This document shows, piece after piece, positions 1 through 64,000 of a stretch of DNA of 64,000 nt. The DNA comes from Voacanga thouarsii. Taxonomy: Eukaryota > Streptophyta > Magnoliopsida > Gentianales > Apocynaceae. The stretch's first letter is position 1, and every line of letters starts with the position of its first letter. The notes under the pieces are model-generated. The model saw nothing but the letters and a program-made list of their open reading frames with translations. It had not been told where the DNA came from and did no database searches. Position numbers and translations under genes: made by a program. The stretch is from NCBI GenBank assembly GCA_026120185.1, contig JANUWF010001101.1, positions 3,782,001 through 3,846,000 on the forward strand, given 5' to 3'.

Positions 1-1041
1 ATATTCTATCTCATCAGTCTTACTCAAGATATGCACTAAAATCAATCCTTATATAAACCATATATTCTAGATGATTTAAAGCATAAAATTAGTCAACAAA
101 TCTATATTCTAGCAATTATTAACCAATCTTTGATTACTTAGTCTTTTCTCTTAACCTCTTTTTCATGTAAGTTAAGAACAACTAGTGTTGAATAATAGTT
201 CGTCATTCTCTCCTAACATCATTTTGCAAGTTAATTAGAAGAGAACTAATCAATCTAACAAGATATTATGCTCAAGTAATCAAATACCAAGAATAGTAAT
301 AAATTGATCAAAGAACTAAAATCAATACAAAATCATGAATCCAAAAGAATATCATCTAAAAATAATTAAAACATTAATCTCAAATTGTTAATAAATTACA
401 AAGAAGAAAAAAAGAAACCACTGATAGATAAGTAAGCCTTCTTCTTCTTCCTTAAAACTTTCTTGAGCAACCTCCTTTCATTCTCCAAGAATCTCCTTGA
501 TTCTCCTAAATCTTGGTGTTTCTCTAGGAGTTTTCAAAAGAAATTAAATTGAAGAATTGAAAACTATGAAAACTTATTTGTACAATATTATTCTCTTGTA
601 TTTAAAGGAGGCTAATTTCCAAAAAGTGCCTACAAGAGTCCTTTTTTGTGGTTGAAAGAGTTCCCAAAAGAATCAAACTAAAATTGCCAAAATTTACTTG
701 GAAAAGGAAAACTCACCTACATTGTGTAGCATGGAGCCAGTGCCGGTTGTCCTGTGCAGAGCTGGCGCCTGTTATGCTCTGTTTTCCTGACGTCGCTTTA
801 TTTTTTTGCTTGATTTTCACTCCCATCTAGACTAAGGCCTGTGCAAACAATGCTTCGACAAGCACTGCACGACGATGATTTTTCCATCGTTTTCCCCTTT
901 TTCTGCAATAAAATGACAAAACACCTTTCTTAGGGTAAAGTATCAAATATGAAGGAATATATCTAGTTATTGCACCAAATGAATCACAAAAGAAGAACCC
1001 CGAATAGCCAAAAAAATATAGGTGAATTTAGCTCCTATCAC
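1..1041 (-). repeat. Athila-like LTR, partial at the window start (element oriented minus)
   Basis: The sequence reads as the reverse complement of an LTR of the same type as those of the element at 34017-44138. The last 100 bases (blocks around 960-1041, ending CTCCTATCA) mirror the U3 start of that LTR, and the GC-rich passage at 720-880 sits at the same distance from the end. The left end is outside the window. No polypurine tract follows 1041, so this edge is more likely the outer end of a solo or 5' LTR than the inner edge of a 3' LTR. The 60-aa ORF here is incidental. Confidence 0.6.
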
Positions 1042-1664
1042 ATGTGGTGCCATGCCCCTAGATCTAAACATGATCAAATCTGAGATAAAAGAAAGCCAAG
1101 ATAGGAAAAAAGAAGGAGGATGGATCACAACTCTCAATCACCAATAACCACAACTTTCAACCACTTCAACACATCCCAACCCACCCACCACTTCAACACA
1201 AATCAACGTACCTCACAATCACAACACAAACTCCCAACAATACCTGCAAAAAGATCATAGTTGTCCAACACAATGAAATCCTAGTATAAATGATCAAAAT
1301 ATCAATATCAACTAATGCACCATAGAGATTAGGATCACTAAATAAACCCAAAACAAGTGTTATATATGATCAATAGGATTCCACAATAGCCAAACATGAA
1401 GAATGTCATGTACACAAAAACCAAATTAAGAGAAGTACAATAAAATATCCACAAGAAGGTAAGACGTGTATTTTTATCAATAAAACAACATTACCAACCC
1501 ATGCTATTCTAGCAATAATATTTTCAACAAGTTCATGAAATCAAATCAAACAAGAGAAATATACAATTTCTGCCCAAAAATACCAATATATTCATAAAGA
1601 AAATTAAACCATAGAAAGTCTAGAAAAATCATACCATAATAGTCTTCAATGTATGGACAATGAT
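1042..1664 (-). mobile_element. Athila-like internal fragment (part of element C)
   Basis: Non-coding, AT-rich. It lies between the LTR at 1-1041 and the insertion at 1665. Passages rich in CCACTTCAACAC (about 1170-1240) and a CATGCTATTCTA stretch near 1500 resemble, on the opposite strand, the region upstream of the extra ORF in the element at 34017-44138 (37660-38060). The 5-base duplication ATGAT at 1660-1664 and 6500-6504 shows that it was contiguous with 6505 onward before insertion of element A. No intact ORF. Confidence 0.45.
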
Positions 1665-1886
1665 TGAGACGTAAATTTTGGGTGTATAAAAATCATTAAG
1701 TTTAAATCCATCCCTAGTAAGTTTTAATTAAAACATTAATCTTAAATTACGCATACGAGCAAGTATACTCATCACAAGCATAGTATAGGGAATTAACGAA
1801 TATCGATCCTCAAAAGAATAAGTACACACTAATCACTTTTCATTCATTGTTTACCTGACCCAATAAAGTGATAAAATAATAAAAAA

Positions 1887-1935
<49 letters not shown>

Positions 1936-3137
1936 CCCAATGATGCAAATTCATATAACTAGACAATTATCTTGAGAACATAACATTGAATCGCTTAGTA
2001 TTCATCATAATCAATTGTCATCTTGGTATCTTGAAGGAACTTAAGTAAAATCCAATTATTTCCCAAGTCATGAACTCACTTGTGTAGACTCCACTTCTTT
2101 CCTAATCGGTGGAACCACTATCTCTTGATTAATCTAGCAGATTTTCCAATTGCTCTAAAATAGCCAAAAGATGCATTAAACTTTTCCTTCAATCATTACC
2201 CATATACTCTATGTGATAATAAACATGAAATAAGTTGATAATCATATGCTCTAGGTGAAATCAACCGATCTTTGATCGCTTTAGTTCTTGAATCTTAACT
2301 TTGTGTTCCAAGTCCATTAAGATCTAACAAATATGAAACCAATGCAATGAACTTCTAATATCATTTTTCAAGTCAATTAGAAGAAAAAACATTAATAACT
2401 AATGATAACAAGTAATCAAATACCAAGGATAACAATAGATTAATTAAAAATCTCAATTAACTCAAAATTATAATTCCTAAAATAATATTCAATTACAATC
2501 AAAATATTAAGCACATCATTGTTCTAGAAGAATAAACAAAGGATAAAAGATAGAACTTATAGACAAACCCTTCTTCTTCTCTTGGAAACCTCTGTTAAAC
2601 AATACTCCTTTGAGTGGTGAATTTGTCTTTGAAAAATAAGTAACTAGCTTGGATCCTTCAATTCATACCTTTGTCTTGTGTTTTTCTTGTATTTATAGGC
2701 CTCCTTGACACCAAAATTAATAGCTTGAGAAGTATAGATTGAATAGAATTTAGAAAATACTAAAATCCTTTACAAGATACCAAATTAAAGCAAAAATAGA
2801 ATTACACTGCTTCTGGATAGACTGGACCCAGCGCTTGGTCACTTCGACTAGCCCGACACCAGGTTACTTCTATTTTTTTTCTCCAAGTTGCTCTGTTTTT
2901 CTCTGTTTTTCAGAGCAGACCTGGAGCTGGGTTAGGTAGCTTGACCTGGCGCCAGGTGGAATTGGAATTGCATTTTTTTTTTTCCTGAAATCTTCTAATT
3001 CCTACATAAATTTATCAAAAAAACTTTCCACAAGCAAAATATCAAATAGGAAGGAATATGCCTAGTTATTACATCAAAAGTATCTCGAATTAGCCTCAAA
3101 TAACTAGGAAATTAGTGATGAATTTAGTCCCTATTAC
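1665..3137 (-). repeat. Element A 3' LTR
   Basis: Direct repeat of 5060-6499. It starts TGAGACGTAAATTTTGGG (mate: TGATATGTAAATTTTGGG) and ends near CCCTATTACA. About 1.47 kb. It contains the (TA)n run at 1893-1934 and a GC-richer passage at 2815-2970. Many scattered differences from its mate suggest an old insertion; I did not count them. Confidence 0.85.
1893..1934. repeat. (TA)n microsatellite
   Basis: An uninterrupted TA run of about 42 bases inside the element A 3' LTR. The other LTR has only a short TATATA-like stretch at the equivalent place (about 5295-5307), so the run expanded after insertion. Confidence 0.95.
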
Positions 3138-3149
3138 ATTTCCCACACT
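3138..3149 (-). other. Element A polypurine tract
   Basis: On the minus strand the bases next to the 3' LTR read AAGTGTGGGAAA, a purine-rich tract at the position expected for plus-strand priming. The same AAGTGTGGG theme occurs in the 3' UTRs of the related elements. Confidence 0.6.
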
Positions 3150-4513
3150 TAAACATTTGCTTAACCTCAAGTAAAACACTTAAGTCATGAAGAAAATAAT
3201 AAGATAACACAAGCTTTTATTATTCCACAATTTTGATCACAACAAGGCTTATAACCTTCCTTCAAACTTTAGATATAACTTTGCCAATCATTCAACCCGT
3301 TGAAAACAATTGCAAATTGAAGCACTTGATAAGACATAACAAAACTCTTGAAGTCAAATTAAACAAGTTTATACTTTAGTGTAAGACAATTATTTCACCC
3401 TTAAAGCAAAAACGTAAACAGCATAAATCATACAAATCAAGCTACCTACCAACTCAAGCATTATAAATCTAAAAATTGCACAACCCAAGTCATGATTTAA
3501 GGAAAACACTCTATTTTTTTCTCTCAATTTTTTCAATAACTTAGGGAATTGATAGCCTCAAGTAAATGGATTTGTCTTCATGTACCGTATTGGTCCCCTT
3601 ATAGTCATCACTAATCATTTGTCAATACTCTTCTTTCTACCTTTTGCTTAGGGAATTAATAGCCTCAAGAATGTGGATTTCTCTTCACTATCCATATTGA
3701 CCTCCATAATCAGGCAAAAAGAATTCTCTTGTTTTGAAAGATGAAAAAAGAAAAAAAAAACTCATTTTTCTATTTTCAACTCAGAATCAAATTTTTTTTT
3801 TCACAATCTTTCCGCTCAAAATATTCTTTATCCTCACATTCCTTATCAAAACTTAAAGTCAAGCAAAGTTTAAATCCATAATATAAAAGTTAGCCAACAA
3901 CTTTCTCTACATTCATCACATTATTCACATTCAAACTAGATGAGTCAAATAATACTCAAACACCAATGCATAAACAAGATTAACCTAAATTCTCAAATCT
4001 TACCATATCGCATCCAATAAACTACAAAAATCCACCATGAATGACAAAACTCATATCCAAAGTAAGAAAGATCATTACAACCTTGCTAAAGAAATGAGAA
4101 CCACAAAAATTTTGAAAAATTTCACAAAAATTGCACCCAGCCAAAATGTATGTGTATTTGGAAAATATTTTCAATTCTCCCCCCACACTTAAACTAGACA
4201 TTGTCCTCAATGGCAAACAATGTAACAATGAAAGCAAAGCCAAGGACCAAAATAAATTAAAGGAATGAATAGAGTAAAGAAAATACTTCCATAATAATGT
4301 TCCACAAAAGAATATTAAATTTCATCACATTGGAGCATATTCCTTGAAAAATATCGGGGTATTCCTAAAACAAAGAAACAAAACCAAAAAGTATAAATCT
4401 AGAAAAAGCAAAGGAAAGTAAAACCTAAAAACTAAGAAAGGTCATTAAAATTAAAAAGAATAGAAAGAAAAGAAAAGTGACAGAAAATAAATGAAAACTA
4501 GGTAGGTAGTAAA

Positions 4514-4590
4514 TCAGGAGTCCTCAGACTCATTATCATCATTAGTCCCAGTTGCATCATCATCATCATCAGGATCTCTGAGGCATGGGT
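4514..4590 (-). pseudogene. Acidic C-terminal tail of an Athila-type extra ORF
   Basis: Read on the minus strand, the stretch ends DPDDDDDATG, then TNDDNESEDS and a stop at 4514-4516. An equally acidic tail (EDDDTEDDHDDED, stop at 41356-41358) ends the extra ORF of the plus-strand element at 34017-44138, followed there by similar 3' UTR. Only this tail survives in element A; the body of the ORF is missing. Function of the family is unknown to me. Confidence 0.5.
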
Positions 4591-4952
4591 AATGATCCTA
4601 TGCAAGGAGATTGAAGAAATTGTGCACTAGATGGAAAGACTGAAAAATGAGATTTGTGAAGAAAGATTGGACTTTTCTTGAATTCAATCCAAAATTTCAA
4701 AAACAAAGCAATGATTTTGTGTTTGGAATGTGTTTTGGAGGGGTTAAAAATGATATGGCAGTGTTTTGAAGTAAGACTCAGTGATGGGTGGGATCTATAG
4801 AGAAAAGAAGATAGTGAGATTATAGAATTTACAAGTTAATCAATTAATGTACACTCACAAATGAAGGTAGAGAATTACAACATAGAATGAAATCAGGAAA
4901 TTAATTTATACAAACAACATATGGCACCTAGTTATACCAAGAACATATATAC

Positions 4953-4992
4953 ATACATACATACATATATATATATATATGTATGTATATAT
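4953..4992. repeat. (CATA)n/(TA)n microsatellite
   Basis: Repeated ACATACATACAT followed by a short (AT)n run, inside the element A leader. It is low-complexity and produces a spurious small ORF on the minus strand. Confidence 0.85.
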
Positions 4993-5035
4993 AAACGTGG
5001 TTAAATTAATGAAATCCCAACTTTCATGATATTGT

Positions 5036-5053
5036 TCCCCAGTAATAGTGCCA
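5036..5053 (-). other. Element A primer binding site (tRNA-Asp type)
   Basis: The reverse complement is TGGCACTATTACTGGGGA, close to the plant tRNA-Asp-type site TGGCGCCGTTGCCGGGGA used by Athila elements, with decayed CpG positions. It lies six bases from the 5' LTR edge at 5060. Confidence 0.75.
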
Positions 5054-5059
5054 AAAATT

Positions 5060-6499
5060 TGATATGTAAATTTTGGGTGTATAAAAATCATTAAATTTAA
5101 AACCATCCCTAACCAAGTTTTAATCAAAACGTTAATTCAAAATTACATATACGAGTAAGTATACTCATTGCAACTATAGTATAATGAATTAACGAGTATC
5201 GACCTTCAAAAGAACAAATACACACAAATCACTTTTCATTCATTATTTAATCGATCTAATAAAGTGATAAAATAATAAAAAAAATAAGTAAAAATATACA
5301 TATATAACTCAAAGTGCAATTTCATGTAACTAGACAACTATCTTGAAAGCATAACATTGAATTACTTAGCATTCATTACAATCAATTGTCATCTTTACAT
5401 CATGAAGGAACTTAAGTAAAATCCAATCGTTTTTCAAATCATGAACTCACTTATGTAGACTCTAATTCTTTCACAATCCATGAAACCACTATCTCTTGAT
5501 TATTCTAGCAAATTTTTCAATCACACTAAAATAGCCAAAAGATGCATTAAACTCCTCCTTCAATAATTACTCATATACTCTAGGTGATAATAAACATGTT
5601 AATAACCCTATGCTCTAGGTGAAATCAACCAATCTTTGATTATTTTAGTTCTTTAATCTTCACTTCGTTTCCCAAGTCCATTAAGATCTAACAAATATAA
5701 AATTAATGCAATGAACTTCTAACATCATTTTCCAAGTCAATTAGATCAAAACACATTAATAACCAATGATAACAAGTAATCAAATACCAAGGATAATAAT
5801 AGATTGATCAAAAATTCCAATTAACTCAAAATTATAATTCCCAAAATAATAACTAATTACAATCAAAATGTTAAGAACATAATTATTCTAGAAGAGTAAA
5901 CAAAAGATAAAAGATAGAACTCATAGACAAGTCTTTCTTCTTCTCATGGAAACCTCCGTTGAACAATGCTCCTTTGAGTAGTAAATTTGTCTTTGAAAAA
6001 TAAGTAGCTAGCTTGGATCCTTCAATTCATTCCTTTATCTTATGTTTTTCTTGTATTTATAGGCCTTCTTAACACCAAAATTCATAGCTTGAGAAGTATA
6101 GTCTGAGTAGAATTTAGAAAATATCAAAATCCTTTGAAAGATACCAAATTCGCACACAAACAGAATTACACCGCCTCTGGACAGACTAAACCCGGTTCCT
6201 GGTCACTTCGACCAGCCTAGTACCGGGTTGCTTCTATTTTTTTTTCCAAGTTTCTCTATTTTTCTCTATTTTTCCAAGGCAGACCTGGCACCGAGTTGGG
6301 TAGCTTGACCTATCACTAGGTGGCTACTAGAATTGCACAATTTTTTCTCAAAATCTTTTAATTCCTGCACAAATTCATCAAGAACAATTTTCACAAGCAA
6401 AATATTAAATAGGAAGGAATATTTCTAGCTATTACATCAAAATTATCTCAAATTAACCTCAAATAATTAGAAAATTAGTGATGAATTTAGTCTCTATCA
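5060..6499 (-). repeat. Element A 5' LTR
   Basis: Direct repeat of 1665-3137, beginning TGATATGTAAATTTTGGG and ending TCTCTATCA; TGAT...ATCA ends form short inverted termini. About 1.44 kb. Primer site to the left and target duplication ATGAT to the right. Confidence 0.85.
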
Positions 6500-6504
6500 A
6501 TGAT

Positions 6505-8697
6505 CCTATGCAAAGCGGTGGAGGAAAAAGTGCACCAAATGGATGGATTTGAAAAAGGGAAATTTTGAAGAAAATTTGAATTTTTCTTGATTTCAATCCA
6601 TTTTTTCAAGAAAGAATCAAAGATTTGGTGTTTTGACTGTGTTTGGCATTGTTCAGAATGATCTGGCTATGTTTTGAAGTAGAAACCGACAGGGTCTTGA
6701 GAGAGAAAATAAGGGAATTTGAGAAGTTGTTGGAAAAAAATGGCCGAAATCAGCCATTTTAAAACTGATATCTAACGTGACCCAATACCAAGTCTAAGCA
6801 CCTAGACCGGCACCGGGTCACGTCGGATATCTGTACCTAGAACGGCATCGAGTTATGTTAGTTTTCTGTCAATTAAAAGCCAGAGCTGGATCGGCACCTG
6901 GTCAATCTTTCTGAGCCGATGCCTGATCAGCTTTGTTCAAGAATTATGCGTGTGTTTTAAAAAAAAACAAATAGAAATAAAGATAAAATATCACAATCTT
7001 GGGAAAAAAAAATCAATGCATGAACATACTAAGTAAAAAGACGGATAATGAAAATAAAACAAAAATTGTCCAATACGAAAAGTAATAAAGCAAGAAAAAT
7101 TTCGCGTTTTCCACAATCTTGGTCTCGTAAAGATCCGGCTTGACTATTCCCAAGAAGTTTAGTTAATTGACCAATTTAATTTTCCAAATTGTGCATTGAA
7201 ACTTCCAAATTTTTTGTCATTGCATCCACTCTTTGAAAGTGTGTTTTAGTAGAACTTACCGTCCAGTTAACCAAGTCTTCTAATAATGGCTTTGGTGGTG
7301 ATGAATTGTAGGGCAAGGGAAGTGGAGTCCTTTGGTTTCCAGTGAAGTTCAAGGGGTTTTTCCTTAGTTAGTTTTGTTTTGTCTAAAAAAAGTTTGGGTG
7401 ATTTCTCCAACTAGGATTATAGGTAGCACTATATGGATTGTTACCTTATCATCCATTCCCCATAAAAGTGGCTTGTTCCAAGGACTTTAGAGATGATTCT
7501 ATGTTTTGGCACTCATGATTGGGGTGCCCTTCTCTACAAAAATCGCACTTATCATTTATTACTTGTCAAGGACCCGCCATTTGTTCCATCTTTTGAGCCA
7601 ATGCCTCAACTTTTGCTTCCAAAATAGTCATAACTTCTACTTTCTAAACTCCCTAAACACGAGCCTTAGACCTTGAATTGCCCCGTGGATAATTGTTCAT
7701 TGCAATATCCTCAATTAATTCATACAACTCTTCAGGGGTCTTTTAGTTTATTGTTCCTCCTATGGATGCATCAATCAATTGCTTTGAAGAAAAATTTAAT
7801 CTACCTGTAAAAATCTACATTTGCATGCTTAATTCAAACCCATGTGTGGACATTTTCTAAGAATTTCCTTCCACCTTTCCTAACACTTATATAGACTTTC
7901 GGACTCTAATTGTTGAAAACCAAAAATTTCGGTCCTAAGCTTAGTTGTCCTAGCTTGGGGAAAATATTTAGCTGGGAACTTCTCAGGTAACCTATTCCTA
8001 GTGATAATTGACCCTATGAGTAAGGACTTTAATCAAGATTTGACTCTATTCCTAAGAGAGAAAGGAAAAAGTCTCAATTTAATCTCATTTTTCGACACAC
8101 CATTTATTTTGAAAGTGCCATAAATTTTTAGAAAACTAGCAAGGTGGGAGTTAGGATCTTCATCAGGTAACCCATCAAATTGGACTATATTTTGAATAAT
8201 TTGGATTATGTTGGGTTTTATTTTGAAGTTGTTGGCTTCTACCCTGGTCTAGTTACACTCGAATCCATACTTGAAATTGCAAGCTTAGCAAAGTTTCCCA
8301 TGGTTCTTCTATTATTTCCACTATCACCATCATTATTATTTTTGTTAACTTTCATCTCTCTTGCGGTATTTAATTGGTCAGCCCGATTTCTATATACTCG
8401 TCAAATCCTCGTTAGTGTTTTTTTTTATTTGCAGATCAAAGTCCACGAAGTCTCCTACGATTTTTCGGGTTATAAATTAAGAAATCTTCTTGTAGAAAAT
8501 CATAGATTATAAGAAATGGGTTTTACATTGATTTAAACAAACAATTATCGTATTATACACTAGTCAACAATTATAAATGTGTACATTATACAACAACTTA
8601 TGGCACCTATTTAAACAAAGAACATGTATATATATTTACATATAGACATATAAACATGGTTAAGTCAATGAACTCCAAACTTTCATAATACTATCAT
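6505..8697 (-). mobile_element. Element C: Athila-like internal region (leader, gag, spacer), truncated
   Basis: In minus orientation the segment contains, from right to left, the leader (8520-8695, mirroring 35445-35560 of element E), a degenerate gag, and a non-coding spacer (6505-7110) homologous to 4590-4800 of element A. No pol lies between gag and spacer. The right edge near 8697 is an abrupt junction to copia LTR sequence, where the primer site and 5' LTR start should be. The remaining 5' LTR piece is at 31582-32403, on the far side of element B. Confidence 0.7.
7110..8480 (-). pseudogene. Degenerate Ty3/gypsy (Athila-like) gag
   Basis: Gag forms the capsid and nucleocapsid of the retrotransposon particle. 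Reading the minus strand and moving between frames, I see recognisable retrotransposon Gag pieces: [17 protein letters not shown], a [13 protein letters not shown] segment, and a WERWKEIL-like helix. An intact zinc knuckle follows (C-x2-C-x4-H-x4-C, CDFCREGHPNHEC, 7509-7547), then an NPYSATYN-type proline/asparagine stretch. Frameshifts and stops occur throughout. The same order is seen on the plus strand at 35718-37070. No protease, reverse transcriptase or integrase follows; the next sequence is non-coding spacer. Confidence 0.7.
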
Positions 8698-9293
8698 TTA
8701 TTGACTTTCTCAACTACTTTTGTTTACCTCACATTGTACCCAATATCCATCCTATAGGTGGCCCTCGATCTGGCTCTAGAGATTGGAATCAAAGTATAAT
8801 GCTCAGCAAACAAAGTACCTTGGAGATCTCAAATCTGAGGATACTTGTACGTTTGCTATAACTAATTCTATCACTGGTACTACCTAGTTATCCATGTAAT
8901 TATTTCATAGTCAAGTCATCTAATGTATTTGTTCTACTAACAAGCATCCACATGTTAACTTTGAATATCACAATACTCACGGATGTGAGAACTACCGCCT
9001 GATCAAATCAGAAAGTCTAACACGTGCTAGTTTTAATGCATTAATGATATCCTATCTCATTAATACTATGATTAGGGATTATTTAAGTACCAACACAATA
9101 TAGTGTAGTAGGAATTTTACATCATTATCTCTATCATGATTTCTTTAACATGGTGTTGTACTAGGGACTTTATCTAACAGTTATTTTACATGAAAGTAAA
9201 AAAAATAAACTAAAAGATTAAAAATACCTTGTATTATAAAATAAATGTTTCACATATAATTTACAAGTGATTGCTTCTAGGGCAACACTAACA
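8697..9293 (-). repeat. Element B 3' LTR, truncated
   Basis: Homologous to 30980-31581 and to 23680-24273, all in reverse orientation and all ending CTAACA. It is about 0.6 kb compared with 1.7-1.8 kb for complete copies of this LTR family. The purine tract to its right (minus strand GTGGGGATT, 9293-9302) marks it as the 3' LTR of element B. Confidence 0.85.
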
Positions 9294-9303
9294 AATCCCC
9301 ACT
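9293..9303 (-). other. Element B polypurine tract
   Basis: The minus strand reads AGTGGGGATT immediately before the LTR start TGTTAGTGTTG. This is a canonical copia polypurine tract position and defines the LTR edge and the element's orientation. Confidence 0.75.
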
Positions 9304-9307
9304 TACA

Positions 9308-12300
9308 CTAGAGGCAATCATTCATGTATCTAATACCGAATAACTCAACATGCCTATCATGTTTCTTCTGAGATAGTGTTTTTGTAAGCGGGTCAGCTAT
9401 GTTATCATCTATGAGAACTCTCTCTATCTTTACATCTCCTCTTTCAATGATCTTTCTAATCAAATGAAAGCGTCTAAGTACATGCTTCGATCTCTGGTGA
9501 GACCATAGTTCCTTTGCTTGTGCAATGGCTCCATTATTGTCATAATAAAGAGATATTAGATCAATAATACTAGGGACCACTCCAAGCTCTAAGACAAACT
9601 TCTTAATTCAAACTACTTCTTTAGCTACTTCTGAAGTGGCTATGTACTAAACTTTAGTCGTTAAGTCAGCCATAGTATCTTGTTTATAACTTTTCCAACT
9701 TCAATGCCCCTCCACACAACGTAAACACATAGCCAGATTGTGATTTGAAATCATCCTTATCGGATTGAAAACTAGCATATGTATACCCATTTACTTTCAA
9801 ATTACCTTCTTCATACACCAAGAATACATTCTTAATCCTTTGTACGTACTTAAGGATATTCTTTACAGCCGTCTAATGATCTTCTCTAGGATCAAATTGG
9901 TATCTGCTCGTAAAACTTAGAGTACAAGATACATCGGGCCTAGTACATATCTTAGCATACATAATAGAAATTATACTCATATGATCCTTTCAACTTGTGT
10001 CTTAGGACACATCGATTTGAAAGGCTTATCCCATGCTTCATGGGTAAGAATCCCTTGTTAGATTGATTCGTGCTAAACCTCTTTAATACTTTATCTATGT
10101 ATGTAGACTGTGAAAAACCTAGCAACCTTTTTAATCTATCTCTATAGATCCTTATTTCAAGAATGTAGGTTACTTCTCCAAAGTCTTTTATGCAGAATTT
10201 CTTGGACAACCAAACTTTCACTAATTGAACGATAGGTACATCATTTCCTATAAGTAATATGTCATCTACATAAAGCAATAAGAAAACGATTGTGCTCCTA
10301 CTAACCTTCTTGTACACACATAGCTCATCCAAGTTTTGAATGAAACCAAACTCTTTGATGAAACAAACTCTTTGATTGTTTTATCAAAACAGATGTTCCA
10401 ACTCCTGGAAGCTTACTTAAGTCTATAAATGAACTTTTGCAGCTTGCACACTTTTGTGCTACCATTGGATGTGAAACATTTAGATTATGTCATATACACT
10501 TCTTCAGTCAAATTTTCATTTAGAAAAGCGATTTTCACATCTATTTATCAGATCTCATAGTCATAATAAGCGGCAATGGCTAGGAGTATTATAATGGATA
10601 TTAGCATGGCTACTGGCGAGAATGTTTCGTCATAGTTAATACCATGTTGTTGACGATAACCCTTAGCCACTAGTCGTGCTTTATAGGTAACTACATTACC
10701 ATCATGTTATTTTCTTCTTGAAATCCCATTTACACCCAATAGGTTTGATTCCTTTAGGTGGATCAACCAAAGTCAATACTTGGTTGTCGTTCATAGAATC
10801 CATCTCTGACTTCATGGACTTAAGCCATTTGTCAGATTTTGAACTGTTCAGAACTTTCTTGAAGGTGGTAGGCTCATCTTCATCTATGAACAATACGTCA
10901 TTTTAGTTACTTATGAGAAATCTATATTTCTCAGGTGTTACACGTATCCTACTCGACCAACGAGGATCTTATGTAGTAGAAGATTCATCTATTCTCTCAA
11001 TAGATGTGGGATCAGATAATTGATCCTTGTTTATTAGTTCTTCTAGAACATTACTAAGTTCAATTTTACTCCCACTATCCTCTTTGAACATGTGCTCCTT
11101 CTCTAAGAAGACAGCATGCTTCAAAACAAACAATTTATTTTCGGAAGGGAGATAGAAGTAATACTCGAAAGATTCTTTTGGATAACCCACTAACCAACAC
11201 TTCTCAGACTTACTATCAAGTTTGTTTGACTGTAGCCTTTTGACAAAGGTAGGGCAACCCCATACTTTCAAGTAAGATAACTTTGGTTTCTTGCCAAAGA
11301 ACATCTCAAATGGGGTGGTATCAACAGTTTTTTATAGAACTCTATTTAGAATATAAACAGAAGTATTTAGTGCATACCCCAAAATAATTTTGGCAAGTCT
11401 GCAGAAGTCATCATGGTCTGTTCCATGTCTAGAAGGGTTCGATTCCTTTTTTTAGATTTACCATTATATTAAGGTGTATGTGGTGGAGTCCATTGAAATA
11501 ATATCCTATTATCTCTAAGATAAACCTGAAACTCATGGCTTAAGTATTCACTTCCTCGATCCAATCTTGGAGTCTTAATACTTTTGCCAAGTTATTTCTC
11601 TACTTCATTCTTGAAGTCTTTGGACTTATCAAAGGCCTCAAATTTGTATTTCATTAAATACAAATACCCATATCATGAAAAATCATCGATAAAGGTTATG
11701 AAATAGTTATAACATTCTCTTACTTGTATAGACATTGGGCCACATACATCAGAATGTATAGGTTCTAATAACTCTTTGGCCCTTTCTTCTTTTCCAGAAA
11801 AAATGAGTTTTAGCCATTTTACCTAGTAAACGGGACTCACAAGTACCATATAATTCATAATCAAATAACCCTATGTCACCAAGCCTGTGTAACTTAGAAA
11901 CACGATTTTCGTTTACATAACCTAAATGACAATGCTATAAGTAAGAGGTGTTTGAGTTATCAATCTTTGGTTTTTTATTATTTATATTGAGAATTAAATT
12001 ATCCATGTTTAGAACATATAAACTATTAGCCAAAGTGGCAGAACCATAGTAGATATCATTTAATGAAAAAGAATAACATTTATTCTTAAAAATTAAATGA
12101 AATCCATATAAATCTAAACATACAACTGAGATAATATTTTTTAATAAAACTAATACATAATAACAGTTTTGAAGTTCTAAAACTAATCCAAAAGGCAGGT
12201 ATAGCTTGTAAGTCCCCACAACAAGTGCAGCAACCTTTGCTCTATTTGCAGTACTTAGGTCTATGTCACTATTCTCAAGCTTTTTATTGTCCTTTAGTCC

Positions 12301-12390
12301 CTGTAAATTATAGCATAAATGAGATCAACATCTAGTATGAATACCCAGATCTCATTTCTAAAGGCAGTATTTATCTCAATCATAACATAC
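9308..12390 (-). pseudogene. Copia pol (protease remnant, integrase, reverse transcriptase, RNase H) of element B
   Basis: Pol makes DNA from the element RNA and integrates it. From N- to C-terminus on the minus strand I see a decayed protease region (12320-12390); the pre-integrase segment (11935-12219, with CLDLYGFHLIF and YGSATLANSLYVL); and an integrase core in which the usual NGVSERRNRTLLDM motif reads NGKSKKRNRTLLDM (about 11460), so the catalytic Glu is Lys. These are followed by a VWGCPTFVKR segment (10969-11304), the reverse transcriptase box YVDD (10261-10272), and the RNase H end with YYDNNGAIAQA and ADPLTKTLSQKKHDRHVE (9308-9580). Several frameshifts and stops make it non-functional. 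The N-terminal part is on the other side of the insertion at 12391-25319. Confidence 0.9.
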
Positions 12391-13672
12391 TATTAGCCCT
12401 AAGTGCGTCTCTTGTGTTTTGACTTATGATAAATAATAATGGGAACTAATGTATGTGATCTACCTATTATAGGACATGTTTGACCTTAGGTCTTCCAAAG
12501 CATTCGAAGAGGATTACTAAACAACTCTTGAAGCTATAGAATCTAAAAATGGAAAATTAACAAGAAGATCAAGCTTAAAAGATTACAAACAAAAGAATCC
12601 TTGTTAAGGTATCTCTCTGCGTAAATTCCTATGTCCTCTTTACCTTTTGATTCAGTTTAATTTTATCAAGAAGCACTAAAACAAAAGATTTCAAAGTATT
12701 AAAATCCTTAGAATTTTGGATTAAGCGTTTTGGGTGACCCTGCATCCAGAAGCTACGTCCAAAACTCTGTGAACAGTATCAAATCGATTCTGTCTAAAAA
12801 AGTACCAATTTGGACTTACCTTTTGGATACACCATCGTCTGAAACATGACTCCAAAATGGTGGCAAATCTGACAACGAAAAATAGCTGTTGGAACTTTAC
12901 TTTATAACTTTATAAAAGGCTTTAAAACTTGATTTAAAAGTAAATTTTTGTCCTATCCTTCTAATAAACACTCTTGCTCTATAGAAAACAAAATTTTCCT
13001 TTATCAAAATGCTTCAAAGTGAAATTAAATTGAGTCTTAAAGGTTAAAGTGTTGGTGCCTACTCTTAGTGTGTATCTACTCAAAGAAGTGAGGCATTTTT
13101 TATTCATATATCTTCAATCATCTTTATATATCAAGTTTGTGGTGCAAAACATATTTGGGGTGAACCTTGATTTATTAGTTGGATGAGAGGTTTTGGAAAA
13201 TCAAGTGTGGTGACCCTCTCTTGTAATTGATAAAGATTGATCCCTTTAAGTTGGGTAAATAAAATCTGGTTGAAAATCCTTAAGTGAGAGCTTAAGGTAG
13301 TGAATGTAGATCTTGCTAGATCAAACCACTATAAATTCCGTGTTGTATCTCTCTATATTTACTTTTAGCATTTATATTTAGATTAACCTAAAAATCGTCC
13401 CAACTAGGAATTTCTTAGTTCTTTATAGAAATCCTTAAATGTGTTCACCAACCCATTTTCAACCTAGCATTGATTGTAGCGTGCATCTTACCTCTGTCAG
13501 AATCTAGATAATTCTCAAAGTTATTTTGAAAAGCTCTCTCTGTTGCAAGTGTTGTTAGTTAAAAACTTAAAGAACATTTCTACTCTTCAAAACAGGTTTC
13601 TTGAAAAATTTTAGTTTGTCAAAAATCTTATTCAGCTCTCTCTAAGGTTTTAGTGTTGTTTAAGGTTTTTCA
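12391..13672 (+). repeat. Sirevirus-like 5' LTR
   Basis: Direct repeat of 22191-22469 plus 24279-25319. It starts TATTAGCCCTAAG (mate TGTTAGCCCTAAG) and ends AAGGTTTTTCA. A canonical-looking LTR end (CTAGCA; mate CCAACA) occurs at 13469, about 200 bases before the end of the homology. It contains the uninterrupted counterpart (12636-12640) of the site where the other LTR received the solo LTR. Confidence 0.88.
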
Positions 13673-13681
13673 AATATCTTC

Positions 13682-15475
13682 ATGGCAAACTCATCCTATC
13701 TTCCATATGTTAAAGGTTCATCAATAAATTGACCTCCATTGTTTAACGGAAGCAACTACACATTCTGGAAAAACAGAATAAAAGTCTATATTTGTTCAAT
13801 CAATTTTGAGTTATGGAATTTGATTGAAAAAGGTCCTTTTGTTCCGACAAAATTTGTTGATAGCGAAAAAGTACCTAAACAAAGTGATGAATTTGATGTT
13901 GAAGACAATGCTAAGATGAGATTGAATTTTCAAGCTATGAATATCTTGTGTTGTGCACTTGATGCTACTAAATATAATCGAGTTAGTGGTTGTGATTCAA
14001 CCCATGACATGTGAAAATTACTTGAGGTTACCCATGAGGGGATAAATCAAGTTAAGGAATCTAAATTGGGGCTTTTAATTCATGACTATAAATTATCCAC
14101 TATGAAGCCAAATGAAAGCATAACCGATATATATTTATCAGATTCACAAATATCAGAAATAGTCTCAAAGCATATGGGAAGGTTTATTCTCTTGGTGAAC
14201 AAAATCAAAAAATTCTAGATACATCACCTAAGAGCTGGCAACTGAAAGCTCTTGTTGTGGAAGAATATAAGGATTTAAAATCCTTACCATTAGAAGAGCT
14301 TATTGGCTCTCTTCTAACATATGAAATGAAATTCAAGAGGTATTAAGAATCTAATGATCATGATAAAGGTAAAAAAGGAATAGCACTGAAAGCTAAAAAA
14401 GAGGAAGCAGAAACCAATCAATCAGACAGTAGCAATAAGACTGAAATAGGCAATGAAGAACTGGCAATGATAGCATAGAAATTCAGGAGATTATTTAACA
14501 AGAGGAACTTCAAAAAAGGAAAAAGGTTCGCAAAGAGAAAAAGACAAACCTCAGCATTTAAACCTTAATGTTATGAATGCAAAAGTACTGAACATTTCAT
14601 TACTGATTGCCCAGTTGCTAAAGAAAAAGAAGGTAGAATGCTTAAAAAGAATAAAAAGAAGCTGAAAGCAAAGAAAGGCAAAGGATTGATGGGGACTTGG
14701 GACCAAAATGAGTCCGAGTCTAAAGAAGAGGATTATGAAAACGAAACTGCCAACATATATTTCATAACAATGGAAAATGAGGTAAACTCAACCACCATTA
14801 ATGACATGTCTAATTCGCATATATCTACACATGAAAAGTATGATGATTTAAATGAATTGCTAATTGACATGTTCTATGAATTAAAAAAAATGTCTAGAAA
14901 AAATAAAGAAATGAAAGTAAAAATTGATTATCTGTTAAATGAGAATGAAAAGCTGTTGGGTGAGAACAAAATATCTCTTGAGTCACATATATGTGCTACT
15001 ATGGAAAATGATGTGATAATCACTACGTTACAGTATGTATCTCTAGAAAATAGATGCTTACATGATAAGATTCATTCTCTTGAAAATATGATTAGCACGT
15101 TTCATGAAATGAAAAATAGAGTAAATGATCTTACCACATGTATTGAAAAGTTTACAAATGGTAAAAACAACATAGAAAAATTAATTCGGGCTCAACACCT
15201 AACTGAAAACCGAAATGGCCTAGGTTATAGGCATGAGAACAAGGTTAAAATTCACAAACCTAAATTTGTGAAAGCTGCCTCATCTTACATGACACATAAA
15301 GTATGCACATATTGTAGAAAATCTAGACACAAAGCATCTAGGTGTCATATTAAGAACAAAGTGGAATCCGGTGGAATAATATTTTGGAAAATTAGAGGAA
15401 ACACTACTAACTCCCATGGACCCAAAAAAGTGTGGGTACAAAAAATAACTCTTCTTTCTCATGTATAGGCACATC
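13682..15475 (+). pseudogene. Sirevirus-like gag with coiled coil and two zinc knuckles
   Basis: Gag packages element RNA. The first ATG (13682, MANSSYLPYVKG) lies nine bases after the LTR and has an in-frame TGA at 13730-13732. Then come FNGSNYTFWKNRIKVYI, CALDATKYNRVSGC and a LEVTHEGINQVKESKL segment, all typical of copia Gag. A first zinc knuckle (CYECKSTEHFITDC) lies near 14570-14611, preceded directly by an in-frame TAA. An open frame at 14638-15468 follows: lysine-rich, acidic, with a heptad-rich coiled-coil-like stretch and a second knuckle (CTYCRKSRHKASRC). An extended coiled-coil Gag is known in Sireviruses. Frameshifts near 14140-14350 and several stops make it non-functional. Confidence 0.85.
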
Positions 15476-15479
15476 CTTT

Positions 15480-18400
15480 GAAGAAAATGAGCTTCACCAA
15501 GTGGTTTTTGGACAGCAGATGTTCAAGACATATGACTAGAAATGCAGCTCTGTTAGAAGATGTGCAAATCACAAATAAAGGGTTTGTTACCTTTAGAGAC
15601 AAAAAGAAATGAAAAATTATTGGCATAGGTAACAATGGTAAAGGTTCCTCAATCATTATAAAACATGTATTATTAATTGATGAGCTGAAATATAATTTCC
15701 TTAGCATTAGCCAATTATGTGACAACAGCTACAAGGTAATTTTTGAAAAGGATTCTTGCTCTATTATGGGTAGCTCAAATAAAGAAACAATCTATGTTGC
15801 CAAAAATATTGGAAATGTGTATGTATTCTATATAAATGACCTTATTGCTCATGGCATTAGATGCCTCTCCGTGCATGACAATGATAGTTATCTTTAGCAT
15901 AGAAGATTAGGACATGCATCTTTTGATTTGTTAAACAAATTATCCTCAAAAGAGCTTGTTAGGGGAATGTCCAAAATGAAGTTTGATAAAAGAAAAATTT
16001 GTGATGCATGCCAATTTGAAAAAAAAAATCAAGATTTCTTTTAAACCCAAGAAAATGATTTCAACCTCAAAACCTCTTAAATTAATTCATATGAATTTGT
16101 TTGGACCAATGAGGACTTTTAGCCGTAGTGGTAAGAGATATGCTTATGTGTAAGTTGATGACTTCTCTAGATTTACTTGGACTTTATTTCTTGGAACAAA
16201 AGACGAAGCCTTTCTGGAATTTTCAAAACTGATCAAATGTGTCCAAAACTCTATTGGATGTAAATTGATTTCTTTTAGAAGTGATAATGGCAGAGAATTT
16301 TGCAATAATGAATTTACACACTTTTGTGATGAAAATGGAGTATTTCACAATTTTTTAGCAGCCAAAACACCTCAACAAAATGGTGTTGTTGAGAGAAAAA
16401 ATTGAACTTTGCAAGAAATGGCTAGATCCATGATTTGTGAAAACGTCCTTCCAAAATACTTTTGAGCTAAAGCTGTTGATACAACATGTTATATTGTAAA
16501 CCTAGTAATGTTGAGACCATTTTTAAGAAAAACACCCTTTGAACTTATGTTTGACAAAACTCTATCAATCTCCTATTTTAAAGTATTCGGCTGCAAATGT
16601 TTTGTCCTTAATACATGAGACAATCTTGAAAATTTTGATAGCAAATTCGATAAGGCTATATTTCTTGGATACTCTTCCAATAAAAAGGCAGATAGAGTGT
16701 ACAATAAAAGAACTCTATGTATGGAAGAATCCGTACATGTTGTCTTTGATGAATCTAACATTTATACTCCAATGAAAGATGATGATGATATAGGAGGTTC
16801 AAAAGAAGTAAGGAAAGACCAACACAAAACACCACTGCTGGATACTCATGTAAAAGAATAAGAAATTGAAGAGCAACAAGTTGAACAAGGAAGACAACAA
16901 ATTGAAGAATCCGTGGATCAACAATTACCAAATGATTGGAAATACAAAATCGGTCATCTGAAAGAATAAAATCATTGGTGATCCAAACTGTGGAGTTAAA
17001 ACTAAATGGTATTTCGTAGATAACTTTGGTCTACTTTCAAGGATAGAACCTAATTGTATTGATGTAGCACTGCATGATAAATTTTGGATAGTTGCTATGC
17101 AAGAAGAGCTAAATCAATTTGAAAAAAAATCAAGTTTGGAAAATTGTCCCTAAATCACTTGATCATTTGGTTATTGTTACCAAGTGGGTAATTAGAAACA
17201 AATTTGATAAAAATAGAGCTGTTATTTGAAATGAGCTAGATCGGTGGCCCAAAGATTCAATCAAGAAGATGGCATTGATTATGATGAGACATTTGCTTCC
17301 GTTGCTAGATTGGAATCTATAAGAATGCTTCTTGCATTTGCCTCTTTCAAAAATTTTATGCTTTATCAAATGGATGTCAGGAGTGCATTTTTAAATGGTT
17401 TTATTAAGGAGGAAGTGTATGGAGAATAACCTCCAGGTTTTATTCATGAATATTTTCCAGATCATGTCTTCAAACTTTCAAAAGCTCTTTATAGTTTAAA
17501 ACATGCCCCATGAGACTTGGTATGAAAGGCTTAATGGATTCTTGCTTTCAAAAGGGGTACTCAAGAGGCTTGATCGATACCACATTGTTTATTAAATCAG
17601 ATAAATCAAGTGATCTCCTTATTACTCAAATTTATGTTGATGATATTATTTTTGGTGCCACTAATGATTCTTTGTTCAAGATGTTTGCTAATATAATGCA
17701 GCAAGAATTCTAAATGAGCATAACGGGAGAACTAAACTTCTTTCTTGGGCTGCAAATTAAATAAACCAATGATGGAATCTTCATAAATCAAGCTAAGTAT
17801 GCCAAAGAATTGCTTAAAATGTTTGGTATGAACAAAGCCAAAGAAATAAGCACACCTATGAGTACTTCCATTAAACTTGATAAAGATGAAAAGGGTAAGA
17901 AGATAGATGAACATAAGTATAAATGTATGATTGGAAGCTTACTCTATCTCACTGTTAGCCGGCCAGATATAATGTTTTCAAGTTGTCTTTGTGCCCGATT
18001 TCAATTATATCCAAAGGTATCACACATATGTGCAGTAGAATGCATCCTTCGATATCTAATTGGCACATATGATTATGGCTTATGGTATTCTCATACTAGC
18101 ACTTTTGATCGTATAGGATATACTGATACTGATTATGCGAGCTATAAAGTGGAAAGAAAAAGGCCATTGTCAATTTCTCAGACACTCTCTAGTGTCATGG
18201 CACAGTAAGAAGCAAGCATGTGTATCTTTATCCACAACCGAGGCTAAATATATTGCAGCCGGAAGCTGCTGCACACAAATCTTGTGGATGAAAAACACAT
18301 TGCTTGATTTTGGTCTTAATTTTAACTACGTACCTGTATTATGTGACAATACAAGTGCTATCAATCTAACTAAGAATCCTGTTCAACATTCTAGGACCAA

Positions 18401-18569
18401 GCACATAGAAGTTAAACATCATTTTATTCGTGATCAAGTGCTCAAAGGCGATGTGTGTGTTGATTATGTTTCAACTGATGAATAACTCGCCGATATCTTT
18501 ACAAAACCTCTGTCTGTAGAAATATTTAACAATCTAAGAAGAGGTTTAGGAATTACAAAAATCATATGA
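15480..18569 (+). pseudogene. Sirevirus-like copia pol (protease, integrase, reverse transcriptase, RNase H)
   Basis: Domains in order: protease with WFLDSRCSRHMT (15502-15537), where the catalytic D-S-G reads D-S-R; pre-integrase zinc region HRRLGHASFDLL...CDAC (15898-16010); integrase core with VDDFSRFTW, RSDNGREF (about 16277) and PQQNGVVERKN (about 16372-16404); reverse transcriptase with DYDETFASVARLESIR (17280-17330), FLNGFIKEEVYGE and the active-site YVDD (17633-17644). RNase H follows, from SRPDIMFSSCLCARFQ to ADIFTKPLS, ending at a TGA at 18567-18569. More than ten in-frame stops and frameshifts are visible, e.g. TAG after VYG-E near 17427. It cannot make a full protein. Confidence 0.92.
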
Positions 18570-19057
18570 TTGACCCGTTTGCACAAGTTTTTTTTTATTT
18601 TGCAGGATCACTGAAGACAAGGCTTTTGGACACAGCATTTTAGTCTAAAACTCACCTCCGAATCTCATCGCTATAGGAGTTCCATTTGGATGCAGATTTC
18701 GGATCATGCCAGAATCCAAAATAGAATCATCCTTGATGCTTCGTATTTCTTTTTTAAAAATAACTACTTCCATATTTTCATTTTTGAATTTCAAATTGGT
18801 TGCGCTCTTCTCAAGACGGCCTTTTTGAAATCCCTGATAAAAGTGGCTTTTTCAATGTACTTGAATGTACTTTTATCACAACCTTCTAGGTACTCACAAA
18901 GTATATTCTCTTCCTTCTCCCTTCCAAACTATGTAACCATCAAATCTGCACTCTTTCTTCCTCAAAAACCTCTGAGTTGCTCCTCTAAGGTTTTTCAAAA
19001 ACCTCTGCGTTGCTCCTCTGAACAACTGAGTGTTAAAACCCTTATCCTCTCTCTAAA
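18570..19057 (+). other. Spacer between pol and the extra ORF of the Sirevirus-like element
   Basis: AT-rich, without a convincing gene. It holds a 33-base imperfect tandem duplication, CAAAAACCTCTGNGTTGCTC, starting at 18963 and 18996. A 142-aa open frame here has no recognisable family trait and overlaps these repeats. Confidence 0.6.
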
Positions 19058-20598
19058 ATGGCAAAAACAAAATCAACCAAACAAAAACCAAAGGAGGCTC
19101 AAAAAACATCTCCAATGATGAAGAAGAAGTCGTTAGCAATGAACAAATGAAAAGAAATTGCTCCAGAGTTCTCGGCTTCCCATTATGACTCCTCAAAATC
19201 ATCTCCGGAACAAGAGAGTTCCGAGACTCAGGTACTTCGATTCTTAGATTCAAAAAATGAGTTAGATTATAATGACTGGGTCTCGAGAAATAGAATTGTG
19301 ATTATTGGCTATCGAGTAAATCCAGCGTCTTTCGTAAATTTCTCTAATATGTTAAATATATTTGAATTTGTTGGTTGGGGTATTCTACTATCTGTCGATG
19401 AAAAATTATTTACCTCATTCATTTGAGAGTTCTACACTAACTTAAGAAAAGGACAACTTAAGGAAACCAGAGAAGGGTTTATGATCAGATGGTACACCTC
19501 TAGAGTTGGGGGGAAGAATATCGAGTTCGACCATTGTCTGCTAAACCGAGTGTGTGAGGTAAGAGATGGAGGAATTCAGTACTTTGAACTGAATAAATTT
19601 TCAAAAAGAATTAACATATTTAATTTAAAGAAGTTGGAAGAAAAGTTTGCTGATTGAAGGAGTTTCAAGAATTCCAGTGACAAAAACACTAAATGGCTAA
19701 ATGGAGAGGGTAGGATCTTGCACCACATGGTCTCAACCATGGTGGTCCCAAGCTTTGGTTACAAAACTTCCATTAAAATAATTAAATAGTGATTATGTTA
19801 GCACTGGCTGAAGGAAGGCAAATAAGTTTTGGGTTCTTGGCTGCCAAGTTGATGCTGCAGACAAGAAACACCTCTAGTAAGACATTTCCGTATGGAAATC
19901 GATTAACAAAAGTGTTCAAATATTTTGATGTTGATTTAAATTCAGTCCCTTCTGCGCCCTCAAAAATGAATATATACAGCTTTGAGTCTTTTGAGCGCAT
20001 AGGATATGTGAAATTGGAAAATAAATGGAAGCTGCTGCATGATACAGAAAGTGATAAAAGGGAAAGGCTGTTAAAAGTAAGAGCTGAAGGCAAGAGTACC
20101 CCTTCTGTTGGAGCCAAAAGAAAAATTGAGGCAGAACCTCAGCAGGAATCCTCTACCAAAGGGAAAGAGCATGCTTAGGAAAAAGGATTATCTGTGAGCA
20201 TCCTGGATGCCATCAGTTCTCTGGCTGTTAAATTGGATGGTCTTGGATTAGAAATTCAAACTCTTGGAAACAGACCGACTGTCTTGGAAGAGAAAGCCAG
20301 AACAGATGAACCGGTGTCTGCTCCATCAGCACCTTCTCTAGCAAAATAAACAACAGAAACCATAGTCCCTGAAGAAGAAATTGCACAAGAACAAACTGCT
20401 GAGGAAGTTATAGTTACTGCACACGAAAAAGAAAAATCCCCTCAAAAAGATGTAGTACCCCCTACCTCCTCTGAACCTCATGTTTCATCTAAGAAGAGAC
20501 AGAAATATATGGTGGTTAAGAGGAAATCAAGTAGGATTACTGGACAACACTCCAGAAAAGGTGTCGGGTCGAAACCTGAAACAATTCACATCTCCTGA
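19058..20598 (+). pseudogene. Extra ORF downstream of pol (plant-transposon-protein-like, degenerate)
   Basis: Starts MAKTKSTKQKPKEAQ at 19058, with stops (e.g. TGA near 19148, TGA near 19423) and frame changes, and ends SKPETIHIS* at 20596-20598. The N-terminal third is Lys/Ser/Glu rich. The middle has FLDSKNELDYNDWV, an EFYTNLRKGQ segment and IRWYTSRVGGKNIEFDH, resembling the putative plant transposon protein domain found in extra ORFs of plant retrotransposons. The last third is low-complexity, Glu/Pro/Ser-rich (about 20040-20590) and hydrophilic. Sireviruses often carry an env-like ORF here; I see no signal peptide or membrane segment and do not call it an envelope. The ORF at 38108-41358 has a similar EFYANKVKK segment. 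Confidence 0.6.
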
Positions 20599-20764
20599 GT
20601 GACCAGATTAGTAGACTGCCTTCCAGCTAACCTCTATCTAGACTAAAATCAATTCTCCCTGATATCTTGAACAATTTTTAATTCCTGTTTTTAGCATTTA
20701 AACAATTTATTTTCTGTCTTTTAACTAATTTTCCTGCTCAACTTATGAATGCTTCATATCCATC

Positions 20765-20802
<38 letters not shown>
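20765..20802. repeat. (TA)n microsatellite
   Basis: A TA run of about 38 bases with one interruption (TATAAATA), in the 3' UTR of the Sirevirus-like element. Confidence 0.95.
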
Positions 20803-20845
20803 CTTTTCATTACTTTATTTATATTACTCTTCATTTTGATTAATG

Positions 20846-20862
20846 ACAAAGGGGGAGAAAAA
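20846..20862 (+). other. Sirevirus-type polypurine tract 1
   Basis: ACAAAGGGGGAGAAAAA, about 1.3 kb before the 3' LTR. It is the longest of three G5-AG tracts in this 3' region. Multiple such tracts upstream of the 3' LTR are a reported hallmark of Sireviruses. Confidence 0.65.
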
Positions 20863-21605
20863 TGATAAAATGACAGTTGGACTATGATTTTTCTGGATTG
20901 TGATTGTGGTGGATTGTAATTGTTGTGTTCTTGTTATTAAAATTGGGTAAGTGTTGGATTATGACTTCATTGAATTGTGATTGATGTGTGCTTGTTATTG
21001 AAATTAAGTAAGTATTGGGTAAATACTGATTTCGCTGGTTGTACTGAACAAGAAAGAATGGCAAAATTTTAATTGTACGCCTATATGGCATTGTGCTATG
21101 TTCTCTATGGCTAACTGTTAATAATGCACAGATGATTAACTGATCAACTCTCCTTGAGTAGTAAACTAACGACAGTAAAATTTTGTGTTCTACATTGATA
21201 GTTCTACACTGAAATGTTGTCTATGAATATGGTTAAGGACCTATGATCCTCTCTACGAAATTCATGACAAGATTTGGATAAACTGCATGCTGTGAGAATT
21301 TTAATGATTTATGATTTGTAATCTCAGTTTGCTAATGCCCAAAAAGGACACCAGTTTGACATCCTATTTGTCGTCAAAAGTGCTCTCTTCAGGAATAAAG
21401 GTATCATTGAGACTAGAGTCGTTGGTTTTTTTTTTTTTTAAGTTATTAATATGATTCTGTGAATTTTCTATTGATAAAAATCTCAGACAGTTAGGATAGC
21501 CATTGTGATTTCTCTTATTACATAAAACTCATCTTGATGACTAGAACTCTTTGAGAAAACTAAGACGGATCAAAATTTCTGAAAACCCATTATCTCCTGC
21601 ATTAT

Positions 21606-21617
21606 GACAGGGGGAGT
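21606..21617 (+). other. Sirevirus-type polypurine tract 2
   Basis: GACAGGGGGAGT, sharing the AGGGGGAG core with the tracts at 20846 and 21846. Confidence 0.6.
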
Positions 21618-21845
21618 TTTGGACACATATTCTTTTGATCCAAAAGTCCAATCCAAAAGTTTTTTTAAGAAGTCAGTTTCTATCTAATACGAAATATTAT
21701 TTTGGATACATAGTTTGGACATCCAAAACCTAAAACTCTAAAAAGTTCCATACTCTCTTCCACCTAGTTTTAGATGCACATTTTGGACATCTAAAGGATG
21801 TCTCTATTTTGCTCTCATATTTTACGGATATTCATATATGCACAC

Positions 21846-21860
21846 AATAAGGGGGAGCAT
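21846..21860 (+). other. Sirevirus-type polypurine tract 3
   Basis: AATAAGGGGGAGCAT, the third G5-AG tract, about 330 bases before the 3' LTR. The tract directly at the LTR edge (AAAAAGTGAAAGAT, 22177-22190) is weaker. Confidence 0.6.
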
Positions 21861-22469
21861 CTTATTTTATGATTTATTTGCTATACCTTTTTTTTTTTTA
21901 CATGTTTATACAATTGATTATAACGGGTATTCTTTTAAGGAATAGTCGTGTAATGGAAGGAAGGAAGATATAGAGGTGGGTTGGGCCATAGGCTTATTGA
22001 GCAATGTTTGTGAGTATATGTGTTAATATTCCTTATCTTAAAACTCATAAGCACGCCTTAAGTCCTATGATGAGAGATTACATTCCATGAAAAACATTCT
22101 TATTTCTCTTGGTCGAACATGTCCGTATTGTACATATCATTATTGTATCACAGTCCTATCAAGTTTGTCATCACTCAAAAAGTGAAAGATTGTTAGCCCT
22201 AAGGGCGGTCTCCTGTGTTTTGACTTATGACAAAAAATGATGAGGACTAACATGTATGATCTACCTGTTATAGGACATGTTTGACCTCAGGTCTTCCAAG
22301 GCATTTGAAGAGGATTACTAAGCAACTCTTGAAACTATAGAATCTAAAAATGGAAAATCAAGAAGAAGATCAAGCTTAAAAGATTGCAAACAAAAGAATC
22401 CGTGTGGAAGAACCTTAGACTAGGAATCCTTCTTAAGTTATCTCTCTGTGTAAATTCCTATATCCTCTT

Positions 22470-23473
22470 TGATGCGATTTCTATATCACAATAACGATTA
22501 CTGTGGCGGAAATTAAGAAATCCAAGCCCCAAGATCACAAGCATGTGATTTAAAACAGGTTTAACAAAGAACAAAGGTAACGGTTTTATCTTTCTTTGAG
22601 CATTTGAAAAATAAAATTTTTCTTCATCTTGTCTGACGATTGTGGCATGATCTAGTAATCCCCTTGACGCCAATGGATCACAAATAGGTTGATTGTCGTG
22701 CCTCTGTGATCACAGTACGCAATCACCTCTAATAGTAGTCCACACGGAGGATCACTCTTAATCACCAAGATGTTTCTGTGCTAGCAGAAACCAAAAAGGC
22801 GGCTAGGGTTTTTTGCAGGAAAAAATGAGAGAAAGAGAAAAGAAGAGAGCCGTGTGTGCCCTAGGTTTTGGTTTTCACTAAGAGAATAGTTCTCTCTGTG
22901 ATAGGATTAAAAGGAATGCATAAAAAAAAAAAAAAAAAACCTTCCTTTCCAGAATCAATACCCACTGTAAGCACGTCCCTGGAATTCTAACAAAGTTAGA
23001 ATCAATAATTGTAAATAAAACTCACAAGTTTTAATATTTACAATCTTGGCCCAAAATTTATAACTAATTATAAATTGACCACATCAACTTCTTTCTCCTC
23101 ACAATGAACCCCACTATGCTATCAAATAATATCTTGAGTATTTAATCCTCTATTATGTGTGACCTATTAGGTTTCCCAGTTAATTGGTAGCAAATATGAA
23201 TTAATCCAAACCCCTTTGAGATTAATAATCCATAATTAATTAGAATTAATCATATTAATTTTAATCAGGATTGGTTTATTAGTTCATCAATTAATAAACC
23301 CATATTCTCAGATCATAAGTGGTATCTAGCAACACATCATGACCACCTAAGAGTCCAGGAAGTCAAATGGTTTGACATGAACCCTTCAATAACAAACTAC
23401 GATGTAATTAACTTATTTCACCATACAATATCTCACTCGATCTAGAGTACAGAATTAGTGCCAACTCCCCCCA

Positions 23474-23510
<37 letters not shown>

Positions 23511-24273
23511 CTGGCCCAAATATAATAGTACTTGTACCAGGAACCCACTACTCTAGATGTGTATCAATTGGAACTATTTTCAATACACAGTCGCCTTGGC
23601 CAAGGACTTCTCAAGTAGTAATTCCTACAAGTGGTCGTGAGATATTCGCCTATACTATTAGGAGTGGTGAATCCTTTATTGGCCCTTTCAACTACTTTCG
23701 TTTACCTCACAATGTACCCAATATCCATCCCATAGGCGGCCCTCGATTTAACTCCAAAGATTGGAATCAAAGCACAATATTCAGCAAACAAAGTACTTTG
23801 GAGATCTCAAGTCTAAGGATATTTGCATGGTTGCTATATTGAGATTATATCACTGGCACTAAATAGTTATCCATGTGATTATCTCATAGCTAGGTCATCT
23901 AATGTACTTGTTCTATTAACAAGCATCCATGTGTTAACTCTGAGTATCTCAATACTCATGGATATGAGAAATACTACCTGATCAAATCAAGAAGTCTAAA
24001 ACATGCTAGTCTTAACGCATTAATAATGTCCTATCTCATTAATACTACGACTAGAGACTATTTAAATACTAACACTATATAGTATAGTAGGAATCTCATA
24101 TCATGATTTTTATCATGATATCCTTAACACAGTATTGTATTAGAGACTTTATCTAACAGTTATTTTACACAAAAGTAGACAAAAGATATTGTATGATAAA
24201 TAATGCCTTTCATTAAAATACAATATGTCATACACAATGTACAAATGATTACCTTTAGGGCAAAACGCTAACA
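22470..24273 (-). mobile_element. Solo LTR of the element B copia family, inserted in the Sirevirus-like 3' LTR
   Basis: About 1.8 kb, starting TGATGCGATTT and ending CGCTAACA, homologous to the LTRs at 8697-9293, 28129-31581 and 28421-30155. It is flanked by CTCTT (22465-22469) and CTTTT (24274-24278). The matching uninterrupted site in the other Sirevirus LTR reads TCCTCTTTACC at 12634-12644, which proves the insertion and its boundaries. No internal region lies beside it. It carries a poly(A) run (22922-22939) and a (TA)n run (23476-23508). Confidence 0.93.
23476..23508. repeat. (TA)n microsatellite
   Basis: A TA run of about 33 bases within the solo LTR. The equivalent site in the other copies of this LTR family (e.g. 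29168, 30803) has only a short TATA-like stretch, so it expanded in this copy. Confidence 0.95.
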
Positions 24274-25280
24274 CTTTTTACCTTTTGATTCAGTTTAATT
24301 CCACCAAGTAGTACTAAAACAAAAGATTTCAAAGTTTTAAAATCCTCAGAATTTTGGATTGAGCGTTTGGGGTAACCCTGCATTTAGAAGTTACGTCTAA
24401 AATTCTGTGAATAATATCAAATCAATTCTACCTAAAAAAGTGTCAATTTGGACTTACTTTTTGATGCACCATTGTCCGAAACATGAGCCAAAATGGTGGC
24501 AAATCTGACAACGAAAAATAGCCATTTTATAGCCATTGAAACTTTACTTTATGACTCTATACAAGGCTTCAAAACTTGATTTGAATACAGATTTTTGTCC
24601 TATCATTCTAAGAAACACTCTTGCTCTATAGAAAATAAAAATCTCCTTTATCAAAGTGCTTCAAAGTGAAATCAAATTGAGTCTTAAAGGTTAAAGTGTT
24701 AGTGCCTACTCTTATTATTTATCTACTCAAAGAAGTGAGCTATTTCTGCTTCATGTATCTTCAATCATCTTTGTGTATCAAGGTTGTGGTGTAAAACCCA
24801 TTTTGGGTGAACCTTGATTTGTTGGTTGGATGAGAGGTTTTGAAAAACCAAGTATGGTGATCCTCTCTTGTAATCGGTACAAATTGATTCCTTTGAGTTA
24901 GGTAAATGAAATCTGGTTGAAAATCCTTAAGTCAAAGCTTAAGGTAGTGGATGTAGATCTTAGTAGATCGAACCACTATAAATTTCGTGTTGTATCTCTC
25001 CGCATTTACTTTCAGCATTTATATTTAGATTAACCTACAAATCATCCCAGCTAGGAATTCCTTAGTTCTTTATAGAAATCCCAAATTTGTTCACCAACCC
25101 ATTTTCAATCCAACATTGATTGCATCGTGCATCTTACCTCTTTCATAATCTAGATAGTTCTCAAAGTCATTTTGAAAAGCTCTCTCTGTTACAAGTGTTG
25201 TTGGTAAAAAACCTGAAGAATAATTCTATTCTTCAAAACAGATTTCTTAAAAAAATTTAGTTTGCCAAAATCCTTATTCA

Positions 25281-25306
25281 CTCCTCCCCCCCCCCTCCCC
25301 CTCCCC
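25281..25306. repeat. C-rich low-complexity tract
   Basis: A run of C with a few T, near the end of the Sirevirus 3' LTR. The 5' copy has CAGCTCTCTCTAAGG at this place (about 13633), so this is a local expansion of a CT-rich tract, or possibly a sequencing or assembly problem. Confidence 0.85.
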
Positions 25307-25319
25307 TTAAGGTTTTTCA

Positions 25320-26105
25320 CATATTAGGAGTAGAAGTGGAAGTGCCCGCAAGCTTCTCTTTCGGATTATTTTCCTTCACGGTCTTTAAGTAGTCATTGTA
25401 GTTGCACCTCCAATAGCCCATCTTGCCACAAATATGGCATGGGTCATTGGTGGCTGCGTCCTTCTTCTTCACACCACCTTTGGTCTTAGTGGGAGCCTTT
25501 TTCTTCTTCGAAGAAGAAGAAGATTCTACCATCAAGACTGCATTGGATTTCTTCTCCATGAAGGACTCCATAATTTTGAGAATATTGATCAACTCAAAAA
25601 TAGTGGACTCAATCTTGTTCATCTGATAGTTAATTACAAATTGTAAAAAACTTTTGGGCAAAGATTGCAGAATCAAGTCAATACTTAATTCATTATCCAT
25701 TATAAACCCAAGAGATGCAAGTCTCTATCAAGCCCAGCATCTTCAGCCTATGAGTGGCCATAGAAGCCCTTCAGCCATCTTAGTTTGGAATAGCTCTTTA
25801 GAGATCTCATATCTCTATGTTCTTGCTTGTTGATCAAACAACTCTCTAAGATGGAGAATAATCGTTTGAGCATCCATATGCTCATGTTATTTTTGTAGCT
25901 CAAGAGACATTGACACCAGCATAATACAAGTTGCTTCTTGATGCTTTTTGGGAACAGCATGCTCATCAGCATGAGAATCTTGGGCTAGAGGTGGTGGAAA
26001 AGGAGCATCTAGCATGTAGAACAACTTTTTTAATTTGAGAACAATTCTCAAATTTTGATACCAGTCAAGATAGTTCGATTTGGTGAGTTTGTTGGTTTCC
26101 AAGAT
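25320..26105 (-). pseudogene. Copia gag of element B
   Basis: Minus-strand Gag, N-terminus at 26103 (METNKLTKSNYLDWYQNLRIV), typical of copia Gag, which assembles the particle and binds RNA. An in-frame TAA occurs near 25887; the next frame gives EHMDAQTIILHLRELFDQQ and then KELFQTKMAEG. The last part (25317-25700) is open: DNELSIDLILQSLPKSF, a lysine-rich stretch, and a zinc knuckle CHICGKMGYWRCNYNDYL in which the usual His is Tyr or shifted. The frame stops at the Sirevirus insertion (25320) and resumes as the protease region at 12390. Non-functional. Confidence 0.88.
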
Positions 26106-28110
26106 GCCACGAAGGTTTAGGTTGGTTTACATGATGCAGATAACCTAGATGTAAAGATAGAGAAGGTTATCTAAGTGTAAATCCACATGTAATGCAAATA
26201 ATTAGGTCTTTAATTAAGCACGTTATTATTCCACTAATTTACTCAAATCAATAGCCCCCATTATTGATTCGGGAAAGCCCATTGAAAGCTTTCCTAGTGG
26301 ACCAGTATCCAAATTTCTCAAGAATAATATTAGGTTTACCTAAAAAGCCACCATTGAGTTCAATGGTAGGTATCTAATACCAATTACATCCAATGTAATT
26401 ACCGGATTATTGGTTAATTAACATCTTTTAATTTAAAAGCTTTTAAGCTAACCCAATATTTTCTCTAATTTTCTTTATGCTTGAGTTAGTCTAACTGGGA
26501 TAAAGAAATTTAGATAAATCTGACTCATTAATCAGGAATTTAATTCCATAGCTTGAACATTCCCGATGTCAAGTAGGATTGGGTTAACCCAACAACCTGG
26601 TCTCAAAAAAGGACTCTCGTTCTTACTATATTAATGGAAGGCATTAAGTTTAATATTATTTGAGGATTTGTTCCTTTGAGTTGTCGAACCATTTGGCGTG
26701 CATAAAATTTATCAATAAGCAACATAAATTAATAAACATGGTAATAGACAATTACGCGGTATGGTTATGGGCTTTTCTAAATTAATTTTCTCGAGCCTTG
26801 AAGGAAACAAATATGGTCAACCCTATGTGTTCATATATGATTTAAGTATAAGGTGTTACCCTCTCGCCTTGTTTTAGTCGCCATCTCCAAAATAAAATAA
26901 TTCTATCTTTATCTAACATATGTAATCTAATTACATAAAATTCCTAAATAGAGAAACCTTGAATTACATTCAATGGGAGTTAGATGAGAAAAGAATTATA
27001 CAAGAATTTTAGAGAAGACAGGACGCGCAGGCTTAATTTAATTAAAACCAAAGTGTTAAATAATGCATGTACAAATATATTTGGTCTAAGTCCATAACTA
27101 TCCACTATGCCAATGAAACATGCTTAAAACAGTAAGCTTAAAACATATAATGCACAAACATCCAAAATCAGCATTTCGGAAAGCTCTGGGTCCAAAATTG
27201 AATTGTAGAAAAATTCTAGGCAAAAATCAAAATTTAAAACTTATGGGTCAATATTCTAATTTTGAAAATTATTTTTATCTTAAATCATGGGTTCCAAACA
27301 AATTCTAATCATTATTAGAACCTATTCTCAAAATTAGAAAAGATTAAAAAAAAAATTACATATCTAAAATCACTATTTTAAATAATATATATTAATTTTC
27401 AAAACCAATTTTAGAAATTAATATTGGTTAGTCCCAAAACATAAATCTTGGAAAGATTTGGGGGAGTCAGTGAAAAGAAAAAAAAAACACTTTGTGGGCC
27501 TCCAAGAAAAAACAACCAAAATACAATTAAAAGGAAAGGAAAAAAAAATTATATATGAAGCCCATATAGGACAAAAACTCAACCTAGGAAGGATGTAACA
27601 TCCTTCCCATGATGAACCCACGGACAGCCTACGAGAGAAGCAAGCCCCGGGCGAGCCGTGGCTCAGGGCCAATTATGCCTCAAGCTGCGACTTGGCTCCC
27701 TGCAAGCCGCAGCTTAGGCAAAGAAATTTTTTTTCCCAATTTTCTTCTTTGTTTTCCAGAAACGATTTCTGGGCAAAAACTTCAAGTTTCTTAAAAACAA
27801 TTTTTGTGAACTGCAATGCTATTTCCAGACTATTCAAAACCATTTTGATTTAATTCTTTGTTAATCCATATTAACAATAATCTGACATCACCATCACTAC
27901 AAATAGTTCAAGGGAAAGTACAGAACAACCCGTGACACGAAGAAACAATTTCTATGAACTCAAAAAATATACAGAAACAATTTCTATAAGTATTGTGAAA
28001 ATATTTTTCACATACCCAAACTATACGTACAAAGCAGTAGCACTTAACAATACCCAAAAACATGCTTGAAACAATTTCATAGCAAAACATAACCTATTAA
28101 AACACAAACA
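26106..28110 (-). other. Long untranslated leader of element B
   Basis: About 2 kb between the primer site and gag with no recognisable gene. It is AT-rich except for a GC-rich patch at 27595-27720, which contains repeated AAGCCGC/AGCTTGCGG-like words. The short ORFs on both strands look incidental. A leader this long is unusual for copia and may hide an old insertion, but I see no terminal repeats or target duplication to define one. Confidence 0.55.
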
Positions 28111-28128
28111 TGGTGTCTCTGATACTAC
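28111..28128 (-). other. Element B primer binding site (tRNA-iMet type)
   Basis: The reverse complement GTAGTATCAGAGACACCA matches the copia consensus TGGTATCAGAGC with small changes. It is directly adjacent to the LTR edge TGTAGGG at 28129. Confidence 0.7.
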
Positions 28129-31100
28129 TGTAGGGATTCAACCATGCAAGAGCATACACACAACGGAAAATAAAACCAAAATCCCTCCCAAAGATCACAT
28201 GTTTGTCAATTAAAACGGGTAAGAAAGCAAGTAACAGGATACCTATTGTAGACTTAATGGAAAAAAATTTCTTCGGTTCCAAACTACTACGATCATGATC
28301 GCAACTGTTCTGTGATTGGTTCTTTACGGTGGCCACTGAAGTCCAAATGAGGACCACCTCTAACAGTATCCACACGAGGGACTCAAGGAAAAACAAAGAA
28401 CACTCTCTGCTAGAAGAGTCTGTTAGTGTTATGCCCTAGAAATAATTACTTGTATGTTGTATATGACACATTTTATTTTAATAAAAGGCATTATTTATCT
28501 TACAGTTTCTTTTGTTTACTTTTGTATAATATAACTATTAGATAAAGTCCCTAATACAACGTTGTGTTAAGAAAATCATTATACGAGATTCCTACTACAC
28601 TGTAAAGTGTTAGTACTTAAATAGTCCCTAGTCGTAGTATTAATGAGACTGGACATCATTAATGTGTTAAGACTAGCATATGTTAGACTTCTTGATTTGA
28701 TCAAGCGGTAGTTCTCATATCCGTGAGTATTGAGATACTCAAAGTTAACACGTGGATGCTTGTTAATGGAACAAGTTTATTAGATGACCTAGCTATGAGA
28801 TAATTACATGGATAACTATTTAGTGCCAGTGATATAATCTCAATATAGCAAACATGCAAGTATCCTTAGACTTGAGATCTCCAAGGTACTTTATTTGCTG
28901 AGCATTGTGCTTTGATTCCAATCTCTGGAGCCAGATCAAGGGCCATCTATGGAGTGGATATTAGGTACATTGTGAGGTAAATAAAAGTAGTTGAAAAGGT
29001 CAATAAAGGATTCACCACTTCTAATAGTAGAGGTGAATATCTCATGGCCACTTGTAGAAATTACTACTCAAGAATTCCTTGGCCAAGGCAACTGTGTATT
29101 GGAAACAGTTCCAATTGATATACATCTAAAGTAGTGGGTTCCTGGTACAAATACTAGTATATTCAGGCCAAAATTAATATATATTCTGGAGGGAGTTGAC
29201 ACTAATTCCGGTACTCCAAACCAAATGAGATATTGTATGGTGAAAGGAGTTAATTGCACTATAGTTTGTTATTGAAGGGTTCATTTCAAGCCATTTGACT
29301 TCCTAGACTCTTGGGTGGTCATGATGTGTTGCTAGATACCGCTCATGATATGGGAATATAAGTATATTAATTGATAAATTAATAAATCAATCCTGATTAG
29401 AATTAATATGATTAATTCTAATTAATTATGGATTATTAATCTCAAAGACGTTTAGATTAATTCATATTCACTACCAATTGACTGGGAAACCTAATAGGTC
29501 ACGCACAATAGAGGATTATATACTCAAGATGTTATTTGATAACATAGTGGGGTTTATTGCGAAAAAGAAAAGTTGTTGTAGTCAAATTATAATTAGTTAT
29601 AATTTATGGTTCAAATTGTAATGAGAACTTGATGTTTTCAATTACAATTAGGGAATTCTAATTGTTTTAGAATCCTGAGATTAAGTAATTTTAGTAGGTT
29701 TTTCGTAATATGTGTGAGACACACATGAAACCCTAGCTAGAGAGGTATTGACGAAAAAACAACAACTCCAAACCTTCTCTTATCTCTCTCTCATTTTTCC
29801 TTCAGAAAAGAAAAAACGAAAACCCTAACCCTAGCTGCCTTGTGTGTTTCTGCTAGCACAGAAACATCTTGGTGCTTGAGAGTGATCCTCCGTGTGAATT
29901 TCTGTTAGAGATAATCACACACTGTGAATATAGTGGTTGGATATTTAACTCTCGTAGTGTTTGATCAAGAGGATTGCTGTATCGCACCTCAACTTGAAGA
30001 AGGAAAAATTTTGTTTTTCAAACGCTCAAAGAAAGGTAAAGTTGTTACCTTTGTTCTCTTTATATCTTGTTGTCCACACATATGCGGATCCTGGATTGGT
30101 ATCTCGCTCTTATTTTTCCACTACGCCATATATGATATGCGTGAGATACCTAATAAAGTCTTTTGCGGCCGGGTTTTTTTTTTCTTCTGTGTCAAAGAAA
30201 AAAACGAGAGAGAAAGAAAGCAGTATGTTCTTCTATGTTTTTCCGCCTAATAAAAATTAGAGAGAACCATTCCCAATAATCCCTTGAAAAACCACAGAAA
30301 ATCCTATTTTTATGAATTCTAATCAAATTAGAATTCACTAATTGCAATTGGAAACTATAAATCTTAACTATTGCAATTTGGCCCAAAATTATAACTAATT
30401 ATAAATTGACCACAATAACTTCTTCTTCTCACAATAAATCCCATAATGTTATCAAATAACACCTTGAGTACTTAATCCTTTATTGTATATGACCTATTAG
30501 GTTTTTTTTGTCTATTAATAGCAAATATGAATTAATCCAAACGTCTTTGAGATTAATAATCCTTTATTTAAAATTAACGTATTAATTCTAAATATGATTG
30601 GTTTATTAATTCATCAATTAATAAACTCATATTCAGCAGATTATGAGCGGTATCTAGAAATACATCATGACCACCCAAGAGTCCAGAAAGTCAAGTGGCT
30701 TAACATGAACCATTCAATAACAAACTACAGTGTAATAAATTTCTTTCACTATATAATATCTCATTCGGTTTGGAGTACGAAATTAATGCCAACTCCCTCT
30801 GAATATAAATTAATTTTGACCCAAATATAATAGTATTTATACCAGGAATCCACTGCTCTACATGTGTATCAATTGGAATTGTTTCCAATATATAATCACC
30901 TTGGCCAAGGATTTCATGAGTAGTAATTCCAACAAGTAGCCGTGAGATATTCGCCCCTACTATTAGGAGTGGTAAATCCTTTATTGACTCTCTCAACTAC
31001 TTTTGTTTACCGCACATTGTACCCAATATCCATCCCATAGGCGGCCCTCGATCTGGCTCTAGAGATTGGAATCAAAGTACAATGCTCAGCAAACAAAGTA

Positions 31101-31581
31101 CCTTGGAGATCTCAAGTCTAAAGATACTTACACATTTGCTATAATGAGATTCTATCACTGGCACTACCTAGTTATCCATATGATTATCTCATATAGTTAG
31201 GTCATCTAATGTACTTGTTCTATTAACAAGCATCCATGTGTTAACTTTAAGTATCACAATACTCACAGGTATGAGAACCACCGCCTGATCAAATCAGGAA
31301 GTCTAACATGCGCCAATCTTAATGCATTAATGATTTGCTATCTCATTAATACTACAACTAGAGATTATTTAAGTACTAACATAATACAGTATAGTAGGAA
31401 TCTCACATCATGATCTCTATCATGATTTCCTTAACACAATATTGTACTAGAGACTTTATCTAATAGTTATTTTACATGAAAGTAAAGAAAACAAATTGAA
31501 AGATAAATAATGCCTTGTATTATAAAACAAATGTGTCATATGAAATTTACAAGTGATTGCCTCTAGGGTAGAACACTAACA
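28129..31581 (-). repeat. Element B 5' LTR, split by a same-family solo LTR
   Basis: Made of 28129-28420 and 30156-31581, which together give about 1.71 kb. They are homologous, in reverse orientation, to the solo LTR at 22470-24273, and the right end CACTAACA is the reverse of the family's TGTTAGTG start. The interruption begins after GAGTC (28416-28420), and sequence resumes with AAGTC (30156-30160). To the right (31582) begins an Athila-like LTR fragment belonging to element C. Confidence 0.85.
28421..30155 (+). mobile_element. Solo LTR of the element B family in opposite orientation
   Basis: Starts TGTTAGTGTTATGCCCTAG and ends near ACCTAATA (probably a changed CTAACA). About 1.74 kb. It is the reverse complement of the LTR around it and of 22470-24273. 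Flanks GAGTC and AAGTC form a target duplication with one difference. No internal region or primer site is present, so it is a solo LTR left by recombination between two LTRs. Confidence 0.85.
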
Positions 31582-32403
31582 CAATTATATAAAATTAATC
31601 AAATTGAACTCAATCTAACTTCGTTTTCCAAGTCCATTAGACATAAATTCAACCTCAAAGATCTATCAAATAAAATTAAGTAATCAAATACGAAGAATAA
31701 TAACTAATTGATCAAAGACTAAATAAAATGCAATATCATGAATCTGAAAATAATATTCAATTACAATAAAAACATTAATCTCATCATTGTTCAAAGGAAA
31801 AGAAAACAAAGGTCTTAGAAGGAACTCATAGACAAGCCCTCTTATTCCTTCTTTGAGAACCTTCTTGAACCAATGCTCCTTCGAGTGACAAATTCCCCTT
31901 CACTGAATAAATTTAGCTTTTTCTCCTTTGGATTCATATGTTAATCTTCATTTTGTCTTGGTTAAATAAGCATCTCGGTTGCTAAAATTCATCCTAAAAG
32001 CCCTAGGCTGAGTACAAGTTGGGAACAAATTAACCTCTTTGGCAATTTCCCATTTGACTTGAAAAAGGACATTGAACCGCCTTAACAGAACAGGGCTAGT
32101 GCCCGGTCACTTCATCTGGACTGGTGCCAGTCCTACTCTGGAATTATTCCAGTTTAAGCTTTATTTCCTCTAATTTTTTAGAACCGAGCCACAATTAGTT
32201 CAACCATTCTGAGCAGGCATCGAGTTAAGTTTGGAAAACTCTAATTTCACTTAAAATTGTCCAATTCCTGTACAAATTCACTAAGAATACTTTCCACAAG
32301 CAAAAACATTAAATAGAAAGGGAAATGACTAGTTATTAAACCAAAAGTATCACAAAACATCCTTAAATAACTACGAAAACGTAGACAAAATTAGGCCCTA
32401 TCA
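31582..32403 (-). repeat. Athila-like LTR remnant (5' LTR of element C)
   Basis: It reads like the right part of the element A LTR (compare 2290-3137 and 5650-6499): TTTTCCAAGTCCATTAGA near 31622, a TCTTGAACCAATGCTCC-type passage, the GC-richer GTGCCCGGTCACTTC block near 32100, and the end AGGCCCTATCA. The left 600 bases expected for this LTR are missing at the junction with element B. Confidence 0.7.
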
Positions 32404-32731
32404 AACAATTTCTTTCAATTTTGTAAACTTCTAGGAGCAACCAAAAGTGCTCTGTTATGCTCGCCTGCTGTACATACTTTGCACGTCTATGCATCTGGTC
32501 ATGCATATTCTACTCAATTTCAATAGCTCCAAATTGCTCCTAACTCTTCCCAAATCATTTAGCAATAATCTTTAACTCAAAATTCAATCATTTAAGCTAT
32601 TATTTCACTCATTTTTCACCAACATAACCTAAAAACACATAAAATGAGTAGAAACCATCCAAAATCACATAAAAAATCATGTAAAAGTCAAGTAAGAGGA
32701 CTATCAAAATATGATAATTTCGCGCCTAACA
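32404..32731 (-). repeat. Element D 3' LTR remnant
   Basis: Homologous to 46683-46978: TAGCTCCAAATTGCTCC, then ATGAGTAGAAACCATCC, ending CGCGCCTAACA (mate AATGCCTAACA). Only the last 328 bases are here; the left edge abuts the end of the Athila LTR at 32403. Confidence 0.8.
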
Positions 32732-32747
32732 AATACCCTCACACTTA
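32732..32747 (-). other. Element D polypurine tract
   Basis: The minus strand reads TAAGTGTGAGGGTATT directly before the LTR start TGTTAGGCGCG. Confidence 0.6.
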
Positions 32748-34016
32748 ACTTTTTGCACGTCCTCAGATAAATTAATTTTTCAAAAAGACTTAAGATATGA
32801 ATTTCAAAATTTCAAAAGCATGGTGGAGATATAATCTTTTTCTTTCATAATGAAAAACAACTTACACTTATTCAATCAAGAAAACATAAGATAAACTCAC
32901 TTATTAGATCAAATATATCTAAGGTCATTGAAGTTAGTTTAAACAAGTTCATAACTATTCAATGCATTCCACCTCTTCTCTTGATCAAAACATATAAGCA
33001 ATGCAAATCATATAAATAAGCCATATATAACCAACTTACTTCTTTGCACTTTGGCTTGTCTAAACTATTATATATTCCATAGCAAACTAGGACTTTTATT
33101 TTTTACTCAAGAATGTAACTGGAATATGCACTTACCTCCCTTCTTTTTTCTATTTTGCTCACCATTTTTTTCACTCTTTTTTTTTTTTCTTTTCTCATAT
33201 TCATCAAATTTTTTCTTGGGATTTATAGCTTCAAGTGAATGTATTTCACTCCATCTCACCGTATTGGCTCCTTTTCATTTTTGTTCTTCACTCAAGAGAA
33301 TGCAAGTAGTTTTGGGCACTTGCATTACATTTTTTTTTTCCTATTTACTTAAACCCAAATTTAGGCATAGTCTAGACAATGTTTTCCAAAATTAGCACAT
33401 AAACCATACTTATATTCAATAAACCACTTCTATGAATTTTTTAAGGTTAAAAGCATCAAACATCTAATAAAAATGAATAAGGTTAAAGCAAATTCTCAAG
33501 ACTTAGTTATCTCTAACCTAATATAAAAGCTTAATAAAAATCAATTTAATCAAATAAACATCAAAGAAAATTTCAAAGTCAAAAGAAAAGATATTAGCTC
33601 CACCAATTTGTCCATTAAAAATCTCCAAAATTTTTCAAAATTTTGCCCAATTTCACACAAAGTCTTGGAAAAAGAATCTCAATTCCACACCCCCACACTT
33701 AAATCAGACATTATCCTCAATGGATGAAAATAAGATAATAAAGTACAACCAAAAGGACAATAATGATAAAGGGAGTAAAGAAAATCAAAGCTTCCCATGA
33801 GAATGCATGCATGCAATTATATGACTGCCAAATTTTCGTTAATCAATTAGATCCAAAAGTTGAGATTAAAAATTTGGGAAAAGAATTTGCAAGTTTAGCT
33901 CCACACTTAAACAGTACATTATCCTTAATAGATGTAAATAGAATGACAAAGTATAGTAAAAAAAAGATCGAGGGGATAAAGAGAGAGAGAGAAAACAAAT
34001 ACTTTCCAAGAACAAA
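32748..34016 (-). other. Element D internal region, left part (no gene)
   Basis: AT-rich and non-coding. Two related blocks, about 33660-33780 and 33870-33990, each contain CCACACTTAAA...ACATTATCCT followed by an A/G-rich stretch, so they are a diverged tandem duplication of about 210 bases resembling the 3' UTR of the related gypsy elements. Small ORFs here are incidental. Confidence 0.55.
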
Positions 34017-35419
34017 TGATATGGGCTAAAATCATCACTATTTTTCTAAAGTATTTGAGAGTGCTTTGTGATAAATTTGTTGTAATAACTAGACATATTC
34101 CTTCATATTTGATATTTTACCATTGGAAAGGTATTTTAAAATTTTATTGCAGAAAACGATGAAAAAACTACAAAATCGTTGCCGTCAATGCACGTCACAG
34201 AGCCGACGCTGGCACCGGCCCCTATTTGGAGAACAAGGGAAATTTTTGTCAAAAAATAGAGCAAGACCGGAGCTAACCAAAGCATGGCCGACGCCAACCG
34301 TGACCCTCCAAGCCAGCACCGGCTGCACTCTAAGTAATTCGGCAAGCTTTTCCAATTTTGTGCAGATTTGGTAATTTCCATTCCCTACTCAATCCAAAAC
34401 TCTTAGGGGACAAATTTTAGCATCTTTGGAAACCTATTTAAACAAGAAAAACACAAAACACAAGTATGAATTCAAGGATTAAATTAGAAAATCACTCATT
34501 GAATGAGGAATTCATCAAATCAAGGAGGATTGTCAAAAAGAGCCTTCAAGTGAGAGGAAAGAGGCTTGTCTATAAGTGTTTTCTTTTACCTTTGTTTTCT
34601 TGTTCTTAAAAAATAATGTATTCAATATTTTCATTATAATTTGACATTGTTCATGGGATTTATGATCTATTGAGTTAATTAAGTCTTTTTGATCAATTGA
34701 TTGTTATTCTTGGTATTTGATTACTTGTTTTCCTTATGGAGTTAGTTGATTGATTTTTGTTATTAACTTACTTGAAAAAGAGATTGGTAATGATTTTAAT
34801 TAATTAATTTCATATTTGTTATCTCTTAACTCGCTTGAAAAATGGGTTAATTATTTAGAACTTAGATAATCAAATGTTGGTTAATGATTGCTAAAATATA
34901 GATTCATTGACTAATTTCATATTTTAAATCGCCTAGAATATAGGAGTCTATATAAGGATTGATTTTAATGCATCTTTTGGGTAAATTGGTTGAGACAGAA
35001 TATGTTCACTAATTTAACTAGAAGATAGTGATTCCATGGATTAAAAACGAAGTGGGTCTATCTTAAATCCTTCATGAAACTAAGATGATAATTGATTATG
35101 ATACTGACTAAGTAATTCATTATCATGTTTTCAAAAGACTTTGTCTAAATTGCATATTTTCACATCCTTGAGTTGTATATATTTTTTTATTTTTATTTTT
35201 CTTATCTTATCACTTTATTTGATCGGTTAAACAATGAATGAAAAGTGATTAGTGTGTACTTGTTCCTTTAAGAATTGATACTCATTAATTTTCCTATGCT
35301 ATGCTTGCGATGAGTATACTTTCTCATATGTGTATTTCAGGATTAATATTTTTATTAAAACTTGACTAAGAGATGGATTTAAATTTAATGATTTTAATAC
35401 ACCTAAAATTTATGCATCA
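34017..35419 (+). repeat. Element E 5' LTR
   Basis: Direct repeat of 42723-44138. It starts TGATATGGGCTAAAATCATC (mate TGATAGGGGCTAAAATCATC) and ends TTTATGCATCA (mate TTACATATCA). 1403 bases. A GC-rich passage at 34170-34335 stands out in U3. Confidence 0.93.
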
Positions 35420-35425
35420 AGTTTT

Positions 35426-35443
35426 TAGTACCGTTGCTGGGGA
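35426..35443 (+). other. Element E primer binding site (tRNA-Asp type)
   Basis: TAGTACCGTTGCTGGGGA, close to TGGCGCCGTTGCCGGGGA, seven bases after the LTR. Confidence 0.8.
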
Positions 35444-35717
35444 ACAATATCATGAAAGTTTGAATTTTATTGATTTAACTATGTTTATATGTCTATATGT
35501 AAATATGTGAATATGTATATATGTAACTTGTATGAATAGATGCCATAATTTGTTTTCTTGTATACTTATAATTTGATGTCCCTACATGTTGTAATTTCTC
35601 TTACTTAATTTGTGAATATGTACTAACTGTCTAACTTGAAATTCTATAATCTCACTATTTTTTGTTTTTTTGTAAACCCTGCCTTTAGTGTATGACCTAA
35701 CAATCTAAAGCCGACAT

Positions 35718-37070
35718 CGTAGATCTTGATCTTGAGATCAAGAGAACCCTCACAAAAGTCAGAAAGGTGGTAAGCGAAAGGGTAAAGAAAGACATGGAGG
35801 TTACTCAATCCAACAATAGTAGTAATGGTGGTAATAGGAGGATTACGGACGATTCTGTGAAACCCGCAATCTCGGGTACAAACTCGAGTATTAGAAACCT
35901 AGGATAGAGGCTAACAATTTTGAAATAAAACCCAACATAATCCAAATGATACAAAACATGGTCTAATTTGATGGGTTACCTGAGGAAGATCATAATGCCC
36001 ATCTTGCGAGTTTTCTAGAAATTAGTGACACTTTCAAAATGAATAGTATTTCTGAGGATGCCATCAAACTAAGACTTTTTCCCTTTTGTTAAAGAGATAG
36101 AACAAAATCTTGGTTAAAATCTTTGTCAACTGGATCCATTACTACTTGGAATGTTTTAGCTAAAAATTTTTTAGCCAAATATTTTCCTAGCTAGAACATC
36201 CAAGCTTAGGATTGATATTTTTGCTTTCCAACAATTAAAGTCTGAAAACATTTATAAGTGTTGGGAGAGGTTTAAGGAGATGCTTAGAAAATATCCTCAT
36301 CATAGGTTCGAATTAGAAATGCAAATGCAAATCTTTCACAGTAGTTTGAGTTTTGCTACTAGGCAGTTAGTTGATGCATCTGTAGGAGGCTTCATTAATT
36401 CTAAGACCCCGAAAGAGGTATTTGCTTTGATTGAAAATTTGGCCACTAACAACTATGCTTGGGGTAGTTCAATATCAAAACTCGTATCCATGGAGTACAC
36501 AAGGTGAATGCAATAGCTACTTTGGAGGTCAAAGTGGAGGCACTAACGCAAAACATGTATCAATTGGTAATATCTCATTCCTAAGGGCAGGTAATGAATG
36601 TGAGTGGTGATTTTTGTGGAAAAGAGGCATCCAAACCATGAGTGCCAAAATATGGAGTCATCACAAGAGTCATTAGAACAAGCTACATTGATGGGCAATG
36701 AACTATAAGGTAATAATCCTTATAGTACCACTTATAATTCTAATTGGAAGAATCACCCTAACTTTGCATAGAACAACCAAAACCAACCTAGGCAGGCTTT
36801 TTCTAATTTTGGGAACTAAATAACTCAACTCTCTTTTCCCTACAATGCACCACCACCTAAGCCATCAATAGAAGAGTTGATTAATCAATTGGTAAGTAGT
36901 ACGAAAACTCGATTTCAAGGAGTAGATGGAATCACAAGAAACTTGAAGGCATCCATGTGCAACCTCGAGAATTAAATTGGCCAACTAGCTAAACTTCTTG
37001 GAGATTGTCAAGTGGGATGCCTTCTGTGCAATACTGAAACCAATTCACATGATCTCGACAGTGGAAGGAA
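35718..37070 (+). pseudogene. Degenerate Athila-like gag of element E
   Basis: Begins with VDLDLEIKRTLTKVRK (35728 on), then a Ser/Asn-rich stretch. After a frameshift near 35905 come [64 protein letters not shown] and FLAKYFPS: the standard retrotransposon Gag capsid region. An open part (36280-36507) holds HRFELEMQMQIFHSSLSF and SKTPKEVFALIENLATNN. The knuckle region (about 36600-36650) keeps only part of C-x2-C-x4-H-x4-C. In-frame stops at about 35970 and 36090, and others, abolish function. Gag is followed directly by non-coding spacer. Confidence 0.85.
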
Positions 37071-37079
37071 ATAATTATG

Positions 37080-38107
37080 ATTGATTTTTTTTTTTCCTTT
37101 GGGACATCTATTTAATTCTTGTGTGCTTTCATTTATCTTTATTTATTTTTTATTTTTTCTATATAATGTTATTTTCTTAATAATTTCGTAGTTTCCATTT
37201 TCTAATTTTTCGTATTTATTAAAAAAAAATCGGCCAGAGCAAGGCCAGTGCCAGCTTCTATCGGGAAAAATGTTTTAAGTGGCCTATTTGGCCACTTTGT
37301 TTTTAAACTAACTCACTTCCCTCGATTTTTCTCACAAACCAGTGCCGTTTTTTCACCTCCAAACACCACCAATTCCATTTTAAGTTTCAAAACATCAATC
37401 AAACATAAAATCCTCTTGTTTTTATTGAATCTACAGATCCAAATTCTAAAAATCTCAACTTTTTCTTCAAAATTCCATTTTCAAATCTCTCCTTTCAAGC
37501 AAGGCTTTCATCAAAAAGATTGTATCTTTTACTTGCCCATGTATTGTAGATTACGTAGGTATGATTTTTCTTGCATTCCTATGGTTCAATTCTTGCAATT
37601 GATTTTTTTTTTTTTTGGCATATTTTTGGCCGAAAATTGCATGTATTGGAATTAATGGTTGAATTGGCTTATCTTCATAGCATTATGTTAGAATAGCATG
37701 AGAGTATGCTTCTTAGATTATTTTTACAATAACATGTCCATACTATGATCATAGGTGGTATAGTCTTAGTTGTGGCAATTGTTTTGTTGATGAATTCATG
37801 TAATATGTTGAGTCATTACTTTAATCTTGGAATATGGATATGTTTTGCGTGTTATAATCTATTTGTGAAGTCATTGGGAATCATGTTATGATTTACATTA
37901 TGGCATTCAATCTCTTGTAGATTTTGAAAGGAAGTTAGGTTTAATTGACATTGTGGAGTGAGGTTTGTATGGATTGATTAACCATTGTGGAGTTTGGGAT
38001 TGTGTGTGAAGTGGCGTTATGGTGGTTTGATTCTCTTGAGGGCGGTTGTGACACTATTGCAAAAACATAGTCATCATCTTAATTAGCCATCCTAGTATTA
38101 TTTCATA
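37080..38107 (+). other. Spacer between gag and extra ORF of element E (no pol)
   Basis: Pyrimidine-rich, with T-runs and a short GC-rich passage (CGGCCAGAGCAAGGCCAGTG at 37231). In the pol-containing Athila layout, about 4 kb of protease-RT-RNaseH-integrase would sit here. The 135-aa open frame at 37248-37655 is Phe/Ser/Lys-rich and matches the non-coding spacer of elements A and C in position and composition, so I do not call it a gene. Confidence 0.6.
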
Positions 38108-41100
38108 ATGCCTAGAGAGAAGGGTTAATCGTTTAAATGGGCTAGAGCTTCATCTTCTTCTACTCCTACTTCCATAGACCCATTGTTCCTACACCCTGCT
38201 GATTTCATTGATCCAACCTACCAAGAGTGGTACACTAAGAGGGATGCTAATAAGATTATTGTAGAACACATTTTTGCACCATCACTAGACCGTGCCTTCA
38301 AGTTAGGCATCATGTTTAGACGCTTGGGGTGGGGACCAATTGTTCAACTCAAAGGACCCTATTGCTCTGTTCTAACAAAAGAGTTTTATGCTAATAAGGT
38401 CAAAAAATGTACCAATTATCTTAAGACCATTGAGACTAGAGTAAAGGGCACCCCTATCTTTCTAGACACAAATAGACTAATTGTCATCCTCCATGTAAAT
38501 GATGAAGGTTCTTAGTTAGCAGTAGATTAAAACAACCAAAAAATATTATCTGATCCTGACTGGAAAGTGAGTGATACAAGAGTTGCCTTGAGACTATATA
38601 GGAGAGGTCCTATACAGCAAGTAAGTTTTTACTCTAACAATTATCTTGAAGCCAACCTACGCGCCCTAATCTATATCTTTACTTACAATATTGTTCCAAA
38701 AGCTAGTAGGTTCAATGAGTCTCCTGTCATTGACTTGTATATTTTTCATAGAATGATGCACACTCTACCTATCCCGCTTACTCCTTTAATTATTTAATCC
38801 ATGCGGGATGTGGTCTATTCTCACCTTTCCACAAAAGCTTTTGTCTTCTCCCTCGTAATAATGAAAATCCTTGAAGCTTTTAGCATTAGCTTGGAAAGAG
38901 AACTTACTAAAACCACAACGGAGCGTGATATGGTTACTGAGCAAATGCTTACTAGCTATGGTTATCAGTATTGTATGGAGGTAAGATGTTGGTTACGACC
39001 TTTTGATATGCAGCATCCAAAACAAGTCAAACTTTCACCCAAAGAAGAAGAGCATCTTGCACCACCACCTCGAGCTGTGCTCCAATCTAGGGGTGATTAT
39101 TGTTAGATTGTATGCCCTCTTAGACTAGGTTTCTGATGTAAAATCGAATATTTTAATAAAAGAATTTATTTTCAAAAATTATTTGTGAATTTACTTTTTG
39201 TTTATGCACGATTTTCGTTTGGAACAGACCCATTGTGTTTAAATAAGTGATTTATGTGATTGGTGGTCTTTCACAGTAAGGTATGGATCACGGGTTATTT
39301 AACACATAAATATTTGTTCTTAACCTATTGATGAGACTGAGAACCTCATCATGCTTAGGTTATTATGTTATGAATTCCAAATGGGGAATGGCTTATCTTT
39401 AGCCAGTGAGTAGTCCACTCATTTCATGACATAAGCGTATTTCGAATACATAGGACAGGACCTGTAGTAGTGGTTTCTAAAAGTACTATATGATAGAAAC
39501 CTAGACTACTACCGCTACAGCATGGACTAGTACTCTACGACTTGAGTATGAGTTGGTAGTCTGACGAAGCTGGAAGCATATGCTTTGATATGCTATAATT
39601 GAGGTTCTATAGTAGAACCAATATACTTGTGTATTGGGTATATGTAACTAGTTAGTTAAGACAGACTTGTACAAGATAGTTTCTGCACTATATCGCCCCT
39701 TGTGGTTGTCCGAATCGTCTAAAATGTCCAGAGCCTTGGGAAACATGACTCGAATGTTTGCTTTAGGGTAGCTCCCTTGGAAAGTGAAAACACTCCAGGA
39801 AGTCGTGGATCATTGGACTAGAAGCCTAAGGATGGTCGATGTCATTTAGAGATATGTTAGTACACTTCTTCCTCTCTAAATGTACGGCGATGTGTAAAGG
39901 GGTATTTTAGTCATTTCACCTGTAGGTTGGAGACTTTGCTAATGCAGCATTATTCTTGGGGTCAATATTTCCTTATGGTGATATTAGAAAATATTTAAAA
40001 TGCAAAATACAGCTATTTATATAGTAGGGGTATTTTGGTCATTTTAGCAGCCAAGGCGATATGTCTTTTTGGTCCTCGGAATAGCTCATAAGTCCTAACT
40101 AATTTTAGGTTGAGGAATTAGTCTCAGTTCAAGAGGATTTTTATTTTATTTTAATTTATTTGAATTTATTCAGGATGTCTAATTTATTATTAGATTGGAA
40201 TAAAATAAATAAATAAAATAAAATATGAGTTGAGAGAAATTAATTATCTAGTTTAATTGGTTAATAAATTATTCAGGGCCTAGGTCCAGTATGAATAATT
40301 AAGAAATTAACCTGGGCTTAAACTAGTGAAAATAATTAATGTTTAATTATTTATTGGGTTATTTATATAAGCTCAAGAAATAAATAATTCAAGATTAATT
40401 ATTATGGTTCATTTGGACTCATTAATTATTTATTGGGTTATTTATATAAGCTCAGGAAATAAATAATTAATGTTTATTATTTTGGGCCTTTTGGGTCCAA
40501 GAAAAATAATAAATATTTTTCCAGCCCAATAGCTTGGACCTTAGAGTTTTTTTCCAGATACGGTTAAGAAGAATTTAGGGTTAAGCCAAACTGATTCTCA
40601 GGATAACATCCGGGTGTTTTGAAATGTGATATCCCGGGGATATGTTTATCAGAGATTGACAACTAGCTTTGGCTGACCAATAAACAAGTCTCTGGGAGAA
40701 AGAAAACCCTAATTTCCCTAGCCTATCAGAGTTTCACGCCACTCTCTCTGTCTCTCACGCCTCCCTCTTTCTCTGTTTTCTCCTTGGAGCTTTGCTAACC
40801 AATAGCAAGAGAACCAAGAAGATTTGAGACCGTTCTTCTTCACTGTTGTGTTCACTGACTAGAGGTTGGGCAAAGGAATATTCCGAGAGCTGAAAAGCTT
40901 GGCGTTCATGCAAACAAAGCAAAGTAGGAGGCTAGCGGATTTTCAACCGGAAGCTTCTTCAAGTGGGCAAGGTGAAGCGATTCCCATCGTTCAATCCACT
41001 TCTACTCAACCTAGTAGGCTTAAGGAGCGCAAAGGTATAATCTTCACGCTTCCGTGTGGCCTTTAAGGCTTGCGGTTTTTTTTCCGTCATTGCATGCTTC

Positions 41101-41358
41101 CCCTATTTTCCCGTCCCTCAATTTTAAGGCTGAGATGCACGGTCAATTGGAACATTTGAGAGTTGGCATGGAAACCCAAACGAAGATTTTGCTACAGCTA
41201 TGCGAATCCATGACTGCCCTCACTCGAAAGCAAGATGCTCAAGAACAATAATAGGCACAATGGTTGCAAAGATTTCCTGGAACTCAAGGAGGTAATGGTA
41301 GCCATGGGCCAATGCTGAGGATGATGATACTGAGGATGATCATGATGATGAGGATTGA
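38108..41358 (+). pseudogene. Athila-type extra ORF (plant-transposon-protein-like), interrupted by a solo LTR
   Basis: Starts MPREKG at 38108 with an in-frame TAA at 38126-38128. It continues FKWARASSSSTPTSIDPLF, DPTYQEWYTKRDANKIIVE, MFRRLGWGPIVQLKGPYC, TKEFYANKVKKCTNYLKT (to about 38515), and another frame reads RRGPIQQVSFYSNNYLEANL and LHPKQ-like pieces to 39100. The sequence is then split by 39101-41120. The C-terminal part resumes at about 41126 with EMHGQLEHLRVGMETQ and ends in an acidic tail with a stop at 41356-41358. It resembles the putative plant transposon protein domain of extra ORFs in Athila-like elements. Function unknown; no membrane segment is evident. Confidence 0.65.
39101..41120 (+). 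mobile_element. Solo LTR (copia-like) inside the extra ORF of element E
   Basis: Starts TGTTAGATTGTATGCCCTC in the middle of the extra ORF. No internal region follows. The left flank is ATTAT (39096-39100). The most consistent right end is CCGTCCCTCA at 41120, followed by ATTTT, a duplication with one mismatch, after which the ORF resumes. The right edge is less certain than the left. The sequence includes AAATAAATAATT-rich repeats (40200-40520) and a CT-rich stretch (40735-40790) typical of an LTR transcription-start area. Confidence 0.6.
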
Positions 41359-42722
41359 GTATTTTCCTACTACTCTGTATTTCTTTTCTCTTTATATTTT
41401 CATGACCTTTCTTAGAATTTTTTTTAGTTGCTTTGTTTTCTTTATTTTGATCCTCTTGTTCTTTTTCTTTGTTTATGTTTTTCTATTTTTGTTTCTTTTT
41501 TTATTATTTAGGTACTTATTCCCTTATGCCTCCTTGTGATGAATTCAAATATGTTGCAGTTTAGTTGTAATAGGAGTTTTTTTTTTTTTTGCTCTATTTT
41601 TTCTCTTTAATTATTTTGGTCCCTTGGCTTTGCTTTCTTTGTTATATTTTTTGCCATTGAGAACAATGTCCACTTAAAGTGTCGGGGAGAGTTTGGTATT
41701 GAAAATATTTTTCATATCTATCCATATCTATATTTTCTAAAAATTTTCTGAGAATTTTCAAATTTTTTTATGGTTTCAATGCCTTAGCAATGTTATGATT
41801 ATCTTTCTTTTTTTGGATATGAGATGTGTCATTCCTTAGGTGGATTTTTATAATACAATGATTTGTTGGACAGGATATGTTAAGACTAGAGAATTTGAAT
41901 TAATCTTGTTTATGCATTAGTATTTGAGTATATTATTTGACTCATCTAGTTTAAATGTGGAGAATGTGAGGAATATGAGAAAGGTTGTTAACTAACTCTT
42001 GTATTATGGGATTAAATTTTGCTTAACTTTGAGTTATGATGAGGAACGTGAGGAGATAAAATCTTTGAAAGAAAAGATTATGGAAAAATTGTGGAAAATT
42101 TTTGTAAAAATGAGTTGATTGTTGTTGATGATAAAATTTGTTTTTGATTGATTATGGGGGTCAATATGGATAGTGAAGAGAAATCTCCGTTCTTGAGGCT
42201 ATGAATTCCCTAAAGCAAAAGAAAGAAAAAAAGATTTTTAAAAAAAAAAATATGATGAGTGATGACTATAAGGGGACCAATACTATGTGTGAAGAGAAAT
42301 CGATACATTTAAGACTATCAATTCCCTAAGTCGTTGAAAAAATTGAGAGAAGAGTAAAATTTGGAGTGTTTTCCTTACATCATAACTTGAGTTGTGCAAT
42401 TTTTGGACATATAATACTTGAGCTGGTAGATAACTTAACTTGTATAATTCATGTTATCCATGTTTTTACTTGACGGGTGAAATAATATTCTTAGACTAGA
42501 GTATGGACTTGTTTAATTCAACTTTAAGGGCCTTGATATGTCTTGTGTAGTACTTTGTTTTGAGAATGCTTTCAAATGGTTAAAAGAATGACAAGAACAT
42601 ATCTAAATTTTGAAAGTTAATTGTGACTTTGTTTTAAGTGAAAACTTTTTGAAAGAATGTCTTGTTTTTATTTGTTTAAGGGCTTTGCTTGAGGACAAGT
42701 AAGAGTTCAATTGTGGGGGAAT
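41359..42722 (+). other. 3' UTR of element E with polypurine tract
   Basis: Non-coding. Contains GCCATTGAGAACAATGTCC and AAGTGTCGGGGAGAG (41650-41695), the equivalent of the CCACACTTAAACTAGACATT block in element A. The tract TTGTGGGGGA (42711-42720) is directly before the 3' LTR at 42723. T-rich low-complexity stretches occur at 41400-41520 and 41575-41590. Confidence 0.7.
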
Positions 42723-44138
42723 TGATAGGGGCTAAAATCATCACTATTTTCCTAGTTATTTAAGAGTGTTTTGTAATACATTTATTATAGAAAATTTTAT
42801 ATTCCTTCATATTTGATATTTTACCTTTGAAAAGGTGTTTTGGAATTTTATTGCAAAAAAAACGACAAAATCGTCGCCGCCAGTGCACGGTCGGCTTCAG
42901 CCGTGACCCACAGAGCCGGCGACGGCCCTGATCTGGAGAACAAGGGAAATTTTGTCTAAAAACAAAGCAAGACTAGAGCCGACCAGTGCACGGACGGCGT
43001 CGGATGTGATCCTCTAAGTCGGCGCTAGCTGCACTCTGAGCAATGTCAGTGAGCTCCAATTTTGAGCGGATTTGATAATGTTCAAGAGTTTTGATCTTTT
43101 TCAATCCCTACTCGGCCCAAAACTCTTAGGGGACAAATTTTAGCATCTTGAAAACCTATTTAGATAAGAAAAACACAAGACACAAGTACGAATTCAAGGA
43201 TCAAATTAGAAAATCACTCATTAAAGAAAGAATTCATCAAATCAAGGAGGATTGTCAAAGAGAGTCTTTAAAGGAGAAGAATGAGGCTTGCCTATGAGTG
43301 CTTTCTTTTACCTTTGTTTACTTGTTCTTAAACAATAATATATTCAATATTTCCATTATAATTTGACATTGTTCTTGGGATTTATGATTTATTGAGTTAA
43401 TTAAGTCTTTTGATCAATTGATTGTTGTTCTTGGTATTTGATTACTTGTTTTCTTACGGAGTTGGTTGACTGATTTTTATTATTAACTTGTTTGAAAAAG
43501 AGATTGGTAATGATTTCAATTAATTAATTTCATATTTATTATTTCTTAACTCACTTGAAAAATGGGTTAATTGTTTAGAACTTAGATAATCAAAGGTTAG
43601 TTGATGATTGCTAGAATATGAATTTATTGGCTAATTTCATGTTTTAAATCACCAAGAATATAGGGGTTTATATGTTGATTGATCTTAATGCATCTGTTGG
43701 CTAAATTGGTTGAGATATAATATATTCACTATTTTAACTAGAAGATAGTGATTCCATAGATTGAAAACGAAGTGGGTCTATCTTAAATCCTTCATGAAAC
43801 CAAGATGATAATTGATTGTGATATTGACTAAGTAATTCATTTTCATGTTTTCAAAAGATTTTGTCTAAATTGCATATTTTCACATCCTTGAATTGTATAT
43901 ATTTCTTTATTTTTTTTTTCTTATCATATCACTTTATTTGGTCGGTTAAACAATGAATTAAAAGTAATTAGTATGTACTTGTTCTTTTGAGGATCGATAC
44001 TCGTTAATTTTCCTATACTATGCTTACGATGAGTATACTTGCTCGTATACGTATTTTGAGATTAATGTTTTAATTAAAACTTAATTAAGGAATGTATTTA
44101 AATTTGATAATTTTTATACACTCAAAATTTACATATCA
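42723..44138 (+). repeat. Element E 3' LTR
   Basis: Direct repeat of 34017-35419, 1416 bases, ending CATATCA, followed by the target duplication ACAAA (44139-44143). Confidence 0.93.
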
Positions 44139-44143
44139 ACAAA

Positions 44144-45247
44144 TAAACTCCAAGATTGCTAAATGAAATAAATACTCCAAAAGCTGCACTAAGATTCTCC
44201 GTAAGAAAAGCTTCAATGCTAGATAAGAAGATTTTAGAATTGAAAGTATATGTCTAAAGAAAGGAGTCCGCAACTAAAACAACCACAAAGACTCTACCTA
44301 ACAATCTAAGCTAGACAAAACAAAAACACAAAGAACAAAGAAAAACCAAGACACAAACAAAGGCCAAGGAAGGAAATATCACAAAACCATCAATGTTTTT
44401 ACATGAAGAAAGAATATGGCAAGCACAGGATACTACACGAGCGTGCACAATCCCGTACAGGTTGCAGGAGAAAATATTTGCCTGTGCATAGCTTGTTCCA
44501 TGGGCATGCAACATGCAGTGCATATCTATTTTACTTTTAAAAATTTAAATTTTGAAAGCACGACAAGGTTGCATGGCTATGTAAGGTGGCACAGCTTAAC
44601 TTATAGTCGTGTTACTAGTCGTGCAACCATACTGAAAAAATTTTCAAAATATTTTAAACACAACATGAACTTTTAAAATCCTTTTCCAATTGTGAAGTTT
44701 TATGGCTTGTAAAAAATCATTTCCCTTACAAAATAGACTCAAAAACAAAAATAATAACAAAAACTCAAACAAAACATGTAATCAATCACTTATTGATGAA
44801 AAGAAAAGATACCTAACCTAGCTATGATAAACATATCAAAACAGATATAAAGACTAACATGTGATTAGATCACTTATTTAAAATAAAAAAAGGACTCAAA
44901 GATGGAAAGACTCCCTTGGGTATGGCCAATTAGATCATTAATGGGGCACCAATTGTAGAACACTCAAATTAGAGAAAGCATCTATCGCAAATGAGTTACT
45001 TCTCCACAAGTCCTTATATCTTTGAGATTAAAGTTAGACGCTTAGATATTTTCGCCATACGCACCTCATCTTTCTACTTTAGAAAATTCATACACCAAGA
45101 TGGAACAACCTCCAAAACAACAAAAACAAAAGTTAAAAGTAAAAGGAAAAATTAGACATCAAAAGACTTAATGAAGATTAACTATCACAAGAATCATTCC
45201 AATATCAAAACAAGAAGATAGAGATCCCTAGTAATGGTGCCATTTTT
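44144..45247 (-). other. Element D internal region, right part, with primer binding site
   Basis: Non-coding. The primer site at 45225-45242 reads TGGCACCATTACTAGGGA on the minus strand (tRNA-Asp type). A GC-richer passage at 44410-44530 has CGTGCACAATCCCGTACAG and CATGGGCATGCAACATGC, words that recur in the element's own LTR at 46540-46670. Confidence 0.65.
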
Positions 45248-46978
45248 TGTTGTAGGAAAATCATAACATTCAAAATAGAGTCATTTAAATGCAATCATCA
45301 TTCACCCAATAAAAAAAATATTTAAAAACCCTTATCCCTAAGATATACCGTAGTGTAACAATGAGTAAGGTATCAAACCTACAAGGAACTCAAGAGAAGT
45401 ATACTTTTATATTCTCTCTTATCTTAATCTTATGAACAATTTTTGAATAATTATCTTGAATGAATTCTTATGATGAATTCACATAACATAATTGGGGGAA
45501 ATCAAATAAGAAACTACCTAAACTAAAACATAGACAAATAAGAAAACTAACAAAATAAGAATAAGAAAACAAATACAAGTCAATTAAAAAACTAGCTTGT
45601 CTTAGGAACATATTTTGAAATCAAATGCTGAACACCTCAAATCCTTATCCTTGCCAAATTGGATTAATATTTGCTAAATGCTTCAAACTAATCCCTAATC
45701 TAATTGTTAATCTAATTCACTTAATTAACCCTTTTTTTAAAAGACATTAATACTTGAGTTAATAAGTATCTTAGATCAAGAACTAAATTGATATGTATAT
45801 GAAGGCATCACCAATGTCAAATTACATATAGCAATAAACTTTAACTATATACACTTTGAATCATACAATTCCCTATTAATCTAATCAAGCCATGAATTGC
45901 AACCCAATTAAGATTAATACATGCTACTTAGAAACCATTTAAAAGATTAATTAACTTAACTACTCAACTATACAATTTAATATGTTGATCATGCATAAGA
46001 AACTCAACACAATTACTAAGAAAAGAAACCAATCAAGCGATTAATTATCTTAGCTATTCAATCATAACTTCTCAACTATGTTGGCCAAACCAAGAGAAAT
46101 TAACACAATTCATAAAAGAAGAAATCTGAAATTGCATAAAAACTCAAAAGATAATCTTAGAATATAAAAGATAGAATCTTTGTTCAACAATCTCAAAGTA
46201 CCAAAATCAATACTCAAAACATAACCTAAACACAAAATAGAATCTTTATTTTTCATGAATATAAAACATAAAAATACAATACAATAAGAAACAAGAGAAA
46301 GTTTGAATGATAAAAGTTGGTAAGCTCCCAATCACAAATTCTTCCTGCCTTCGGACTCTTTCCCCTTCTTGAAGCCTTCTTTTGCTCAAAAGTAAGAAAG
46401 AATTACAATACATGATGATTTGGTGAAGTATAATGAAGGATCTCCTAAATTTGGACATTCTCCATTTTTATAAAGTCCTTAAGCTGTTATGGTTTTGAAT
46501 TTGGAAAGTTTAAACCTCTTTTGGATCAGAGGTATTGTACGGCCTGTATGCATAGTCGTGCACTAATCTCGTCCACAATTTCTATCCAAAAACTCACATT
46601 AGTGGCACAGGAATTGGCACAACCATACACCTAGTTGTGCACTATGCATGGGCATATAGCCATGCATATGGCAGAGCATTAACTTTTTTCAATTTTACAA
46701 ACTTCTGAGAGCATACTCTGCTTACCCATGTATCTGGCCATGCATAAGCTGCTCACTTCCAATAGCTCCAAATTCCTCCCAACTCTTTTCAAATCTTTTG
46801 GCAATTATCTTTAACTCAAAATTCAATTATTTAAGCTCTTGTTACACTCACTTTTCACCAACATAACCCAAAAACACACAAACATATAAAATGAGTAGAA
46901 ACCATCTAAAATTATACAAAAGATCAAGCAAAAGTCAAGTAAAAGGGCTATCAAAATATGATAATTTAATGCCTAACA
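45248..46978 (-). repeat. Element D 5' LTR
   Basis: Starts TGTTGTAGGAAAATC and ends TAATGCCTAACA. About 1.73 kb. Its right end is duplicated at 32404-32731. Reads as U5 to U3 from left to right because the element is on the minus strand. Confidence 0.8.
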
Positions 46979-48340
46979 AGTAGTCAACAAGTAAAACTAA
47001 TTTTTCTTTTCAGGTTACCCTTTGACATTCTTTAACCAGTCCGGCCTAACAATCCCAGAACTATAAGAAGAGAGATTAGAAGCAGTCCTCTCATGATTTG
47101 AATGGAGGTCAATTAAGAAATCAGCAAGTGGAAAATTAATGGTTAGAACTTGACAAATGTGATAATCAGTCGCAGGGTTATTTGCTTATATTGGCCCAAG
47201 GTAAAAAATACTAAGATTGGGTAAGTACTGTTACAACTACATTTGAAGTACATAATGATGTCTAGACACAGGCTCGATTTTTCTACCCTTAATCATGGTT
47301 CTAGAAAACTGGAATAGATCTCTATAAATACTAGTAAGAAATACACAAACCAGACCACTAGATAGCCAGTCATTATTAGGTAAACCAAGGTATATTTTCA
47401 GCAATAGGTCTATGTGTACTAGTGCACATAATATATCTATAGACCTAAAAAAAGATGAAATTGGTGAGCTCAGTATCAATAACTAGACCAGCTGGCTCGC
47501 ATTTCACTTAAATAAACCTAGGATAAGAAGAAACGACCTTAGAGTGCTTAATGGCATAAGGGAGGTTATTTTCTTTCGAGAAAAAAGTAAGGTCAGGACC
47601 ACTCATAGGAAGGCCAAGAATTACTGCCACGTCTAGCAGGTAGGGGTAATCATTCCAAAGGGGAACATAAAAACATTAATAGCCAGGTTTCAAAAAGCAT
47701 TTACTATTGATAACAATGCTCAGTTGATAGGGTAGCGATGAGTGGTTAGGTGGATTGCATCATAAATCCCCCGCTTCCGCCATTCATTCCTGCATTACTT
47801 AAAGATTCAGTTAAGCCAGGACTCATACTCTTCAAGGTAGCTCAGCCAACACCTCCACTTGTTGGGAAATTTAGCAAAGACACATTGGTTATTCTTAATG
47901 GGTTGTTTCAGTCCGATCGACTTGACATGATTCACTGCATCAGAGTTGCCGGTTAGATCTATCATGATAGGGCTTAGAATAAAGGCTTGTTCAAAATTAA
48001 GGCAAAGAATCATTGGACAACTATCCATAGCATTTGCTGAAGAATTAACAGGAAGTAGAAGAGGAGTGCAAATAGCCGGTAAGGGTTTGGTTGCTAAAAT
48101 AGTGAGAATTTCTCATTTGAATAGTGAAATTAAGCTAGTTAAAATTAGGAATAATGGAATATCATTGATTAGATTAAGAAATTTCAAATTTGAATATAAT
48201 TTTGATTTGATCTAGGTTTCAGGAATTAAAGATTATGATGAGGAATAAGGCTTCAAAAAGTCCAATTACCAGTTCTCTAGGAGCTGAAAATTATTTGTCC
48301 CATTTTCTTTAACAAGATAACAGGACAAATAAGGGGCTAG
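46979..48340 (+). mobile_element. 3' internal end of a Tat-type Ty3/gypsy element
   Basis: The sequence ends with the purine-rich AAATAAGGGGCTAG (48327-48340) just before TGTTGACACCC, an LTR start common in Tat-lineage gypsy elements. The region carries a decayed ORF on the opposite strand with plant-mobile-domain features. Antisense extra ORFs of this kind near the 3' LTR have been described for Tat elements. gag-pol is not present; element D occupies the left side. Family assignment is inferred. Confidence 0.5.
47010..48030 (-). pseudogene. Plant mobile domain (PMD)-like pseudogene, antisense to the host element
   Basis: Minus-strand reading gives, in order, KWRCWLSYLEEYESWL, RGIYDAIHLTTHRYPIN, FMFPFGMITPT, YLLDVAVILGLPMSGPDL, then LVIDTELTNFIFF, VYRYIMCTSTHRPIAEN, and finally FLTSIYRDLFQF. 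The order GIYDAI - FPFGE-like - ledVavLLGLP - LaSiYrDL follows the plant mobile domain found in MAIN/MAIL1-like proteins and in transposons. Several stops and frameshifts separate the pieces, so it makes no full protein. The last piece, SGIVRPDWLKNVKG, is near 47030. Confidence 0.6.
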
Positions 48341-49208
48341 TGTTGACACCCAAAAATGTAGCTAGCTAAACAAGTCAAGACATAACTAGATAGGCCAGTC
48401 AGAGCATGATTGAACGAGCCAGTCAAAAGCATCATTTGGACAGGCCAAATAGGTGTAACTAGGCCAAATAAGCAAGCTAGGCTAGGCAGCCTCCAACAGA
48501 ACCGGAACAAGTCAGAGAATCGATCGGCTAAGAATTTGATTTCAATCAGGACATTTCTTATAAGTTGGTTGTTAAGGGGATAATGCACAGATTTCTCTCC
48601 AAGAAGTCGCCCACTTCGCCATTAATGATCATAAAGTAGAGGAAGGCAACCATAATCACCATTATCTCTATTTACAATCATAGAGATGTGACTTGGAAGC
48701 TTGGAAACTAGGAATTCTATCTATAAAGGCTAAAAGTTAAGTAGAAGAAAAGGAAAACATTAAGAAATCATCTTAAAAGTATGTTTCATTCCTTAATTTC
48801 ATTTGAAAGCATGTTTTACTAATTTTATTTATAACTTTATGTTTAAATTCATGTACTTTTATAACTTTCAATCAATTCTAGCCAAGTCTTTCCTTCAATT
48901 TTCTGGGTGTTTGTGCTTTTAGGGTTATTGCCTTGATTCCTTAGTTCATTCCTTCCAATTCACACTAAATTATTGCATTCACTTCATGAATTAAACTTGC
49001 TTGAAGGCTTTTTGGAGTGCTCCAAGGAACCTTATAGTTTGATCCTTAACTTCCTGCATGACTTCCCAGAAATAGTTGCTTAGAAGAAGTAATAAGGAGT
49101 GTGGAATATTTAACTGACTAAGTGTTATCTTCGACCAATCTAATCACCGCTAAATTCATTTGGCTACTCACTGAATTGATGGCCAGACAATGAATTCTAG
49201 ATTCAACA
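48341..49208 (+). repeat. Probable Tat-type 3' LTR (right end approximate)
   Basis: Begins TGTTGACACCCAAAAATG directly after a polypurine tract. A CTATAAAGG box at about 48721 could be the promoter. A possible end is GATTCAACA at 49208; no second LTR or target duplication is available in the window to prove it. Short repeated AGGCCA-type words occur at 48370-48490. Confidence 0.5.
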
Positions 49209-49497
49209 CATATATTCATGGAAGAAGAGGAAGCGAGAACATTAAATTATCCAAGCTTTACAACTAGAGGCAACGTATCTTGAAAATAATAGTAGCTATC
49301 TCATAAAGTTTACAACTGAACACTATATATCCTGAAAAGGACTGGAGACTACCTATCTTGAAGAAGAAAGATTAATTCAAAGGCCCACATGAGAAATTAC
49401 AAAATTTTAAACTATTAGAAGGGCACATTATATTACAAAGGCATTTCATTCTACTAACTCTTACTTAAAAGTGTGAATATTTTTCGTGGCAATACTT
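49209..49497. other. Unassigned AT-rich sequence
   Basis: About 290 bases with no ORF, repeat or terminal motif that I recognise. Confidence 0.4.
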
Positions 49498-50403
49498 GTA
49501 CGGGATATGCTCTAAAATAATTTGTACTTTTACTATTATTGTTATATATTTTATAATAATATGAGGCATTTCTTTCCATAAATAATGCATTTAGTTTTAT
49601 AGTCATTAAGTACGTGACTTGATAGTAAAACCCTATAACAAATAGAATGACTATTCTTAAATTGTCCCTAATCGATTATTATTAGGGGAACAATAATAAA
49701 TTAAGATTAGTATGTTTTTGACTTGATGGCTATATTTTACTAGTCATGGATATATGGGATATCAAGTCAAAACATAAATAAATATTAAAGAATGTTGTAT
49801 TAGACATGACCCACTATGAGAATACTTTATGAGACATGCCATAAGTACTTTCTAGTCATAATGATATTAGAAGTCCTTCGACCTGAATTCATTATAGTTT
49901 CCTATTTGATAAATTATATATCTTGACATTGTCTAAAGTTGTCTTGAACCAAATAATAAAATTAGACCACTATTAAATATAGAATAAACCAGGGAGAGAA
50001 ATATAATTGATAGTGAAGAAAATTATCCCTCTTATTCTTGGGAGAGATATCCATGGGCCCCTTGATAAATTAGACTGTTAAAATGCATAATTATGCTCAA
50101 ATATATTAATTTGATATATTGATATCATTTGTTTGAACAGTCCACTATGAGATCAAGAAATAGTTAATTAAACTTAATATGGATGATATACTTAGTGCCT
50201 TATGTTTGATCTGAATATCGTGTGACAAAAAGACTAAATATGAAGTTATGATTTGGTTCAAAAAGATCACTGATCTTCATTTAACCTAGATAGTTATAAT
50301 GTTTTGCTAGAAACCGTTTATAATTTGTGGGCCATTTTAAATGTGATTTGGGCACACTGTCAGTATTAAATGAACCTATAGGGCCACGCATTAAGTGAAC
50401 ATG
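49498..50403 (+). repeat. Partial LTR-like sequence cut by the CACTA element
   Basis: TGTACGGGATATGCTC resembles a copia LTR start (TGTTGGGATATGCTC-like). The sequence is AT-rich, non-coding and of LTR-like composition, and it stops at the CACTA terminus. Its remaining part should be found beyond the right end of the CACTA element, outside the window. Low certainty. Confidence 0.35.
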
Positions 50404-50822
50404 CACTACAGGAAGAGTGACCTTTAGTGATAATGTAATGTTGTCACTACATGCAGAAATATTGTTACTAAAGACATTTAGTGACAAAATATTTCTTGTC
50501 ACTTCAATGTCGCTAAAGGTGTATAGTGACAACAACTTATTTTTGTCACTAACTGTTGCCTTTTAGTGACAATATTTTGGTTGTCACAGATGTAATCAAG
50601 TATTAGTGACAACATTCCATGTCACTAATTTGTTTCAAAAATCGTCACTTTTTGCCAATATATTGTCACTAATTGATTACTCATTAATGACAACATACTC
50701 CTTGTCACTAATTGATCATTCATTAGTGACAACCTCCACCTTGAATAACATCAGTGACAAGAACTTATTGTTGTCACTAAATGTATATTATAGTGACAAC
50801 ATTTTACTACATCATTTTATTT
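50404..50822. repeat. Left CACTA terminus and subterminal repeats
   Basis: CACTACAGGAAGAG followed by about 20 copies of TAGTGACAA / TTGTCACTA and one-base variants, alternating in direction at roughly 15-40 base spacing. Adjacent opposite copies can pair as short hairpins. Confidence 0.9.
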
Positions 50823-52207
50823 ATTTATCAACAACTAGTCCTTATCAATAAGTAATATATTATCTTATAATTTTTGTCATTGTGTAGTTCAAGATTCCCT
50901 GGACATGATAAACCAAGAATAAAAATTTACAATAATAAAACTGAAGAAAACATGAATACCCAAAATATATAATATTATTTTATAATAATATCACTAAGTA
51001 GATCATTTTATGAATACATCTGTAACATCATTCACAAAAAACAAAAAGATGTACAGTTAAATCTTTTTCAATTTTCATATCCAATATATTTTGACATGGG
51101 TTACTATCCAAAAATATACACCAACCATGGACACAAAATATATAAGTGAGATTAAACTTGATATGCTAGCCCCCTAATAGTTAGCTACTCCATGGCTCAT
51201 ATCATAACCCCAAAAATCTGCAAAATTAACAAGTTTAAAGAAACAAGTGAGCTTAACTATAATGTCAAAGTTAAGAAAAGAAAATTTAAATGAACAGAAA
51301 TATGACAACATTTCCTTTCTTTTAATGCAAAATAATTTGAAATATTATTCTCTAAGCATTTTAACAATCAAGCAATCAAATGTGTATAAGGATAATATGT
51401 TACTAAAGAATTAATAAAGTAACAATACTCAATCTATGGACCAATGCTAGCGATATTACAAGATCAATTGTCCTTCTGCCGGAGCAAATGCTACAAAAAT
51501 AACTACAATAGCCTCTGTTAAATCTAATCACTTCTCAATCAAATCTCATCATCACTTTCTCTCCTACTATGGGTCCACGTGTACTTTAAATTTTGGCAAA
51601 ACTACCACTCTCTCATCTTTCCTCACTCTCCCCGCTTTACTCTTGCTTCATAAATATTGCAATCATGACTACCAACACTTCTAATATGTTTAGTTTTATA
51701 TCATGTTTATCCTAAAAGAACAAGTTGTCAACTGATGTTTTTCAGACTAGAAACTGCAAATTCATACTGAGGTAGTTAAATCTCACCTCTTACAATCTAT
51801 ATAAAGTGAAAAGGAACACAGTATGAATGCATAAAGCAGCTAGTTATATACCTCTGCATAATGTATAGTTGTTAGTTAAATCAAATAGAAAGATTAGAAA
51901 CAAGTTATGCTGCCATCAAATACAATATATAGACCAAACAGGCCACCACAGTACAATAGCCAGGAGCATGCATCTAGTATTTTCTGCCACCACAAATGCA
52001 TGCGAAGTAATAGCAACTTACTCATGTACATTTTGCAACAAAAATAGTGATCTTGTCTACCCTCATTCCACGTATCTAGAAACAATAGAAGAAAACAGAG
52101 AATGAATATCCATAGCTAGCAACAAAGTCATTTCTTAAAAGAAATATGATAGTGCAAAAATCTGTTTAAGTCACAACTTATTGACTCACATTGTAATGTA
52201 AGTTGTT
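50823..52207. other. CACTA internal non-coding sequence, left
   Basis: AT-rich, between the left subterminal repeats and the end of the TNP1-like gene. Probably that gene's 3' untranslated and downstream region. No convincing ORF. Confidence 0.5.
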
Positions 52208-54501
52208 CTACTCTGGGGCCCTTCCCAATTGCTCAAGAATTTTTACCATAAGCTCATTTGTCTTCGTTTGATCCGCTTTCAAAGTTGCAATTTCTTCTGC
52301 CATTGTAGCAGCATTCTGCTTAGCTTCTTGTCTAAGGCGTCTATTCTCCTCCAACTTGGTAAGATATTGTTCTTCATTGAAGGAACTTTGTTTCTTGGTT
52401 ACACCTCTGCCACGTATATGCCCAGGTATATGGCCTATGGTTTCCTTGCAAATGTCAGCAGTGCTCATTGTTGTTGTTTGCTGCATTTCTTTCATTTTCT
52501 CCTAAACAGAAAAAGAAAAGAAAAAGAAACTGTCATGGAAAGTAATAAATCCTAACATATGATAGTTAAGAAGACTTAGAATTATTTTGCAAACCAGATT
52601 CTCCTTTGCTTTTTCATTTACAAAGTCTTTCTTTTTCTTGGAAAATCTTGTGATTTGGTAAATTTCAATGTCATCAAGTTTTGTTCCTTCCTTCCTTTTC
52701 TGCAAAAAAAAAAATTACAAAATGCAGTATGAGTTAGCTTATTCTATCTTATCCAATTGTTGAAGATCAGAATAAAACATGAAAACAGTTTTAACCTTCT
52801 CATCCTGCAATCGTGCAATGGATTTTGTCCCAGTTGTATGTGGTATAGTGTTCTTGGCATAAGCTTCACTATTCCTCTTGCTCATTTTCTTTTACAAAAT
52901 AGAGAAATGTATGAAGTCAACTTCTACAAAAAGCATTAGTTTAATATTCACAATCTAACTACTACAAGAGCATATCAGAAACTCTTCTGTACAAAAGTAT
53001 TCACAAAGCCATTTCCAGTCATTTTCGTCTTTGACTTTTTTTGGTTTATGTTGTAAAGCTTCCCCTTTACTGCCAAACTTTTTAAAGTGAAAATGAAGCT
53101 TGTAACGCATGTTTCTATATTGCACATTTAGCTGTTTGAAAACAGTTGCTTTGGTCTTTTCATTCTCCACAATATTAGAGCCATCCTTCAATATAGAGCA
53201 AGAGTTAATCAAAGAACAGAGATCTTTATGGTTTGCAGTGAATTTAGTCTAAGCAGTAAGCACTTTGTGTGCTTGTATTCAGTCAATTTAAAGAACTAGT
53301 GGCCAGTGCTAATGGCCTGATTTCAATTTTGGTCAGTTCCTCTCATTACTTTGTTAGGAAAATATTCCAAGAATTAGTAGGCAGCTATAGTTTCGTCAAA
53401 CAATGTACTTGCCTAGCCAAAATAGCTATAGTTTCATCAAGATCTTAAATTCTTGCCCAGCCAAAATGAAAAAAAAAATTCAGGGAGAGAATTATCTTAT
53501 ATTTTTGTTTTCTGTATTCTTTAAAGGAAATTCAGTAATGATGGAATCTCCAGCAAAAACGAATATTAGAGCCACTCTCCCCGTGTTGCTCTCTTAGTGC
53601 ATCTCTATTGAATAATGCCCCTAATAGTGGCCACAGCAGTTTAGAACTTTTTTCCAATTAATCTTATATTCTAACTATCTAAGAATGTCATAAAATAATT
53701 TATAAATATACTCTTACTCGAACTATGTTGTATAAGTCTTCCCTATGTTGTTCATTCAGCTGTGCCCATTTTGTAACTTGTAACTTTGCATTTGTCCTCA
53801 AAATGCAGCCTTCCTCGGTTATCAGAAACTATGCATCTGGGCCGACAATGCGATCTGCTGCCTTGGACAACTCAACTTCGAGGTCTTTTTCACTATCTCT
53901 TTTTTTTTATAACGTAATATTCCTTGTTGGACCTCTTTTTCTTGTAGGTGCTGAATGGCCTACAAGAATTAATATTTCAGAAAGACCACAAAAAGTAATA
54001 AAACTATTCCGGGATTACAGCAAAAACAAATAAAAGTTTTACTGTATCCATTTGACCTTCTGAAGTCATATTTACATCAGTACTTCTAGGGGCATGAGAT
54101 TCATAATTTGGAAAATTATCTGTATTTTCACATCTTGTGCCAAGATTTGGTGTTGGGGATGAACTATCATTAACATGATTAATTGATTCAGGACTTTCTC
54201 TTCTTATTGCATTATTACCGTCACTTTCACTTGGAAGCATCAAAATATTGGCACATGGGATAACAGCTTCTGGACTTGTACCTTTTGATCTAGTGACAAG
54301 ATTTGGTGTTGGGAATGAGCTATCATTAACATGATTGACTGATTCAGGACTTGTTTTTCTTATTGCATTATTATCGTCACTTTCACTTGGAAGCATTGAA
54401 ATATTGGCACATGAGATAACAGCTTCTGGCCTTGTACCTTTTGCTCTCCTACCACCCTTTCCCTTTCTAGCAAATGTTCCTTTTCTTTCTGGTCTAGCCA
54501 T
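52208..54501 (-). pseudogene. TNP1-like CACTA accessory gene (Transposase_24 type), multi-exon
   Basis: The Transposase_24 family comprises CACTA/En-Spm proteins thought to bind subterminal repeats. Inferred minus-strand exons: 54501-~54045 (MARPERKGTFARKGKGG, then a 52-residue tandem duplication); ~53975-53725 (SAPTRKRGPTRN...VTKWAQLNEQHREDLYNI, with a frameshift in an A-run near 53907 and a stop near 53832); ~53212-52960 (VFKQLNVQYRNMRYKLHFHF and DWKWLCEYFCTEEF); ~52888-52800 (AYAKNTIPHTTGTKSIARLQ); ~52702-52595 (RKEGTKLDDIEIYQIT, FVNEKAKEN); 52498-52208 (RGRGVTKKQSS, then a coiled coil EENRRLRQEAKQ...EELGRAPE-like end). Each exon matches a successive block of the family. Splice sites are inferred, not proven. 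Confidence 0.8.
54145..54455 (-). repeat. 156-bp tandem duplication in the TNP1-like gene
   Basis: Two copies of a 52-codon unit (PEAVISCANISMLPSESDDN / PEAVIPCANILMLPSESDGN), with GCACATG at 54251 and 54407. In frame and diverged by several substitutions. Confidence 0.9.
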
Positions 54502-54762
54502 CTAAGAAGTAATGAAAAATAGATCATTAGAAAGTCATTCTTTAAATAAAGCTAATAAATGTCCAAAGCATAAAAAATACATATAAATAAAACCATCAAC
54601 ATAGGCACTTTTAAAAAATCTGGATCTCTGAAACATATTACCATACAGCTAAAACAAATACAAACATGCAATTTGAGGAACTAGAATACTAAAACAAATA
54701 ATTAATGTGCATTGAAATTAAGATGTCAAAAAACTAAAGTAACACACATAATTCTACTGATA
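54502..54762. other. Intergenic interval between TNP2- and TNP1-like genes
   Basis: About 260 AT-rich bases downstream of the transposase stop and upstream of the TNP1-like ATG. In En/Spm both products come from one transcript; the tandem same-strand layout here is compatible with that, but nothing in the sequence proves it. Confidence 0.5.
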
Positions 54763-57700
54763 CTAGAATTCATTGTCAAACAATAGTCCTTCATCTTCAT
54801 GTCCATCACTTTGAGAATCATCATCTAGGTCATCATCGTTGATGAAATCATTATCTTCTTATTCTTGGAATTGGAGCATCTCATTGTAAAAAATGCATTC
54901 AAGGGGCTCTGCTATTCCTCGAGCAAGAAATGATATTTCATCAATTTCCCTGACAATATGATCATCAGTTTATTCCTCTTCTTGGAATGTTTCAACCATG
55001 TCTTTTTCAATCTCTTGTTCAGGAACATCATAAGAACTTCTTAGTTTGAAGCTCTCTACCATAAACCAGTTTTTCCCTAATGTCATGTCCTGTAAATAAA
55101 AGACTTGCGCAGCCTGAGAAGCAAGCACATAAGGTTGATCTTGATACCACCTACAAGATATATTTATGCTTGTAATTTTTCAATCTTTATCTACCTGTAA
55201 ACCAGAATTATCACCTACATAAAACCATTCACACTTGAACAACATCACTTTCTTTCTACCCAATCAGTAATCTACCTCAAAAATATCTAGCACTACCCCA
55301 TAGAAGTCTACTGAATTTGCCCCATGTTCTCCTTTTACTACAACACCACAATTTTGTGTTCTCCTATCTTATTCACGATCCTTGGTGTGAAATCGTAAAC
55401 CATTCACACAACAGCTAGCAAATCTCTTAAATCGGCTATCAAGACCCATAGCCAATGATCGAAGTTCATTACTGCACACTTCTTGGCCATACAAAACCTA
55501 TTCATCAAATGTTAAATCTTTTGGAAACTATTTTATTGTGAATTCCAAAAGAGAAAATGTCAAATTCCAAAAAGAATAAGTATGGCATGAAAAATATACT
55601 TACACGTTCTCCAAACATGGTTGTGAACTTTTGCCACTTTAAAGTCATATAACACATCACAGTTATTTAACACATGGTTGTGAACTTTTGCCACTTTAAA
55701 GTCATCTAAGTGGTGATGAGTTGGACTACCAAATGGTCGACTGCTACATGAAAACACTGAGATCTGCCCACTAGGTTCACCTCTATCACAATTGCGCTCA
55801 GGTTTATTACATATTATCTCACTATTGTGCAAGTACATCGAGGTGAATGTCCAACATTCATTATCTATATAACACTCAGCAATTGAACCTTCAGGCTTTG
55901 CTTTGTTCTTCACGTAACTCTTTAATATACCCATTTTTCTAAGAAATAGCAACAAAAATTTGGTAAGTTTTTTTAATATTAGAATTTTATTAATTCTTTT
56001 AAGTGGATAGGAAAGTGTCTATTAGAGTAGTACTTTACCTCTCAAATGGAAACATCCAGCAATATTGTGCTGGACCAGCAATTTTACACTCATCTGGCAA
56101 GTGAAGCATCAAATGCATCATAATGTCAAAGGCTGACGACGGAAATATTTGCTCGAGCTTGCATAAAATAACAGCAATGTTTTTCTTTTGTTCTTCTAAG
56201 ACATTGAAATTCAATGTTCTAGAACATAACTTCTTAAAAAAGTCACTCAATTCAAATAAGACTTGCCGAACATCCTTGTTTAAACAACCACGTAGAGCAA
56301 GAGGAAGAATACGTTGCACAAAAATGTGACAATCATGACTTTTTAAACCAGAAATATTGCAATCATGGCTTCTAATGCATCGAAATGTATTTAACATAAA
56401 ACCATCAGGATATTTAATGGAACTCAAGAATTCACATACTTTCCTTCTCTCATTTTGAGTTAAATTGTAGCAAGCCATAGGAGTCTCAAATGAATCACCC
56501 TTAGAGATCAAATGCAGTTCTGGCCGTATCCCCAATTCTATCAAATCTCTGCGACATTTCCAACCATCTTTTGTTTTACCTTTAATTCCCATTATTGTGC
56601 CAAAAACTGTATCAAATACATTCTTCACTACATGCAAGATATCCATATTATGTCTGATATGAAAATCTTTCCAATATGGCATCTCAAAGAATATACTTTT
56701 CTTGGTCCAATTTGAGTTATTGTCTCTGCGTTTCCTCTTTCTTTATTGGAGTAACTCCTGTGATTTTCCAAACGCTTGGTTGGACCCCTTAAATCAACCT
56801 CTCCATTAAATGATTTTCTATCTCTCCTCTATCTATGGTTTGAAGGCAAAAATCGATGATGGCCAGTATAACAAATTTTCTTCCCGTGTCTTAAATGCAT
56901 AGAAGAAGTGTCATTCATGCAATAGGACAAGCCATATAGCCCTTTGTACTCTATCCAGATAAATTTGCATATGCTAGAAAATCATTTATTGCTCATAACA
57001 ATGTAGCATGCAACATAAACATTTCCCCTGAATATGCATCAAATGTCTTGACTCCAGGTAGACACAATTTGTTTAATTCGTCAATCAAAGGCTGGAGATA
57101 GACATCAATATCATTTTCTGGTGACTTTGGTCAGAAATAAGTATTGTCATCAAGAAGAAAGGATCCTTCATGCATTTCCAAGGAGGCAAATTATAGGGCA
57201 CTAGAAATACTGGCCAAATACTATATGAATTACTCATGTTTCTGAAAGGATTGAAACCATCACTGGCAAGCCCTAACCTAATATTGTGAGAATCTTTTGC
57301 AAAAAATTCATGCTACTGGTCAAAGTGCTTCCATTCTTCACTATCAGCTAGATGCCTCATGACATTATCATCATTTATGCACTTTTCTTTATGCCACCTC
57401 ATATCATAGGCTACTTCTTTATTCGCAAAGAACCTTTGTAGCCTCGGCTGTAATGGAAAATAGCACATGACCTTTCGAGGTATTTTTGAACCATTAGATT
57501 TATAGCACGGTTCCTTACATTTCAAATTAGGGCATTTGTCTAAATCTGCAAACTCATTCTTGTATGAAACATAGTCATTGATGCGTTAGTGTATCTTTTC
57601 ATAACTAAAACCTAAGTCTCTAATAATTTTTTTTTTTTTTGCTTTATTATATGAGTCGAGAATCAATGAGCCTAAAGGCAGTGCATTCTTGAAAACTTAT

Positions 57701-58259
57701 AAAAGCAAATCAAAAGATTTCCTGGTCCACCCACTTGTGGTCTTCAAATGAAGAAGTGTCACAACAAAGGATAATTGTGAGAAATGTGTATGCCTTGGAA
57801 AGAGTTCTTGTTTCGCCTTATTTAAAAGTTTGAGAAATTTATCCACAGCACAACCTCCTTCTGCATTACCATTGCTATCTTCTACATTCCAACTATCCCC
57901 TTAAGTGGCATTTCCAATATCATTTAACTTTTCAACCATATTGTCATCATCTTCACTACCTCCCTCATCATCATCACACTCAACATGTTCATGGTCATTT
58001 GTATTAGAATGAGCAGCAATATTTTCAAAGGTTTCGCTGTGATATATCCATTGAACATAGCTCCTACGAATTCCATTTATAATTAAATGATCTTCTACAA
58101 CTTGTCTAGGATGATCCTGAAAGTTATTACAGAGAACACAAGGACAAGGAATCCTTGTATGATTGTCTCTTTGTGCATATGCAAATTGAAGAAAATTTTC
58201 ACCCCATTTTGATATCTAGGATCCAATTTATTCTTGATTTGCATCCAACTCTTATCCAT
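54763..58259 (-). pseudogene. TNP2-type CACTA transposase
   Basis: The transposase cuts element ends. ATG at 58257-58259 (MDKSWMQIKNKLDPRY) opens the transposase-associated domain; a frameshift follows, then IPCPCVLCNN and a DDDEGGSEDDDN linker. Transposase_21 core: SKIPRKVMCYFPLQPRLQRFF (57313-57525), YSIWPVFLVPYNLPPWKCM (near 57200), a frameshift near 57135, then IDVYLQPLIDELNKL. The open stretch 56035-56682 runs from MPYWKDFHIRHNMDILHVVK to FPSSAFDIMMHLMLHLPDE (DUF4218). Next, KNKAKPEGSIAECYIDNECWTF (55860-55955) and a DUF4216 region (55090-55400; QPYVLASQAAQVFYLQDM). An acidic C-terminus ends at 54763-54765, with in-frame stops near 54860 and 54972. Confidence 0.92.
55619..55732 (-). repeat. 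57-bp tandem duplication in the transposase gene
   Basis: GGTTGTGAACTTTTGCCACT recurs at 55619 and 55676, giving the doubled peptide YDFKVAKVHNHV. Length is a multiple of three. It lies between the DUF4218 and DUF4216 regions. Confidence 0.85.
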
Positions 58260-60504
58260 TAGACCTAATATTGATAAAAAAAAAAAAAATAGCACAAGAT
58301 TATGTGCAAGTACATAAGCCAGTCACAGACATATAATTCAACTAAGTCCACTTAATAAAGCCTAGGAAAACTGAAACAGTTGTATAATTAACAAATCAAG
58401 GAAATAGTGGCTCTGACCGGCTATAACATTTATGGATTGCTACTTACTTACATTACAATACAAATAATATTAAAGAAACAATAAAGGCAACAAAATCAAT
58501 AAGGGGAGGCCAAGCTAAACGCCTTGGCCTTTTGGCAGCAATTCTTACTTCTGCAGTGAATCTAAGACCCTTCTTCCTCAACAACAAAAACCCATCTCAC
58601 TGTTACAAACTCCATAGAATTCTCAAATGATTTTATCTTGGCATAATAGGGGCTGAAGTTTAGGGTTTTAGAAGGTGAAGGTAGATGTTGATTTGTAGTG
58701 GAGGAAGCTGAAGTAGGGCTTAATTATATGGATAACTTATGTTGCTTCAGCTCTCAGGTGAGTTTCTTTGTGCTAGTTAAGTTTGGGGTTTAGTTTTTAT
58801 ACTATTTTTAATTTTAAACTGCTATGTTAGTCATATCCATTAAAAGGATTCTGTTGAAACATTAGTAATCATACTGTTTTAGTTTCCTGTAATTTGTGTT
58901 CGACTGTGTCGATGAACTTCAATTGTTTTGTCAACTGTTTCAGTTGTTTGTTGTAATGAGTTTTACAAATAAATTGCAGCATGAGAGCATGAGTGCAATA
59001 CTAAACTAGCAATCTGCTTCTTATTTTGCCTGTTTATTTCCTAATGAATGGTCGTATCTATGGTCATTTTCTTACAAAAGAAGCCTGTACTACACATGTT
59101 AAACTTAAGTCTAATGTTTTCTCCTATAAAATTTCTTGTCCTCTGCAATGCTTACACTTAAGTTCTTTGGTTCCAACCTAATTCTTTTCTTACTGACTTT
59201 GTGGAGTACTAGGAATAGATTAAATACATATGCTGCCCACAAGGTCCAACAAAAGTTGGAGCTAAAGTTCCCATCCCTATCCCAAAAAGCAATTATTGGA
59301 CAACCAAAATCACCCATTCCCCTCGACCAAACTGCAACTATCTAAGTCCAAATAACATGATTTTGAGCCATGCAAATACGGAGAAGCAGGATTACTGTCA
59401 ATTTGTTTCACTTAATAAAGCCTAGGAATTCCATGTCTAGCATCATCTTAGTACAACATGTAATAATATGTTTCACTTAAATAGATTTTTACATTTGAGA
59501 CATCTTAGTTATGAAAAACTCGCCTTAATATTTCAGTGGCTCGCCTATTCCTTGAGAATGCAAAACACCAATGACGGATTCCAACACCAACACTAAATCA
59601 CATTACTACCTAAACCAAGCAAATATAAAAATACTTTTAAAACTCCAATGTCTTCTCAATATGTTTATTGCTTGATACAAAGAACAAAATCCCAACTACC
59701 CATTGTTAGCCAAAAGTCCATAAAGATTTAATCTTTATGTGTTAGAAATGTATAAAATGTCAGAATCATTAGAAAAAGAACAAAAAAAATTTTAAAAAAT
59801 CTAATGAAGCTAAAGCCCATGAAAAATCAGTCAGTTTGAGCTAAAATTAATGGGAAAAAACAACACAAAATTGACAGAGGTAGCTGCAATACAACGAAAT
59901 CTCTGTTCATTCAAAAATCAACTGGGGAAAAGCTCGAAACACAAAACCCATATAAAACCAAGTAATGTATGCAAAATCGAAATACAAAATCACAAGATCT
60001 AAAGTCATACCTGAAACACAAGTGTCGGAGGAGTTTTCCTAACAAACACTGACGATCGGATGCCCGTCAACTACTACAACGATTTCATCCACGCAGTTGC
60101 CAGATTTTGCAGCCCATTCATTTTTTTTCTCTCGAAACCCATATCACAATGTTCGTTTGGATATGTATGCAGGTGGTGAGTAACTCTTCAAGAGGAAAAG
60201 GTCGGGAACAAGCGATGTCAGAAGACCAGGAGCAAAAGGTTTTGTGGAGTGGGTTAGAGACAAGTCTGAGCAGTGCTAGATGAAGCCGTTTTTTTCCCTT
60301 TTGTTTTGTTAAGTTCTCAGATTTTTTTTATTTCTTCCCTCGATTTTTTCTCTCAGCATTTTCCGCTTTGGCACAAATAGTTTTGTCATAACTAATAAGG
60401 CATGCGGTTGCCAGATTTTTCATGTAGACACCTACCATACGTTTTCATTGCTTCCCTCTGGTGATTAGACTTATCTAATTTTAGATATTAGGAAATATAT
60501 GGAG

Positions 60505-60522
60505 CTCTCTCTCTCTCTCTCT
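60505..60522. repeat. (CT)n microsatellite
   Basis: CT run followed by a T-run, upstream of the inferred transposase 5' region. Confidence 0.9.
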
Positions 60523-60679
60523 TTTTTTTTTTCTTCTATTGTATTATTTTAGTTTTAGTCATTTTACAAATAATTCAAAAATATACAATAATCAAAGTAA
60601 AAGTTACATATATAAAAATTTTCATTTGATGTGATTCATATAATTGACTTATAATACGGAAATATTTTATTTAGCTTTC

Positions 60680-60680
<1 letters not shown>

Positions 60681-60710
<30 letters not shown>

Positions 60711-60711
60711 T
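60681..60711. repeat. (AAT)n microsatellite
   Basis: About ten ATA units in an AT-rich background. Confidence 0.95.
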
Positions 60712-61021
60712 AGTGTACTATTTTAAGCATCAAATTGAAGTAATTTTTTAATCATATAAAAATTTATAAAGGTATGATTATTTGATTTATTATAAAATTC
60801 TTATTTTTTTCAAGCTCTAAGAGTAAACTTTCTTATAAATTGAATAAATTTGTGAGCTACAAATAGGCTAATGTTGACTATCGTAACAAAGTTTTTTAAT
60901 TAATAGGTTGATGAGTATGTATTACATGCCGCAAGTTGGTTACTATGTATTTTTATAGTTTCCAAAAAGCAATAGTGAAAATTTTTGAGAAAAAATATCA
61001 AAATTCAATTAGCACATATTG

Positions 61022-61130
61022 CAGAACTTTGCGATGTATTTTTGAACCCTGTGATTTGTAACGAGGTTCTCTACATTTCAAATTTAGGCATTTGTCTAGA
61101 CCTGTATACTCCTTTCGTTATAGAATACAT
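61022..61130 (-). pseudogene. Displaced duplicate of a transposase fragment
   Basis: The minus strand encodes KCLNLKCREPRYKSQGSKIH, nearly the same as KCPNLKCKEPCYKSNGSKIP of the transposase at about 57460-57530. DNA similarity continues right to about 61130 and stops left of 61022, so only about 100 bases were copied. It lies just before the tandem array. Confidence 0.85.
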
Positions 61131-61201
61131 ACAACCGTTCACACATGTATTATATACATACTAATATACATATTGTATCCATATACTAGATACATATTGT
61201 A

Positions 61202-63610
61202 GACATTTGTTGGATTGCATACCAAAATATATTTAATTATCTTCAAATTTGGTCATAACACTTTTCTTAGCAATTTCAACAAATCTAATGGTTGGATTAT
61301 TAATTTGAAGTGTCTATCTTTGTAAATGCCTTAGGTTTTCAGATTTTTGTAGAGATTTAACTGGATTGCATGCCAAAATATATTGGATTATCTTTAAATT
61401 TTGTCATAACACTTTTCTTAACAATTTCAACAAATCTAATAGTCGGATTGTTAATTTGCAGTGTTTATCTTTGTAAATACCTTAGGTTTTCGGTATTTTT
61501 GTAGATATTTTATTAGATTACTTGTAAAAGTATATCCGATTATCTTAAATTTGGTCATAACACTTTTTCTTGTAATTTAAACAAATCTAAAAATCGGATC
61601 ATTAATTTAAAGTGCCTATCTTTATAAATACCTTAGGTTTTCGGTATTTTTGTAGACATTTGTTAGACTACGTGCAAAACTATATCCGATTATTTTTAAA
61701 TTTTCTCATAACACTTTTCCTTGCAATTTAAACAAATCTAACAGTCAGATCATTAATTGAAAGTGCATATCTTTGTAAATGCCTTAGGTTTTCGATTTTT
61801 TTGTAGACATTTGTTGGATTGCGTGCCAAAATATATCGATTATCTTCAAATTTGCTCATAACACTTTTCTTAGCAATTTCAACAAATCTAGCGATATGAT
61901 CATTAATTTCAAATGCCTATCTTTGTAAATGCCTTAGATTTTTTAGATTTTTGTAGAGATTTAACTAGATTGCATGCCAGAATATATCAAATTACTTTTA
62001 AATTTAGTTATAATACTTTTCTTAATAGTTTCAACAAATCTAACAGTCAGATCGTTAATAAGCAGTGCCTATCTTTGTAAATACCTTAGGTTTTCGGTGT
62101 TTTTTTTAGATATTTTGTAGAATTACGTGCAAAAGTATACCCAATTATCTTTAAATTTTGTCATAACACTTTTTCTATCAATTTAAACAAATCTAACGGT
62201 CAGATCATTTATTGAAAGTGCCTATCTTTATAAATGCCTTAAGTTTTCAGTCTTTTTGTAGACATTTGTTGGATTGCATGCCAAACTATATCCGATTATC
62301 TTCAATTTTGGTCATAACACTTTTCTTAGAAATTTTAACAAATCTAATGGTTGAATCATTAATTTGCAGTGCCTATCTTTGTAAATGCCTTAGATTTTCA
62401 GATTTTTGTAGAGATTTAATTGGATTGCATGCCAAAATATATCGGATTATCTTTAAATTTTGTCATAACACTTTTCTTAACAGTTTCAATAAATCTAATG
62501 GTTGTATCATTAATTTGCAGTGTCTATCTTTGTAAATACCTTAGATTTTCGGTATTTTTGTAGATATTTTATAAGATTACGTGCAAAAGTATATCCGATT
62601 ATCTTTAAATTTGGTCATAACAAATTTTCTTGTAATTTAAACAAATCTAACGGTCAGATAATTAATTTAAAGTGCCTATCTTTATAAATGCCTTATGTCT
62701 TTGGTATTTTTGTAGATATTTGTTGGATTACGCGCAAAAGTATAACCGATTATCTTTAAATTTACTCATAACACTTTTCCTTGCAATTTAAACAAATCTA
62801 ATGGTCAGATCATTAATTGAAAGTGCCTATCTTTGTAAATGCCTTAGGTTTTTGGTTTTTTTGTAGACATTTAACTGGATTGCATGCCAAAATATATCGG
62901 ATTATCTTTAAATTTTTTCATAACACTTTTCCTAATAATTTTAACAAATCTAATGGTCAAATCATTAATTTACAGTGTCTATCTTTGTAAAAACCTTAAG
63001 TTTTTGGTATTTTTGTAGATATTTTGTTTGATTACATGCAAAAATATATCCAATTATCTTTAAATTTTTTCATAACACTTTTTATAGCAATTTAAACAAA
63101 TATAACGATCGGATTATTAATTGAAAGTGCCTATCTTTGTAAATGCCTAAGGTTTTCGGTCTTTTTGTAGACATTTGTTGGATTTCGTGTCAAAATATAT
63201 CTGATTATCTTCAAATTTGGTCATAACACTTTTCTTAGAAATTTCAATAAATCTAACGGCTGAATAATTAATTTGAAGTGCCTATCTTTGTAAATGCCTT
63301 AGGTTTTCAAATTTTTGTAGAGATTTAACTAAATTACATGTCAAAATATATCTGATTACCTTTAAATTTGTTTATAACATTTTTCTTAACAATTTCAACA
63401 AATTTAACAGTTGAATCTTTAATTTGCAGTGCCTATCTTTGTAAATACCTTTAATTTTCGATTTTTTTGTAGATATTTTGTAGGATTACGTGCAAAAGTA
63501 TATCCGATTATCTTTAAATTTGATCATAACACTTTTTCTTACAATTTAAACAAATTTAACGATCAAATCATTAATTTAAAATGCCTATCTTTATAAATAT
63601 CTTTATAAAA
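61202..63610. repeat. 16-copy tandem array of about 151 bp with ABCD higher-order pattern
   Basis: Unit starts at 61202, 61352, 61504, 61655, 61806, 61956, 62109, 62261, 62411, 62563, 62715, 62866, 63018, 63170, 63320 and 63472 (period 150-153). Every unit has TGGTCATAACACTTTTCTTA-like and CTATCTTTGTAAATGCC blocks. Units fall into four types by their start: A GACATTTGTTGGATTGC, B GAGATTTAACTGG, C GATATTTT...TACGTGCAAAAG, D GACATTTGTTAGACTACG-like. Order: A B C D A B C/D A B C D B C/D A B C. The last unit is truncated. No protein is encoded; the 107-aa ORF at 62212-62535 is an artefact of the repeats. Confidence 0.93.
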
Positions 63611-63619
63611 ATTAGTGTA

Positions 63620-64000
63620 GTCACAAGTGAGATTTCCCGCTTTCAAATGAGATTGGCGGGAAAGCCTTTAGTGACAAAGTTTTCCATTCACACTAAAAGT
63701 TATCATTTAGTGACAATCTTTGTTTTGTCACTAAAGGTTTGTCTCAACAACTTAAAATGTTGTCTCCAATTCTGTTATTTAGTGACAAGCATTTTGTTGT
63801 CACTAATGTTTATTATCACTAAAGCCTATTTCTCCAACATTTTTCGTCACTAAATGCACATAAATAGTGACAAGAAAAATGTTGTCACTATAAGTGTACT
63901 ATTTAGTGAGAAGACATTTTTTGTCACTATAAGTGCATTATTTAGTGACAACAGTTTTGTTTTAGTGACAACAATTTTTTAGTTGTCACTAAATAGATTT
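63620..64000. repeat. Right subterminal repeats of the CACTA element
   Basis: About 15 TAGTGACAA/TTGTCACTA motifs and variants, many as closely spaced opposite pairs, e.g. 63963-63993. A separate 8-bp hairpin TTTCCCGC/GCGGGAAA spans 63633-63663. The element continues past the window. Confidence 0.88.

Follow-up and report, generated by a model that had tools for sequence, protein, structure and literature searches.

A tandem array of 151-bp units stands beside a decayed transposase gene in the stretch of DNA analysed here, a window of 64 kb. The earlier note on this locus had described the array as a satellite-like higher-order repeat (HOR) inside a CACTA transposon, and had suggested that the transposon may be a nursery for a satellite family. 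The question raised by this locus is whether the unit arose from the transposon and was passed on to the host, or was taken up from elsewhere and carried along.

The array and its unit types

The array was delimited using Tandem Repeats Finder, which reports 15.9 head-to-tail copies with a period of 151 bp and 81% matches; the same span (61197 to 63598) is also reported at a period of 455. When the array is cut in the phase used by the earlier note, 16 units (u1 to u16) are obtained, the last of which is incomplete. The sixteen units of about 151 bp described there are borne out, including those that begin at 62109, 62866, and 63018. The identity between units ranges from 72 to 93%, with the pair at 72% including the partial unit u16. 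The GC content is 26.0% for the array and 32.6% for the window. A stop-to-stop frame of 112 residues spans part of the array, and the array is treated as non-coding because no candidate relatives were found for the translation of this frame. The possibility that the unit is itself built of shorter subrepeats was rejected, as only a 9-bp inverted match was found within it. The coordinates of the array, its units, and the surrounding features are presented in Table 1.

Table 1. Positions of the array, its units, and the features of the surrounding element in the 64-kb window
Feature	Position	Strand	Remarks
Left terminus of CACTA element	50404..50419		begins CACTACAGG
Left subterminal TTTAGTGACAA cluster	50423..50799		13 of 29 matches; both orientations; 3' side of transposase gene
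Decayed tnp2-type transposase gene	54970..58259	-	pieces in several frames with stops
PF13952	54970-55179	-	above profile cut-off
PF13960	within 55560-56742	-	above profile cut-off
PF02992 (Transposase_21), three pieces	within 56829-57312	-	above profile cut-off
PF13963	57901-58215	-	above profile cut-off; decayed piece
Possible intron, GT...AG, from untranslated first exon to transposase start	58265..60010	-	by eye, letters checked
Second, short tnp2 remnant beside array	61004..61117	-	tblastn 58% over 38 aa, E 8e-12
Tandem array	61197..63598		A B C D / A B X / A B C D / B X / A B C(partial)
Starts of u1 to u8	61202, 61352, 61504, 61655, 61806, 61956, 62109, 62261
Starts of u9 to u16	62411, 62563, 62715, 62866, 63018, 63170, 63320, 63472
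First ABCD block, u1-u4	61202..61805		604 bp; 91.6% identical to u8-u11
u7, type X, possible C/D hybrid	62109..62260		four diagnostic sites C-C-D-C
Second ABCD block, u8-u11	62261..62865		605 bp; 1059 bp after first, a seven-unit step
u12, B-like	62866..63017		follows a D unit; A missing
u13, type X, possible C/D hybrid	63018..63169		four diagnostic sites C-C-D-D
Right subterminal TTTAGTGACAA cluster	63667..63993		13 of 29 matches; 5' side of gene

The units were grouped using a maximum-likelihood tree. Units u1, u5, u8, and u14 form type A and units u2, u6, u9, u12, and u15 form type B, with split supports of 84 and 96, respectively. Units u3, u4, u7, u10, u11, u13, and u16 fall into a joint C/D/X group with a support of 98, inside which the support is weak (66 for C, 70 for D, and 62 for X). 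A tree made without the 11 CpG-type columns gives supports of 64, 99, and 98 for A, B, and the joint group, and of 73, 65, and 53 for C, D, and X, respectively. The four types A, B, C, and D that had been claimed reduce to three, with a weak subdivision in one of them: A and B stand apart as described, and the split between C and D is weak. A shuffle of the labels, which compares distances within and between types, was matched in 0 of 20,000 trials; it is not counted as evidence because the labels derive from the same distances and the test is circular.

Only four columns carry fixed differences between C (three units) and D (two units). The units at 62109 and 63018, which had been read as C/D chimeras, do show mixed states at these four sites (Table 1), and a chimeric origin is a possible reading of them. 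A crossover between C and D could yield u13 directly and u7 with one further change, and both units could also be explained by an older c type that was not yet divided.

Order of the types and divergence of the copies

The order of the units was examined with C, D, and X pooled as c. A is followed by B and B by c in nine of nine successions, a count that is reached in 9 of 200,000 random orders. The rule is broken nowhere in the array when the last unit is exempted, which occurs in 58 of 200,000 random orders. Circularity is avoided in this test because the types were assigned from sequence and not from position. A strict-period test on position was applied for the seven periods from 2 to 8, and the p values are given uncorrected. 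Period 3 provides p = 0.019, a modest statistic on which the trimer-first order of events proposed below rests, and period 6 provides p = 0.039. The values for periods 7 and 4 are 0.15 and 0.75, respectively, and those for periods 2, 5, and 8 are at least 0.88. A tetramer as the sole description of the array was rejected on the value for period 4. The earlier description of an array made mostly of ABCD blocks of about 605 bp therefore holds for two complete blocks (u1 to u4 and u8 to u11) and for an order that is not random, and a three-unit A-B-c phasing takes the place of the strict tetramer.

The two complete blocks align over 605 columns with one gap. The longer alignment of u1 to u7 with u8 to u13 is 90.5% identical and contains 156 gap columns, roughly the length of one unit and five columns more. 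The four pairs of the same type at a distance of seven units (u1 and u8, u2 and u9, u3 and u10, u4 and u11) have a mean identity of 91.6%, and other distances represented by two or more pairs give 84.7 to 87.7%; a single pair at a distance of ten gives 89.5%. The mean at distance seven is matched in 0.52% of 20,000 within-type permutations (p = 0.0052), to which the D pair adds nothing as it cannot be permuted. Neighbouring units have a mean identity of 81.7%. What speaks against a clean seven-unit repeat is the identity of only 82% between u6 and u12; unit u12 is nearer to u2 and u9.

The clearest higher-order feature of the array is the seven-unit step of 1059 bp. The absence of an A unit before 62866 was correctly noted, since u12 is B-like and adjoins the preceding D-like unit. 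The picture is one of A-B-c phasing in which some seven units were later duplicated, with an A unit lacking from one of the two copies. Unequal exchange is the natural reading of both the missing unit and the step.

The copies have diverged unevenly. The 10 CpG-type columns vary at 0.356 and the 142 other columns at 0.116, a difference of about threefold, although the CpG-type columns were picked for their content, with CG in 3 or more of the 16 units, and this choice may bias the comparison. At five CpG-type sites the states other than CG are CA or TG in 39 of 51 cases. This excess is as expected for methylated, silenced DNA, and the array may have been in that state.

A head-to-tail arrangement, ordered unit types, and a duplicated block, which characterize satellite HORs, are all found in this array. 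Blocks that are far more alike than their units are not found, as the best blocks reach 91.6% and neighbouring units 81.7%. There is no sign of recent homogenisation because the units are only 72 to 93% alike and even the best blocks do not exceed the value just given. For an array of 16 such units, the likeness to centromeric satellite HORs was overstated.

The CACTA element around the array

The placement of the array inside a CACTA-type element is supported by a CACTA-type left terminus, by a short subterminal motif present on two sides in both orientations, and by the tnp2-type transposase domains PF13963, PF02992, PF13960, and PF13952. The motif TTTAGTGACAA appears 29 times in the window with at most one mismatch, where 3.3 matches are expected, and none of the 29 lies inside the array. 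The right terminus of the element is beyond the end of the window at position 64000. The copy of the transposase is decayed because its pieces lie in different frames with stops between them. The best named relatives of the tnp2 sequence are from eudicots (Sesamum at 54%, Camellia at 53%, and Vaccinium at 49%), and two further matches are at 60 and 69%.

The start codon of the transposase was located by eye at 58259, with the letters checked, and the possible intron upstream suggests an untranslated first exon near 60.0 to 60.3 kb. Given the start codon and the putative first exon, the array is placed 5' of the gene, at a distance of about 2.9 kb from that codon. The short tnp2 remnant beside the array resembles the gene itself, with 78.7% DNA identity over 89 bp between 57470-57558 and 61026-61114.

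This remnant could mean that two CACTA elements were joined or nested. In the arrangement considered, the segment from 50.4 to 60.4 kb would be one element and the array together with 63.6 to 64.0 kb would be part of another, deleted one. The adjacency of the remnant to the array, the position of the right end outside the window, and a short terminus-like word, TGTAGTG, at 58694 are consistent with such a junction. However, the TTTAGTGACAA motif is common to both outer clusters. When up to three mismatches are allowed, the window contains the first 16 letters of the left terminus a single time and no second copy. Exact matches to the word CACTACAA number two, with 2.4 expected by chance, and no motif cluster lies near the match at 58693-58700. 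Two elements are accordingly rated as rather improbable. Both ends are assigned to one element because they share the motif, and the best explanation is a single CACTA element of at least 13.6 kb, if both clusters belong to it, that is now broken.

The position of the array upstream of the gene would also suit a functional module, such as an array of binding or enhancer sites on the transposase promoter, and one stretch of the 151-bp unit, CTATCTTTGTAAATGCCTTA, is well kept. A conserved functional box at this stretch was rejected, however, as its conservation is within chance (p = 0.35). The decay of the transposase and the lack of subterminal-motif matches within the array also speak against such a module, which is considered highly improbable.

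Further features were observed in the same element. Two tandem copies of 156 bp (90% matches) lie at 54132-54447, inside an open frame at 54004-54501 on the minus strand that forms the second gene-like region of the element; no Pfam match above cut-off was obtained for this frame. A Pfam match to LsmAD appears at 52208-52501 on the minus strand (26.4 bits with a cut-off of 25, E 9.8e-6); this match may have arisen by chance from a stretch resembling a coiled coil. In the transposase gene, a 38-bp stretch within the DUF4218 region is repeated 57 bp apart with 97% identity (55615-55709).

Elsewhere in the window, the segments 12393-13634 and 22193-25280 look like the LTR pair of a copia-like element (87 to 90%). 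The second of these is split by an insertion of 1.9 kb, relatives of which are found at 28421-30057 and 30314-31582. Two pairs of direct repeats of about 1.4 kb (1664-3134 with 5059-6497, and 34014-35420 with 42720-44139) are 84% alike and are probably LTRs of old elements. A copia gag-like frame in the window has a match in Catharanthus at 42%.

Origin of the unit

The source of the unit was sought in the element itself. The overall consensus of the unit and the consensus sequences of types A and C were compared with tnp2, the subterminal repeats, the intron, and other parts of the element within the window, and over the 42 comparisons no similarity beyond that of Markov-shuffled controls was obtained; an origin from these parts was rejected. 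In the lowest of the 42 comparisons, 5 of 100 shuffles scored at or above the observed value. No comparable unit appears elsewhere in the 64-kb window, where only stretches of up to 29 bp were found (best E 0.002). Searches with the exact unit pattern in viral_contigs and genome_contigs returned no matches in either collection, and these carry little weight since the collections are viral and prokaryotic.

Since the unit resembles no tested part of the element, it probably entered by capture and was later remodelled through unequal exchange. This argument proceeds from lack of similarity, and an inner source of the unit may instead have eroded. The reading preferred here, and held with moderate confidence, is that a CACTA (En/Spm-type) DNA transposon of flowering-plant origin carries in its 5' region a passenger array that was captured, grew in tandem, and has since diverged.

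A different form of capture would be the uptake of a piece of an existing genomic satellite in which higher-order structure was already present, with nothing but decay since then. The unit is unlike the element, and 16 ordered units could represent a segment of a longer HOR array. We know of no such satellite in the host, which counts against this account, and the irregular ABCD/ABX/BX order is compatible with local growth as well, so that this account is regarded as possible but doubtful. Capture is also the explanation favoured by the authors for the 171-bp array of Chenopodium quinoa, where, in the account of that element, there is no indication that it generated the satDNA array (PMC8978399). 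The C. quinoa element is CACTA-like and 16.5 kb in length, with 32.5 monomers near its 3' end (PMC8978399). As here, a tandem array of similar unit length lies inside a tnp2-type CACTA element. In contrast, the present unit is 151 bp, the array has 15.9 copies, and its position is 5' of the transposase. The monomer consensuses of several C. quinoa elements are reported to be 97.7 to 98.8% alike, whereas the present units are more diverged.

The proposal that the array arose inside the CACTA family and gave rise to long arrays of a 151-bp satellite at other sites of the host genome draws on its HOR-like organisation and on published cases of this process, namely Atenspm/Ensat1 in Arabidopsis and Jozin in Chenopodium. 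In the descriptions of other Chenopodium species, a tnp2 fragment (Jozin) starts satellite arrays such as the satDNA CficCl-61-40 (PMC7320549). A tnp2 remnant adjoins a tandem array there, as it does here, but the Jozin start monomer is the fragment itself, of about 40 bp, whereas the present unit is no more like the remnant than shuffled controls are. For Arabidopsis, a review table gives the 5' UTR of Atenspm as the source of Ensat1 (PMC9659126), and transposase-made breaks followed by recombination have been proposed as a mechanism of satellite formation (PMC6947457). Another account derives Ensat1 and Ensat2 from the TIRs of Atenspm2, with a segment of about 151 bp in Ensat2 (PMC10794571); the monomers are listed in review as 499 bp for Ensat1 and about 151 bp for Ensat2. 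These cases also link an En/Spm-type element to satellites, and the length given for Ensat2 is that of the present unit. The monomers of the Jozin and Ensat type contain sequence of their own transposon, and the present unit shows no such resemblance to any tested part of the element.

Against a nursery, the rest of the window holds no comparable unit, the present copy is diverged, and its transposase is decayed; the proposal is considered unlikely. The fuller version, in which the CACTA family keeps the array as a stable 5' part, has seeded HOR arrays of the host, and so would place the beginning of higher-order structure inside a cut-and-paste transposon before amplification, is judged very unlikely.

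Two further published systems were considered. VaccSat3 of Vaccinium consists of 154-bp units in tandem in DNA3-1 DNA transposons (PMC7290377). The likeness lies in a tandem unit of 154 bp with 21% GC, carried by DNA transposons with 3-bp target duplications, and the difference in the element shown, which is non-autonomous and has four units. Kinship with VaccSat3 was rejected using the published primers, as the best score of 22 is also reached in 4 of 26 other pieces of the window and in 12 of 300 Markov sequences. Soybean Tgmt* was set aside as a parallel, since its description gives subterminal repeats and not such an array.

For the captured passenger array, the following course of events is proposed. 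The first step was most likely the capture of a short piece of foreign DNA beside a duplicated scrap of tnp2, with the right subterminal repeats on one side and the upstream part of the tnp2 gene on the other. Tandem growth of this piece probably began with an A-B-c trimer of about 454 bp. Through unequal exchange or slippage during replication, some seven units (1.06 kb) would then have been duplicated as a block and one A unit lost, and C may have been fused with D. Afterwards the copies would have diverged, with excess change at CpG sites. The array was probably simply carried, with no role in transposition.

The literature already contains satellite arrays that lie within CACTA elements or originated from them, as the accounts cited above attest, and the present array is a further example. 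It adds one more satellite-like array riding in a CACTA element and belongs to ordinary plant repeat biology. The array keeps a partly readable record of unequal exchange in its three-unit phasing, its seven-unit step, and its missing unit. If host-wide arrays of this unit exist, it can be asked whether higher-order structure precedes or follows the expansion of a satellite.
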